A stretch of 53,709 bases of DNA, taken from the NCBI GenBank assembly GCA_902774155.1, contig CACYHF010000029.1:1-53709 (forward strand). The letters are read 5' to 3'. Both the position numbers and the translations under genes were made by a program. Shown here piece after piece: positions 1-53,709 of the stretch. The notes below the pieces were generated by a model, which saw nothing but the letters and a program-made list of their open reading frames with translations, did not search any database and was not told where the DNA came from. Every line of letters begins with the position of its first letter. Position 1 is the stretch's first letter. Origin of the DNA: an uncultured Bacteroidia bacterium (GTDB taxonomy: Bacteria; Bacteroidota; Bacteroidia; Bacteroidales; UBA932).

Positions 1-726
1 GTAGTTGAACTGGCTGTCCCACATAGTGAACTGCAGTTCCAAATCCGGGAAACCGGCCTTTTTCACCTCTTTCCGGAACCAGGCCAGGGCATCCCGGGCG
101 GCATCCACCCCGCCGATGCCCTCGATAAAGGTGTTCACTTCGTAGATCATAAACACCGGTTTGCCGTCTATCTTGTAATAGTTGGGCTGCTTGAAGAACA
201 GTTCGATATTCCGCCGGCAAATCTTCTCGAACTCCTCCCGGTCCACACCGCCGCGATAGATGATATTGCCCTCCTGATAACGGGAAATACGGGTATCCCA
301 GTCGTTCCCCACATTGTGGTTGGCCCACATAAGGTAGAACTGCATCTTGTCACGGTTGCGGGCTTTCAGGAAGCCCTCCGTAAGGGTGGTTTCCATCCAC
401 GGACGGCCGTCCAGCCAGTACCAGTCGAAGATGAACACATTCACCCCGTGGCTGGTGGCCTGATCGATCTCCATTTCCATCACCGCCGGATCGGCCTCGT
501 TGATATAGCCCCAGAGGGGGGTCCGGTCCCAGGGATGGCCCGGGAAGCGCTTCTGCATGGTAAGTACCGTCTCCCATTCACCCATGCCCATGGGCCAGAA
601 AGGCCTTAAGCGCACGTCACCCGCCGCATAGGCAGGATACAGATAGGCAGCCACGTCGTACTTTTGCTGGGCCTGAAGGCTGCACCAAGAGAGCACAAGG
701 CTCAGAATCATCAATAGCTTTTTCAT
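1..726 (-). CDS. WbsX/GH99-like glycan-active enzyme, partial (C-terminus beyond window)
   Basis: The last gene of the operon, with 242 codons visible; the rest lies to the left of the window. It begins with a signal peptide (MKKLLMILSLVLSWCSLQAQ) and continues into a (beta/alpha)8-like region with YDVAAYLYPAY, HGVNVFIFDWYW and YLMWANHNVGND. Short Y-x-P, F-D-W-Y and W-A-N motifs of this kind are typical of the WbsX family (Glyco_tran_WbsX, related to GH99 endo-mannanases). In polysaccharide utilisation loci such exported proteins usually act as glycosidases. The ATG overlaps the TGA of the GH27 gene (ATGA), which fixes the start and suggests translational coupling. The family call is fairly safe; the linkage cleaved cannot be told from this fragment. 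Confidence 0.75.
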   Translation of the reverse strand, partial: MKKLLMILSLVLSWCSLQAQQKYDVAAYLYPAYAAGDVRLRPFWPMGMGEWETVLTMQKRFPGHPWDRTPLWGYINEADPAVMEMEIDQATSHGVNVFIFDWYWLDGRPWMETTLTEGFLKARNRDKMQFYLMWANHNVGNDWDTRISRYQEGNIIYRGGVDREEFEKICRRNIELFFKQPNYYKIDGKPVFMIYEVNTFIEGIGGVDAARDALAWFRKEVKKAGFPDLELQFTMWDSQFNY

Positions 727-2903
727 TCTTTCCCGGTTTTAATATAAAGCACCCCGTGGGGCGGAATCTGATAAATGGCATCCGTGGGGATGTCCTGCTG
801 GCGCCAGAGGTCACGGACGGTCCTGGCCTGCAGGCCGATTTTGGCCAGCGCACCGGCCAAAGAAACAGGAACCGTGGTCCCGTTCAAGTTGAAGATGCCC
901 ACGGCGTTGGTGCCGTCATACAGGTCACGGCTCCAGATTTGCATACCGTCCTCCACAACATCCTGATGGGCCTGGTGGCCCAGAATGTCCTGGTTCACGG
1001 CGTTCACCTCGTTGTTACAGAGAAGGTTGAAGGTAAAATCGTCAATCAGGTCGATGGGGCAGCCGATGAGCATATTGGCGGCCAGGAGCGACCAAAGGGA
1101 GATGTGCGTGTACTGTTCGTCGGGCGTGAGACGGCTGTCGTGCAGGCTGCTGCTCCAGCCCACCTTGCCCACGATGAGCATATCGGGGTCGTTCCAATGG
1201 CCGGGACCGGCATACGGATGCAGTCCGGGCTGCCGCTCAAAGCCCGTGACATAGAGGGACTCCCAGGTATCCTGGATGTCGTGCGAAGTGCGCCAGGAGT
1301 TGGCATCTACAAAGGCGCCCCATTCCCAAACCTTTCCCCAGCCGTACTGGCAAAGGGAATAGAAGATGTCGCGCGGCTGCTCCCGCAGGTACTGCTGCAT
1401 CTTCAAATATGGGCGGATATACGCCGCTTCGGATTTATCCCGGCCGGCATCAAAGACTTTGGAATAGCCGCACCAGTCGTATTTGAGGTAGTCCACGCCC
1501 CACTCGTTCCAGACTTCAGCATCCAGCTGTTCGTGGTCCAAAGAACCCAGATAGCCGCCGCAGGTATGGTCTCCGGGACTGGAGTAGATGCCGAACTTCA
1601 GGCCGTTGGCATGCAGATAATCGCCCAGGGCCTTCATATCCGGGAACTTCTCGTTGGCGGCGATACGCCCCTCCGGCGTCCGGAATTCGGCCTCCCAGGC
1701 GTCGTCGATGTTCATATAACAGTAGCCATAATCGGCCAGGCCCCGGTTGATAAGGGCGGCGGCCGAGGCCATTACTTTCTCCTGCGACACGCTCAAAGCC
1801 CAGCAGTTCCAGCTGTTCCAGCCCATAGGCGGCGTGAGGCCGATTTTATCCTCCCCAACGCAAAGGGTGAAGCGGGCCGATGTGCTACCCTTGGCATTGG
1901 TAGCCGTGAACACCAGCGGATAGTCGCCTTCCACGGCGCAGCTGCCGCTGAGTACGCCTTTGTCCGGATCCAGCACGACGCCCTCCGGAAGGCCCTCCAC
2001 GGCATATTGCATGGGCTTTTCACCCGAGAAGGCCAGGCGGAAAATCACCGGTGAACCCGGCCGCACACCGAACACCAGCGGACCGTTATAGCGCGGCGTA
2101 GCCGGCGCCGGAGGCGTGAGGATATAAGGTGAGCATACTTCAGCCTTCAATTCTTCCGGGAAGCGGGGGTCGCTGTAAGTAACGGATATGCGCTTTTGCG
2201 GTGCCAGGGCGTAAGAGAGCAGTTTTTCTTTCCAGGCCGGCACCGTCACTTTCTGGGTTTTTGCCACTTCCGTGGCGCCGGTCATCACATCCGAAACGGT
2301 CACCTGCAGGGTGCCCGTCGTTTTGACCGATGTGGTCAGCACAGCCTTGTAGCCTCCCTCTTCGGAAAGCAGGGACAGTTTGGCGAAATCTTTCAGGCTG
2401 GGCTTGGTAATCTTGGCCGCTCCCCGGTAGAAACCGCCGGGGTCGCCGTAGTTATACACCCGCACGGCAATAATGTTTTCCCGGTCCCAGCGCACCCAGG
2501 AAGGGTCTACGATATAGTGGCGGCGTCTGCCCCATTCGCTGGAATAGCCACCCGGATCTTCCGGGAACGTCCCGTCCTTACCCACAGGATGGCCGTTGAG
2601 CCAGGTTTGGTCGGAGTCGTCGATGGCGCCCAGATCCAGCATAATGGCTTCCACCACACCCTTTTTAAGCGAAGAAGGGATCACCACATGAATCCTGTAC
2701 CAGCCATAGCCGTTTGCGTAATCCACCAGCTCTTCCCAGGACTGGTTAAAAGTGACCTCCTGCCAGGAACTGTCGTCAAACGCCGGTGCGCTCCAGGCGG
2801 GGTCGTCCCCTTTCCGAAAACGCCCTCCCTCGATGGAAAGCTCCTGCGCCATGAGCGTCAGTGTCCCCAAAAACAGGCCGAAGCATATGAGTAATCGTTT
2901 CAT
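723..2903 (-). CDS. GH27 alpha-galactosidase with N-terminal jelly-roll and Ig-like modules
   Basis: Predicted exported exo-alpha-galactosidase of 726 residues. After the signal peptide (ending near LMAQ) comes a galactose-binding jelly roll (about 20-165, with WYRIHVVIP and DQTWLNGHPVG). A He_PIG/Ig-like module follows (about 270-350, VLDPDKGVLSG and FTATNAKG), then the GH27 barrel, which starts at GLTPPMGWNSWN. The nucleophile Asp lies in YLKYDWCGY and the acid/base Asp in RTSHDI; GHWNDPDML is also diagnostic. The ATG at 2903 overlaps the TGA of the upstream GH16 gene; a TTG two codons earlier is less likely. The last 37 residues (GLQARTVRDLWRQ to the end) recur at the N-terminus of the GH20 protein at 36697. 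The family is certain. The specificity could be alpha-galactose or alpha-N-acetylgalactosamine. Confidence 0.93.
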   Translation of the reverse strand: MKRLLICFGLFLGTLTLMAQELSIEGGRFRKGDDPAWSAPAFDDSSWQEVTFNQSWEELVDYANGYGWYRIHVVIPSSLKKGVVEAIMLDLGAIDDSDQTWLNGHPVGKDGTFPEDPGGYSSEWGRRRHYIVDPSWVRWDRENIIAVRVYNYGDPGGFYRGAAKITKPSLKDFAKLSLLSEEGGYKAVLTTSVKTTGTLQVTVSDVMTGATEVAKTQKVTVPAWKEKLLSYALAPQKRISVTYSDPRFPEELKAEVCSPYILTPPAPATPRYNGPLVFGVRPGSPVIFRLAFSGEKPMQYAVEGLPEGVVLDPDKGVLSGSCAVEGDYPLVFTATNAKGSTSARFTLCVGEDKIGLTPPMGWNSWNCWALSVSQEKVMASAAALINRGLADYGYCYMNIDDAWEAEFRTPEGRIAANEKFPDMKALGDYLHANGLKFGIYSSPGDHTCGGYLGSLDHEQLDAEVWNEWGVDYLKYDWCGYSKVFDAGRDKSEAAYIRPYLKMQQYLREQPRDIFYSLCQYGWGKVWEWGAFVDANSWRTSHDIQDTWESLYVTGFERQPGLHPYAGPGHWNDPDMLIVGKVGWSSSLHDSRLTPDEQYTHISLWSLLAANMLIGCPIDLIDDFTFNLLCNNEVNAVNQDILGHQAHQDVVEDGMQIWSRDLYDGTNAVGIFNLNGTTVPVSLAGALAKIGLQARTVRDLWRQQDIPTDAIYQIPPHGVLYIKTGKE

Positions 2904-4225
2904 TGGCAATTACTTATAAATATATTTCTTACATCCAGCGCTCCACCTTCGGACTGAATTCCGATGTATCCCTCCTGGACGGCGCAGCTGGCTTCGTTGA
3001 TGAAAAAGCCGTTCAGGAATGCCTTGATGTTCCCGTCCCGGCAGACGAATTCAAGGGTATTCCAATCTCCCACCGGTTTTTCGTGTGACTGCGAATCAAA
3101 CCGCTTCTTCCAGTAGAAGGGGCCTTCTATCCCCTCGATGGGAATCCCGCCGAACAAGTCCCCCATGTCTTTCGGTGTCATCTGCATCTGGATTCCCGTG
3201 GGCCATACTTTGTCTCCGTCCTGAAGGTAGTGGAAGATGCCGCCGTCCACGCCTTCAGGGCCGGCCCAGCGCCATTCAAGATGAAGGGTATACTGGGAAT
3301 ACTTCCCTTCCGTGCGAATATAGCCGAAGGGCTGTCCGCTGATGTGAAGGATGCCGTCCGAAACGGTAAAAGTCGGCTCCTGTGCCTCCTCCCCTTCCTT
3401 CAAAACCGGTAGCCAGCCTTCCAAGTCCTTGCCATTGAAAAGATCCGTATGGGGTTTTTCATAGACCTTGATCCAGTCTACCCGAAGTTCGGTGGGCAAT
3501 TGTTCCGGATGGCTCACAGTGCCCACCCAGCTTCCGCCAATCTGGTTGGAAAGGATGAAGAAGAAGGGATAATCGGCCCAGGGGAACTGCCGGGGAACGC
3601 CTTCCATACGGGCATAGGAGAGGGTCTTTTCACCGTTGGTAAACAGGCACACGCTGTCGCGGTGGATTTCGGCGGCATAGATGTTCCATCCCTCCTTGTC
3701 GATGGGGTGGGTGGCCGAATGGGCGGGCTCTTTGTTGCCGTCCAGCGTGTATCGCGAATGCAGGGTCTGATAGGCGATGTCTTCGGCGTTGAGATGCTCC
3801 ATGATGTCCACCTCGGCATATTCTGGCGCCTGCAGGGCGCAGTCCGGCATAAGCCACAGGGCGGGCCAGAAACCGTCTACGCAGTTGAATTTGGCCTTGA
3901 TCTCAATCCTGGCCTCGCGGAAGGATTTCTTGCCGCGGCTGTGGACGCCGCCGGTAACGAAAGGCGTCTCATCCCCCTCGCCGCCCAGTTTTCCCAGAAG
4001 GACCAGTTCCCCGTTTTCAATAAAGGCCAGGTCACTGCGGAAGGACATCATATCATTCCAGTCCGACGCACCCCTTTCGACCCTTGACCAAACACAGGTG
4101 TCTATCTCCGGGCCGTCAAAGTTCTCTTCCCACACAAGGTTCCACTCACTTTTTTCCACGGGGGCCGAACAGGCGGCTAATGCCAGAATGGCGGCGGCAA
4201 AAGCCGCAAATTCTCTTTTTTTCAT
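2900..4225 (-). CDS. GH16 glucanase/galactanase fused to DUF1080 (3-keto-glycoside hydrolase-like)
   Basis: Lipoprotein of 441 residues (signal MKKREFAAFAAAILALAAC, lipobox LAAC). Residues about 25-260 form a GH16 concanavalin-like fold with the catalytic signature ExDxxE seen as AEVDIMEHL and the typical FWPALWLMPD upstream, so it should be an endo-acting retaining beta-glucanase or beta-galactanase. Residues about 262-441 are a DUF1080 domain beginning LFNGKDLEGW. In other Bacteroidetes such domains act on 3-keto-glycosides or bind glycans. The two usually sit in separate proteins. The start at 4225 is chosen because it gives the lipoprotein signal and has AAGGA about 6 bases upstream; longer starts add an uncharged leader of no known use. 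It begins 10 bases after the GH127-GH43 gene. Confidence 0.88.
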   Translation of the reverse strand: MKKREFAAFAAAILALAACSAPVEKSEWNLVWEENFDGPEIDTCVWSRVERGASDWNDMMSFRSDLAFIENGELVLLGKLGGEGDETPFVTGGVHSRGKKSFREARIEIKAKFNCVDGFWPALWLMPDCALQAPEYAEVDIMEHLNAEDIAYQTLHSRYTLDGNKEPAHSATHPIDKEGWNIYAAEIHRDSVCLFTNGEKTLSYARMEGVPRQFPWADYPFFFILSNQIGGSWVGTVSHPEQLPTELRVDWIKVYEKPHTDLFNGKDLEGWLPVLKEGEEAQEPTFTVSDGILHISGQPFGYIRTEGKYSQYTLHLEWRWAGPEGVDGGIFHYLQDGDKVWPTGIQMQMTPKDMGDLFGGIPIEGIEGPFYWKKRFDSQSHEKPVGDWNTLEFVCRDGNIKAFLNGFFINEASCAVQEGYIGIQSEGGALDVRNIFISNCQ

Positions 4226-4235
4226 GTCGTAATCC

Positions 4236-7034
4236 TTACTTAAAATGAACCACTTGGGCATCACCGTTGTAGGTAGCCCCCACGGTATGGGGAACCGAGC
4301 AGCCGGCCAGGGCTTTCACATAGCGTTCCGGGACGGCGATGGCGGTGCCGTGGCTCATTCCCGCAGGAACGCTGATTCTTTCCGTGGCGTCCTCCCAGGT
4401 GTAACCGCCGTCGTGGCTGAGCGCAGCGCCGTACCGGTGCTTCCGGAACTGGTCAAAATAAACCAGGATGTCATCGCCGATAGGAATCAGGGTAGGTCCT
4501 TCGGCCCATTCCTCCCCGCTGATGGGGGCCGATACTTCCGTGGGGAAGCCGTCGGCCATGGCACGGGAACGGGTAAGCCGGATGTTCTTCTCCGGCGGGT
4601 TCAGGTTCTCGTTCTTGAGGGCCATCAGGAGTTCTCCGGTTTGGGGAATCCTCAGCACACAGGCGTCAATCACATTGAAGGACGGATTGAAGTATAGCCT
4701 TGTAGGGGAGAAGGTTTCAAAATCCTTTGTGGTGGTACAGTAGATGCGATGATTGTACTGGTCCTCGCTGATACTACCGTCCGTGGACACATCCGGATGG
4801 CCCGGTACCGTGGAAGCCCAGAAGATGTAGAACAGATCTTCCGACGCTTCGTAGAAGAGTTCCGGCGCCCAGGTGTTGCGGGTAGCGGGGAGATGTTCCA
4901 TCACAGGAATAATTTTCTGTTCACTCCAGTGGATGAGGTCCTTGGAACTGGCATAGCCGATGCTTTGGGCATTCCAGCTCACGGTCCACACCAGGTGGAA
5001 AGTTCCGTCGGGCCCCTGGCATACGCTGGGATCCCGCATAATTCCCTCCTTCCCCACCAGGGGTTTCATAATGGGTTCCCCGCCGTTCACGGCCGTCCAG
5101 TTGTAGCCGTCGTAACTATACGCCACAAACAGGCCTGCGTTCTGGCGGGAATTGTCAAAATAGGTGAACACATAGGCCTGCTTTTCCTGCTGGTACGGCA
5201 CCCACACTTTCATCTTGCCGGCTTCGCGGTTGTCCCAGGCATAATACGGGATATATGTCAGAACGGCTTCGGGCGTCCGGGCCGATATCTCCACGATGCC
5301 GCCCAACTTGCCGGGCAAGGTCTCCGTCACCAGTTCCGCATCCGCTGAAAGCGTCAGTTTGTCAAAGTCCCCGGGGTTGTCGGCTTCTTCCAGGCAATAA
5401 ACCACGGGACCGCGCTGGATGGCCCTGAGGCCTATATCTTCCTTCACGCGGGGGTCTGCGGCCACCACTTCCACAGGCATATACAGGTTCAGCTGGATTC
5501 GGTCCCCGTCCTTCCAGGGGCCTTCCAGCACCGCATAGCCTTTTTCCACCGGCGCTTCCACCGCCTGACCGTTTACGGTGAGCGTGTAGGTTTTGCACCA
5601 GGCGGGAATGCGCAGGCGCAGTTCCTTGCGCAGGCGGCGCTCCAGGCCCAGGGTGAGGGTCACGGCACCCTCCCAGGGATAAGCCGTTTCTTGCGTTAAG
5701 GTGATGCCTTTGCCGATATCGGCCTTGCTCCCCATATACAGGTTCACCCAGATGGCCTTATCCGACACACCGTACACATAATTGCCGATGGAAGGCAGGA
5801 AGCGGCAGATCTGGCTGGGGCAGCAGGCACAGCCGAACCAGGCCTGCCGATGATGGTTGCCCAGTGACTCCAGGGGGTTCACGTAGAAGAAGCGGTCGCC
5901 CGAGAGCGAGATGCCCGCCAGGGCGCCGTTGTACAGGGCCCGCTCCAGCACGTCGGCATACTTGCCATCGCCGGTGAACTGGCCCATGCGCCAGTTCCAG
6001 AGCACCATGCCCACGGAAGCGCAGGTTTCGCAGTAGGCCGTGAGGTTCGGGAGGCTGTAATCGTCGGTAAAGCCCTCATTGTGGGCCGACTGGCCGATAC
6101 CTCCGGTGATGTACATATTGCGGTACACTACGTCGTCCCACACCCGGTCCAGGGCGTCCCGATAGCCCTGGTCTCCGGTGTAGGAGGCCACGTCGGCCAT
6201 GCCGCAGTACAGGTACATGGAACGCACGGCGTGGCCGGAGATTTCGGCCATCTCCCGCACCGGGACCTCGTCCTGGTAATAGTGCGTGGGCCACACGCGC
6301 TCGTCCCCATAGGAGCCGTAACCGTGGCCGCGCTCGTTCAGGAGCCAGTCGGCAAAATCCAGGTATTTCTTTTCACCGGTGGTCTGGTACAGTTTCACCA
6401 GGGCCAGTTCGATTTCCTCATGGCCTGGCACCCAGTGACGTTTACCGGGGCCGAAGACCGACATCATATGGTCGGCCATACGGATGCACACGTCCAGCAG
6501 CTTGCGCTTGCCGGTAACCTGGTAATAGGCCACACCCGCCTCGATCATATGGCCGGCGCAGTACATCTCGTGCCGGTCCATGTTCTTCCAGCGGTTCTCC
6601 AGCCCGGTGAGGGTGTAGAAGGTGTTGATGTAGCCGTCGGGCTGCTGGGCCGCGGCGAACTTGTCAATCCACTCGTCGCACTTGGCTTCCAGCACCGGAT
6701 CCGGATGGTTCTGCAGGGAATAGGCCATCCCCTCCAGGGCCTTGTACACGTCGGAGTCGTCGAAGAAGATGCCCGAGTGCTGTCCGCGGCCCTTGGCGGC
6801 GTTCTCGTAGTTGCGGATGCGGTCGGTCTGGTTCTCAATCTGATCGATGCACACGGCCAGGGTCACGTCCTTGTGGGCCTGCAGCCGCGGCGACCAGAAG
6901 CCGTCCTGGATCTGCACCTGCGAGAAGGGCACCGGTGTAATGAATTTCAGGCTTTCTTCCTGCTTCTGGGCGCAGCCCGCCAGCAGCGTCACCGCCATGC
7001 CGACCAGCGTGAGATGCAATCTATTCATATTCAT
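4236..7034 (-). CDS. GH127 beta-L-arabinofuranosidase fused to GH43-like glycosidase
   Basis: Two-enzyme lipoprotein of 932 residues (signal ends LLAGC). Residues about 30-615 are GH127 (DUF1680): the zinc/nucleophile set is visible as YCETC (Glu336, Cys338) and GCACC (Cys404, Cys405), matching the Glu-Cys-Cys-Cys site of characterised beta-L-arabinofuranosidases. Residues about 616-932 form a five-bladed propeller of GH43 type with RDP at 667-669 (candidate base Asp668), TWAPELFY, Asp790 in NVIDA and candidate acid Glu845 in WAEGP. Both enzymes probably remove terminal arabinofuranose (beta-L and alpha-L or a related sugar). The ATG overlaps the TGA of the GH78-GH3 gene; an internal ATG two codons later is equally possible. 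The fusion is in frame and uninterrupted. Confidence 0.9.
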   Translation of the reverse strand: MNMNRLHLTLVGMAVTLLAGCAQKQEESLKFITPVPFSQVQIQDGFWSPRLQAHKDVTLAVCIDQIENQTDRIRNYENAAKGRGQHSGIFFDDSDVYKALEGMAYSLQNHPDPVLEAKCDEWIDKFAAAQQPDGYINTFYTLTGLENRWKNMDRHEMYCAGHMIEAGVAYYQVTGKRKLLDVCIRMADHMMSVFGPGKRHWVPGHEEIELALVKLYQTTGEKKYLDFADWLLNERGHGYGSYGDERVWPTHYYQDEVPVREMAEISGHAVRSMYLYCGMADVASYTGDQGYRDALDRVWDDVVYRNMYITGGIGQSAHNEGFTDDYSLPNLTAYCETCASVGMVLWNWRMGQFTGDGKYADVLERALYNGALAGISLSGDRFFYVNPLESLGNHHRQAWFGCACCPSQICRFLPSIGNYVYGVSDKAIWVNLYMGSKADIGKGITLTQETAYPWEGAVTLTLGLERRLRKELRLRIPAWCKTYTLTVNGQAVEAPVEKGYAVLEGPWKDGDRIQLNLYMPVEVVAADPRVKEDIGLRAIQRGPVVYCLEEADNPGDFDKLTLSADAELVTETLPGKLGGIVEISARTPEAVLTYIPYYAWDNREAGKMKVWVPYQQEKQAYVFTYFDNSRQNAGLFVAYSYDGYNWTAVNGGEPIMKPLVGKEGIMRDPSVCQGPDGTFHLVWTVSWNAQSIGYASSKDLIHWSEQKIIPVMEHLPATRNTWAPELFYEASEDLFYIFWASTVPGHPDVSTDGSISEDQYNHRIYCTTTKDFETFSPTRLYFNPSFNVIDACVLRIPQTGELLMALKNENLNPPEKNIRLTRSRAMADGFPTEVSAPISGEEWAEGPTLIPIGDDILVYFDQFRKHRYGAALSHDGGYTWEDATERISVPAGMSHGTAIAVPERYVKALAGCSVPHTVGATYNGDAQVVHFK

Positions 7035-10000
7035 TTTACATAAACTCTACCACCAGAGATGCGTTCGTTGGCGTTGCGGCCCAGCCAGAGTTCAAACCAG
7101 CCTTCTTCCACACCAAAATGCATCTTCTGGTCCCATAGGCCGAATTGCCGGTACGGGACTTCCAGTTCCACCTCACGGCTTTCGCCAGGAGCCAGCGTAA
7201 TGCGCTTAAAATCAACCAGTTGTTTCAGGGGACGCACCACGGAGGCCAGTTCATCGTGGGCATAGAGCTGCACCACTTCGTCGCCTTCCACGGAACCGGT
7301 GTTGGTCACGGTCACCTTCACCTTCAGGTTTTCCCCGGCGGGCAGTTCTTCCGGCAGCTGGAAGTTACTATAGGAGAAGCTGGTATAGCTCAGGCCATAG
7401 CCAAACGGATACAGGGGGGAACCGTCGTTTTCCACATATCCGTACCCGCGTCCGCTGGGCTTGATGGAATAGTAATACGGATTCTGGCCGATGGACCGCA
7501 CCCAGCTGAAAGGCAGACGTCCGCCCGGATTGCGCGCACCGGTGAGGATATCGGCCACGGCCCGGCCGCCCTGTTCGCCGGGATACCAGGCCTCCAGCAC
7601 CGCTGCGGCACCGTCCACCCAGTCAGTGATTTCGATTACGGCACCATTGTGCAGCACCACTACCACCGGTTTGCCCGTCGCAATGAGGTCCCGGACCATC
7701 TTTTCCTGGTCCACGGTCACACGCTGTTCCTGCTGACCGGCGATAATCACCGCCCCGGTTTCCTCACGCCGGGCCTCCACTTTGGCCGAAGGCAGGCGGA
7801 AGCTGCTGCGGTCGCTCCCCTCCTCTTCCCGGATGGAAGGGAAGAAAAGCAGCACGTCGCAGCTGCGGGGATCGGGATCCAGCAGCACCTGGGCCTGTCC
7901 GGCCAGGGCTTGCTTCAGTCCTTCATAAGGCGTAATGGCACCTTCGCCGTGCCAACCCGCATAACCGCCGCTGTAGTCGCCCAGATTCAAGGCATCGGCC
8001 GCCGGACCATACAGGCCGATCCGGCGTACGCCCTTCAGCGGCAGGATGCCATTGTTCTTGAGCAAGGTCATGGATTTGACGGCGCTTTCATAGGCCAGTT
8101 CCCGGTGCTCCGGACAGCGGACCACTTCGGCCGCCTTCTCCGCATCCACAAACGGCTGGTCGAAAAGACCCAGCTCGAACTTGACCTTGAGCACGCGGCG
8201 GACGGCTTCGTCCAGGGTTTTCCGGGACACCTTTCCGCTGCGAACCAGTTCCAGGAGGCTCTTGGAGGTATAATGCAGTTGCAAATCCAGTCCGTTTTCC
8301 AGGCAAAGGGCCAAGGCGTCTTCATCGGTGGCAGCCATTTTGTGGCTGCCATGCACAATCTCCACGGCGCCGTAGTCGCTCACTACATAGCCGTCGAAGC
8401 CCCATTCCTTTTTGAGGATGTCCTGCAGCAGGACGCTGTTGCAACTGGACGGAACGCCATCTACGGAGTTGTAGGAACTCATTACACTGCGGGCACCCCC
8501 TTCCTGGAAACAGGCCCGGAAGGGCTCCAGATACACTTCCCGCAGTTCGCGCCAGGAAGTAATGGAGGCGAAGGAATCATGACCTCCCTCACCGTAATTG
8601 TCCACGAAATGCTTGGGGGTGGCCACCACGCCGCCACCCTCCAGGGCCTTCACATAGGCTACGCCCATACGGCTGTTCAAGAGCACGTCTTCGCCGTAGC
8701 TTTCCTGGCCGCGGCCCCAGCGCTGGTCGCGCGTGATATTGATTACCGGGGCATATACCTGTCGCACACCCACGGCACGCAGTTCCTTGGCCACCACCGC
8801 ACCTACGCGGCTGTACAGGTCTTCATCAAAAGTGGCGCCCATGGCAATGCTCTGCGGGAAGCAGGTGGCGTTGCCCCACTGGGCGCCGTGCAGGGCCTCG
8901 CCGTGCTGCAGCACGGGAATGCCCCAGGGACTGACCTCTATGGAACGGCGCGTGTCTTCGTTAATAGCTTCTGCAACGGCCTGCGGGCTGGCGTTGGGCA
9001 TAAAGTGACCCACATTGCGAACGTGGCCCGCCTTGTAGTCGCGTTTCTGGTAATAATCGCCCAGAAAAAGCAGTTGGGCGCTGATCTGCGCCACTTTGTC
9101 TTCATCGGACATACGCTTCATAAGGTCCTTCACCCGCTTGTCTATGGGCCGCTGCGCATCCTGATACGGATATTTGCCCTTAGCTACAGGTTTGGATTCC
9201 TGCAGCTTCACCCGGTGCGTGCCGGGACCCAGGGTATGGTGTTGCAGGGTGCCGGGTATGCTCACTTCGGCCCGGGAACCCTCGGGAACCGTCACTTCCA
9301 GGAAGTTTTTTTCGCGGTCCAGGGTCACCGCCACGGTCCCCAGCACCGTGGGGAAGGAAAGGCTGCATTGGTCGAAGGCCGCCGGATCCGGACGGACGGA
9401 GAACTCCGTCCAACCGGGCTGCGTGGGCACGATACCCAGCATCCGGGCGGGGAACACGGCCAGCGGGCCGCCGCTCCAAGCGTGGTTCACGCTGCCTCCA
9501 CTCCAGTTATTGTCCACACCCACGCCCCAATGTTCGAACAAGGTATCGTGATCGGGATGGTTCACCATCCAGTCGTAGCGCTTGCGTTCGCGCTGGAGGG
9601 CATAATCCCCATGTCCCATGGCGAAGAGGGCCTCCATCACGTATTTCTCCATATAGGGACTGGCGTGTTCCTCGGCCTTAAACACCTCATACAGCGCCTC
9701 ATACTGATCCTCGGAGGCCACGCCGGACAGAACGGCCAGGGCGTTCACGCGGTCGTCGGTTTCCCCTTCGTAGGACGGATGCCGATAGCAGCTGCCCGTC
9801 CAGCAGACACGCTTGATAGCCTCGCGGAGCTCCAGCATCTGACTCCAGTAGGTGCCGCCTTCTCCTTCCTCGCCCACCAGGTCGGCCATATCGGAGACGC
9901 TCTGGAGGGCCAGCACATACCAGAAGTTCTGCAGCAGGCGCATGTCGCGGTTGACGCCCCAGTCACCCCAGTTCCAGTCGCCGTCGTGCCAGGCCAGCAG

Positions 10001-11410
10001 GCCGTCGGGACCCACGTGGTAAGTGGCCAGATAGCGTTTCACGGCCGGATATACATGGGCGATGGTCTCCCGGTCGCCGGTATGCATGTAGTAGTTCCAG
10101 AAACCGTATCGGCCCACGGCCGCCAGCATCTGACAGGGCAGTTCCACGCCGTAATTGCCGGGAATGGGCGAGAATAGGATGTCATCGGGGCGCTGCCAGT
10201 CGGCCAGCTCCCGAATACCCTTGCGGGTGAGCAGGAACAGGGACGGAGAGAAGGTGTAGAAGCTCTCCCCCGAGATGGTCACAATATCGCCCCACCACTG
10301 GCCGCGTTCACGGTCGGGGCAATCGAAGAAGCTGTCGCGGGCATTCACGTAGATGGTCCGGAGACCCTTTTCCCAGAAGCGGTTGAAGAATACGTCGGAG
10401 CATTCAAACGTCCCGTCCGGGGCTGTATCGTAGCCGGTTTCGCGGTACTTAAGCGCTTTCACTGTGGCGCCGTGCTCCACGATAAGGATGATCTTTTCCC
10501 CGCTGAGCCAGCCCAGGGACTCGTATTCCTGCTCGCCGGCCCTGGTGATGTATTCGGCCCGCAGGCACTCCACCCCTACCTTGGCGTGATCGGTTTCCAG
10601 CACAATCCGGTGTCCGCCTTCAGGGTCTTCCACCCGGATGATGGGGGTCATCTGCATATTGTGCGGCAGCTGTGCCACCAGGGTATCGGCCTCCGGACCA
10701 GGGTGCGTTTCAAAGGCGATTTCCTTCACGCCGAAGTCTTTCCACTGCGGGATAGGGCGTGTGTGCAGGGCACCCAGCGTATTATCCACCAACAAAGCCG
10801 GGGCAAAGCCCTCCGGCGAGCCTGTCTGCCAGCCGGAGATATCTTTCCTGGCATCAAAGGCAATGCTGGATTCCGATAGCCGATAATTGGGCTTGGGCAG
10901 GTCCACCGCCGTCCCATAGGCGGGATGCACGCGGCACAGCCACTGGCCCTCTCCCAGGGCCGGACATTCGAACCACATTTGCGGCTGACCGCTGCTCAGG
11001 TGCGAGAAAGCGTCCTTGCCGAAGTACCACAGCAGCAGGGCTATCTGGTTTTCGCCAGCGTGCAGGTACGGCGTCAGGTCCACCGGGTCGAAATAGCTGT
11101 CCTGCGGGTTGGGGCCCCGCTTGAGTTCGCCTTCAAACACCACCAGCTGGCCGTTTACCCACAACCAGTACTTGCTGTCCACGGCAATGCGGGCCAGGGC
11201 CTCTTGCGGCACGGCATCCAGCGTCACATCCCGGCGGAAAGCCAGCCACTGATTGGGTTCGGTGGTGGCATCGGCACAGGTGAGCGTCTGAGCCACCTCT
11301 ACAATTTCGTCCTGAGGCGGGGTCCAGGGAGCGGACGTCTCCTGGACAGTTCCCTGCCCACAGGCCACCAGCAATAGGGCCGTAAACGCGAGGGCTAAAA
11401 TCTTTCTCAT
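7031..11410 (-). CDS. GH78 alpha-L-rhamnosidase fused to GH3 beta-glucosidase
   Basis: Lipoprotein of 1459 residues (MRKILALAFTALLLVAC) carrying two complete exo-glycosidases. Residues about 30-740 are GH78: an N-terminal jelly roll (YWLWVNGQLVVFEGELKRGP) and an (alpha/alpha)6 barrel with the signature DCPDRERGQWWGD at 363-375, whose Glu368 is the likely acid. Residues about 747-1459 are GH3 with all normal parts: ESYGEDVLL, PKHFVDNYG, nucleophile Asp1012 in VVSDYGAV, the second alpha/beta domain (NPGGRLPFSW) and a C-terminal fibronectin-like domain (VTNTGSVEGDEVVQLY). A rhamnose cap followed by a beta-linked hexose or xylose is the simplest substrate reading. It overlaps GH106 upstream and GH127-GH43 downstream by ATGA. 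Confidence 0.93.
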   Translation of the reverse strand: MRKILALAFTALLLVACGQGTVQETSAPWTPPQDEIVEVAQTLTCADATTEPNQWLAFRRDVTLDAVPQEALARIAVDSKYWLWVNGQLVVFEGELKRGPNPQDSYFDPVDLTPYLHAGENQIALLLWYFGKDAFSHLSSGQPQMWFECPALGEGQWLCRVHPAYGTAVDLPKPNYRLSESSIAFDARKDISGWQTGSPEGFAPALLVDNTLGALHTRPIPQWKDFGVKEIAFETHPGPEADTLVAQLPHNMQMTPIIRVEDPEGGHRIVLETDHAKVGVECLRAEYITRAGEQEYESLGWLSGEKIILIVEHGATVKALKYRETGYDTAPDGTFECSDVFFNRFWEKGLRTIYVNARDSFFDCPDRERGQWWGDIVTISGESFYTFSPSLFLLTRKGIRELADWQRPDDILFSPIPGNYGVELPCQMLAAVGRYGFWNYYMHTGDRETIAHVYPAVKRYLATYHVGPDGLLAWHDGDWNWGDWGVNRDMRLLQNFWYVLALQSVSDMADLVGEEGEGGTYWSQMLELREAIKRVCWTGSCYRHPSYEGETDDRVNALAVLSGVASEDQYEALYEVFKAEEHASPYMEKYVMEALFAMGHGDYALQRERKRYDWMVNHPDHDTLFEHWGVGVDNNWSGGSVNHAWSGGPLAVFPARMLGIVPTQPGWTEFSVRPDPAAFDQCSLSFPTVLGTVAVTLDREKNFLEVTVPEGSRAEVSIPGTLQHHTLGPGTHRVKLQESKPVAKGKYPYQDAQRPIDKRVKDLMKRMSDEDKVAQISAQLLFLGDYYQKRDYKAGHVRNVGHFMPNASPQAVAEAINEDTRRSIEVSPWGIPVLQHGEALHGAQWGNATCFPQSIAMGATFDEDLYSRVGAVVAKELRAVGVRQVYAPVINITRDQRWGRGQESYGEDVLLNSRMGVAYVKALEGGGVVATPKHFVDNYGEGGHDSFASITSWRELREVYLEPFRACFQEGGARSVMSSYNSVDGVPSSCNSVLLQDILKKEWGFDGYVVSDYGAVEIVHGSHKMAATDEDALALCLENGLDLQLHYTSKSLLELVRSGKVSRKTLDEAVRRVLKVKFELGLFDQPFVDAEKAAEVVRCPEHRELAYESAVKSMTLLKNNGILPLKGVRRIGLYGPAADALNLGDYSGGYAGWHGEGAITPYEGLKQALAGQAQVLLDPDPRSCDVLLFFPSIREEEGSDRSSFRLPSAKVEARREETGAVIIAGQQEQRVTVDQEKMVRDLIATGKPVVVVLHNGAVIEITDWVDGAAAVLEAWYPGEQGGRAVADILTGARNPGGRLPFSWVRSIGQNPYYYSIKPSGRGYGYVENDGSPLYPFGYGLSYTSFSYSNFQLPEELPAGENLKVKVTVTNTGSVEGDEVVQLYAHDELASVVRPLKQLVDFKRITLAPGESREVELEVPYRQFGLWDQKMHFGVEEGWFELWLGRNANERISGGRVYVK

Positions 11411-14400
11411 TTCTTTACAAGTTCAAGGGTAACAGGACCCAGGAGGCCGGAGCTTTGGAGTTCGTCATCCGCTTCCCAGGGATGGTTGTTGGTCCAGGTC
11501 TTGCGCTCCGCTTCCGGCAGGCGCTCATCGGCAATCAGGCGGTTCCGCCAGTTGTTGTATACGATCACTTCCAGGGTGTTCTCCCCTTCCTTCACCCACT
11601 GGCTGATATCCAGGCGGTAAGGATAGGTCCAAACGCCGCCCACCGCCTGTCCGTTCACTTTCACCTGCCCCAGCACCATCACCTGGCCAAGATCCAGCGA
11701 TGCGCGGGAGACCGAAGGTAAGGTAAAACGGGTGGTGTAGGTGGCGTTTCCACTGTAATACCGAACGGCCGGATCCGGACTTAAGGTCCAGTCCTCCAGG
11801 CTTTCGAACGTGCGGGTAAAGGCGGGATTCCCGGCCGATGCCGCAAAGTCCACGGTCCAGGGGCCGGAAAGAGCTACGGAGCACGGGGATTCTTCGCTTC
11901 GCTCAGAATGACAGTCACGGGCATCCTTCCGGAATACCACAAAGATGCTCTGAAGGCGGTCCAGGGACAGGGTCTGGCCGTCCCAGCCGGTCACCTCGCC
12001 GGTGAGCGGATCCCAAAGTTCGGCCTGAAGGCCCGAAGGGACCCGGAAGGACGGCTGCACCGTCACGGGCCGGTCTTCCTGGTTGGACAGGAAGTAGAGA
12101 TCGCCCACATTCCCCAGCGTACGGTGGATAAAGAGCAGCCGCCCTTCACCGGTATAGGTGAAATCGGGACGGGAGCCTACATCGTCCAGCACCCGGTCCA
12201 GCGGAGTTCCAGCAAGATAAACGAGGCCTTTTCCTTCCCCGTTCCAGATTTTTTCGGCCAGCTTCTTCACCCTTTCATCGGCCTCATAGATGCCGTGCTG
12301 CATACTGGGGGAACGGAGCGGCGCGTCGCCCACGATGCTCAGGCCCGCCTCCACAAAGCCGGCAATGGTTTCCAGCACCTCCGGACGCATAGCATCCTGG
12401 CGGGGCAGCACCAGCACGCGGTACTGCATCCCGCTGTCCAGCACCAGTTTTCCATCCTGTACCCGCGCGTGGTGGCGCAGGACATCGGCGTTGATGTAGT
12501 CGAAGCTGTAGCCCTCCGGAACGGGCGGATCGGTCACGCCCGTCATCTTGGGAGCATCCTCACCGATGAAATAGGCGATATCGGCCACGTAACGCCCCTG
12601 CTGGAGCATGAGGTTGCAACGTTTGAGGTATTCCACGAAGCTGCCCATGCCTTCGAACCAACTGTTGTTGCGGTTGAATTCGTTGCCGAACCAGGCGCTG
12701 CGGCCGGGCTGGCGGTCGTCGGGCTGCTGGATGTACAGGTGCAGCAGGCTGGCGTTGATGCCTTCGCAGAAGAAACGGTCCACGCGCTGTTTCATCACGC
12801 GCGGATAGCGGTTGAAGGTGGGGCCGCCGGCCGTGCAGGATTCGGCCCAGATCTTATTCTTGCCGTAGATGTGGCCGCAGGAAGAGGCGGCGCGGTTCTC
12901 GATGTCGCCCAGGCTGCCTTCGCTCCAGAATTCGCCGCCAATCTGATCGCTCTGGCTGCCGTACAGGAGGAATTCCGAAGGGAAGCCCCAGTGGCCGTAG
13001 CACTCCAGCCAGGTCTGCAGGCCGTCGGCGTTGGCCTTTTTCCGCAAGCCGCCCACATAGTCGTAGGCCACCCGGTCGGCCACCAGGCGGCGCAGGTCCC
13101 AGAGGAAGCGCTCGCTCTCGTCCATGGTTCCGGTCACCCAGCCTTGGAGCACAGGCAGGTAGGTCCGAGGATCATAGCCGTATGTCTTTTCAAACACCTG
13201 GGTCATATCGTCGGTCCAGTTCTGGCCGCCGGTTTCGTAGCTGTCCTCCACCACCACCTTCCAGGTTTTGCGATCTTCGGGCGGGATGCGGCGCAACAGT
13301 TCGCCCACAAAGGCATCGTAATGCTCCGCAATATAGCGTTTGCTCATCTTGTCCACCTCCAGGCCCGTACCTTCCGGGACGGCCGGAGAATTGTGAACGC
13401 CGGTGCTTTCCATGTAACTGACCAGCACGGTCCACTTGCCGGCCGGCACCTGCCAGCGTAACTTTCCGTCCTGCAGGCAGTCCGTAATGTTCCGTTGGAA
13501 AATGGGATCCACGCAATAACGGAAGTTCACGTATTCCGGATAGTCCCACATGTAGCAATCCCATAGGGGAAGCGGCTCCTGGAACATCTTGGCCAGGCTT
13601 TTTTCGGCATAATGCGGCATATAGGCCAACTGCGACAGCGTAACGGTGTAAGTGCCGTCGGAAGGGTCTTCCAGGCGCAGTTCATAGGTGCCGGGCAAGC
13701 CTTCCGGGAAGCTCTCCACCCAGGGCGCCAGAGGCTTGAAACCCACATTCAGGCCCAGGTTGTGGCGATCGTAGGTAAAAGCGGAGATTTCCTGTCCGTC
13801 TCGCTGGAGCGTAACGGGCGTCCACTGCGGACCGTCGCTTTCCAGGACCAGGCTGTGCACCGGGAAGGACGCCTGCATCTTCAGGACAGCCGGCACGCCC
13901 TTGCGGGTTTTCAGCGTCCAGGTGCGGGAAGCACCTTCCAGGGTCCTGTAGGCCTGGATGTCGATGATCCGGTCCAGCGGTACGTTCGGGAGCTCCAGCA
14001 GCTGTTCGGTCCCGTTGCCTTCCACATACTGGAAATGCCCTTCCACATACTTCATGCTCTGTTCCGGTGTGATCCAGGGACCGCCGGACTGGCTCCAGCC
14101 CGGGCAGTTGAACAGGCCGATTTCAATCCCCAGCTCCCCGGCCGTCTTGAGGGCCTGGTGCGTGATGTCCCACCACTCATCAGAGAACAGCGGCACGGGG
14201 CCATCGGCATCGCCTTCGCTCTGGTTTCCGATAAACGCCTTGTTGATGCCCACCCGTTTCATAGCTTCCAGGTCTTTCACCACGCCTTCCTTGGAGATGT
14301 AGTTGTCCAGCCAGTACCAGTATACGGCGGTCTGTACTGAATCCGGCGGCGTGCGGAAACCTGCTTCCAGGGCCTTCCAGGGGCTGTTTGTACAGCCAAC

Positions 14401-14442
14401 GGCCAACAGGGCAAAACAGAGTAGGAAAAATTGTCTTTTCAT
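11407..14442 (-). CDS. GH106 alpha-L-rhamnosidase with in-frame palindromic repeat insertion
   Basis: Lipoprotein of 1011 residues (MKRQFFLLCFALLAVGC). The GH106 hallmark GIEIGLFNCPGWSQSGGPW lies near residue 105. Acidic active-site candidates occur in VVEDSYETGG, ECYGHWGF and IWAESC. The C-terminus is a galactose-binding-like jelly roll (GNATYTTRFTL, KVNGQAVGGVW). Between the catalytic part and this last domain sits the peptide CHSERSEES, encoded by a dispersed repeat (11888-11912). It lies in a linker, so the enzyme is probably still active. Start: ATG 14442 gives a clean lipoprotein signal; a GTG four codons upstream is an alternative. GH106 and GH78 in one operon suggest two kinds of rhamnose linkage in the substrate. 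Confidence 0.92.
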   Translation of the reverse strand: MKRQFFLLCFALLAVGCTNSPWKALEAGFRTPPDSVQTAVYWYWLDNYISKEGVVKDLEAMKRVGINKAFIGNQSEGDADGPVPLFSDEWWDITHQALKTAGELGIEIGLFNCPGWSQSGGPWITPEQSMKYVEGHFQYVEGNGTEQLLELPNVPLDRIIDIQAYRTLEGASRTWTLKTRKGVPAVLKMQASFPVHSLVLESDGPQWTPVTLQRDGQEISAFTYDRHNLGLNVGFKPLAPWVESFPEGLPGTYELRLEDPSDGTYTVTLSQLAYMPHYAEKSLAKMFQEPLPLWDCYMWDYPEYVNFRYCVDPIFQRNITDCLQDGKLRWQVPAGKWTVLVSYMESTGVHNSPAVPEGTGLEVDKMSKRYIAEHYDAFVGELLRRIPPEDRKTWKVVVEDSYETGGQNWTDDMTQVFEKTYGYDPRTYLPVLQGWVTGTMDESERFLWDLRRLVADRVAYDYVGGLRKKANADGLQTWLECYGHWGFPSEFLLYGSQSDQIGGEFWSEGSLGDIENRAASSCGHIYGKNKIWAESCTAGGPTFNRYPRVMKQRVDRFFCEGINASLLHLYIQQPDDRQPGRSAWFGNEFNRNNSWFEGMGSFVEYLKRCNLMLQQGRYVADIAYFIGEDAPKMTGVTDPPVPEGYSFDYINADVLRHHARVQDGKLVLDSGMQYRVLVLPRQDAMRPEVLETIAGFVEAGLSIVGDAPLRSPSMQHGIYEADERVKKLAEKIWNGEGKGLVYLAGTPLDRVLDDVGSRPDFTYTGEGRLLFIHRTLGNVGDLYFLSNQEDRPVTVQPSFRVPSGLQAELWDPLTGEVTGWDGQTLSLDRLQSIFVVFRKDARDCHSERSEESPCSVALSGPWTVDFAASAGNPAFTRTFESLEDWTLSPDPAVRYYSGNATYTTRFTLPSVSRASLDLGQVMVLGQVKVNGQAVGGVWTYPYRLDISQWVKEGENTLEVIVYNNWRNRLIADERLPEAERKTWTNNHPWEADDELQSSGLLGPVTLELVKK
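11888..11912 (-). repeat. Dispersed GTCAT...ATC repeat inside the GH106 gene
   Basis: Read on the minus strand this is GTCAT followed by TCTGAGCGAAGCGAAGA and ATC, a small imperfect palindrome (ATTCT/AGAAT arms) in frame with the GH106 gene. It gives the peptide HSERSEES. Two relatives with the same GTCAT and ATC ends and stronger stems lie at 36542 and 49953. Short repeats of this look recur in many bacterial genomes, usually between genes. Confidence 0.75.
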
Positions 14443-14475
14443 ATTCGGAGTCACGGGAGCAGTGGTTGAACTTTA

Positions 14476-17163
14476 TTACTCATGGAAAAGCATGGAGGCA
14501 GGCAGGTTTTCCACGGAAATCCCCGGGCCTTTGAGTCCTACCTCAATGGATTCTTCGGCGAAATTGTCCCAGAAACCGATCTCCAGGCGATGGAAACCGG
14601 CATCCAGGGTAACCCAGATTTCCTGGTACCCGCCGCCGTCGCGGTCCAGATTCAGCAAAGGCTGGCCGTCCAGAAGCAGGCGGGAGCCGTCATCAGAACG
14701 GAGGGAAAGCTTATAGAGACCGTCGCGCTCCAGCTTCATCAATCCTTTGAAAATGAGGCCGAAATGGTCTTCCCTCTCCTTGAGCATAGCGGTGATGACA
14801 GGCGTAATACCGGCCGATGTTTCCGGAGCGGAGAGGAAACCGTCTACGCTCATATATCCGCCTTCCCGGTAGCTGTAACGCAGGCCGGGACCGGCAGGTT
14901 TTGCATCCTTTACGGCCGGGAAATAGGTGCCGCCCTGCATCTTCAGGACATTGTTTACCGGCCAGGTAAGCGCTTTCTTAAGCGTGTAAGTGGCGCCTGC
15001 GCGGATATCGACTACCGAGGCGCCAAAGAGCACCTGATAGCTGCCGGCGGCGGCTTCCCAGGCCGATGCAGCCTCGCTGAAAGAGGCCAGCGAGTAGTTG
15101 TCTACCGTCATGGTAAGCACCTGGCTTTCCCCGGGCTGCAGAAGTTTGGTCTTGGCGAAGGCCTTGAGTTCGCGGGCGGGTTTATCCAGCCCGCCGGCCG
15201 GAGCATTAACATAAAGCTGCACCACTTCCTTACCGGCCACGGAACCCGTGTTGGTCACCGTAATGGAGGCGGTGAAGCCATCGGCCCCGGCCTTCACCAC
15301 CGGTTTGGAATAGGCGAAGGTGGTATAGCTGAGTCCATAGCCGAAAGGATAGGACACATCCATACCCACGGTCTGGTAATAGCGGTAGCCCACCCAGATA
15401 TCCTCCGAATAGTAGGTGAAGTCCACGTTCTCCTTCTTGTGATAGGCGCCAAACGGGTCATAGTCGTAGGGGAAATCGGCCGATGAAGGAATGTCCAGAT
15501 AATTGTTGGGGAAAGTCATGGGCAGTTTGCCGGAAGGGTTCACCTTGCCGGTGAGGATATCGGCAATGGCATTGGCGCCTTCCTGACCCGGCGACCAGGG
15601 TAACAGGATGGCATCGGCCAGGTGTTTCCAGGACGCAGTTTCAATGACGCCGCCGATATTGAGTACCACCACCACCCGCTTGCCTCTGGGATGATAGGCG
15701 TTGTGCAGATTCACCAACAGTTCCTTTTCAGTAGCGGAGAGTTCGAAGTCCTCTTCCAGGCGACGGTCCTTGCCCTCGCCGGCCTGACGGCCGAACACCA
15801 CCACGGCTACATCGTTCACAGAAGCCTGGTATTGGATGGCGGTTGCGGTGAGGAAGGGCTCTTCGCGATGCTCGCGGTCTTCCTCGAACTCCATGTCAAA
15901 ACGCAGCTGGAGCGCTTTCGCTTCCACTTCGTAATACTTTTTCAGGCGCTGATCCAGGGGAAAACCGGCTGCTTCCATGGCCTGCACCATATTCACCACA
16001 TAGGGCTTGTTCACCTCGCCGGAACCCGTTCCGCCCGCGATGAAATCCTGACTGGTAACGCCGTATAAGGCAACCCGTTCCGTTCCCTTCAGGGGCAGCG
16101 TCTGGCACTGGTTCTTCAGCAGCACGATGGACTCCCCTGCCGCCTCCCGGGCCATTTTGGCGTGTTCCTCCAGGTTGGGATGACGGGAGAAAGCATACTC
16201 ACGGAAATGCGGGGTTTTCACCACATATTCCAGGATGCGGCGTACATTGCGGTCTACCTCTTCCATGGAAAGACGGCCATCTCGCACGCCATCCAGGATG
16301 CGCTGGATTTCCACCGGGTCACCCGGATCCATGAGGTCGTTGCCCGCCTTGGCCGATTGAACCGTATTGTCTTTCACGCCCCAGTCCGTAATCACAATGC
16401 CCTGGAAACCCCACTCGTCGCGAAGGACGGTGGACAGGAGGTCGTAATCCTGCTGGGTGTAGTTTCCGTTCAGCTTGTTGTAGGAGCTCATCACCGTCCA
16501 GGGATGTCCCTCTTTCACGGCAATCTCGAAGTTCTTGAGGTAGATTTCCCTTAAAGCCCGGCGGGTGACCAGGGCATCGTTCTCCACGCGGTTGGTTTCC
16601 TGATTGTTGGCCGCATAATGCTTGATGGAAGTACCCACGCCGTTACTTTGAACGCCCCGTACATAAGCCGCCGCTATCTTGCCGCTGAGCAGCGGGTCTT
16701 CCGAAAAATACTCGAAGTTGCGGCCGCAGAGCGGATTGCGGTGAATGTTCATGCCCGGTGCCAGCAATACGTCCACACCATATTCCAACACTTCGTTGCC
16801 CAGAACGGCGGTGGTGCGTTCCACCAGGTCCGTGTCCCAGGAACTGGCCAGCAGCGTTCCCACCGGGAAACCTGTGGCCACAGTATGGGCCGGATCACGG
16901 TTGGGGTCTATACGTACACCGGCCGGACCGTCGGAAAAAATGGTCTGTGGAATGCCCAGGCGGGGAATGGCCCGTGTTCCGCCTGCAAAGCCCGGCACCA
17001 GGTTATCGGAGCTGGTACCCACCAGAAGGGCCGCTTTTTCCTCCAGGGTCATGGCCGCCACCACTTCGTCGATGTTGTTTTCCTGCAAGCGGGGCTGCGC
17101 AGCGGCCGCGAGGCCGGTCAGCAAACCGACCGCCACCAAGAGCGTGAAACGTAATCTATTCAT
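14476..17163 (-). CDS. GH3 beta-glycosidase with C-terminal PA14-like domain
   Basis: Exported enzyme of 895 residues with a cleavable signal (MNRLRFTLLVAVGLL to AAAAQ). The GH3 core shows CGRNFEYFSEDP, KHYAANNQE and the nucleophile Asp (about residue 260) in VITDWGV. NPSGKLPMTFP marks the second alpha/beta domain and VTNTGSVAGKEVVQLY the fibronectin-like domain. The last ~140 residues (from PGLRYSYREGG to PASMLFHE) form a PA14-like beta domain with the SDDGSRLLLDGQ signature; it is shared with the two phosphodiesterases next door. GH3 covers beta-glucosidase, xylosidase and related activities, so the sugar is open. ATG 17163 is chosen over upstream codons because only it gives a proper signal peptide. 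An 87-bp gap separates it from GH92; I found no perfect promoter box there. Confidence 0.92.
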   Translation of the reverse strand: MNRLRFTLLVAVGLLTGLAAAAQPRLQENNIDEVVAAMTLEEKAALLVGTSSDNLVPGFAGGTRAIPRLGIPQTIFSDGPAGVRIDPNRDPAHTVATGFPVGTLLASSWDTDLVERTTAVLGNEVLEYGVDVLLAPGMNIHRNPLCGRNFEYFSEDPLLSGKIAAAYVRGVQSNGVGTSIKHYAANNQETNRVENDALVTRRALREIYLKNFEIAVKEGHPWTVMSSYNKLNGNYTQQDYDLLSTVLRDEWGFQGIVITDWGVKDNTVQSAKAGNDLMDPGDPVEIQRILDGVRDGRLSMEEVDRNVRRILEYVVKTPHFREYAFSRHPNLEEHAKMAREAAGESIVLLKNQCQTLPLKGTERVALYGVTSQDFIAGGTGSGEVNKPYVVNMVQAMEAAGFPLDQRLKKYYEVEAKALQLRFDMEFEEDREHREEPFLTATAIQYQASVNDVAVVVFGRQAGEGKDRRLEEDFELSATEKELLVNLHNAYHPRGKRVVVVLNIGGVIETASWKHLADAILLPWSPGQEGANAIADILTGKVNPSGKLPMTFPNNYLDIPSSADFPYDYDPFGAYHKKENVDFTYYSEDIWVGYRYYQTVGMDVSYPFGYGLSYTTFAYSKPVVKAGADGFTASITVTNTGSVAGKEVVQLYVNAPAGGLDKPARELKAFAKTKLLQPGESQVLTMTVDNYSLASFSEAASAWEAAAGSYQVLFGASVVDIRAGATYTLKKALTWPVNNVLKMQGGTYFPAVKDAKPAGPGLRYSYREGGYMSVDGFLSAPETSAGITPVITAMLKEREDHFGLIFKGLMKLERDGLYKLSLRSDDGSRLLLDGQPLLNLDRDGGGYQEIWVTLDAGFHRLEIGFWDNFAEESIEVGLKGPGISVENLPASMLFHE

Positions 17164-17250
17164 TATTAGCACTTTGTTGAAAATCGATTGGGCAATCTTG
17201 AACAATCAATTATCTATAACAATCTATAAATCAACCACTTATCTCCACAC

Positions 17251-20079
17251 CTAGTAATAGAACAGGCGTGCAGGGGGGATAGGAGTAAAGTCTGTGGCGC
17301 CCGGGGCCTTCCAGCTCCAGGAGAGGGCCTGCCCTTCGTAATCTTCGAAGAAGAGCAGCTTGTAGGGGTGCAGGCCTTTTTCCAGCGGAATCTGGCCTTT
17401 CACGGACACGGGGCTGTGGGAGCCGTCGTTGTTCACCACGCATACGCCGTCGATGTATAGGGCGCTGCCGTCGTCGCTGATGGTTTCGAACCACCAGATA
17501 CCGTCTTCGGGGATATCCAGATAACCGGAGAAGCAGTAGGCGAAATGGTCTTCGTCGGGCGCTCCGGCAATGGAAGGTTCCCGCATCACGCCGGTGGCTT
17601 CGGCCGGATCGCCCTCAATCTGGCCGACGAGCACGAAGTTGGCGGTATGGTAGGTATAACGGCAACCGGGCTTCATACCACTGCGGTTGGTGGCTGCGTG
17701 GAAAAGCAGCTTGTGGGCCGTACGGCTCACCACCGGGGAAGGCGGCATGCCCTCCAGGAAGGCCCGCGCCTTGATGGTGCAGGATTCCGTGATGGTGACG
17801 GGGCCGGTGTACAGGGGGCTTGCCTCCGTAGGCTCGCTGCCGTCCAGGGTATAATGGATGGCGGCGCCTTCCGTACGGGAAAGCATACGCACCTGGGCCT
17901 GTTCCGGGAACAGCATCAGGTCTCCCTCGATGGCCGGCGGACACACCAGGGCCTCGTGCGTGAGGGAATACGGTGCCGGCAGGCCGTCGCGATCGTGGCA
18001 AGGTTGGGCCGATAACTTGAAGGACAGCTCTCCCCCGGCCATAATCTGCTCATAGGTGATAAAGTGCTGCTCCAGGGGCTCACCGTTGAGGGTGGCGCTG
18101 GCGATATACGGCCGGGAGGGATGATCGGCCCGGATAAGCAGGGTCTTGCCATTTCCCAGCTGGATCTCGGCCTCTTGGAAAAGCGGGGCGGCCAGTTGGT
18201 ACTCACCGGTGCCGGGGCAGGCCGGATAGAGGCCCAGGGCGCCCAGGACATACCAGGCGCTCATCTGACCGCAGTCTTCGTTGCCGCAAATGCCGTCCGG
18301 GGCCGTGCTGTACATAGTGGTCAGGATGGTGCGGACCGCCTCCTGCGTACGGGAAGGGGCGCCCACCCAGTTGAACAGCCAGGCCATGTTGTGGCTGGGC
18401 TCATTGCCGTGGGCATACTGACCCAGCACGCCGCCAATGCCCGCATCCAGCGTTGCCTGGCCTTCCGGCGTATAGGTGAACAGGGAATCCAGGGCGCTGT
18501 ACAAAGCTTCCCGTCCGCCCATCAGGGCCTGGAGACCCGCCATATCGTGCGGGACAAAGAAGCGGTAGTGCCAGGGCGTGGCTTCCGTGTAGTCGCGGGA
18601 ACCCGTGAGCTGGTTGAACGGCTCCGTCCAGTTGCCGTCGGTCTTCTTTCCGCGGAAGAAGCCGGTGGTAGGATCGTAGAGGGCCCTGTAACGGAGGGAA
18701 CGGGCGTCGTATTCGGCCGCTATATCGGCCTTGCCCAGGGACTCCGCCATGCGGGCGATGCACCAGTCGTCGTAGGCGAATTCCAGCGTCTGGGAAACGG
18801 TTTCTACTTTCAGATCGGCCGGGATGTAGCCGTAGGCATTATACAGCGCCGAGGCATTGGCGTTGTTCTTATTGGAAGACACGATCATGGCTTCCAGGGC
18901 TTTCCCGCCGTCAAAACCGCGAATGCCGCGAAGCCAGGCATCGGCAATCACCGAAACACTGTGGTAGCCGATCATGCAGCCGGTTTCGTCGCTGGCAAGG
19001 GGCCATATGGGCAGTTCGCCGGTGCAGTCGTACTGGTCCAACATACTGTTCACCATATCGTTCACCAGGGTCGGATCCATAAGGGTTTGCAACGGATTCC
19101 AGGCGCGGAAGGTGTCCCAGATGGACAGCGTGGAATAGAAATGCCGCCCCTGAGGGAGCTGCCGGTTCCGGGCCAGGTGGTCGCGGTAGCGGCCGTCGGC
19201 GTCATCGATCCGATTGGGGGTAAGGAAGGTGTGATAGTAGTTGGTATAGAACACATCGGCCGGACCGCCTTTTACGCGGATGCGACCCAAAGCCTGCGAC
19301 CAGGCTTCCTGCGCCCGGGCGTAAAGGTCATCGAAACTGGCGCCGGACGTTTCGGCCAGGCGGTTGTCACGGGCCCCTTCCACGGAAACTCCGGAAAGGC
19401 CCGCATAGAGCGTAAGCTCCTGTATATCTTCGCCAAAACCCAACGTGAGCACGCCGGGCTTCGTCTCTTCGAACGATACGATAGGTGCCGAAAAGACAGC
19501 CGAGAAGTAGGTGTCGCGTCCATGGGCCCAGCCGGTGACGCGGCGGGAAGCCGTCACTTCCGTCCCTTCCAGGCCGATGATGATATCCGAGGCGCTGCAC
19601 CAGCCACCCACACAGTGACGGGCGTCGATGCGCACCATACGCTGTCCAGGGCCGCTGAAGGAGTAGCGGTGCACACCGGCACGCTCCGTAGCGGTGAGTT
19701 CGGCCGTGATGCCTTTTTCCGGGAAGCTCACTTTATAGTAACCGGGCCGGGCACTTTCGTTTTCGTGTTCCAGCAGCAGGGGGACCACTTTACCCAGACC
19801 AGGTGTAACCAGGAAGTCGCCCAGGTCCGGACAGCCGGTACCGGACAGGTGGTTGTGGCTGAAGCCCAGGATAAAATGATGGCTGTAATGGTAGCCTGAG
19901 GCGCAATTGACATCCGTGTCCGGACTTAACTGGACCATACCGTACGGCAGCGTGGCACCCGGATAGGTGTTCCCGGCGAAATCGGTCCCGTTGAAGACGT
20001 TCACATAATCGGCGGGCTCCCGCACACCCGTACAGGCGGCGAGAGCCAGCAAAACAGCAAATATGAGGGGCCTATTCAT
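17251..20079 (-). CDS. GH92 alpha-mannosidase with chitobiase-C-like and PA14-like C-terminal domains
   Basis: Lipoprotein of 942 residues (MNRPLIFAVLLALAAC). GH92 is recognised by YVNVFNGTDFAG, YPGATLPYGMVQLSPDT and GFSHNHLSGTGCPDLGD. The catalytic acid motif is GNEPSHN and the base region GNEDCGQMSAWY (many relatives have two Asp here; this one has Glu-Asp). GH92 enzymes are calcium-dependent exo-alpha-mannosidases, some of them acting on mannose phosphodiesters. After the GH92 fold come a chitobiase-type beta domain (IHYTLDGSEPTEASPLYTG) and a PA14-like module (ISDDGSALYIDG) ending in RLFYY. The gene overlaps the upstream phosphodiesterase by 8 bases (ATGAATAG). Adjacent phosphodiesterases fit a mannose-phosphate substrate, but this is inference. 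Confidence 0.92.
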   Translation of the reverse strand: MNRPLIFAVLLALAACTGVREPADYVNVFNGTDFAGNTYPGATLPYGMVQLSPDTDVNCASGYHYSHHFILGFSHNHLSGTGCPDLGDFLVTPGLGKVVPLLLEHENESARPGYYKVSFPEKGITAELTATERAGVHRYSFSGPGQRMVRIDARHCVGGWCSASDIIIGLEGTEVTASRRVTGWAHGRDTYFSAVFSAPIVSFEETKPGVLTLGFGEDIQELTLYAGLSGVSVEGARDNRLAETSGASFDDLYARAQEAWSQALGRIRVKGGPADVFYTNYYHTFLTPNRIDDADGRYRDHLARNRQLPQGRHFYSTLSIWDTFRAWNPLQTLMDPTLVNDMVNSMLDQYDCTGELPIWPLASDETGCMIGYHSVSVIADAWLRGIRGFDGGKALEAMIVSSNKNNANASALYNAYGYIPADLKVETVSQTLEFAYDDWCIARMAESLGKADIAAEYDARSLRYRALYDPTTGFFRGKKTDGNWTEPFNQLTGSRDYTEATPWHYRFFVPHDMAGLQALMGGREALYSALDSLFTYTPEGQATLDAGIGGVLGQYAHGNEPSHNMAWLFNWVGAPSRTQEAVRTILTTMYSTAPDGICGNEDCGQMSAWYVLGALGLYPACPGTGEYQLAAPLFQEAEIQLGNGKTLLIRADHPSRPYIASATLNGEPLEQHFITYEQIMAGGELSFKLSAQPCHDRDGLPAPYSLTHEALVCPPAIEGDLMLFPEQAQVRMLSRTEGAAIHYTLDGSEPTEASPLYTGPVTITESCTIKARAFLEGMPPSPVVSRTAHKLLFHAATNRSGMKPGCRYTYHTANFVLVGQIEGDPAEATGVMREPSIAGAPDEDHFAYCFSGYLDIPEDGIWWFETISDDGSALYIDGVCVVNNDGSHSPVSVKGQIPLEKGLHPYKLLFFEDYEGQALSWSWKAPGATDFTPIPPARLFYY

Positions 20080-21634
20080 AGAAGAGCATGCTAGGGGGCA
20101 GATTCTCATAGGCGAGTCCTTCGCCGTCAATACCTATGTACATATCTTCCCCGCCGTAATTCTCCCAGTATTGCACTTCCAGCCGATGGTAACCGGCTTC
20201 CAGGTTGAACCAACCCTCGCGGAAGCCGCCGCCGTCGCGGTCCACGTCCCAGAGTAGCTGGCCGTCCAGCCAGAGCTTGGCGCCGTCGTCGCAGGCCATG
20301 GAAAGGGCATAGAGGCCACTCTTTTCTATCTTCATCAGGCCCTTGAACACAATGCCGAAGTGGTCTTCGCGCTGTTTGATAGCCTCGGTGCCGAAGACGG
20401 GCGTGATGCCGCTCTTCTTCACGGGCGCAGCCAGTACGTCCTTACAGCTCCAGAAATCTCCTTCATTGTACGCATAACGCAGACCCTGGCCCTTGGGGTT
20501 GGCCTTCACGGCAGCGAAAGTGGCCGCCGCCTCCGGTTTTGCGGTTTCCTTGTAATAGGTGGGATCGAAGGGTTCACACTTCTCGCCGTTGCCGGGCGTG
20601 AAGTCCACGCCCAGGATATCGGCGATGGTGGCGGCGAACTGCTTGGTGTAGAAGATGCCGTTATCGGTGGTTTCACCCAGAGCGGGAACGCCCTTGCCGA
20701 AGGCGATGAACCAGGTCTGGTTGGCCCCGCGGACGCTGGCGCTGTGGCTACGGAAAGCGGCACCGTAACCGCGGCCATGGTCGCAGGTAAGGATATAGGT
20801 GGTCTTGCCCTTGTAGAAAGGATCGGACTCACAGAACTCCACGATACGGCGGATGTAAAGGTCGGTCCAGTGGATAGCGTTGAGATAGTGGTCGTAGTGA
20901 CCACCGTGGGCATATTCATCGGTATCGCCGAAACCTACATAGAACACCTTGGGATGATCATTTTTAAGGGTTTCCATGGCCATGCCGTAGGTAATGCAGT
21001 CCAAGCGCTCGCTGGTGCCGAAACCACCGTCGGCGATGCCGGCATCCACGTCCTGCAGCATACGGGCGGCATCCGTGTCCGTATAGGAGGGTTCGTGGGC
21101 GCTGCTGCCCGGGAAGCCGCCACGTTCATTGTTCACGGCAAAACGGATGCTTTCCCAGGAGGAATACATCATTACCTTTCCCTTGTAGCGGGGATCCTGG
21201 TTCACCACTTCCAGCACGCTCACATTGGGGTTGGGATTGGGATCGTTGGAATCGATGCGCTCATCATCGGGCCAGCCGCAGAACATTTCGCTGTAGCCGG
21301 GATAGGAGAAGCTCATGGCGTTGGCCACCTGCATGAGACTGTTCTTGTTCCGGTTGCCAATGAGGTAGCCGTGCTCCGGCACATAGCTCCAGACGAAGGG
21401 CATCAAAGCAGCGCGGCGCTCTTCGGGCGTTTCCCGCCAGTAGGCGGCTTTCAAGGCCGAAGGATTCCGGACAAAACGGGTCTCCCCTACCAGGGTTTCA
21501 TCGGCACCGGAGAAAAGTTCCTGCCAGCGCAGGCCATCGAAGGTGATAATTACCAGGCGAGGGTCGTTATCCCCCTTGTTGCAGGATACCAGCGTTACCA
21601 GCACCAGCAGGGCTGCAGTCAAAAATTTTTTCAT
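20072..21634 (-). CDS. Alkaline-phosphatase-superfamily phosphodiesterase lipoprotein with PA14-like C-terminal domain
   Basis: Lipoprotein of 520 residues (signal ends LVSC). Residues about 25-360 follow the alkaline phosphatase/nucleotide pyrophosphatase fold. First metal Asp33 lies in IITFDGLRW, the likely nucleophile Ser110 in FSYPGYSEM, and further metal ligands in FGDTDEYAHGG and TCDHGRG. The family hydrolyses phosphate mono- or diesters; within a glycan operon a sugar phosphodiester is the best guess. Residues about 375-520 are the PA14-like module (CDDGAKLWLDGQL, ending PPSMLFYE) also found on the GH3 protein. It is a close paralogue of the next gene upstream. A promoter box lies 49-56 bases before the ATG. 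Confidence 0.85.
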   Translation of the reverse strand: MKKFLTAALLVLVTLVSCNKGDNDPRLVIITFDGLRWQELFSGADETLVGETRFVRNPSALKAAYWRETPEERRAALMPFVWSYVPEHGYLIGNRNKNSLMQVANAMSFSYPGYSEMFCGWPDDERIDSNDPNPNPNVSVLEVVNQDPRYKGKVMMYSSWESIRFAVNNERGGFPGSSAHEPSYTDTDAARMLQDVDAGIADGGFGTSERLDCITYGMAMETLKNDHPKVFYVGFGDTDEYAHGGHYDHYLNAIHWTDLYIRRIVEFCESDPFYKGKTTYILTCDHGRGYGAAFRSHSASVRGANQTWFIAFGKGVPALGETTDNGIFYTKQFAATIADILGVDFTPGNGEKCEPFDPTYYKETAKPEAAATFAAVKANPKGQGLRYAYNEGDFWSCKDVLAAPVKKSGITPVFGTEAIKQREDHFGIVFKGLMKIEKSGLYALSMACDDGAKLWLDGQLLWDVDRDGGGFREGWFNLEAGYHRLEVQYWENYGGEDMYIGIDGEGLAYENLPPSMLFYE

Positions 21635-21682
21635 AGGTTATCAGTACTTTAATTATGTTTTTCAGTGTTTCAGGCTATGATT

Positions 21683-21690
21683 CAAATATA
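21683..21690 (-). promoter_or_regulatory. Bacteroidetes-type -7 box before phosphodiesterase gene
   Basis: On the minus strand TATATTTG fits TAnnTTTG exactly, with a T-rich stretch about 16 bases upstream in place of the -33 TTTG. Transcription would start near 21676, about 40 bases before the ATG at 21634, giving a promoter inside the operon between the two paralogues. Confidence 0.55.
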
Positions 21691-21749
21691 ACATATTTGA
21701 ACGAGAAAAAACAGGGCTTGCGCAAAACCGAAAGTGGGATTGTCAGAAA

Positions 21750-23273
21750 TCAAAGTTCGTAGAATAGCATGGAAGCCGGAAGATTGGTGACATCGATATC
21801 CGGCCCCTTCAGGCCCAGGTCTATCCAATCCCCGCCAAAAGTCTCGAAGTACTGAACCTCAAGGCGGTGGTAACCGGCGCCCAGTTCGATCCAAACCTCT
21901 TTGCTGCCGCCTCCTGGACGGTCCAGATCCCACAGCAACTGCCCATCCAGCCAGATTTTGGCGCCGTCGTCCGATTCCACCGTAAAGAAATACACGCCCT
22001 CCTTCTCAATCTTCATGGCCTCCGTTCCAAAAATGGGAGCTATACCAGTCTTCTTCACAGGAGCAGCCAGCATGTCCTCACAACTCATGAAGTCTCCCTC
22101 CTTGTAAGAATAACGCAGTCCCTGCCCCTTCGGGTTGGCTTTCACGGCCGGGAAAATAGCCGATCCCACGGGATGGAAATCCTCTTCCCTTCGGTAGGTA
22201 GGGTCGAAGGGTTCGCATTTTTCGCCGTTACCAGGGGTGAAGTCCACGCCCAGGATATCGGCGATGGTGGCGGCAAGCTGCTTGGTGTAGAAGATGCCGT
22301 TATCGGCCGTTTCTCCTTTTACCGGTACGCCTTTGCCGAAAGCCATGAACCAAGTGTCTTTGGCTCCACGGATATGGTCGCCGTGGTGGCGGAAAGCAGC
22401 GCCATTGCCCCGTCCATGATCGCAGGTGAGCAAATAGGTGGTCTTTCCCTTGTAGAATGGATCTGATTCACAATACTCTACGATGCGGCGGATGTACAGG
22501 TCCGTCCAGTGGGCGGCGTTCAGATAGAGGTCGTATCGGCCTTTATGAGCGTAGGAATCCGTATCGCCGAAACCCACATAGAACACTTTGGGGTGATCGG
22601 CCTTCAAGGTTTCCAGGGCCATGCCGAAGGTGACGCAATCCAGCCGCTCTGTGGGGCCGATACCGCCATCGGCAATGCCGGCGTCTATGTCCTCCATCAG
22701 GCGGGCCACCTCGCTGTTGGTATGAGAAGGTTCATGTCCGGCGCTGCCGGGGAAGCCGCCACGGTCGTTGTTCATGGCAAAACGGATGCTCTGCCAGGAG
22801 CTGTACATCATCACCTTCCCTTTGTAGCGGGGGTCCTGGTTCACCACCTCCAGCACGCTCACATTGGGGTTGGGAACGGGGTCGTTGCTGTTCACCCTGT
22901 CGTTGTCGGGCCATCCGCAGAACATTTCACTGTAACCGGGATAGGAGAAATGCATGGCGTTGGACACCTGCATCAGGCTGTTCTTGTTCCGGTTGCCGAT
23001 AAGATAGCCATGCTCCGGAACATAGCTCCAGACAAAAGGCATGAGGGTTTCGCGCCGCTCCTGAGGCGTTTCGCGCCAATAGGCCTGTTTCAAGGCCGAT
23101 GGATTCCGGACGAAACGGGTGCTCTCCACCAGGCCTTCATCGGCCCCGGAGAAGAGTTCCTGCCAGCGCAGGCCGTCGAATGTAATGATGACAAGCCGGG
23201 GATCGTCGTCCCCTTTATTGCAGGAGAACAGCACTGTCAGTGCCAGTACTCCCAGGAAGAAAAAACGCTTCAT
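21750..23273 (-). CDS. Alkaline-phosphatase-superfamily phosphodiesterase lipoprotein, paralogue with shortened PA14-like domain
   Basis: First gene of the degradative operon, 507 residues, with lipoprotein signal MKRFFFLGVLALTVLFSC. It is colinear with the neighbouring paralogue and keeps every metal and nucleophile motif (IITFDGLRW, FSYPGYSEM, FGDTDSYAHKG, TCDHGRG), so it should be active. Many loops differ, which argues for separate substrates rather than a fresh duplication. In the C-terminal PA14-like domain a 15-residue piece (QREDHFG to LMK in the sister) is missing: GTEAMK runs straight into IEKEG. The loss is in frame and may weaken that domain. A TATCTTTG box precedes the gene by 23 bases. 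Confidence 0.85.
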   Translation of the reverse strand: MKRFFFLGVLALTVLFSCNKGDDDPRLVIITFDGLRWQELFSGADEGLVESTRFVRNPSALKQAYWRETPQERRETLMPFVWSYVPEHGYLIGNRNKNSLMQVSNAMHFSYPGYSEMFCGWPDNDRVNSNDPVPNPNVSVLEVVNQDPRYKGKVMMYSSWQSIRFAMNNDRGGFPGSAGHEPSHTNSEVARLMEDIDAGIADGGIGPTERLDCVTFGMALETLKADHPKVFYVGFGDTDSYAHKGRYDLYLNAAHWTDLYIRRIVEYCESDPFYKGKTTYLLTCDHGRGNGAAFRHHGDHIRGAKDTWFMAFGKGVPVKGETADNGIFYTKQLAATIADILGVDFTPGNGEKCEPFDPTYRREEDFHPVGSAIFPAVKANPKGQGLRYSYKEGDFMSCEDMLAAPVKKTGIAPIFGTEAMKIEKEGVYFFTVESDDGAKIWLDGQLLWDLDRPGGGSKEVWIELGAGYHRLEVQYFETFGGDWIDLGLKGPDIDVTNLPASMLFYEL

Positions 23274-23295
23274 GGTTTAGCCAGTGTTATCTTTA

Positions 23296-23303
23296 CAAAG
23301 ATA
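23296..23303 (-). promoter_or_regulatory. Bacteroidetes-type -7 box at the head of the degradative operon
   Basis: Minus-strand TATCTTTG, an exact TAnnTTTG. A TTTG lies 12 bases upstream, closer than the usual ~20, so the -33 element is uncertain. A start near 23289 gives a leader of about 16 bases. It lies between the higA stop and the first operon gene and is the best candidate for the operon's main promoter. Confidence 0.55.
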
Positions 23304-23323
23304 GAACAATGGCCACAAATATC

Positions 23324-23689
23324 CTATATACCAAGTACCACAGCCGGGGGAATATTCAGGGTAGTTGAAATATTCCGGGCCTGCTTCAGCGTGGGCTCCG
23401 ACTTCCCGGACAATATTTCACTGATTTTGGAAGGATTCATTCCCAGCAGCGAGGCCAGAGAAGCCTGTGTGAGCCCCATCTCGTACATCCTTAGTTTAAG
23501 TACTTCAACCAGGGAAGGTTTCTCTATCGGGTAATGAATGTCTTCGTAATCGGCCACCAGGCTGGACAGAAGAACCAACTCTACACTGTTTTGGTCATCG
23601 GACGGAGTACTGTCATCGACAATCTCCAGGAGTTCATCGATACGGGCCATTGCGGCCTCATATTGCTTTTCACTTTCTATCCTCACCAT
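23324..23689 (-). CDS. higA: HigA-type antitoxin (helix-turn-helix)
   Basis: Protein of 121 residues. The C-terminal half is an XRE/HigA helix-turn-helix: MGLTQASLASLLGMNPSKIS followed by EILSGKSEPTLKQARNIS. The N-terminal half is acidic and probably wraps the toxin. Antitoxins of this layout neutralise HigB and repress the shared promoter. The gene starts 2 bases after the toxin stop, in the toxin-first order typical of higBA. The remaining alternative is a stand-alone regulator, but the neighbour makes that unlikely. Confidence 0.85.
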   Translation of the reverse strand: MVRIESEKQYEAAMARIDELLEIVDDSTPSDDQNSVELVLLSSLVADYEDIHYPIEKPSLVEVLKLRMYEMGLTQASLASLLGMNPSKISEILSGKSEPTLKQARNISTTLNIPPAVVLGI

Positions 23690-23691
23690 GG

Positions 23692-23994
23692 TTATATCTG
23701 CTTAATTTGTTCCTCTGATAATTTGTCATAATCCTGATGTGTCCCGATAAAACGGACATATACCATTTTAACCTTAAATAATACAATGGCCACAAGACGA
23801 TATTCGTTTCCCCTAATGTTAAAAACGATCCGCTTGTTTCCTACATGGTCGGCCGACGCAAAAGACATCCGCAATTGTGCAAAATTCTCCCACTCGGCAG
23901 ATTCCACTTTCTCATACCAATCTTCCAACGCGACCTTTGCATCTGCGTGTTTGGTATAGAAGGCGACAATTGTTTTTTTGGCTACGATTCTCAT
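23692..23994 (-). CDS. higB: HigB-type toxin (ribosome-dependent mRNA interferase)
   Basis: Small basic protein of 100 residues. The opening MRIVAKKTIVAFYTKHADAK and the ending VYVRFIGTHQDYDKL match the HigB family (RelE-like fold), which cuts mRNA on the ribosome. The ATG at 23994 is preferred because the family begins at this MRIVAK; an upstream start would add ten residues overlapping the promoter box. It is followed directly by the antitoxin gene. It stands between the degradative operon and the invertible SusC/D locus, facing the same way as both minus-strand units. Confidence 0.85.
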   Translation of the reverse strand: MRIVAKKTIVAFYTKHADAKVALEDWYEKVESAEWENFAQLRMSFASADHVGNKRIVFNIRGNEYRLVAIVLFKVKMVYVRFIGTHQDYDKLSEEQIKQI

Positions 23995-24007
23995 AAGTCT
24001 TGCCCGA

Positions 24008-24015
24008 CAAAGATA
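24008..24015 (-). promoter_or_regulatory. Bacteroidetes-type -7 box for higBA
   Basis: Minus-strand TATCTTTG, an exact TAnnTTTG, 14-21 bases before the higB ATG. Transcription would start almost at the start codon, so the leader is very short. Confidence 0.5.
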
Positions 24016-24024
24016 AACAAACAT

Positions 24025-24204
24025 TCTGAATTTTGAAAGAACTATCTAATTTTTAGATATTTCTCTTTCTGCTTCCAAAACAATAATACCAGACATTGAC
24101 CAAAATACCTACAATCGTAAAAAAGAAAATGTTGTTTCAGGTGTTTCTGCTTTTTTCTAATGGGAAATCGTAAGAAAAATACGGTATCGTGAGAACCATT
24201 TTTA
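24025..24204. other. AT-rich intergenic stretch with repeated ATCGT(A/G)A motifs
   Basis: No convincing gene. ATCGTAA at 24114 and 24167, ATCGTGA at 24186 and an inverted TTTACGAT ending at 24208 recur in this short AT-rich DNA. They might be operator sites for HigA or a decayed repeat, but could also be chance. Confidence 0.3.
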
Positions 24205-24241
24205 CGATAAAAAATGGAGCGGCCCGGTGAGGGGCCGCTCC
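24205..24241 (-). terminator. Rho-independent terminator of the left SusC/D arm
   Basis: A perfect 10-bp stem (GGAGCGGCCC / GGGCCGCTCC) with a 6-base loop lies 20 bases after the beta-helix gene stop and is followed on the minus strand by a T-run. The same hairpin, with one wobble pair, ends the right arm at 36578. Confidence 0.85.
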
Positions 24242-24261
24242 GAAAAGAGTATGCCGTTAGT

Positions 24262-26010
24262 TTACTGAGCCTGGTAGCAACCGACGTTGATCTTGCCGCC
24301 CGTCGCACGCGGGTTACCGTCAAGATCCTTGGTGTAAGCACCCAGGATACCGTTCACCAATCCACTGTTCTCACCGGTAGTGAGAGCCTTTCCGGCGGGA
24401 CGGAAGTCACCGTCAAGGTAGTTCACAAACACCGACGCGAACTCTTCGTTGGGAACGAAGGTGCAAGCTGCCTGAGCTGCGGTCTGCGCAGCACCGTTAC
24501 CGGCGCGGCCGATGAAGTTGGTGGCATCGGCGCCGCAGATGACATTGCTCTGGAAGATCCAGTTAGGATCGTCACCGGCCATAACGTTCATATCGCACTG
24601 CTGAACCTGCTGCTCAAGGATATACTTTGCCTGGATGGGCATGTCATAGCTGTCGGGGTTTCCGGCACCCTTGTTGGCCACACCCGGCAAGAAGTACCAG
24701 TTACCGGCCACGAGGTTGTTCACGAACTCAATGTGGGTACCACCGTTACGGTACATGATGCAGCTCCAAGGAGAGGAAGTAGCGGAACTACCGTCACGCC
24801 AGTTCACGTTGTCCACGAAGGTGCAGTTCACAATCTGACCCGAGACACCGGCCTGACCGTGCAGCGCACCGGTGTAACCGTATTCAGCGATGGAAGCATT
24901 TCCATGGAAGAGGGTATTCACCGCAACGATGGAAGTACCGGCACCGTTGATGGCCACACCACCGCCGTGGGCATCGGCCTTGTTGTACTCGATGATACTG
25001 TTGGCGAGGATGAGGTTGTCACCCTTCTGTTCGGTGCAGAAGATGCCGCCGCCCTGGCCGGAATTGACGCAGTAAGCGACGCGGCACCATTCAACCGTGA
25101 CCGTACCGCTGACGGCCAGGCCGCCAGGAGTACCGTTGACCAGTTCGAATCCATTGATGGTGGTGCTGTTTCCGGCACCCACTCTGCCATCCACGCAAGT
25201 AATCTTGTCGTTACCGGTGATCACGCTGCGATAGTCGAAGTCCTGATCATTGAAATCGTCAACCCAGCCGCCGCTCAACGTGACGTTGGGACGGAGTTTG
25301 ATGGGGCCGTTAAAGATGGCACCGGCCTCCACACGCACCTCGGCGAATTCCTTGGCACCGTCGATGGCGGCCTGCAGGTCCTCACCGGCATTCACGGTGA
25401 CAGGCGGGATGATACCGGTGGTATTGGAACCATAAACAATGTCCCCTTCGGTGGAGGTTACAAATCCCCATACGAAATAGTCCTTGCCGATTTCCAGACC
25501 TTCAATGGTAATCAGGTTGCCGGAAGTGGACGGTTTTCCGCTGGCCATCTGCTTCTTTCCCTTGGACATATCGTTCTCCTTGCCGTAAATCACGCCCCAT
25601 CCCTCATAGTCATCGATGAAACTGGTGGAGAAGTTCAGGCGGATGTCGGCCTCACCGTTACCGTTACGGGCAAGGGCGGTGGAAACGGAAGCATCCAGGC
25701 TATGGGCTTTCTGGTTCACAATAGCCTTCTGATTGGAGCCCGCAATGGTAAATTCCGCACGACGGATAACACCGGAGGTATTACGGCGCAGGGTGAAGGT
25801 GGCCTTGTTCCCCGACTGAGAGAACTCAAGCCAAGGATACAGCATATCGGGCGTGAGGGTGCCGGGAACATCCATTGTGGCCGTATGGGGCGTGTAATCC
25901 TCAATCAGTCGATAGGGATTCTGCTCTATGTAACGGTCTGTCTTGGCGCAACTTGCCACCAGGAAGACGATACCGGCGAGTGCAATCAATATCTTTTTCA
26001 TTTTGATCAT
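24262..26010 (-). CDS. Surface lipoprotein with beta-helix and choice-of-anchor-type C-terminus, third gene of the left SusC/D arm
   Basis: Lipoprotein of 582 residues (signal MKKILIALAGIVFLVASC). The N-terminal ~215 residues look like two beta-sandwich modules (BACON-like with TFTLRRNTSG, then fibronectin-like with GLEIGKDYFVWGFVTS). Residues about 220-560 form a right-handed parallel beta-helix with stacked short repeats (NGFELVNG, VEWCRVAYC, ILANSIIEYN, VAVNTLFHGN, IVNCTFVDN). The end DLDGNPRATGGKINVGCY is that of choice-of-anchor Q proteins. In PULs the third gene after SusC/D is commonly a surface glycan-binding protein, which is my best guess; a lyase cannot be excluded. It has no counterpart in the right arm. 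The start may be nine bases later, at 26001. Confidence 0.8.
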   Translation of the reverse strand: MIKMKKILIALAGIVFLVASCAKTDRYIEQNPYRLIEDYTPHTATMDVPGTLTPDMLYPWLEFSQSGNKATFTLRRNTSGVIRRAEFTIAGSNQKAIVNQKAHSLDASVSTALARNGNGEADIRLNFSTSFIDDYEGWGVIYGKENDMSKGKKQMASGKPSTSGNLITIEGLEIGKDYFVWGFVTSTEGDIVYGSNTTGIIPPVTVNAGEDLQAAIDGAKEFAEVRVEAGAIFNGPIKLRPNVTLSGGWVDDFNDQDFDYRSVITGNDKITCVDGRVGAGNSTTINGFELVNGTPGGLAVSGTVTVEWCRVAYCVNSGQGGGIFCTEQKGDNLILANSIIEYNKADAHGGGVAINGAGTSIVAVNTLFHGNASIAEYGYTGALHGQAGVSGQIVNCTFVDNVNWRDGSSATSSPWSCIMYRNGGTHIEFVNNLVAGNWYFLPGVANKGAGNPDSYDMPIQAKYILEQQVQQCDMNVMAGDDPNWIFQSNVICGADATNFIGRAGNGAAQTAAQAACTFVPNEEFASVFVNYLDGDFRPAGKALTTGENSGLVNGILGAYTKDLDGNPRATGGKINVGCYQAQ

Positions 26011-26021
26011 CTGTTTAAAGT

Positions 26022-27686
26022 TTACTGCCAGGACGGAGGATTCTTAAGTTTGCCGGCAGACTTGTTGAGCTGCTCGGAAGGATAAGGGAAGGTCATGAAC
26101 TTCTCGTTCCAGGGAAGTTTGTTGACATAGTCCTCATAGTAACCGGGTTCCCAGGTGGAGGTGGGATCGGTACGGTCGGCATAGTGACGGACGCGGGGAC
26201 GGCTGTTGAGCTCCTTCAGGGCCAGAGCCTTGATCTCCGGAGCGCCGGCATAGGCCCAGCGCTTGCAGTCGTAGGCGTGGTCGTTGGCCATCTCGAAGGC
26301 CAGTTCGCAACGACGCTCGTGATAGAGGTCGGTCCAGGTGGCAGCGCCGGCGAGGGGCTGCAGGTGCGAACGCTCGCGGATGGCATTGATGTCCTTCGCT
26401 GCGGCAGCACCGTTACCGGCGACGAGGTTGGCCTCGGCGCGGAGCAGCAGGCAGTCCGCAAAGCGGATGAGCGGCCAGTTGATCAGGGTGCAAGGCCAGT
26501 CAGGGTTGTCCAGGACCCAGCCACGGGCGATGCAGTCGGCCGGAGCGAAAGGCTGCAGGAACTTGTAGATCTGGAAACCGGCTTCCACGTTCACGGAAGA
26601 CCAGAATACGCGGTCTTCACCGAAGAACGGGAACACGTCGCCGTATTCCAGGATGGTGGCAGCCAGACGTTCGTTCTTTACGCCGCCCACATTATCCTTG
26701 GCCATTTCTTCGTAGATGTCCAGGGTGGGTTTGAACTGGCCCCAGCCGTTGAACTTACCCCAGCCCTTGTCCTCCAGGGAGATACCGGGGAACTCCACGG
26801 AACCGTTACCCGCGTTGTTCTGACCACCCTTGGAAGGATAGCCCCAGCAGTATTCCTGGGTGAAGAACTTGCTCACATCCGGGGCGAAGAGGTCGGTGAA
26901 CACCGGATGCAGGGCGCGGCCATAAGTGGTTTCAAGCTTGTTCACGCAGGTGATCACGTTGGGCCACTGGCTCTTGTCCCAGGTGGCCCAGTAAGCATAC
27001 ACCTTGGCCATCACAGCCACGGCGCTCTGCTTGCAGGCGCGGCCGATGTTGACGTTGTCGTAATCCTCTACGCGCGGGAGCAGTTCTTCGGCCTTCTGGA
27101 GGTCTGCTATGATGAGTTCATAGTTCTTCATCACGGTTTCCTGCTGCTCGGGAATCTCGTTGTTGTAGCCGCCTTCCACGGTCTCATAGGCCACGAACGG
27201 AACGCCCAGGTCCTTGGTGCCGTAACGGTAAGCGATGAGGAAATGATAATAGGCGCGCATGAAGTAAGCCTCACCCAGGGAGCGGGTTTCGACAGCCGTA
27301 AGCGCGGTGTTTTCCTTCTTATTCAAAAGAGAGTTAATGATCCAGTTACAACGGTTCATACCCTCCATATAGGCACCTTTGAAAACGCCCGTTATGGGGC
27401 CTTCATCGCCGGTATATTCGAAGGTGGCCAGGGTGTTGAAGGAACGGGTCTTACCCCAGACAATATCGGAAGCAACAGCCTGTTCCCAATAGAACTCACG
27501 GCCCATGAAGCTCTCCTGCGGCAGGCGGGCATAGATGCTCTTGACGGCATCGATGGCCTGTTGATCCGTCTGGAAGAACGCGTCCTCAGTGGGAGAGCCC
27601 TTGGAGGAATAGTCCAGGAATTTGGCACAGGAGGAAACACTCAGGATGCCAAGGACTGCAAATACGATGGAAATATATTTTTTCAT
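26022..27686 (-). CDS. SusD-family nutrient-binding lipoprotein (left arm)
   Basis: Lipoprotein of 554 residues (MKKYISIVFAVLGILSVSSC) that caps its partner SusC at the cell surface and binds the glycan. SusD features are the N-terminal helix AIDAVKSIYARL, the TPR-like YFMRAYYHFLIAYRYGTKDLGVPFV, IRFADCLLLRAEA and LYHERRCELAFE. It begins 12 bases after the SusC stop, exactly as in the right arm, and the two SusD proteins are close over their whole length. The ATG at 27686 is used; a GTG two codons upstream is possible. Expression depends on the orientation of the central segment if that segment inverts. Confidence 0.95.
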   Translation of the reverse strand: MKKYISIVFAVLGILSVSSCAKFLDYSSKGSPTEDAFFQTDQQAIDAVKSIYARLPQESFMGREFYWEQAVASDIVWGKTRSFNTLATFEYTGDEGPITGVFKGAYMEGMNRCNWIINSLLNKKENTALTAVETRSLGEAYFMRAYYHFLIAYRYGTKDLGVPFVAYETVEGGYNNEIPEQQETVMKNYELIIADLQKAEELLPRVEDYDNVNIGRACKQSAVAVMAKVYAYWATWDKSQWPNVITCVNKLETTYGRALHPVFTDLFAPDVSKFFTQEYCWGYPSKGGQNNAGNGSVEFPGISLEDKGWGKFNGWGQFKPTLDIYEEMAKDNVGGVKNERLAATILEYGDVFPFFGEDRVFWSSVNVEAGFQIYKFLQPFAPADCIARGWVLDNPDWPCTLINWPLIRFADCLLLRAEANLVAGNGAAAAKDINAIRERSHLQPLAGAATWTDLYHERRCELAFEMANDHAYDCKRWAYAGAPEIKALALKELNSRPRVRHYADRTDPTSTWEPGYYEDYVNKLPWNEKFMTFPYPSEQLNKSAGKLKNPPSWQ

Positions 27687-27698
27687 ATGCACGGTCGG

Positions 27699-30600
27699 TT
27701 AGTAGTTGATCTTAACACCGATAGCGAACACGCGGGAAACCGGATACTTGATGGTATCGTAGCCACCCACTTCCGGATCCATACCGGAGTACTTGGTGAA
27801 GGTAAGGAGGTTTTCTCCACTGAGATACACGCTGCAAGTGCTGTTACGTCCGGCGAAATGAGGAACCTTGCGGAGAACGTTGGTGAGGTCGTAACCGATG
27901 GTCACGTTCTTCAGGCGGAGGTAGCTGCCGTCCTCAATGTAGAAATCGGAAGGCTGGCTGTAGTTGCCGTTCGGGTCGTTGGTGGAGAGGCGAGGCAGAT
28001 AGGTGTGCGGGTTCTCAGGGCTCCAGGAATTGAAGATTTCCTTGGCGCGGGAGAAGTTACCTTCCACGTCGGAAAGGATACGGGACTTACCCACATAAGC
28101 GATCTTGTTGCCGGCTACGCCCTGGAACATTACGTCTGCATACAGGCCCTTCCAGTTGAAACCGAAGGAGAAGGCAAAGGTCTGCTTGGGCATGGCAGAA
28201 CCTACATACTGACGGTCGTTGGTGTCGATCTTGCCATCGTTGTTGAAATCCACGAACCGGAGGTCACCGGGCTGGGCGTTGGGCTGGATGAGCTTGCCGT
28301 CCTTCTGGTGGTCATAAACGTCCTCCCAACTCTGGAAGATACCGTCCGTCTTGATCACGAAGAAGGAGTTGAGCGGCTGGCCGGGTTCGCTCTGGTAGAG
28401 CCACGGCACGCCGCCCCAGTCACCGCCACCGGTCCACTTGCCGGGGTTGCCTGCATCATCCAGGATACCGGTGGAAATCACCTGGTTGCGGTTGTAGGCA
28501 AAGTTGCCGTTGATATAGTAGCTGAAATCCTTGTTAATGGTATCCTTCCAGCCAATTGCCAGTTCAATACCACGGTTGGCAATTTCACCCTGGTTCACCT
28601 TCATGGCGTTACGGCCGATGGTGACCGGCCATCCCATGGTCTGGTCCTGAATCAGGTTGAAGGTGCGCTTGTTATAATAGTCAACGCTCACGGTGAGGCG
28701 ATCCTTGAAGAGATCGATATCCAGACCGGCGTCAATGGTCTCAGAGGTTTCCCAGGTGAGTTCATTGTTGATGGCATTGGCCGGATACCAGAAGGTTCCG
28801 AAGGTCTGGCCCGCGCCGATACCGTAGTTGGGAGCCTCGTTCCAGTTGGAACTGCTCAAGGTATTGGACTTGTAGTTCATGGGAATGGAACCCAGGTTAC
28901 CTACACGACCCCAGGAAGCACGGACCTTGAGGAGGGTCACCACATCGTTCTTGGGGAAGAAAGGTTCACTGGAAGCCTTCCAAGCACCGGTGACGGCCGG
29001 GAAGTCTCCGTGGTTATGGGCGTCCGGCAGACGGCCGGCGTAATCCCGACGCCAGGAGGCGGTAACGAAATAACGGTCGTCGTAACTGTAGGAAGCACGG
29101 GCCACGAAGGCGATATTGCGGTCCGGACCATCATAGTAGTCGCTGTTGAGACTGCTGCTGGACGCGAACTTGATGAACTGCATCTTCTCAGATTCATCGG
29201 CCAGGCCTACGCCATAACCGCCAAAGCCTTGCTTCTCCCAGTGATTCATAGTGAAAGCGCCCAGGACACCCACGCTGTGTTTGCCGAAGGTGCGGTCGTA
29301 GGTGATGGTGCTTTCGCTTATCCATTTGAAGGTACGGGAAGATCCCAAGTTCAGCGAATTGGTGGTAGAAGGCTTACCTACCTCCGGACGCATGGGGCTG
29401 AAGCTCTTGGAATTGGCGTTATTCACGTCAATGGTGAAGAGGCTGGAGAGCTTGAGGCCCTTGATAGGAGTGATGTGAAGGCCGGCGGTGTTCCAGAAGT
29501 CCACGTTGTGGCTCCATTCGGTGCTGGCATACAGCATACGCAGGGGGTTCACCACGTCACCGTGGATATCGGCGAAGTTGGAACCGTACTTGGCAATGTA
29601 CTCGGGATCTTCAGTGGTGGTACCACCAAAGGAACCAGCATAAGGACCGGCCGAGGCATAAGCCTCTGCGGACGGCGGCATCCAGAGGGCGGAAAGGAGA
29701 ACACCCGTGTGGGCCGAACTGTCGTCTACGCTGCGGCCCCAGCCGTCATCATAGGACATAGTGTCCGTGATCTTGATCCACTTGTTCAGGTCATATTCTC
29801 CCTTGAAGCGGATGGCCAGGTTCTTCTTGTAGGTGTTTTTCAGGACACCCTGGTTATCCTGGTAGGAGAAAGTAAGGCGGCTCTTGAACACATCCGTACC
29901 GTAGTTGAGGGTTACGCTGTGACGCTGATAGGGAGCCGTGCGGAAAACCTCGTCAATCCAGTTGGTGCGCTGTACGCCCACCCAGGGGTTGATGGTGGTA
30001 TCCCAACCGGAAGGCAGCGAGATACCGGCGTTCTGATGGGAGATGGTCTTCATCTGAATCTCTTCCTGAGCCGTGAGGGGCTGAGGGAGATTGTAGGCGC
30101 TGCGCACACCGGCCACCAAGTCGTATTCCACATGAATACCCTTGTTGGCTTTCTTGGTGGTTACCAGGATTACACCGCCGGCGCCGGAGGTGGCACCATA
30201 GATAGCGGCGGAAGCAGCGTCTTTCAGGACTACGATGCTCTCGATTTCGTTCATGGAATAGACGGCGGCACCAGGCACGCCGTCCACAACCCACAGCACG
30301 GAGTCTCCGTTACGGGAGCCCTGGCCACGGATGAGCAGACTGGCACCGCTGTTGGGGTTACCACCGTCGTTGGAAACCACCACGCCGGGGATCTGGCCTT
30401 GCAGCATCTGGGTGACGGAAGTCACGGGACGCTCGGCAATCTTTTCAGGGGAAGCCACGATACCCACGGAAGCGGACAGGTCCTTCTTCTTGGTCTGGGC
30501 ACCGTAACCCAGGGCTACGGCTTCCTGCAGGACTTCGGCGTCTTCCACCAGGATAATGTTGATGTTGGCACGTCCGTTCACGGGGACCTGCTGGGTTACA

Positions 30601-31598
30601 TAGCCCAAGCAGGAGACCTCGAGGACTGCGTTGGACGGAACAGTGATGGAATAGTTACCATCCACGTCCGTGACTGCGTTGGCGTTGCCGGACAGCACCA
30701 CGGCACCCACGATGGGTCCCACGGCATCCGACACGGTTCCACGCACTGTCAAGTTCTGGGCTTGGTAAATCTGTGTGGTGGAAAGCTGGGTGTGTCCCAG
30801 GAGTTTACTGGTAGTGTAGATATCGGCCCCCATGGTAAGGAGGAGTGTGGCAAAGCTGTGCCGGGCAGTATGGAAAGTTACCTTCTTCTGGATTCCAGCT
30901 TGGATGGCCCATTCCCGAATGACGGCATTGGCCCAAGCGGGAGTGGGTAGGGAGAACACGATGCCGCAATTCTTTTTCGGGGGAAGAAAAGATTGGGCCG
31001 ATTCACTCAGAGGCAGGAAAACCCATTCTCCGGTTTTGACCATTTGCTTGGAGATTATCCATAGAGGAGCGTCTGTTTGGATGTCCTCCCATTGTAAGGA
31101 TTTGACATCACTCCACCGGAGACCGCAGAAACAACTGAACAGAAACGCGTTTTTTACGGTTTCATTCCGGCATCGGGTCAGCAGCAGCTTTTGGATTTCT
31201 TCATACGTTAGATAAATCCGTTTGGGAGAAGTAGTTTTTAAAGTGAAGTCCAGTTCGGAACAAGGATTGGAAGGGATGAGTCCGTTGCGTACGGCCTTAT
31301 TCAAAACGGTTTCTAATTGAGTAAGCAGCTTTTTCTGTGTGTTTGGGGACAGTGGTCGGGGACTCCGGGTCCTGGCGTTATCGGCCTTCGAAAGATATAG
31401 GGCAAATTTCTGGCAGAAACTTTGGCCGATATGGCTCAGATAAGGATCCTTTATGCCCCATACTTCCTCATATTGTGTCAGATGTTTCTTTAAACCATTG
31501 AAGCTATCGGCAGTTCCTTGAGAAAGAGTTCCCTTCATTTCTTCTATCCATCGAGTTAGGCGAATTCTTTTATAATAATATAGTTTAAGGTAGGACAT
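27699..31598 (-). CDS. Tyrosine recombinase fused in frame to SusC TonB-dependent receptor (left arm, probably the silent state)
   Basis: One open frame of 1299 residues joins two unrelated proteins. Residues 1-278 are a tyrosine recombinase: an N-terminal SAM-like core-binding part, then catalytic Arg in FCGLRWSDV, Lys in [26 protein letters not shown] and the nucleophile Tyr278 in TTQIY (codon 30765-30767). Immediately after Tyr the frame continues as [14 protein letters not shown], the normal start of a mature SusC. The carboxypeptidase-like domain, the plug ([21 protein letters not shown]) and the full beta-barrel follow, ending [13 protein letters not shown]. The signal peptide is replaced by recombinase sequence, so this SusC cannot be exported as it stands. 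A 211-bp inverted repeat shared with the right SusC starts 23 codons after the SusC part begins. The recombinase also lacks the usual tail after its Tyr. Confidence 0.9.
30477..30687 (-). repeat. Left copy of the inverted repeat bounding the central segment
   Basis: Matches 31900-32110 in reverse complement with about nine differences in 211 positions by hand alignment. Identity starts abruptly at CAACGCCAACGCAGTCAC and includes perfect runs of about 56 and 46 bases. It encodes NANAVTD through TKKKDL of SusC in the same frame in both copies. Within it CCAACGCAGTC occurs twice as a direct repeat. Confidence 0.9.
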
Positions 31599-31899
31599 GG
31601 GTCAAATAAATAAGTATTATTATCAAAAATTAAAGTATTTTTATTTTGAACTGAATGAAAAACTTTTGTTCGTGTTCATTTTGTTGCGTATTTGTGCATT
31701 TCTTGAAATATTTTTATAACTTTGAACATAATTAAAACCGCATGCCTATTGATGACGCAATTTAAAAGCAAAGTGCACGAACTACCACCTAGACTATAAA
31801 TAGTTGTACCAACACTAATTACATTAACTTTTAACCAATCATTATGATTTCCAAAAAACTGTTCGGTTTTGCCGCTGCACTCATGTGCCTGGTGGCAAC
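30688..31899. mobile_element. Putative invertible segment: recombinase gene plus promoter and signal peptide
   Basis: This 1212-bp stretch lies between the two inverted repeat copies. It holds the recombinase coding part, the start of the left SusC, a divergent intergenic region, the promoter and the signal peptide of the right SusC. Inversion at the repeats would keep both frames open: promoter and signal peptide would join the left SusC, and the recombinase would join the right SusC. Only one orientation is seen here, so inversion itself is a prediction. Confidence 0.65.
31717..31724 (+). promoter_or_regulatory. Promoter -7 box for the expressed SusC/D arm
   Basis: TAACTTTG, an exact TAnnTTTG, with TTTG at 31691-31694 (spacing 22) as a possible -33 element. 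The start would be near 31731, leaving an AT-rich leader of about 110 bases before the ATG at 31844. It is the only clear promoter in the 245-bp gap and lies inside the putative invertible segment. Confidence 0.7.
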
Positions 31900-34800
31900 C
31901 AACGCCAACGCAGTCACGGACATGGATGGTAACTATTCCATCACTGTTCCGTCCAACGCAGTCCTCGAGGTCTCCTGCCTGGGCTATGTAACCCAGCAGG
32001 TCCCCGTGAACGGACGTGCCAACATTAACATTGTCCTGGAAGAGGATGCCGAAGTCCTGCATGAAGCCGTAGCCCTGGGTTACGGTGCCCAGACCAAGAA
32101 GAAGGACCTGAGTGCCTCCGTGGGTATTGTGAACAATGCCGACGCCCTGGCCTCCCGTCCTGTAACCTCCACGGAAGGCATGCTCCAGGGCCAGATCCCC
32201 GGTGTGGTGATTTCCGCCGACGGTGGCTCCCCGGATGCCACGCCCAACATCATTATCCGTGGCCAGGGCTCCCGCAACTCCAACGGTGAGCCTGTGCTGT
32301 GGGTAGTAGACGGCGTTCCCGGCGCTCCCATCACTTCCATGAATGACATCGAGAGCATCGTCGTCCTCAAGGATGCTGCCTCTGCCGCTATCTATGGTGC
32401 TACTTCCGGCGCCGGCGGTGTTATCCTCGTGACAACCAAGAAGGCCAATAAGGGTATTCACATCGAGTACGACCTGGTAGCCGGTGTCCGCGCCGCTTCC
32501 AATGTCATCCGGCCTCTGAATGCCCAGGAGGAACTGGAGATGCGCCGCATCTCTTATTCCAACGCCGGTCTCACCCTCCCGATGGGCTGGGATACCAGCA
32601 AGAACCCCTGGGTGGGCACCAACCGCACCAACTGGATGGACGAGATTTTCCGCACCGCTTTCTATCAGCGTCACTCCGTCACCCTCAACTACGGAGGCGA
32701 GAACCTCAAGAGCCGTCTCACCTTCAGCTACCAGGACAACCCCGGTGTGCTGATCAACACCTTCAATAAGAACCTGGGCGTCCGCTACAATGGCGAATAC
32801 GACATCAACAAGTGGATCAAGATCACCCAGTCGCTCTCCTTCTCCGACGACAACAGCCGCGGTACGGATACCGGTTCCGCCTACACGGGTACCATCCTTT
32901 CCGCCATCTATATGCCCGGTAGCGCCGAGGCTTACGCCACGGCCGGTCCTTACGCCGGTTCTTACGGTGGTACTGTTACGGAAGATCCCGCCTACATTGC
33001 CAAGTACGGCAGCAACTTCGCAGACATCCACGGTGATGCCGTGAACCCCCTGCGTCTTCTGCTGGCAGACAACCGCTACAACCACACCAGCAAGTTCTGG
33101 AGCACCACCGGTCTCCATATCAGCCCCGTCAAGGGCCTGAAGATCAGCAGCCTCTTTACGGCCAACCTGGAGTCCCTGTGGTACAAGAACTTCCATCCCA
33201 GGCGTCCCGAAATCGGCAAGCCCGATGGCGGTAACGGCCTTAACTACGACACCCGCCGCAACTTTGGCTGGCGCAGTGAAAACACCATCACCTACGATCG
33301 CACCTTTGGCAAGCACACCATCGGCGCCCTGGGTGCCCTCACCTTCAACCGTGACACCAACAGAAGGCTCATCGCTTCCGGTAACACTTTCCAGGACGAG
33401 GCTTTCAACGTCCAGTATCTGGACCACGCCGCCTCCAAGGATGCCAAGGATTATTATGATGTAGACGCCAATGTGGCTCTGGTGGCCCGTGCTTCCTACA
33501 GCTTCGATGACCGTTACTTTGTAACTGCTTCCTATCGCCGGGATTATGCCGGCCGTCTGCCTCAGGGTCACAACTATGGAGACTTCCCGGCCGTGACCGC
33601 TGCCTGGAAGGTTTCCAGCGAGCCTTTCTTCCCGAAGAACGACTATGTGAACCTCCTCAAGGTCCGTGCTTCCTGGGGTCGAGTAGGTAACCTGGGTTCC
33701 ATCACTTGGGGCTACAAAAGTGCCAACCTGAGCAGCAGCACCTGGAACGAAGGTTCCATCTATGGCGTTGAAAACGGTTCTTACTGGGGCACTTTCTGGT
33801 TCCCCAAGAACTCTGTGAACCAGAACCTCACCTGGGAAACTTCCCAGCAGTTTGACGCCGGTCTGGATATCGACCTGTTCAAGGATCGTCTTTCCCTGTC
33901 CATCGACTACTACAACAAGCTCACGTACAACCTGATCCAGGAACAGACTATGGGTTGGCCCCAGACCATCGGCCTCAATCCTATGATGGTGAACCAGGGC
34001 CAGATCCGCAACACCGGTGTTGAACTGGTGGCTGCCTGGAGCGATTCCGTGAACAAGAACTTCAACTACCACGTTTCTGGAAACTTCGCCTACAACAAGA
34101 ATATGGTTGTTTCTACGGGCGTGGTTGACAATGAAGGCAATGCCGGTAAGTGGACCGGTGGCGGAGACTTCCGTCTGGTCCCCTGGATCTACCAGTCCGA
34201 GGCTGGTCAGCCCCTGAATTCCTTCTATGTGATCAAGACCGCCGGTATCTTCCAGAGCGATGCCGAGGCTGCCGCTTACGTCAAGGACGGCAACCGCATC
34301 CAGCCCAACGCCGTAGCCGGTGACCTCAAGTTCGTCGATTTCAACAACGACGGCAAGATTGATGACAAGGACCGCCAGTATGTTGGCAGTGCCATGCCCA
34401 AGTTCACCTATGCCCTCAGCGGCGGTTTCGAGTGGAAGGGTCTCAGCGTAGACCTGATGTTCCAGGGCGTCGCCGGCAACAAGATTGCCTATGTGGGTAA
34501 GCAGATGATCCTCTCCGACGTGGAAGGTAACTTCAACCGTGCTGCCGCCATTCTGAATGCCTGGAGCCCCACCAACACCGGTTCCTCCATTCCCCGTCTT
34601 TCCAAGAACGATCCCAACGGCAACTTCTCCACTCCTTCCGATTATTATATCGAGGATGGCTCCTACCTCCGTCTGAAGAACATCACCATCGGTTATGACC
34701 TTACCAATGTTCTCCGCAAGGTTCCTCATTTCGCCGGCCGCAATAGCACCTGCCGTGTCTATGTGAGCGGTGAGAACCTCTTCACCATCACCAAGTACTC

Positions 34801-34906
34801 CGGCATGGATCCGGAAGTGGGAATCAGCGGCAACACGCCGGGCTTTGACACCATCAAGTATCCGGTTTCCCGCGTATTTGCTTTCGGTATCAAACTGAAC
34901 TACTAA
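31844..34906 (+). CDS. SusC-family TonB-dependent receptor (right arm, expressed state)
   Basis: Outer-membrane glycan importer of 1020 residues. The signal peptide starts MISKKLFGFAAALMCLV and should be cut after ANA (about residue 23). The mature chain begins VTDMDGNYS, so the first half of the usual carboxypeptidase-like domain (the [11 protein letters not shown] stretch found in the left copy) is absent. Plug signatures ([22 protein letters not shown]) and the barrel to VSRVFAFGIKLNY are intact. It is close to the left SusC throughout; the most marked changes are in extracellular loops and near the substrate side. It is followed after 12 bases by its SusD. There is no sigma/anti-sigma signalling extension. 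Uptake needs TonB-ExbBD, not in the window. Confidence 0.94.
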   Translation: MISKKLFGFAAALMCLVATNANAVTDMDGNYSITVPSNAVLEVSCLGYVTQQVPVNGRANINIVLEEDAEVLHEAVALGYGAQTKKKDLSASVGIVNNADALASRPVTSTEGMLQGQIPGVVISADGGSPDATPNIIIRGQGSRNSNGEPVLWVVDGVPGAPITSMNDIESIVVLKDAASAAIYGATSGAGGVILVTTKKANKGIHIEYDLVAGVRAASNVIRPLNAQEELEMRRISYSNAGLTLPMGWDTSKNPWVGTNRTNWMDEIFRTAFYQRHSVTLNYGGENLKSRLTFSYQDNPGVLINTFNKNLGVRYNGEYDINKWIKITQSLSFSDDNSRGTDTGSAYTGTILSAIYMPGSAEAYATAGPYAGSYGGTVTEDPAYIAKYGSNFADIHGDAVNPLRLLLADNRYNHTSKFWSTTGLHISPVKGLKISSLFTANLESLWYKNFHPRRPEIGKPDGGNGLNYDTRRNFGWRSENTITYDRTFGKHTIGALGALTFNRDTNRRLIASGNTFQDEAFNVQYLDHAASKDAKDYYDVDANVALVARASYSFDDRYFVTASYRRDYAGRLPQGHNYGDFPAVTAAWKVSSEPFFPKNDYVNLLKVRASWGRVGNLGSITWGYKSANLSSSTWNEGSIYGVENGSYWGTFWFPKNSVNQNLTWETSQQFDAGLDIDLFKDRLSLSIDYYNKLTYNLIQEQTMGWPQTIGLNPMMVNQGQIRNTGVELVAAWSDSVNKNFNYHVSGNFAYNKNMVVSTGVVDNEGNAGKWTGGGDFRLVPWIYQSEAGQPLNSFYVIKTAGIFQSDAEAAAYVKDGNRIQPNAVAGDLKFVDFNNDGKIDDKDRQYVGSAMPKFTYALSGGFEWKGLSVDLMFQGVAGNKIAYVGKQMILSDVEGNFNRAAAILNAWSPTNTGSSIPRLSKNDPNGNFSTPSDYYIEDGSYLRLKNITIGYDLTNVLRKVPHFAGRNSTCRVYVSGENLFTITKYSGMDPEVGISGNTPGFDTIKYPVSRVFAFGIKLNY
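31900..32110 (+). repeat. Right copy of the inverted repeat bounding the central segment
   Basis: Reverse complement of 30477-30687 with about 96% identity. It begins inside the codons for the signal-peptide end (NANA) of the right SusC. The direct repeat CCAACGCAGTC lies at 31905-31915 and 31953-31963. Confidence 0.9.
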
Positions 34907-34918
34907 TAGACTGTGGAT

Positions 34919-36535
34919 ATGAAAAAGTATATCATTCTCGCTCTGATCGCAGCAGGCACCCTCAGCGTTGCCTCCTGTGCGAAATTCCTGGATGTGAAGG
35001 CCGAAGGTTCTCCTACCGCAGACCAGTACTTCCAGAACGACCAGCAGGCCGGCCGTGAACTCTATTGGGAGCAGGCCGTGGCCAACGATATCGTCTGGGG
35101 CCGTACCCGTGGTTATCCTACCCTGGCCACTTTCGAGTATACCGGTGACGAAAGCCCTCTTCGCAGCGTTTTCGGCAATGCCTATACCGAGGGTATGAAC
35201 CGTGCCAACTGGATCATCCAGCAGCTTCTTAACAAGGAGCTGCAAAACATGGCTCTTACTCCCGTTGAAAAACGCAGCCTGGGTGAAGCCTACTTCATGC
35301 GTGCCTACTGGCACTTCCTCATTGCCTACCGTTACGGCACCAAGGACCTGGGTGTTCCCTTCGTGGCCTATGAGACCGTGGAAGGGGGTTACAACAATGA
35401 GATTCCCGAGCAGCAGGCTACGGTGATGGAGGACTACAAGCTCATCATCAAGGACCTCCAGATGGCCGAGGAAATCCTTCCTAAGTTTGAGGAGTACGAT
35501 GCCGCCGACCGCGGACGCGCCCACAAGGCTGCCGCCGCTGCCGTGATGGCCAAGGTGTACGCCTATTGGGCAACCTGGGACAAGACCCAGTGGCCCAATG
35601 TGATCACCTGCGTGAATCGCCTGGAAACGGATTATGGCCGTGACCTTCATCCCGTATTCACGGACCTCTTTGCACCCGATGTGACCAAGTTCTTCACCAA
35701 GGAGTACTGCTGGGGTTATCCTTCCAACGGTTCCAACAACGGTAAGTCCGGTGGTTCCATCGAATTCCCCGGTGTCTCCCTGGAGAACAAGGGCTGGGGT
35801 AAGTTCAATGGCTGGGGCCAGTTCAAGCCCACCTACGACCTCTATGCCGAAATGGCCAAGGACAATATCGGTGACACCAAGAACGAGCGTCTGGCCGCCA
35901 CTATGCTGGAGTACGGTGACAAGTTTATGTACTTTGGTGAGGAGCGTGAGTACTTCTCCACTTCCGATGTAGAGTCCGGCTTCCAGATCTACAAGTTCAT
36001 GCAGCCCTTCGCCCCGGCCGATCCCCAGGGCGCCGGTTACCTGCTGGACAATGCCGACTGGCCCTGCACCCTCATCAACTGGCCCATCATCCGCTTCGCA
36101 GACTGCCTGCTGCTCCGTGCTGAGGCTTACCTCGTAGCTGGAAATGGTGGAAAGGCCAAGGAGGACATCAACCGCATCCGCAACCGTTCCCATCTGACTC
36201 CGCTGACGGCCGATGCCACCTGGAAGGACCTCTATCACGAGCGCCGCTGCGAACTGGCTTTCGAAATGGCCAACGACCACGCTGCAGACTGCAAGCGCTG
36301 GGCATACTCGGGTGCTCCTGAAATCCAGGCCCTGGCCCTGGAAGAGTTGAACAACCATCCTCAGGTCCGTCACTATGCAGACCGTAGCGATCCTCATTCG
36401 TTCTGCAGCATCGGTGATTATGAGGACTACAAGAACCAGCTCAAGTGGAACGACAAGTTCATCACCTTCCCTTATCCTTCCGAGCAGATCAACAAGTCTG
36501 CCGGCAAGCTTAAGAACCCTCCGACCTGGAACTAA
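34919..36535 (+). CDS. SusD-family lipoprotein (right arm) with an N-terminal 17-residue deletion
   Basis: Lipoprotein of 538 residues (MKKYIILALIAAGTLSVASC). It keeps YFMRAYWHFLIAYRYG, IRFADCLLLRAEAYL and LYHERRCELAFE and pairs with the right SusC. Compared with the left copy it lacks IDAVKSIYARLPQESFM: FQNDQQA runs directly into GRELYWEQ. That helix is one of the best conserved parts of SusD proteins, so the loss is unusual and could impair packing or SusC contact. The cut is exactly 51 bases and in frame. The ATG at 34919 is used; a GTG two codons upstream is possible. Confidence 0.94.
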   Translation: MKKYIILALIAAGTLSVASCAKFLDVKAEGSPTADQYFQNDQQAGRELYWEQAVANDIVWGRTRGYPTLATFEYTGDESPLRSVFGNAYTEGMNRANWIIQQLLNKELQNMALTPVEKRSLGEAYFMRAYWHFLIAYRYGTKDLGVPFVAYETVEGGYNNEIPEQQATVMEDYKLIIKDLQMAEEILPKFEEYDAADRGRAHKAAAAAVMAKVYAYWATWDKTQWPNVITCVNRLETDYGRDLHPVFTDLFAPDVTKFFTKEYCWGYPSNGSNNGKSGGSIEFPGVSLENKGWGKFNGWGQFKPTYDLYAEMAKDNIGDTKNERLAATMLEYGDKFMYFGEEREYFSTSDVESGFQIYKFMQPFAPADPQGAGYLLDNADWPCTLINWPIIRFADCLLLRAEAYLVAGNGGKAKEDINRIRNRSHLTPLTADATWKDLYHERRCELAFEMANDHAADCKRWAYSGAPEIQALALEELNNHPQVRHYADRSDPHSFCSIGDYEDYKNQLKWNDKFITFPYPSEQINKSAGKLKNPPTWN

Positions 36536-36541
36536 TCGGAT

Positions 36542-36566
36542 AGATTCCCGGTCAAGCCGGGAATGA
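36542..36566 (+). repeat. Dispersed GTCAT...ATC palindromic repeat after SusD
   Basis: AGATTCCCGG, a short loop TCAAG and CCGGGAATGAC form a strong hairpin six bases after the SusD stop. It has the same end signature as the copies inside the GH106 and metG genes. Confidence 0.8.
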
Positions 36567-36577
36567 CAATACTTTTC

Positions 36578-36608
36578 GGAGCGGCCCCAATGGGTCGCTC
36601 CTTTTTTT
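36578..36608 (+). terminator. Rho-independent terminator of the right SusC/D arm
   Basis: GGAGCGGCCC, loop CAAT, GGGTCGCTCC, then a run of seven T. The stem matches the terminator of the left arm at 24216-24241, showing that the inverted duplication reaches both ends of the locus. Confidence 0.9.
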
Positions 36609-36655
36609 ATCACAAGAATCATTCTCGCGGTTCTGTCTATTTCTTGTTATTTATG

Positions 36656-36663
36656 TAATTTTG
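36656..36663 (+). promoter_or_regulatory. Bacteroidetes-type -7 box for the GH20 gene
   Basis: TAATTTTG, an exact TAnnTTTG, 33 bases before the ATG at 36697. TTCTG about 20 bases upstream is a weak -33 candidate. Confidence 0.5.
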
Positions 36664-36696
36664 TAATCATACCACAAAGATGAAACTATTCTGAAG

Positions 36697-38328
36697 ATGA
36701 AAAATAATTACCTTTTGCGGTCCTTGGCGCTAAGTGCGCTGGTGATGCTGCCGCTGCTGCTTTCTGCACAAGAGGTGAGCGTGAACGGCCTCCAAGCAGG
36801 AACCGTCCGTGACCTCTGGCGCCAGGAGAACATTCCTACTGACGCCATCTACATCATCCCCACCCACGGGGTGCTGTATGTAAAGGTTCAAAAACCGGCC
36901 GGCCCCATGGATCTCATTCCCGCTCCGGTGGCGTATACCGTGCTCCCCGGGAGCATTCGAAGCAACGCATTAACGCAACTGCCCCAGGAGGTTATCCTTT
37001 CGGAAGAAGCGCTCCGTCGCCGACTGGAAGGACGGGAACTGGCTCCCTGGCAGCTCAAATCGGCCTATTGGCTGGAAGTGGGGAAAAAAGGTGTTAAGAT
37101 GGAGGCGGCCGATGAGGAAGGCGCATTTTATGCCCGCCAGACACTGAACATGATGACCCGCCTGGGCGATGAAGTGACCTGCTGCACCATCCTGGACTGG
37201 CCGCGGTTCCAGTACCGGGGCCTTATGCTGGACGAAAGCCGGAATTTCCAGGGGAAAAGCTTTGTACTGAAGCAACTGGAAATGATGGCCCTTCTCAAGA
37301 TGAACCGTTTCCATTTCCATCTGGTGGACAATCCGGGGTGGCGCCTGCAGATAGATGCCTACCCACGGCTCACCCAGCTCACCGCCTGGCGTCCTGAACC
37401 GGATTTCTGGGACTGGGAAAAGGATGAAACAGGAGGCGATTTCCTGGAAGAAGGGACGCCAGAGGCCTATGGTGGCTATTATACCAAGCAGGATATCGCT
37501 GAAATCCTGGCGTTTGCGGCCGAAAGGCACATCGAGGTGATTCCTGAAATCGAGATGCCCGGGCACAATTATGAAACCCGCGCCGCTTATCCGGAACTCT
37601 CCTGTTCCCTGCCTGGTGGCGGACCGGACGCCTGGGAACTGTGTCCCGGCAAGGAGAGCACCTACGAGTTTCTGGAGAAAGTGCTGCTGGAGGTATTTGA
37701 CCTGTTCCCTTCCCAATATGTCCATATCGGTGGCGACGAAGCCGGCAAGCGCAACTGGGAACGTTGCCCGGACTGCAAGGCCCGGATGAAAGCCGAAGGT
37801 CTCCAGAGCGTGGAAGAACTGCAGAGTTATCTGATTAAGCGGATGGAGCGATTTGCACACGGACACGGCAAGCGCATCATCGGCTGGGACGAGATCCTGC
37901 AAGGGGGCCTGGCCCCGGATGCCACCGTGATGTCCTGGCGGGGAACCGAGGGAGGCCTGCGGGCCGTTGCAGAAGGCCACGACGTGATTTTCACGCCCAC
38001 CACTTACTGTTACCTGGATTATCACCAGGATCCCAACCAGTACCGGCCTGCGGGGAAGTATCTTCCCCTGGAGAAGGTATACGCCTTCGATCCCATGCTG
38101 GAAGGCATCTCCAGGGCCGATGCCCACCATGTCCTGGGTTTGCAGGGCAACCTGTGGACCGAGTGGGTCCATGAGGCCTGGCACGCGGAGATGATGCTCT
38201 ATCCCCGCGCCTTCGCCATTGCCGAAACGGGCTGGACGCCAGCCGATCAAAAGGATTATGCCGACTTTGCACGCCGGGCGGCCGCCTTTTCAGCAGTCGC
38301 CCGGACGATGGGGTATACCGTATATTAA
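36697..38328 (+). CDS. GH20 beta-N-acetylhexosaminidase with a GH27 tail at its N-terminus
   Basis: Exported enzyme of 543 residues (signal ends LLSAQ). Residues about 70-165 are the GH20b-type domain (PAPVAYTVLPG), and residues 170-540 are the catalytic barrel with YRGLMLDESRNF, FHFHLVDNPGW and the catalytic pair Asp347-Glu348 in HIGGDEAG. It removes terminal beta-GlcNAc or beta-GalNAc. Residues 30-66 (GLQAGTVRDLWRQ through HGVLYVK) are not part of GH20. They copy the extreme C-terminus of the GH27 enzyme at the other end of the window, including 24 identical bases (36802-36825 against 798-821). This looks like a deletion chimera in which a second GH27 gene lost everything but its signal and tail. 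Confidence 0.92.
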   Translation: MKNNYLLRSLALSALVMLPLLLSAQEVSVNGLQAGTVRDLWRQENIPTDAIYIIPTHGVLYVKVQKPAGPMDLIPAPVAYTVLPGSIRSNALTQLPQEVILSEEALRRRLEGRELAPWQLKSAYWLEVGKKGVKMEAADEEGAFYARQTLNMMTRLGDEVTCCTILDWPRFQYRGLMLDESRNFQGKSFVLKQLEMMALLKMNRFHFHLVDNPGWRLQIDAYPRLTQLTAWRPEPDFWDWEKDETGGDFLEEGTPEAYGGYYTKQDIAEILAFAAERHIEVIPEIEMPGHNYETRAAYPELSCSLPGGGPDAWELCPGKESTYEFLEKVLLEVFDLFPSQYVHIGGDEAGKRNWERCPDCKARMKAEGLQSVEELQSYLIKRMERFAHGHGKRIIGWDEILQGGLAPDATVMSWRGTEGGLRAVAEGHDVIFTPTTYCYLDYHQDPNQYRPAGKYLPLEKVYAFDPMLEGISRADAHHVLGLQGNLWTEWVHEAWHAEMMLYPRAFAIAETGWTPADQKDYADFARRAAAFSAVARTMGYTVY

Positions 38329-38347
38329 GAATCTTACAGGTTTCCCG

Positions 38348-38882
38348 TTATTTCGAGTCTCTTAAGGCGTTCCGGGTGGAGTCGTCGTCATCGGCGCTCG
38401 ACTTACCCAAAAGACGGAGGACTTCCGGCGCCAGGGGGCTGCCTTCCTTCACCAGAGCGTCCAGCAGCTGCTTGTTGTGCGCTCCGCCCATCTGGATAGC
38501 GGCAAATACAGCGGCTTCGCCAGCCTCGCCGGGCGTGAGGCTAGTGTCAACGAGCTTCTGCAAATCCGTCAGTTTATTCCGGCCGATCCAATAAAGGACA
38601 TCGGCCTTGGCGGTGTCCGGAAGGGTGGGGAACAGTTTCTTGACCGTCTTGACAAGGGCCTTGGGGCCGGCGGTTTCATCGGCATACTCCAAAACGGCGT
38701 TGGCGTAAATGCGGTTGCCGCTGGTTAGCGCCTCCGTCCGAAAGCAGTTTCCAGGCGTCCTGGCACTTCAGGTGCGTGGCTTTTTCCGTGGGGAAGGCCG
38801 TCAGGGGCCTGTCCAGGGTATTCTGCCCCCAGACGGCAAGGGTCAGGGACAGCGCTGCAAGGAGGGATACTATCTTTTTCAT
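38348..38882 (-). pseudogene. Helical-repeat exported protein, frameshifted
   Basis: Two overlapping frames make one protein. The first gives a signal peptide (MKKIVSLLAALSLTLAVWGQ) and LDRPLTAFPTEKATHLKCQDAWKL. After about KLLSDGG the sense continues in another frame as ALTSGNRIYANAVLEYADE, then helical HEAT-like sequence (PKALVKTVKKLFPTL, PLAPEVLRLLG). A one-base indel near 38720-38740 is the simplest cause: either a real mutation or a sequencing error. If repaired the protein would have about 177 residues. The start overlaps the Gfo/Idh stop by ATGA. Somewhat similar leaders occur on longer exported proteins with a DUF1080 domain, so this may be a shortened relic; that is a guess. Confidence 0.65.
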
Positions 38883-40198
38883 AGGCTCATATAAGATGCC
38901 CACGGGGTGCGCATGGGCTGGTTAATGAGGGCGTTGGCCGCATCGTCACCAATGAAGCGGCAGGTATCAGGATCAAAGTTCAGGGTGCGGTTCAGGCGCA
39001 AGGCGGCCGATCCGATATTCACGATGGTGCAGCTGTGGTGGCCGATCCTTTCGTCCAAAGCGAAATGCTGCCGGGTGCGCACGCAATCCAGGAAATCCGT
39101 ATGGCGGGGTGCCGGGGCGGGCAGTTCGTTCAGGAAGGCCTGCGGGTTCTGTACGCCCGGAATGTCGCATTCGAAGCCCTGATACACCTTGCCGTTGGGA
39201 CCTTCGATATAAGGCACCTTGCCGGACGACTCGAATCCTTCGCCCTCCAGGATGATCCGGCAGCCATCGGCATACGTGTAAGTGATTTTGCGCCAGATAC
39301 CTACGGCATCCGCGTCTTGTACGGGGGCATCCACCTCCACCTTTACAGGGTAGGTGTCATCCTTTCCTAAAATATACTGTACAGGGTCTATGTAGTGCTG
39401 GCCCATGTCTCCCAGGCCGCCGCTTTCGTAGTCCCAGTAGCCGCGGAAGGTCTGGTGCACCCGATGCGGATGATACGGCTTGTAAGGCGCCGGTCCCAGC
39501 CACATGTCGTAGTCCAGTTCTTCGGGGATGGGCTGCTGCACCAGGCCGGTCTTACCGGTCCAGTAAAACTTCCACGCAAAGCCCGTGGAGGCCGATATGC
39601 GTACGGTGAGGGGCCAGCCCAGCACACCGCTGTCCACCAGTTTCTTCAGGGGTTCCACCGTGGTGCCCAGCCCGTAGAAGGTATCCGTAAAGCGGAACCA
39701 GGTGTCCAGGCGGAAGATGCGGCCATAGTCGTGGACGGCCTTCACCACCTTTTCTCCTTCGCCGATGGTACGGGTCATGGGTTTTTCGCAGAAGATGTCC
39801 TTCCCGGCCTTGGCGGCCTCTACGGCCATGATGCCGTGCCAGTGGGACGGCGTGGCAATGTGCACGATGTCCACGTTGGGGTCGTGTACCAGGTCCCGCC
39901 AGTCCTTATAGGGCTGCAGCTGCGTGTTGAAACGCTCTACGCCCGCATCCAGCGCCTTCCGGAGATGGTACTTATCCACGTCGCAGACCGCTACCAGGCG
40001 GCATCGCTCATCCGACGCAAAATGCAAGCCGCTCATGCCGATACCCCCGGTACCGATGATTCCCCGCGTAAGCTGGTCACTGGGCGCCGTGTAACGCGTG
40101 TTACCGCCCAGTTTTCCCAGCACTTCCCGGGGCAAAATGGTGAAAAGGCCCACTCCCAGGCCGGCCTTTTTCAAGAATTCCCTTCTGTTTTGTGCCAT
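38879..40198 (-). CDS. Tat-exported Gfo/Idh/MocA-family oxidoreductase
   Basis: Protein of 439 residues. The N-terminus RREFLKKAGLGVGLF is a twin-arginine signal, so it is folded with its nucleotide cofactor and then exported. The Rossmann domain shows RGIIGTGGIGMSG, VAVCDVD and CEKPM; the C-terminal part (DMWLGPAPYKPY, GYWDYESGGLGDMGQHYIDP) is that of exported glycoside oxidoreductases. In Bacteroidetes such enzymes oxidise sugars at C3 so that DUF1080 proteins can release the aglycone, and the GH16-DUF1080 protein in this window would be a natural partner (inference). It shares an ATGA overlap with the frameshifted gene downstream. Minus-strand TATATTTA at 40221-40228 is a near-match promoter box. 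Confidence 0.88.
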   Translation of the reverse strand: MAQNRREFLKKAGLGVGLFTILPREVLGKLGGNTRYTAPSDQLTRGIIGTGGIGMSGLHFASDERCRLVAVCDVDKYHLRKALDAGVERFNTQLQPYKDWRDLVHDPNVDIVHIATPSHWHGIMAVEAAKAGKDIFCEKPMTRTIGEGEKVVKAVHDYGRIFRLDTWFRFTDTFYGLGTTVEPLKKLVDSGVLGWPLTVRISASTGFAWKFYWTGKTGLVQQPIPEELDYDMWLGPAPYKPYHPHRVHQTFRGYWDYESGGLGDMGQHYIDPVQYILGKDDTYPVKVEVDAPVQDADAVGIWRKITYTYADGCRIILEGEGFESSGKVPYIEGPNGKVYQGFECDIPGVQNPQAFLNELPAPAPRHTDFLDCVRTRQHFALDERIGHHSCTIVNIGSAALRLNRTLNFDPDTCRFIGDDAANALINQPMRTPWASYMSL

Positions 40199-40258
40199 AG
40201 TTCTATGTGATTAGACAGTGTAAATATACGGATTCTGGGGAAAACAGCATAATTTTTG

Positions 40259-40266
40259 TACCTTTG
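40259..40266 (+). promoter_or_regulatory. Bacteroidetes-type -7 box for the exported protein/M16 unit
   Basis: TACCTTTG, an exact TAnnTTTG, 25 bases before the ATG at 40292. No good -33 TTTG is seen. Confidence 0.5.
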
Positions 40267-40291
40267 TTTCGCCGAAAAAATAGAGACAGTC

Positions 40292-41143
40292 ATGAAAAAA
40301 CTCATCATATGCCTGGCAAGCCTGTTGCTGCTGGTCCCCGTCTGGGGCCAGGGCCGGGTAAGCACCCGCAAATACATCGTAAGCGATTTCACGGATAAGA
40401 TCACCCAGGTGGTCCTCACCGGAAATGACGTAATGGACAGCGCATTACGGACGGAAATCTCCAATAACTGGACGGCATCGGCCTTCGAGTTCTGCACCCT
40501 GGAAAAGTTCGAGCAGCTGAAATCCAATAGCCAGTATTACTTCCTTCTTCCGGCCGAAAGCCGCTTCAAAGGGGAAGAGAATCCCGGCATCCTGTTTTTA
40601 TCGCTGTTAAAGGGCGATCCCGATGCAGCGAAAGGAATCGGCGAGATGACCGACATCATTTCCCTGCCCCTGTGCGCCGCCATGGGTGGCAGCGGACGGG
40701 AACTGATCTATTTGGGCGCCGTGGTAAAATCCATTCAGGAATTCACTCTGGCGGCTATGGAAAGCGAGAAAGTGGCCTATGCCAAAACCCTCTGGTTCAA
40801 CGAGAACTACGCCAAATACGGCAAGATGAAGCAGATTTACCTGGCCCGGGAAGATCTGGCGGAATCCGTGACGGAAAAAGACCTGGAACGCTATCTGGAC
40901 GCCGATATTTTCCTGGTAGACGAGTCCAAGGTGGATGAAGTGTACCTCCGCGGAGATTACAACACGCTGGTAAGCTATACCGTAGCGCCTGTCGTGCCCG
41001 AAGAAAAATCCTCCTACTGCTACAAGCTGCTTTTTGAGGCCGATACCCACACGCTCTTTTACATCCATCGGCATAAAATCACCCCTAAGTTCGGCGAGGG
41101 ATTCCTGACAGAAGACCTCAAACGCCTGGCCCGGAAACGATGA
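40292..41143 (+). CDS. Exported protein of unknown function
   Basis: Protein of 283 residues with a clear signal peptide (MKKLIICLASLLLLVPVWGQ), so periplasmic or surface. I do not recognise a family. It contains KYIVSDFTDKITQVVLTG at the start of the mature chain, a central alpha/beta region (LIYLGAVVKSIQEFTLAAM) and ends KRLARKR. There are no transmembrane segments after the signal and no metal or catalytic motif I can point to. The stop overlaps the ATG of the M16 peptidase (ATGA), so the two are probably made together. ATG 40292 was chosen because a start 12 codons upstream would bury the signal peptide and overlap the promoter. Confidence 0.8.
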   Translation: MKKLIICLASLLLLVPVWGQGRVSTRKYIVSDFTDKITQVVLTGNDVMDSALRTEISNNWTASAFEFCTLEKFEQLKSNSQYYFLLPAESRFKGEENPGILFLSLLKGDPDAAKGIGEMTDIISLPLCAAMGGSGRELIYLGAVVKSIQEFTLAAMESEKVAYAKTLWFNENYAKYGKMKQIYLAREDLAESVTEKDLERYLDADIFLVDESKVDEVYLRGDYNTLVSYTVAPVVPEEKSSYCYKLLFEADTHTLFYIHRHKITPKFGEGFLTEDLKRLARKR

Positions 41144-42384
41144 AAAGCGGCCTCTCTGCATCCGGCGTACGCTACGCCGTCCGGCAAAGCGGGCGCGCCG
41201 TGGCGTATTGCGCCCTCACCATCGGCTGCGGCACCCGGGACGAATCCGGATTTCCGGCCGGCATAGCCCATTTTGTTGAGCACACCCTGTTCCGCGGAAC
41301 CGCCCGCAAGAGTGCCGCCGTCATTGGCGGCTACCTGGACCGTCTGGGCGGCGAATTGAACGCCTACACCACCAAAGAAGAGATTGTCCTGCACGCCACA
41401 GTGCTGAAGGAAGACCTGGGCAAAGCCACCCGGCTGCTGTTCGAACTGGCCCTGGAAGCCACCTTCCCGGACAAGGAAATCGAGACCGAGCGCGGAGTGG
41501 TCCTGGACGAAATCATCTCCTACAAAGACAATCCGGCCGAAGATGTCTACGACCGCTTCGAAAACCTCCTGTTCCAGGGAACGCCCCTGGAAACGCCCAT
41601 CCTGGGCACTGCCGCCTCAGTGAAAAAGATCACCCCGGAAATGCTTCGCCGCTTCGTGGCCGAACGTTTCACCCCCGACCGCATGGTTTTCACCGTAGTG
41701 GCCGATATCCCCGAAGAAAAGCTGGAAAAACAGGTACTGTCTCTTCTTGCCGGCATGCAGACCTTTTCCTCCGCGAAAAAAAAGGCCGATGCTACGGAAA
41801 AGGCCGGTACCCCGTCCATCTCAAATCAAGAACCTTTCCATAAGGTTGTGGACAAACGACACCACGAGGTGAATGCGGTGTTGGGCGGAAGGGCGCCTTC
41901 ACTGTATGAGATGCCGGACAGACTGGTGTGCGCCATGCTGGCCAACATCCTGGGCGGCCCGGCCTCCAACTCCCTTTTGAATAAAGAGCTGCGGGAAAAA
42001 CGCGGCTGGGTGTACGGCATTGAATCCTCCTACACGCAATATGCCGATACCGGCATCCTGGCCATCACCTTCGGCTGTGACCGGCCCAACCTGGACGGCT
42101 GCCAGGAGGCTATCGGCAAGATTCTCAAGCGTTTGCAGGAAGTTCCTTTCACGGATCGGCAGTTGCGTTCCTACCGGAAGCAGTTGCTGGGACAGCTGGC
42201 TATCGGCTCCGAATCCGGCGAAGCCCAGTGCCTGTCCATGGGGAAAAGCATGCTGGCCTGGGGAAGCATCATGAGTCCGCAGGAGACCCGTAAACAATTG
42301 GAGGCCATCACACCCGATGACCTCCAAGCTTTGGCGAAACGCCTGTTCTCCCCCGACAACCTATCCTCCCTAATATATCTATAA
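41140..42384 (+). CDS. M16-family zinc peptidase with in-frame hairpin element
   Basis: Protein of 414 residues without a signal peptide. The inverted zinc motif HFVEH (residues 44-48) and the downstream ETERGVVLDEI identify an active M16B peptidase (pitrilysin/processing-peptidase type). The second half (about 230-414) is the usual inactive partner domain, with GGPASNSLLNKELREKRGWVYGI. Between the two halves the linker TFSSAKKKADATEKAGT is encoded by a hairpin element at 41762-41803 that also occurs in dnaG. Members of the family cut peptides or take part in protein quality control; the substrate is unknown. It is coupled to the exported protein upstream. Confidence 0.88.
   Translation: MKSGLSASGVRYAVRQSGRAVAYCALTIGCGTRDESGFPAGIAHFVEHTLFRGTARKSAAVIGGYLDRLGGELNAYTTKEEIVLHATVLKEDLGKATRLLFELALEATFPDKEIETERGVVLDEIISYKDNPAEDVYDRFENLLFQGTPLETPILGTAASVKKITPEMLRRFVAERFTPDRMVFTVVADIPEEKLEKQVLSLLAGMQTFSSAKKKADATEKAGTPSISNQEPFHKVVDKRHHEVNAVLGGRAPSLYEMPDRLVCAMLANILGGPASNSLLNKELREKRGWVYGIESSYTQYADTGILAITFGCDRPNLDGCQEAIGKILKRLQEVPFTDRQLRSYRKQLLGQLAIGSESGEAQCLSMGKSMLAWGSIMSPQETRKQLEAITPDDLQALAKRLFSPDNLSSLIYL
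41762..41803 (+). repeat. Hairpin element with conserved 26-base loop (copy 1, in M16 gene)
   Basis: Arms CCTTTTCC and GGAAAAGG enclose a 26-base loop (41770-41795) that is identical at 22 positions to the loop of the dnaG copy at 47693-47718 (TCCGC...AAGGCCGATGCT). The arms differ from the dnaG arms but pair perfectly in each copy. Confidence 0.65.
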
Positions 42385-42386
42385 GT

Positions 42387-42457
42387 CCCTCCCCCGAGGG
42401 GAGGGGTTTCGGGTGGGGGTAACGTGGGGCAAACTGTTGCAAACGTCAGTTTGCAAC
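42387..42457. repeat. Two hairpins between convergent M16 and recQ genes
   Basis: CCCTCCCC, CGA, GGGGAGGG forms a G/C-only hairpin just after the M16 stop. GTTGCAAAC, GTCA, GTTTGCAAC (42436-42457) is a perfect 9-bp hairpin whose loop contains the recQ stop codon on the minus strand. Neither is followed by a strong T-run. The first resembles short repeats often scattered between genes in this phylum. They may stop transcription from both sides. Confidence 0.55.
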
Positions 42458-44647
42458 TTCACAGAGGAATTTAATTCTGACCAGACGGATTTCTTCGTCT
42501 TCGTATTCATCGCCCAGGGCTTTGCGGGCATCGGCCAGGGAATCTGATTCGGCCTCTTCCTTGAACCAGTGGTAGAGTTCCTCCACCACATCCGGATCCA
42601 GTTGCTCGTTGATGTAATAGTTCAGGTTCACGCGGGTGCCGGTGGCCACGATGGCCTCAATCTCCGTGAGGAGGGCATCCATATCCAGGCCCTTGGAAGC
42701 GGCGATAGACTCCAGGTCCAGTTTTCGGTCTATGGACTGGATGATATACACCTTGTTGCCGGAACGGGAGGCTACGGATTTTACCACGAAATCGTCGGGA
42801 CGCTCAATCTCGTTTTCCTCCACATACTTGGCAATGAGCTCTACGAAGGGCTTGCCGAACTTGTTGGCCTTGCCTTCTCCCACGCCCTGGCATTTTTCCG
42901 ACAACTCCTTGAGGGTGAGCGGATAGCAGATGGTCATATCTTCCAGGGACGGATCCGAGAAAATGATCCAGGGCTGGAGCCGGAGCTTGCGGGCCATATC
43001 CTTGCGGAGGTCCTTGAGCATGGCCAGGAGCATGGGGTCTCCCCCACCGCCGCCATGGACGCCGGCACCGGGGTCATCGTCGTCATCGTCCACGCCTTCG
43101 GAGAAGGTGCGGTCTTCTACCAGCATTACCTCGTGCGGGTGCTCCAGGAAGTTCCGGCCTTCCTCCGTGGCGAAGATGAGTCCGTAATTATCTATGTCCT
43201 TGTCCAGGTAATGCAAAATGAGGCCCTGATGGATCACAGTGACCCAGAAACGTTGGTCGTGGTCTTTTCCGGCGCCGTACAGGGGCAGCTTATCGTGGTG
43301 GTACGACTTGATGAGCGCGTTGGGGACACCCGCCAGAATGCCGGCCAGATGTTCCAGTTTGAAACGCTCCGGCAGGGACTCGATCAGTTCCAGGACCAGG
43401 CAGAGTTCCTCCCGGCCATCAAAGCGGGCCTTGGGGTGCAGGCAATTGTCGCAGGCGCCGCACCCATCGGCCTTGTAATCTTCGCCGAAATAATTGAGCA
43501 ACAGTACTCTGCGGCATTGGCTGGATTCTGCATAGGCCACCGTTTCCTTCAGCAGTTGCTTGCCGATTTCCTGTTCTGCCACCGGCTTTCCCTGCATAAA
43601 TTTTTCCAGCTTCTGGATGTCTTTGTAGCTGTAATAGGTAATGCACTGGCCTTCCTGTCCGTCCCGACCGGCGCGGCCGGTTTCCTGATAATAGCCCTCT
43701 ATGCTCTTGGGGATGTCATAGTGAATCACGAAGCGGACGTCCGGCTTGTCAATGCCCATACCGAAGGCGATGGTGGCCACAATCACATCCACTTCCTCCA
43801 TTAGAAACTTGTCCTGATTCTCGGCCCGGGTTTTGGCATCCAGGCCGGCATGGTACGGAAGGGCCTTGATGCCGTTGATGCACAGCGTCTGGGCCATTTC
43901 CTCCACCCTTTTACGGCTGAGGCAGTAGATGATGCCGGATTTGCCGGGATTCTGGCGGATAAAGCGGATGATGTCTTTTTCAGGGTCTACCTTGTCCCGC
44001 ACTTCGTAGTAAAGATTGGGCCGGTTGAAAGACGATTTGAACACCCGGGCATCCTGGATGCGGAGGTTCTTGAGGATATCGCTCTGCACCTTGGGCGTGG
44101 CCGTAGCCGTTAAAGCTATCACCGGCGCCGGCTGGATCTGGTCTATGATGGTGCGGATTTTCCGATATTCCGGGCGGAAGTCGTGGCCCCACTCAGAAAT
44201 ACAGTGGGCTTCGTCCACGGCGTAGAAGGAGATTTTGATTTCCTTCAGGAGCGCCACATTCTCCTCCTTGGTGAGGGATTCCGGCGCCACATACAGCAGT
44301 TTGGTGATGCCCTGCAGCAAATCCGCCCTTACTTCGGCCAATTGGATCTTATTGAGGGAGGAATTGAGGAAATGGGCGATGCCGCCGTCGCCGGCCTCGA
44401 AGCCGCGGATTACATCCACCTGATTCTTCATAAGGGCGATGAGCGGGGAAATCACGATGGCCGTTCCGTCCATCACCAGGGCCGGCAATTGGTAGCAGAG
44501 CGACTTGCCGCCGCCGGTGGGCATGAGCACAAACGCGTTGTTCCCTTCTACCAGATGCTGGATGATCTGTTCCTGATCACCTTTGAAAGCATCGTAGCCG
44601 AAGAAAGTCTTCAGTTTGGACTGGAGAATGGCGGGCTGGATGGCCAT
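42446..44647 (-). CDS. recQ: ATP-dependent DNA helicase RecQ
   Basis: Protein of 733 residues, a 3'-5' helicase for recombination and replication repair. Walker A is PTGGGKS (43-49), the DEAH box is followed by CISEWGHDFRPEYR, and motif VI reads QETGRAGRDG. The zinc-binding module contains GCGACDNC (about 395-405), followed by the winged-helix region and, near 590-670, an HRDC-like domain. A linker DDDDDDPGAGVHGGGGGDP separates these. The C-terminal extension of about 60 acidic residues makes it longer than the E. coli enzyme (about 610), as is usual for Bacteroidetes RecQ. It is transcribed towards the M16 gene and divergently from the FKBP gene. Confidence 0.95.
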   Translation of the reverse strand: MAIQPAILQSKLKTFFGYDAFKGDQEQIIQHLVEGNNAFVLMPTGGGKSLCYQLPALVMDGTAIVISPLIALMKNQVDVIRGFEAGDGGIAHFLNSSLNKIQLAEVRADLLQGITKLLYVAPESLTKEENVALLKEIKISFYAVDEAHCISEWGHDFRPEYRKIRTIIDQIQPAPVIALTATATPKVQSDILKNLRIQDARVFKSSFNRPNLYYEVRDKVDPEKDIIRFIRQNPGKSGIIYCLSRKRVEEMAQTLCINGIKALPYHAGLDAKTRAENQDKFLMEEVDVIVATIAFGMGIDKPDVRFVIHYDIPKSIEGYYQETGRAGRDGQEGQCITYYSYKDIQKLEKFMQGKPVAEQEIGKQLLKETVAYAESSQCRRVLLLNYFGEDYKADGCGACDNCLHPKARFDGREELCLVLELIESLPERFKLEHLAGILAGVPNALIKSYHHDKLPLYGAGKDHDQRFWVTVIHQGLILHYLDKDIDNYGLIFATEEGRNFLEHPHEVMLVEDRTFSEGVDDDDDDPGAGVHGGGGGDPMLLAMLKDLRKDMARKLRLQPWIIFSDPSLEDMTICYPLTLKELSEKCQGVGEGKANKFGKPFVELIAKYVEENEIERPDDFVVKSVASRSGNKVYIIQSIDRKLDLESIAASKGLDMDALLTEIEAIVATGTRVNLNYYINEQLDPDVVEELYHWFKEEAESDSLADARKALGDEYEDEEIRLVRIKFLCEVAN

Positions 44648-44773
44648 GGCGGTTATCGTTCAGTGTTTAGGCCAATATAGTCATAAATAATGACTTCTGC
44701 AAATAAAAATGACACTGAACCAATAAAAAAAACCACTCATCCGAAAAAAATGTGTTATTCGGATTAAAATTAT

Positions 44774-44781
44774 TATCTTTG
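44774..44781 (+). promoter_or_regulatory. Bacteroidetes-type -7 box for the FKBP gene
   Basis: TATCTTTG, an exact TAnnTTTG. Transcription would start near 44788, just at the first of two overlapping leader hairpins. Confidence 0.6.
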
Positions 44782-44788
44782 CAGGATT

Positions 44789-44815
44789 GAACGTTTAGAC
44801 GTTCTCAAAGAGAAC
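44789..44815 (+). promoter_or_regulatory. Two mutually exclusive leader hairpins before the FKBP gene
   Basis: GAACGT-TTAG-ACGTTC (44789-44804) and GTTCTC-AAA-GAGAAC (44801-44815) are both perfect 6-bp hairpins that share GTTC, so only one can form at a time. They stand at the very 5' end of the predicted transcript, about 20 bases before the ATG. Confidence 0.45.
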
Positions 44816-44836
44816 AAACGCTAAAAAACAAAGAAT

Positions 44837-45610
44837 ATGAAAATCGCAAAACTGTTTGCTATCGCTTCCGCCGCTGTGCTGGTGGTTGCATGCGGCTCTC
44901 CCAAGGTGGAGGGTTCCAAAGAAGTACGTGACCTGCTTCCCTCCAAGGGCCAGGTAGACACCACTTCTTATCTGCTGGGTGTCAACTTCGGTCTGGTCAT
45001 CACCCAGAACAACTTCGGCGACCTGAACATGGCCCAGCTGGAAAAAGGTATCAAGGACGCCCTGAACGCCAAGGAAGGCCAGCCCATGGACTCCGCTTTC
45101 GTGAAGCAGTTCAAGATCGATCCTTCCGACATGAACATGGTCATCAACAACTACCTCCAGAAGCGCACCGCCTACGAAGGCGCCCTGAACAAGGAAAAAG
45201 GTGACAAGTTCCGTCGCGAATTCTACGAGAAGAACAGCGCCGACTCCACCGCCTCCGGTATCGTGTACCTGATTCAGGATTCCGGTAGCGAAGTGCGTGC
45301 CACCAGTGACCGTGACACCGTGAAGGTGAACTATCGCGGCACCCTCATCGACGGCACCGAGTTCGACAAGAACGAAGGCATCGAGTTCCCGCTGAACCGC
45401 GTGATCCCCGGCTGGACGGAAGGTATGAAGCTCGTGGGCGAAGGCGGCAAGATCACCCTGGTGATCCCGGCCGAAAAAGCCTATGGCGAGCGCGGTCCCC
45501 GCAACATCGGCACCAACGCCACCCTCGTCTTCGACGTGGATCTGCTGGAGGTGAAGCCCTTCGTAGAGAAGGAACTGCCCATCGCTCCCATCCCCACCAA
45601 GAAGAAGTAA
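44837..45610 (+). CDS. FKBP-type peptidyl-prolyl cis-trans isomerase, lipoprotein
   Basis: Lipoprotein of 257 residues (MKIAKLFAIASAAVLVVAC). Residues about 30-135 are the FKBP N-terminal dimerisation region (SYLLGVNFGLVI). Residues about 145-245 are the FKBP domain with VKVNYRGTLIDGTEFD, VIPGWTEGMKLV and IPAEKAYGERG, which holds the proline-binding pocket. It helps fold exported proteins in the periplasm, like FkpA or Mip. The tail ends in lysines (PTKKK). It starts a cluster with the DUF3127 gene three bases downstream. Codon use is more biased towards C-ending codons than in the neighbours, in keeping with high expression. Confidence 0.93.
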   Translation: MKIAKLFAIASAAVLVVACGSPKVEGSKEVRDLLPSKGQVDTTSYLLGVNFGLVITQNNFGDLNMAQLEKGIKDALNAKEGQPMDSAFVKQFKIDPSDMNMVINNYLQKRTAYEGALNKEKGDKFRREFYEKNSADSTASGIVYLIQDSGSEVRATSDRDTVKVNYRGTLIDGTEFDKNEGIEFPLNRVIPGWTEGMKLVGEGGKITLVIPAEKAYGERGPRNIGTNATLVFDVDLLEVKPFVEKELPIAPIPTKKK

Positions 45611-45613
45611 GCC

Positions 45614-45991
45614 ATGGCACTGGAACTGGAAGGCACCCTGCGTCAGAAACTGGGCGTACAGTCCGGCACCAGCGCCCGCGGCCCCTGGGCCAAGCAGGAG
45701 TTCATCCTGGAATACCCGGACGGCAATTTCACGGCCCAAGCCTGCTTTACCGCCTGGGGACAGGACAAAGTGGCCGAACTGGACAAGTACCAGGTAGGAG
45801 ACCGCATCAAAGTCTCCTTCAACCTCAAGAGCCGCGAATACAACGGCCGCTGGTACAACGACCTCCAGATCTGGCGCATCGCTCCCGCCGGGCAGGCGCA
45901 GGCAGCCCCGGCTGCAGCACCGGTCTACGACGCCCCGGCCCCAACCCTGGACGATATGCCAGGGGACAACGAGGATGATCTTCCGTTCTAA
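45614..45991 (+). CDS. DUF3127 OB-fold-like protein with an SSB-like acidic tail
   Basis: Protein of 125 residues. Residues 1-95 match DUF3127, a small Bacteroidetes family predicted to have an OB-fold (GTLRQKLGVQSG, KQEFILEYPDG, VSFNLKSREYNGRWYNDLQIWRI). A flexible Ala/Pro linker then leads to the acidic end DNEDDLPF, which resembles the partner-binding tip of single-stranded DNA-binding proteins (DDDIPF). With recQ and dnaG nearby, a role in DNA metabolism is plausible, though no function is established. The gene follows FKBP after three bases and ends at a strong bidirectional terminator. Confidence 0.85.
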   Translation: MALELEGTLRQKLGVQSGTSARGPWAKQEFILEYPDGNFTAQACFTAWGQDKVAELDKYQVGDRIKVSFNLKSREYNGRWYNDLQIWRIAPAGQAQAAPAAAPVYDAPAPTLDDMPGDNEDDLPF

Positions 45992-45997
45992 GATTGC

Positions 45998-46030
45998 AAA
46001 AAAACCTTCGGTGAATGCCGAAGGTTTTTT
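45998..46030. terminator. Rho-independent terminator after the DUF3127 gene
   Basis: An A-run, CCTTCGG, loop TGAATG, CCGAAGG and a T-run form a symmetrical terminator 13 bases after the stop. Confidence 0.92.
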
Positions 46031-46031
46031 G

Positions 46032-46039
46032 TATATTTG
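46032..46039 (+). promoter_or_regulatory. Bacteroidetes-type -7 box abutting the small membrane protein gene
   Basis: TATATTTG, an exact TAnnTTTG, begins right after the terminator T-run. Its last base is only seven bases from the ATG at 46046, so the transcript may be leaderless. Confidence 0.55.
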
Positions 46040-46045
46040 CGGGCT

Positions 46046-46345
46046 ATGACTAATATAGGATATAACAACCGTTGGGTACGTCTCATCAAGGATGTACTGT
46101 TTGTGGCCGTGGCCGTGTTCATCATGGTTCGCGGACGCACCCTGGGCTTTGTGCTGGGTCTGCTTTTCGCTTACTGGTATGGACGTGACGCGTACTTCCA
46201 GGCCAAGGCCCTGTGGCAGGAAAAAACCTATCAGGCCCCGGATCGGCAGAGTGGCAACCCCTCCCCGCAGGCCCCGGCCCAGGATGACAAGATCACCGTC
46301 ACCAACCTGTCCGACGCCAAGGAAGTGGATTTTGAAAAGGAGTAG
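46046..46345 (+). CDS. Small membrane protein of unknown function upstream of dnaG
   Basis: Protein of 99 residues. A hydrophobic hairpin at about 16-44 (VLFVAVAVFIMV, then LGFVLGLLFAYWYG) should cross the membrane twice. The rest is a hydrophilic tail rich in Pro, Gln and Asp. I do not recognise a family. It heads the dnaG-metG-psuG transcript and ends three bases before the dnaG start; its last codons carry the dnaG ribosome binding site. An upstream in-frame TTG (46037) would put the start inside the promoter box, so ATG 46046 is preferred. Confidence 0.75.
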   Translation: MTNIGYNNRWVRLIKDVLFVAVAVFIMVRGRTLGFVLGLLFAYWYGRDAYFQAKALWQEKTYQAPDRQSGNPSPQAPAQDDKITVTNLSDAKEVDFEKE

Positions 46346-46348
46346 GCT

Positions 46349-48334
46349 TTGATACCCAAGGAAACAGTAGACCTGATTCTGGACACCGCCCGCATCGAAG
46401 AAGTGATCGGCGATTTCGTGACGCTCAAGCGCCGCGGGTCCAGCTATGTGGCCTGCTGTCCCTTCCACAATGAAAAAACGCCCTCCTTCCACGTAACGCC
46501 CTCCAAAGGCATCTACAAGTGTTTCGGCTGCGGAAAAGCCGGCAGCGCCGTAGGTTTTGTGATGGAATATGAGCATATGACCTACCCGGAAGCCCTCCGT
46601 TACCTGGCCCGCAAATACAATATCGAAGTAAAGGAAGAGGAGGAATCGGCCGAACAAATCGCCGCCCGCCAGCGCAGCGAAAGCCTCATGGCCGTGAGCG
46701 AATTCGCCGGCAAGTTCTTCCAGGAACAGTTGGAAACGGAGGAAGGCCACGCCATCGGCTACCAGTATTTCCGTTCCCGCGGCCTGCTGCCGGAGACCAT
46801 CCGGAAGTACGGACTGGGCTGGGCACCCAAGTCCAAATCGGCCTTTACCCAGGCCGCCAAGGCCGCCGGTTACAAAGACGAATTCCTGCTGGAAACCGGC
46901 CTCTGTGCCCAATGGGAAAGCGACGGCACCCTGCACGACCGCTTTTACGAGCGTGTCATCTTCCCCGTCCATTCCGTCAGCGGGCGCGTGATTGCCTTCG
47001 GCGGCCGGACGCTCCTGAAGGAGAAGAGTGACAAGATCGCCAAATATGTAAACTCCAAGGAGAGCGAAATTTACGTCAAGTCGCGCTCCCTATACGGCAT
47101 TTACTTCGCCAAGAGTGAAATCTCCAAGCAGGACAAATGCTATCTGATGGAAGGCTACCTGGATGTGCTGTCCATGCACCAGGCGGGCATCCTGAACTGC
47201 GTAGCCTCCAGCGGCACGTCCCTCACGGAAGAGCAGATCCGCATCATCAAGCGCTTCACGGAGAACATCACCATCGTGTACGACGGCGACAGTGCCGGCC
47301 TGCACGCCGCCATCCGGGCCATCGGCATGATCCTGAAAGAAGGTATGAATCCGCGCGTGGTGTTCCTGCCGGACGGCGACGACCCAGACTCCTACGCCCG
47401 CAAGCATACGCTGGAAGAAATCCGCGTGTTCATAGAGGAGCACGAGCAAGACGGCATCGCCTTCAAGACGGACCTCCTGCTTTCCGAAGCCGGCGGGGAC
47501 CCTTTGAAAAAGGCCAACCTTATCAATGAAATAGCCGACACCGTGGCCGATATCCCGGACGCCATCAAGCGCCAGGTATACGTGGACACTGTGGCCCGGC
47601 AGTTCGGCATTGAGGCCGATATCATCCAGGAGCGCGTACGCAAAACGCGCGAGCAAAAGCATCTTGCCGCATCGAAGGAACGGGCATTTTCTTCCGCAGA
47701 AAATAAGGCCGATGCTCCAGAAAATGCCCGTTCCTCCGATGCCGAAAGCAAGCCCGATCGGCCAACTAAACTCTCAGGAGACCGGATCCTGGAGCCGTCG
47801 GAACGGGAGCTGCTGGGATTCATCCTGCGGCACGGGTGCAACCCGCTGCAGTTCGAGACAGACTCGGAGTTCTTTGACCCGGAAGGCAACCAGACGGTGG
47901 CGGAGTTCATCGACGCCGCCTTATCGGCCGATAATATCCGCTTCTGCAACCCGGCCTATGACGCAACGTACCAGGCCTATTTCGCCCTGTACGATCAAGG
48001 GATGGAGCAGGAGGAGATTCTCCGCTGTCTCCTGAACGGGGAAAACCGCGCCGTGGCGGAGGTGGTGGCCAGTTTAAGCACCGACAAGTACGAACTCACC
48101 GTCCATAACTTCTCCGATGCCCTCACCACCACGGATTCCTGGCTGGTGAACTTCGTTCCCCGCGCCATCCTGGTCTATCACGATAAAAGACTATCGGCCC
48201 GGCAGGATGCCATCAACCGGGAGCTCAAGGCCGGCACCACGCCGGAAAAGACGCTGGAGCTGATGAACACCCTCACCCGCCTGATTGAAATGAAGAAAAC
48301 CATCAATATCAAACTTGGAAGACTAAAGAAATGA
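46349..48334 (+). CDS. dnaG: DNA primase DnaG, TTG start, with in-frame hairpin element in the linker
   Basis: Primase of 661 residues that lays RNA primers for replication. The CHC2 zinc finger is CCPFH (36-40) with CFGC (58-61). The RNA-polymerase core includes YGLGWAPKS and [18 protein letters not shown], and the TOPRIM motifs are MEGYLDVL and YDGDSAG. The C-terminal part (about 480-661) should bind the DnaB helicase. Between core and C-domain the stretch [18 protein letters not shown] is encoded by a 74-base palindromic element (47669-47742). The start must be TTG at 46349: the frame is closed by the upstream stop, there is no ATG nearby, and AAGGAG lies about 8 bases before it. It overlaps metG by ATGA. 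Confidence 0.95.
47669..47742 (+). repeat. Hairpin element with conserved 26-base loop (copy 2, in dnaG)
   Basis: Two 24-base arms (47669-47692 and 47719-47742) pair with one mismatch around the loop 47693-47718. The inner arm CATTTTCT/AGAAAATG takes the place of CCTTTTCC/GGAAAAGG in the M16 copy, with compensating changes on both sides. Confidence 0.75.
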
Positions 48335-50511
48335 GCCACAAGAGAACCCTGGTGACCTGTGCACTCCCTTATGCCAACGGTCCCGTCCATATCGGCCATC
48401 TGGCCGGCGCCTATATTCCCGGTGACATCTATGTCCGCTATCTGCGTATGCGCGGGGAAGACGTGGTGTTCATCTGCGGCAGCGACGAACACGGCGTTCC
48501 CATCACCATCAAGGCCCGCAAAGAGGGCGTGACGCCGCAGGATGTCGTGGACCGCTACCACAAGGTGATGAAGGACGCTTTCACGGGACTGGGGATCAAT
48601 TTCGATATCTATTCCCGCACTTCATCGGCCGTACACGCCCAAAATGCCTCCGAATTCTTCCGGAAGCTGTACGACCAGGCCGATTTCATCACCCAGGAAA
48701 GCGAACAGCTCTACGATGAGGAAGCCAAGATGTTCCTCACGGACCGCCTGATTGAGGGCACCTGCCCCAAGTGCGGCAACCCGCACGCCTACGGCGACCA
48801 GTGCGAGAACTGCGGCTGTACCCTTTCGCCCGAAGAGTTGCTGGACCCGAAGTCCAAACTGAGCGGCAGTACGCCCGTGAAGAAGAAAACCAAGCACTGG
48901 TACCTGCCCCTGGACCGCTATGAACCCTGGCTGCGGGACTGGATCCTGGAGCAGCACAAGGAATGGAAAACCAACGTGTACGGCCAGTGCAAGAGCTGGC
49001 TGGACAGCGGCCTGCAGCCCCGCGCCGTCACGCGTGACCTGGACTGGGGCGTGCCCGTCCCGGTGGAAGGGGCCGAAGGGAAGGTGCTGTATGTGTGGTT
49101 CGACGCGCCTATCGGCTATATTTCCAACACCAAGGAACTGCTGCCGGAAAGCTGGGAGAAGTGGTGGAAAGACCCCGAGACCCGGCTGGTGCATTTTATC
49201 GGCAAGGACAACATCGTGTTCCACTGCATCGTGTTCCCGTCCATGCTTAAGGCCTACGGGGATTATATCCTTCCGGACAACGTGCCTTCCAATGAGTTCC
49301 TAAATCTGGAAGGCGACAAGATTTCCACTTCCCGCAACTGGGCGGTGTGGGTGCATGAGTATGAGCAGGAATTCCCCGGCTGCGAGGACGTGCTGCGTTA
49401 CGTGCTCACCGCCAACGCCCCGGAAACCAAGGACAACGACTTCACCTGGAAGGATTTCCAGAGCCGCAACAACAGCGAGCTCCTGGCCATCTTCGGCAAC
49501 TTCGTGAACCGGGCCGTGGTGCTCACGCACAAGTATTTCGGCGGCAAGGTACCGGCCAACCTGAAACCGGAGCCCATCGACGCAGAAACGCTCGCGGCCG
49601 TCCGGCCTTGCCGGGAAGCCCTGGAGAAGGACGTGGAAACCTTCCACTTCCGCGAGGCTTTGAAGGAGGCTATGAACATTGCGCGCATCGGCAACAAATA
49701 CATCTCCGATATGGAGCCCTGGAAGGTGGCCAAGACAGACCTGGACCGCACGGCCAGCATCCTGTACACCTGCCTGCAACTGTGCGCCGATCTGGCCATT
49801 GCCTTTGAGCCGTTTACGCCCTTCAGCGCCCAGAAACTGCGCGACATCCTGCGCGTGGGCGTCAATGCCGGCTGTGACCATCGCGTGGGCGAAGGCGCCC
49901 CCACCGTGAACTGGTACAAGGCCGACGAAGGTCGCGCGGTCCACACGCGTCCGTCATCCCCGGCCCCGACCGGGGATCTCGTGCTCACCTGGGATATGCT
50001 GGGCGCGTCCGAGCTGCTGCCGGCAGGCCATCAGCTGGGCGAGGCAGTGTTGCTGTTCCGCAAGATTGAGGATGCGGAAGTGGAAGCCCAGATTGCCAAG
50101 CTGGAGGCCATCAAGAAGGCACGCCAGGAGGCCGAGGCCGCCCGTGCCGCCGCCGAGGCCGCCAAAAAGGTGGAGCCGCAGAAGCCGGAGGTAACCTTCG
50201 ACCAGTTCGGCGCCATGGACATCCGCACCGCCACCGTATTGGCGGCAGAGCGGGTTCCCAAGACCGATAAGCTTCTGAAACTCACCATCGACACGGGTAT
50301 CGACCAGCGCACCATCGTGTCCGGCATTGCCGAATACTACAGCCCCGAAGACATGCTGGGCAAGCAGATCTGCATCCTGGCCAATCTGGCTCCGCGCACC
50401 ATCCGCGGCATCGAGTCGAAGGGGATGATCCTGATGGCCAAGCAGGGCGATGGCAAGATGCGCTTCATCACCCCGCAGGAAGTGGTCACCAACGGTGCTC
50501 AAATTGGATAA
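48331..50511 (+). CDS. metG: Methionyl-tRNA synthetase with C-terminal tRNA-binding domain and repeat insertion
   Basis: Class I synthetase of 726 residues. HIGH stands at 20-23, the second signature is KISTS (of KMSKS) and the zinc knuckle is [17 protein letters not shown]. The anticodon-binding domain runs to about 530. After an Ala/Glu-rich coiled linker ([21 protein letters not shown]) comes an EMAPII/Arc1p-like tRNA-binding domain ([30 protein letters not shown]). At about residues 541-550 the peptide [10 protein letters not shown] is encoded by a dispersed palindromic repeat (49953-49979) inserted in frame at the end of the anticodon domain. The start overlaps the dnaG stop. Confidence 0.96.
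49953..49979 (+). repeat. Dispersed GTCAT...ATC palindromic repeat inside metG
   Basis: GTCATCCCCGG, loop CCCCGA and CCGGGGATCT form a perfect 8-bp stem inside the coding sequence. The end signature is the same as at 36542 and 11888. It adds nine codons and keeps the frame. Confidence 0.85.
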
Positions 50512-50514
50512 GTT

Positions 50515-51525
50515 ATGGAAACGCAAGAAAGTCACGGCCTTTCCTTCCTGGAAAGCATGAACCAGGACAAAATCCGGCACGACATGTTGGAAGCCGGCTC
50601 GCAGGAGCGGCTCTCCCCCACGCTGAACCCGCATCTGGACATTGCGCCGGAGGTATCGGCGGCCCTCGCGGCCGGTCGGCCTGTAGTGGCGCTGGAGTCC
50701 ACCATCATCTCCCACGGCATGCCTTATCCGCAGAACGTGGAAACGGCACTCCGGGTAGAGGCCGCCATCCGGGAATGCGGGGCGGTTCCGGCCACCATCG
50801 CCATCCTGGGCGGAAGACTCAAGGCCGGCTTATCGGCCGATGAAATCGAGCACCTGGGCCGCAGTGGCAGGGCGGTGGCCAAGGCTTCCCGCCGGGATCT
50901 GGCACTGCTGGTGGCCCGCAAGGCCGATGGCGCCTGCACCGTCACCACCACTATGTTCATCGCGCACTTGGCCGGTATCAAGGTTTTCGCCACCGGCGGT
51001 ATCGGCGGCGTGCACCGGGGTGCCACCGAGAGCTTCGACATTTCGGCCGATTTAGAAGAACTCTCCCGCACGCCGGTAATGGTCATCTGCGCCGGTCCCA
51101 AGGCCATCCTGGACCTGGGCCTCACGCTGGAATACCTGGAAACCAAGGGTGTTCCGGTAGTGGGTTACGGCACCGACGAACTGCCGGCTTTCTACACGCG
51201 CCGCAGCGGTTTTGCCGTAGACTACAGGGTGGACACCCCGGAAGAACTGGCCGCAGCCTTCCGTACCCAGTTGGAACTGGGACTGGGCGGTATGCTGGTT
51301 ACCAATCCCATCCCGGAAATGTACGCAATGGACCCGGCCATCATTGACAAAGCCATTGCACAGGCACTGACCGAAGCATCGGCCCAAGGCATTCACGGAA
51401 AAGAGGTTACGCCTTTCCTGCTGGCGCGTATCTCCCAGCTCACCGGCGGCGATTCCCTCGCCTCCAACATCCAGCTGGTCCTGAACAACGCCCGCCTGGC
51501 CGCCCGCACCGCCGCATGCCTGTAA
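50515..51525 (+). CDS. psuG: Pseudouridine-5'-phosphate glycosidase
   Basis: Protein of 336 residues. It reversibly splits pseudouridine 5'-phosphate into uracil and ribose 5-phosphate in pseudouridine salvage. Family marks are VALESTIISHGMPYPQN, TVTTTMFIAHLAGIKVFATGG, GGVHRGATESFDISADL and GGMLVTNPIPE. The usual protein begins near LDIAPEVSAAL, so about 40 N-terminal residues are extra. ATGs at codons 15 and 24 are possible starts, but the first ATG lies three bases after metG and fits an operon. No psuK kinase is nearby. Confidence 0.92.
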   Translation: METQESHGLSFLESMNQDKIRHDMLEAGSQERLSPTLNPHLDIAPEVSAALAAGRPVVALESTIISHGMPYPQNVETALRVEAAIRECGAVPATIAILGGRLKAGLSADEIEHLGRSGRAVAKASRRDLALLVARKADGACTVTTTMFIAHLAGIKVFATGGIGGVHRGATESFDISADLEELSRTPVMVICAGPKAILDLGLTLEYLETKGVPVVGYGTDELPAFYTRRSGFAVDYRVDTPEELAAAFRTQLELGLGGMLVTNPIPEMYAMDPAIIDKAIAQALTEASAQGIHGKEVTPFLLARISQLTGGDSLASNIQLVLNNARLAARTAACL

Positions 51526-51678
51526 GAAACCCCTGAACTTCCCAACAAGCCTCTTGCCTCCTGGCAAAACCAGAGACTCCCCAAAAGCCCTCGTTCTCCA
51601 GATCCCCCTTCCTCCCCGGAGCTTGCGCCAGGCTTTAGCGCAATCGCCAACTAGCTGGTTTTCAGAAACTTATTCCAA
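51526..51678. other. Intergenic stretch after psuG with small inverted repeats
   Basis: No gene seen. TTGCGC, nine bases and GCGCAA form a small hairpin near 51625-51645, followed by AACTAGCTGGTT, close to a palindrome. They lie directly beside the REP copy and may be further REP-like debris. Confidence 0.35.
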
Positions 51679-51744
51679 ACAAGAAATCCCGCACCCCCTC
51701 AAAAACAGGGGCACGGGATTTTCTATTCTTGTAAATGTTTGTTA
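51679..51744. repeat. REP-type hairpin repeat, left copy (adjoins RAYT gene)
   Basis: 66 bases identical, in reverse complement, to 53644-53709. The core AAATCCCG ... CGGGATTT with inner CCCC/GGGG folds into an interrupted hairpin. The outer end reaches exactly to the stop codon of the transposase gene. It may also act as a terminator for psuG and the transposase, which converge here. Confidence 0.9.
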
Positions 51745-52608
51745 GATACCCAATAGTCGGCTGATTTGTGTTTTGGGAACGGAAAAGCGTCGGGCCAGGG
51801 AACGGGCTAATACCAGCAGGGTCTTATTGTCCAGTTGCTGCCAACTAGCCACGTGGTATTCGTGCTGGCAGATAGCCTGGATCTTTTCCTGCATTTCTCC
51901 GTCCGTATAAGTTATTCTTTCCGGTAGTCCATGGGCAGTATGAACGATGGATTCTACATCATAGGAGCGGATCCGGTCAAAAAAACGTATGCTGTCGGTC
52001 ACCCGCTTCTCTACCAGATCATATGCCACGAAGAAACGGTTTAGGATTCTTCCGTTCATATGCTCCCATTCATCCGGAACCGTGATATGAGATTGCAGAA
52101 GGGCTTTTTTCTCTTTTAGCATCATAGTGCCGAAAGGCAAACCACGCACATAGTCCCGCCATGGGTTGAAATAGACATCTGCTGAATTCCAGGCAAAAGC
52201 ATAGGGAGAGGCCACGCGGGCCTTGTATGGATTCCGCAGAATGTAGGCAATCTCGTTCAGAAACATACGCTCATCGGTAACGGCTGACACATCGCAAGCG
52301 TTTTCAGAAAGCACGCCGGTTACACCGTACCGCTGCCGGAGCATAATACGGAGCCGGCGCACAATCCCTGAATAATAAGCTAGGCAATCCCGGAACTTCC
52401 CTTTGAGAAGTAAGTGTAAATGATTGCTCATCAGTGAGTAACAAAGTAATTTTACCGGATGCTGCAAGGTGGCGAGCGCCAGGGCGTTGACTCCGTAATC
52501 ATAATCATCCGCAGTGCGGAAAAGCAATGTCTTCTCCAGGTGGTCCATCGTGAACTGGAATACACCTTCCTGGCCGTTATACGGATCTTGAAATTCAGTG
52601 GGTCTCAT
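51742..52608 (-). CDS. REP-associated tyrosine transposase (RAYT, Y1/HUH family)
   Basis: Protein of 288 residues. The HUH signature is MSNHLHLLLKG, preceded by VKLLCYSLM. The catalytic Tyr region is probably CLAYYSGIVRRLR or EIAYILRNPYKARV, as in IS200/IS605-like transposases. Single-copy members next to hairpin repeats are RAYTs, thought to spread REP sequences by nicking one DNA strand. The C-terminal half (to RRFSVPKTQISRLLGI) looks like a helix-turn-helix (RSLARRFSVPKTQISRLL), perhaps for repeat recognition. The ATG at 52608 is used because the upstream extension is poor in charge and runs into the region between the divergent genes. Confidence 0.85.
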   Translation of the reverse strand: MRPTEFQDPYNGQEGVFQFTMDHLEKTLLFRTADDYDYGVNALALATLQHPVKLLCYSLMSNHLHLLLKGKFRDCLAYYSGIVRRLRIMLRQRYGVTGVLSENACDVSAVTDERMFLNEIAYILRNPYKARVASPYAFAWNSADVYFNPWRDYVRGLPFGTMMLKEKKALLQSHITVPDEWEHMNGRILNRFFVAYDLVEKRVTDSIRFFDRIRSYDVESIVHTAHGLPERITYTDGEMQEKIQAICQHEYHVASWQQLDNKTLLVLARSLARRFSVPKTQISRLLGI

Positions 52609-52745
52609 CTTTTTTTCGATTAAGATAAGGTGAATCCCCTTACTGGTAGCGGATTGAAAAAATATTGATAGAAAAACGGGATTCTGTCCGTCTATAATAT
52701 AGTAGTATGAAAAAATTTTGTACATTCGTAAAAAATACAACTGAC

Positions 52746-53597
52746 ATGAAAGCTACTAGCAAACTGGCCAAATCCTCCTGGATAGCCCTTATCAGCACCG
52801 CCCTGGTGATTTTTATCATGGCCTCCTGCTGCACCACCATTGACTCCGCGTCGGTGGGCATCAAATTCAAGAAGTGGAGTTCCAACGCAGAACTTCGCGG
52901 TGGTGTGGAGGGCACCTGCCGGGGCTGGGTATGGTACAACCCCATCACGGAAAGCATTTTTGAGTATCCCACCTTTATCCAGCGTGTCACCTATGAGCCC
53001 TTTACGGTGAACCCCAAGGACGCAGCCATCTTTTCTATGACGCCCACCCTGGCCTACCAGATTGATGAGTCCAAGGCCGTGGATATCTTTGTAAAGTACC
53101 GTAAACCGGTCCGGGAGCTGGAAATGGGTTACATCAACACCTGCATCTTCGAGGCCTACCGCACTTGCGCCAACAATTACACCTCAGACGAACTGATGGC
53201 CAACCGGGCCAAGTTCGAGAACGAAGTCCGCGCCCGCCTGGATGAATCTATGAATCAGGAAGGTTTCATCGTGCGGGAGTTTACCACCAAGATAGACCCG
53301 CCGGCATCCCTCACCGCGGCCATCAATGCCAAGAACGAAGCCGTCCAGAATGCCCTCAAGGCCGAAAACAAGGTAAAGGAAGCCGAGGCTGAAGCTAAGA
53401 TTGCCATCGCCAAGGCCAAAGGTCAGGCCGAAGCCCAGAAGATCCAGGGCGACGGTGAAGCCTACTACAACCGGGTAGTGGCCGCCTCTCTGAACGCCTT
53501 GATAGTCCAGCAGTATGCCATCGAGAAGTGGAACGGTGAACTGCCCCAGTACAACGGCTCCGGCGCTCTTCCGTTCATCAACCTGGGCAGCAAATAA
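52746..53597 (+). CDS. SPFH/prohibitin-family membrane protein
   Basis: Protein of 283 residues. The N-terminal membrane segment SSWIALISTALVIFIMASCC also resembles a lipobox. The Band 7/SPFH domain follows (VGIKFKKWSSNAELRGG, TYEPFTVNPKDAAIFSMTPTLAYQI), then a long coiled coil rich in Ala, Glu and Lys (AENKVKEAEAEAKIAIAKAKGQAEAQKIQGDGEA, shown as a motif range 200-240). Such proteins form large rings in the membrane and act as scaffolds for proteases and other complexes. ATG 52746 is preferred; a start 13 codons upstream would weaken the N-terminal signal. TACATTCG about 15-30 bases upstream is a one-mismatch -7 box. Confidence 0.88.
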   Translation: MKATSKLAKSSWIALISTALVIFIMASCCTTIDSASVGIKFKKWSSNAELRGGVEGTCRGWVWYNPITESIFEYPTFIQRVTYEPFTVNPKDAAIFSMTPTLAYQIDESKAVDIFVKYRKPVRELEMGYINTCIFEAYRTCANNYTSDELMANRAKFENEVRARLDESMNQEGFIVREFTTKIDPPASLTAAINAKNEAVQNALKAENKVKEAEAEAKIAIAKAKGQAEAQKIQGDGEAYYNRVVAASLNALIVQQYAIEKWNGELPQYNGSGALPFINLGSK

Positions 53598-53643
53598 GCG
53601 CCGTCAGCGCGTGCGGGCTTTTGTGTTTCCGTAACTTGCTAAT

Positions 53644-53709
53644 TAACAAACATTTACAAGAATAGAAAATCCCGTGCCCCTGTTTTTGAGGGGGTGCGGG
53701 ATTTCTTGT
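53644..53709. repeat. REP-type hairpin repeat, right copy (at window edge)
   Basis: The reverse complement of 51679-51744 over all 66 bases. It starts 47 bases after the SPFH stop and runs to the last base of the window, so its true end is not visible. Together the two copies frame the transposase and SPFH genes in inverted orientation. Confidence 0.9.

Follow-up and report, generated by a model that had tools for sequence, protein, structure and literature searches.

Organisation of the locus

The window analysed here is a 53,709-nucleotide stretch of a contig from an uncultured Bacteroidia bacterium. It contains two SusC/SusD arms that point outward from a 1.2-kb centre enclosed by a 211-bp inverted repeat (Table 1), an arrangement described in an earlier note on this DNA and recovered here by repeat search and Pfam. 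SusC/SusD pairs determine which glycans such bacteria import; Pfam and NCBIfam place two alternative pairs at the locus, and there are only two arms in the window. The beta-helix lipoprotein that the earlier note added to one importer is upheld in part: on visual inspection the third left-arm gene begins with a lipobox-like motif, but its product matches no Pfam family.

Table 1. Features of the two-arm SusC/SusD locus, in window coordinates
Feature	Position	Strand	Basis or remark
Lipoprotein-like third gene, left arm	24262..26010	-	Visually identified LVASC start; no Pfam match
SusD1, left arm	26022..27692	-	Pfam SusD_RagB and SusD-like_3
SusC1 without signal peptide, in one frame with the recombinase	27699..30764	-	Pfam, NCBIfam
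Tyrosine recombinase, ending at the catalytic-tyrosine codon; tail of L007 missing	30765..31598	-	Pfam and L007 comparison
Junction J1, recombinase/SusC1 mature start	30764..30765	.	L007 alignment
Inverted repeat, left arm	30456..30687 (earlier note: 30477-30687)	.	Repeat search
Promoter-like motif TTG ... TAACTTTG, facing SusC2	31692..31724	+	Pattern match
Candidate leader recombination site TAAATAGTT-GTACCAA-CACTAATTA	31797..31821	+	Inverted pair in L007
Signal-peptide segment MISKKLFGFAAALMCLVAT	31844..31900	+	Same segment precedes SusC1 in L007
Junction J2, signal peptide/shortened SusC2 start	31900..31901	.	L007 alignment
Inverted repeat, right arm	31900..32131 (earlier note: 31900-32110)	.	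Repeat search
SusC2, right arm	31844..34906	+	Pfam; 24 residues shorter than relatives
SusD2, right arm	34913..36535	+	Pfam
GH20 glycoside hydrolase, last right-arm gene	36697..38328	+	Pfam Glyco_hydro_20, E 4.1e-109

The recombinase and the left SusC were said to form one frame, and they do: the open reading frame 27699-31598(-) encodes 1299 aa. Its recombinase part matches the Pfam families Phage_int_SAM_5 (residues 16-113, E 5.6e-13) and Phage_integrase (130-282, E 2.4e-20), and its receptor part CarbopepD_reg_2 (285-360) and Plug (371-474); NCBIfam assigns residues 284-1298 to the SusC/RagA family. In the right SusC the signal peptide is followed directly by NANAVTDMDG, without the 24 residues of mature start (or close variants of them) that follow the signal peptide in relatives. 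Pattern matching between the recombinase and the right SusC found TAACTTTG (31717-31724), a candidate -7 box of the Bacteroidota type, together with an upstream TTG at 31692. This candidate box and the predicted SusC2 signal peptide agree with the earlier view that promoter and signal peptide face right.

The inverted repeat in the SusC coding starts

The promoter segment is flanked by inverted repeats, the 211-bp coding repeat being present. The repeat arms are 232 nt long, 94% complementary and spaced 1212 nt apart. Column comparison gives 14 differences in 232 columns, 9 of which fall within the 211 bp proposed earlier; the resulting 95.7% identity matches the approximate 96% given then and lies above that of the rest of the SusC genes. 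In the two 100-column blocks that fall in the repeat, the identity of SusC1 and SusC2 is 0.98 and 0.89; in the remaining blocks it is 0.45-0.84. As read from this alignment, the comparison shows that the SusC starts in the window exchanged more sequence than the rest of the genes would predict. The two copies also have 10 changes in common relative to L007, a sister species, and by this measure they have exchanged sequence after the split from it. The SusC starts are not homogenised in one related locus (L194), and the contrast is unclear in another (L131).

Both long frames stay open when the segment bounded by the repeat is inverted in silico, either without (30688-31899) or with (30477-32110) the repeat arms, as the earlier note had predicted. 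Its view of the repeat as the boundary of the centre is correct for the right breakpoint but not for the left, since comparison with the sister genome places the breakpoints at 31900/31901 and at 30764/30765, and the latter is not a repeat edge.

Opposite orientation in a sister species

A flipped arrangement, which the earlier note had proposed to look for in related genomes, is found with collinear flanks in L007. Window positions 28025-30764 align forward, 31900-30765 reversed and 38373-39649 forward: the centre runs the other way between flanks of unchanged order. This opposite orientation comes from a comparison between species. In L007 the centre would drive the left SusC, which has a complete signal peptide encoded by the same segment that precedes SusC2 in the window. 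L007 has no right arm, and the GH20 gene is not at the corresponding place.

Relative to L007, the window has lost the recombinase tail, one copy of the candidate leader site and the signal peptide of the left SusC. The junctions between the two are lossy: 9 bp, the recombinase tail and the SusC2 start are gone on one side, and the right arm is absent on the other. The three losses on the window side, of which the 9 bp fall at the SusC1 signal peptide, led us to reject L007 as the exact flipped form. If the segment 30765-31900 is flipped, both frames are preserved, but SusC1 ends up three codons short of its L007 counterpart.

Is the silent arm decaying? The dN/dS of SusC1 is 0.084 against L007 (913 codons) and that of SusD1 is 0.056 against another relative, G264, which argues that it is not. 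For the third left-arm gene the value is 0.265 against its counterpart in G264 (L093).

Candidate leader site and promoter-like motif

The leader of L007 contains an inverted pair, the longest of 39, with 23/29 matches as against at most 21 in 40 shuffles. The crossover site in L007 is likely to be this short pair in the 5' leader and not the coding repeat. The window genome has a single copy of the leader-site core, the one listed in Table 1. Similar sequences also precede SusC genes that have no adjoining recombinase, so the candidate site may partly be a shared leader. On the 5' side of the recombinase at related loci, a -7 box is found in 11/21, accompanied by TTG in 6/21; the motif is on the 3' side in 3/21.

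The sequence ACCAA is common to J1, J2 and the leader core GTACCAA. Its presence at both junctions would fit a recombinase acting at secondary sites, but a crossover there would break the frame. Crossover at ACCAA was rejected as a route back to L007, because flipping, followed by hand, shifts the frame.

Related loci in the genus

Divergent SusC genes around a recombinase recur within the genus. Among 22 relative loci with a recombinase, four have SusC on both sides and in two more the contig end falls inside the second arm; the recombinases belong to two lineages, and that of L194 is in two pieces. At five loci the stub of a lost arm lies behind the recombinase, in frame at L145, L146, L148 and L150 and out of frame at L183; with five cases, no claim is made that in-frame arm deletion is a rule. 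Recombinase relics adjoin SusC at L132, L139 and L142.

At all 22 relative loci a stop codon closes the recombinase frame ahead of any SusC start, a count that bears on fusion in the six with a second arm and the five with a stub. In L007 this stop follows 19 residues beyond the catalytic tyrosine. At the two-arm relatives the OFF SusC is separately equipped with a leader, a start codon and a signal peptide. The fusion was searched for in 101 relatives and in 400 genus genomes by DNA and 400 by protein; among the matches listed, no recombinase outside the window lies in an open frame of more than 593 aa. The one close relative of the window recombinase among these matches is in G264, followed by a relic in G358 and enzymes of at most 49% identity. 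The J1 and J2 strings have no match in viral_contigs, and the accessible parts of PMC11852207, PMC12632263, PMC4747536, PMC12548429, PMC8375218, PMC12118408 and PMC10939037 do not describe a recombinase fused to SusC.

How should the locus be interpreted?

The opposite orientation in L007 and the recurring divergent SusC layout support an inversion-type switch between the two SusC/SusD arms, as the earlier note had read it; the fusion of recombinase and OFF receptor as a design, the other half of that reading, is not supported, the recombinase having a separate stop at 22/22 relative loci. It is fairly probable that the locus belongs to a local family of SusC/SusD phase switches that have two arms each, and that the fusion in this copy is a scar or an assembly error. 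In such a switch, a cassette between divergent SusC/SusD operons would hold a promoter and, facing away from it, a tyrosine recombinase of its own; inversion of the cassette would aim the promoter at one importer, leaving the other silent behind the recombinase. The recombinase of the locus would presumably perform the inversion, crossing over at the leader site whose core is GTACCAA, and expression would follow the orientation of the cassette.

For the fusion in the window to arise, three things must have been lost: the tail of the recombinase, the second copy of the site and the left signal peptide. Together with the shortened SusC2 start, the fusion can be read as a derived scar, or an assembly error, at the cassette ends. 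A switch that was once active may have ceased to work in this lineage: an inversion that was irregular and lost sequence at its ends would have fixed the promoter on SusC2, with no flipping since. This is a serious possibility, if short of an even chance: the genome has no second site copy, the recombinase tail is lost, and relics and arm stubs occur at other loci, but SusC1 and SusD1 show no decay and sequence has passed between the repeat copies after the lineages of the window and L007 diverged. Such non-decay and exchange may simply mean that the switch broke recently. An assembly error at J1 and J2 is possible but rather unlikely; the true locus would then be a normal switch with two arms, in which the recombinase is followed by a stop, a leader and a signal peptide. 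The genome is fragmented (88 contigs), contigs of relatives break in or at the inverted repeat (L130, L183, L186), and the fusion is not seen elsewhere; however, no long shared stretch would have misled the assembler (none is visible at J1, about one base at J2), both junctions keep the frame, and the contig continues for more than 20 kb to the left and 20 kb to the right.

The design proposed in the earlier note appears very improbable. Under that design crossover would take place in the coding repeat, and in both states translation of the OFF receptor would begin with the recombinase. Although inversion at the repeat leaves both frames open in either state and the repeat copies are homogenised, the arrangement is absent from the 22 relative loci and from other loci among the matches listed. 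It would also leave the recombinase without a post-tyrosine tail (18 residues or more) present in relatives, the silent SusC without a signal peptide and both ON receptors without 24 residues of the N-terminal domain. It is hardly to be expected that the fusion is real and in use in this lineage, crossover having shifted from the leader site to the coding repeat. The cell would then produce recombinase solely as the N-terminal part of the silent receptor, and the ON receptors would be N-terminally shortened. There is also little to commend a locus without any switch, in which a recombinase gene landed between two paralogous importer operons. Although SusC1-type and SusC2-type operons do exist without a recombinase (G409 and G155; G359, G388, G162, G003), such an origin is at odds with the opposite orientation in L007 and with the recurrence of the layout with a second recombinase lineage.

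Under the favoured reading of a phase switch with scarred ends, the scars would have removed the second site and the recombinase tail; with both gone, the window copy is probably fixed facing SusC2, except if the 211-bp repeat still allows the cassette to flip by homologous recombination.

Relation to known inversion systems

SusC/SusD phase variation is known from Tsr0667 of Bacteroides fragilis, described in the accessible parts of PMC4747536 and PMC11852207 as a shufflon acting on nine further regions besides three SusC/SusD clusters. Both that system and the window locus combine a tyrosine recombinase, DNA inversion and alternative SusC/SusD importers; unlike Tsr0667, as far as the descriptions allow comparison, window-type loci seem to have their own recombinase in the segment and just two arms. 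In gut Bacteroidales, invertible promoters serve capsule, S-layer and other surface loci in the accessible text of PMC12632263, PMC12548429 and PMC10939037, the last of which reports invertible regions near susC/susD. There, as would be the case in the window, a promoter between inverted repeats switches genes on or off. By contrast, the window segment also contains the recombinase, and with a full operon on either side of it, turning one importer OFF would turn the other ON. Intragenic inversions (Chanin 2024, as cited in the available parts of PMC12548429 and PMC12632263) share with the window inverted repeats within coding sequence, whereas the likely crossover in its relatives is in the leader before the start codon.

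As the window copy illustrates, a conspicuous fusion frame can arise as a scar or as a product of assembly. What the related loci point to is a compact cassette with its own recombinase that would choose between two full importers, recurring across one genus with two recombinase lineages. This genus-wide set of cassettes lends itself to studying the origin of such toggles, the loss of an arm and the locking of the switch.

Anatomy of the Locus and Its Inverted Sister

The window is the entire contig C29 of a 2.43 Mb genome (88 contigs, 92% complete, 3.6% contaminated), and the comparison set comprised more than 400 genomes of the source genus. The inverted repeat, the fused recombinase–SusC frame, and the SusC2 signal peptide described in an earlier note were all found in the window. 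The repeat spans 232 nt at 94% identity, or 211 nt at 95.7%; SusC1 and SusC2 have identities of 0.98 and 0.89 in the repeat blocks and 0.45–0.84 in the remaining blocks. An in silico inversion of the centre at the repeat keeps both frames open, as had been claimed. Genes for GH106, GH3, and GH92 glycoside hydrolases and PA14-domain proteins adjoin the left arm (11407–23273, minus strand), a cluster that suggests a polysaccharide utilisation locus.

Does the opposite arrangement, which the earlier note had proposed to seek in related genomes, exist? A scan of genome contigs with the window recombinase gave two loci. One, L007, is 99% identical, belongs to a separate species-level genome and corresponds in content to contig C140 of G264 (76% complete); the other, L008, is a distant match (26%) in a Clostridia record. 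The main parts of the L007 alignment cover window positions 28025–30764 forward, 31900–30765 reversed, and 38373–39649 forward (in two pieces); thus, the centre of L007 is inverted between collinear flanks. Here the promoter and signal peptide are placed to drive SusC1, and the recombinase ends in YAQIIDEKKVHAVRLLDKLL followed by a stop. The SusC2–SusD2–GH20 arm is missing from the corresponding place.

Features of the window and stubs of lost arms behind the recombinase in one-arm loci
Feature	Position	Strand	Remark
Tyrosine recombinase reading on into SusC1	27699–31598	-	One open reading frame
SusC2 start	31844		Opens with signal peptide
Junction J1	30764/30765		Recombinase to SusC1 mature start
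Junction J2	31900/31901		Signal peptide to SusC2
Stub, L145 and L148			Signal peptide fused to the last part of a protein resembling window 24262–26010
Stub, L146			43-bp SusC piece
Stub, L150			SusC start joined to SusD end
Stub, L183			SusC piece, out of frame

Recurrence in the Genus

Recombinases divergent from SusC are present among the loci with SusC2 homologues. They form two lineages, one window-like (the window, G264, and G194 at 43–46%) and one typified by G049. Relatives were surveyed at 22 loci from 15 genomes, about 19 of them of the second lineage, with enzymes 41–76% identical to the G049 recombinase. Twelve of the 22 came from a batch of 18 stretches, the other six (L193, L195, L196, L198, L199, and L200) being left out as they have no SusC.

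SusC flanks the recombinase on both sides in four loci (L131, L188, L192, and L194, the last with its recombinase split into two pieces), and in L130 and L186 a second arm is visible up to the contig end. The distance from the recombinase stop to the start codon of the OFF SusC, the importer behind the recombinase 3' end, is 50 bp in L131, 59 in L188, 66 in L192, 76 in L194, and 80 in L186, so that five of the six loci have little space to accommodate a second promoter. In L130 it is about 193 bp; a promoter-like stretch apparently lies 3' of this recombinase, as read by eye, and a pattern scan found no promoter motif on either side. Across 21 relative loci, the same kind of scan detected a -7 box 5' of the recombinase in 11, six of them with TTG as well, and a full promoter motif 3' of it in three.

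The Recombinase–SusC Fusion

The locus is probably a two-arm SusC/SusD inversion switch, which is its best reading, and the recombinase–SusC1 fusion is most likely a scar. At J1, the likeness of the window recombinase to L007 ends directly after the tyrosine codon, where the mature start of SusC1 takes over; relative to L007, the window lacks the recombinase tail and stop, and also the leader and signal peptide on the left. At J2, a signal peptide ending VAT is joined to NANAV, omitting 29 codons relative to L007 SusC1. In SusC2 relatives, 24 residues (QNLTVRGTV...VVLSG) separate the signal peptide from the point of this join. The shortened SusC2 start agrees with its Pfam CarbopepD_reg_2 match, which begins at profile position 21, against position 1 in the fusion.

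Such end losses are not strange given what has happened in relatives. In five one-arm loci, the recombinase is followed by a stub of a lost arm, with the frame kept in four, and relics of the last recombinase domain lie beside or near SusC in L132, L139, and L142 (in G358, G194, and G356); these relics are decayed cassettes. That the fusion is instead an assembly error is a serious rival, unlikely on balance and still of real weight. The earlier note's view of the fusion as a working design is very improbable: in all 22 surveyed relative loci the recombinase has its own stop ahead of any SusC start. Among 67 loci, a good part of them duplicate entries for a single gene, no recombinase running into SusC was found besides that of the window (L009, L100). 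Other recombinases with a readable tail stop 18–57 residues past the tyrosine position, except the relic L139 (131); L018 has a cysteine at that position. L131 and L136 yielded no recombinase in this comparison because their enzymes are of the other lineage; both were assessed in the 22-locus survey (as L131 and L150).

A Candidate Recombination Site

L007 contains 39 inverted pairs; the longest, of 29 nt, has one copy directly before the SusC1 start and the other directly after the recombinase stop. Both contain GTACCAACACTNATTA, flanked by imperfect palindromic arms (read by eye), and GTACCAA is a possible 7-bp core. The pair scores 23/29, above all 40 shuffles (maximum 21), a weak test. The window genome has one copy of the candidate site, allowing up to one mismatch. 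Similar leaders also occur upstream of SusC genes that adjoin no recombinase, so the pair may partly be shared leader sequence. When L186 is compared by eye with L187 and L190, these related recombinase loci, some having a second arm and some not, diverge near the leader stretch TACTAATTA, which may hold their recombination site. ACCAA is present at both window junctions (30760–30770 and 31895–31905) and inside the leader core, which may be chance; crossing over at this motif would disrupt the frame.

Signs of Exchange and Selection

Between the two window copies of the repeat there are 14 differences in 232 positions; against L007, the left copy has 14 and the right copy 20. Ten changes are common to both against L007, which suggests sequence exchange between the arms after the split. 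Among relatives, L188 and L192 clearly have homogenised SusC starts; in L186, whose second arm is cut, only a high-identity start is seen, and there was no clear contrast in L131 and none in L194.

Against L007 or G264, SusC1 and the recombinase each have a dN/dS of 0.084, SusD1 has 0.056, and the lipoprotein 0.265; SusC2 and SusD2, compared with G359 and G388, have values of 0.117–0.152. At the level of sequence, the silent arm is not decaying. The corresponding dS values against L007/G264 are 0.037 for the recombinase (window 30765–31598 against L007 3055–3885), 0.156 for SusC1, 0.200 for SusD1, and 0.508 for the lipoprotein gene. The low recombinase value between two species looks as if the cassette had recently been exchanged or moved.

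Relation to Known Switches

The general mechanism is known from SusC/SusD inversion in Bacteroides fragilis, as described in PMC4747536 and PMC11852207. In the portions of the openly licensed literature consulted, no description of a self-contained two-arm toggle was found. What seems less usual here is that such a toggle brings its own recombinase, has both arms in full, and recurs across the genus.
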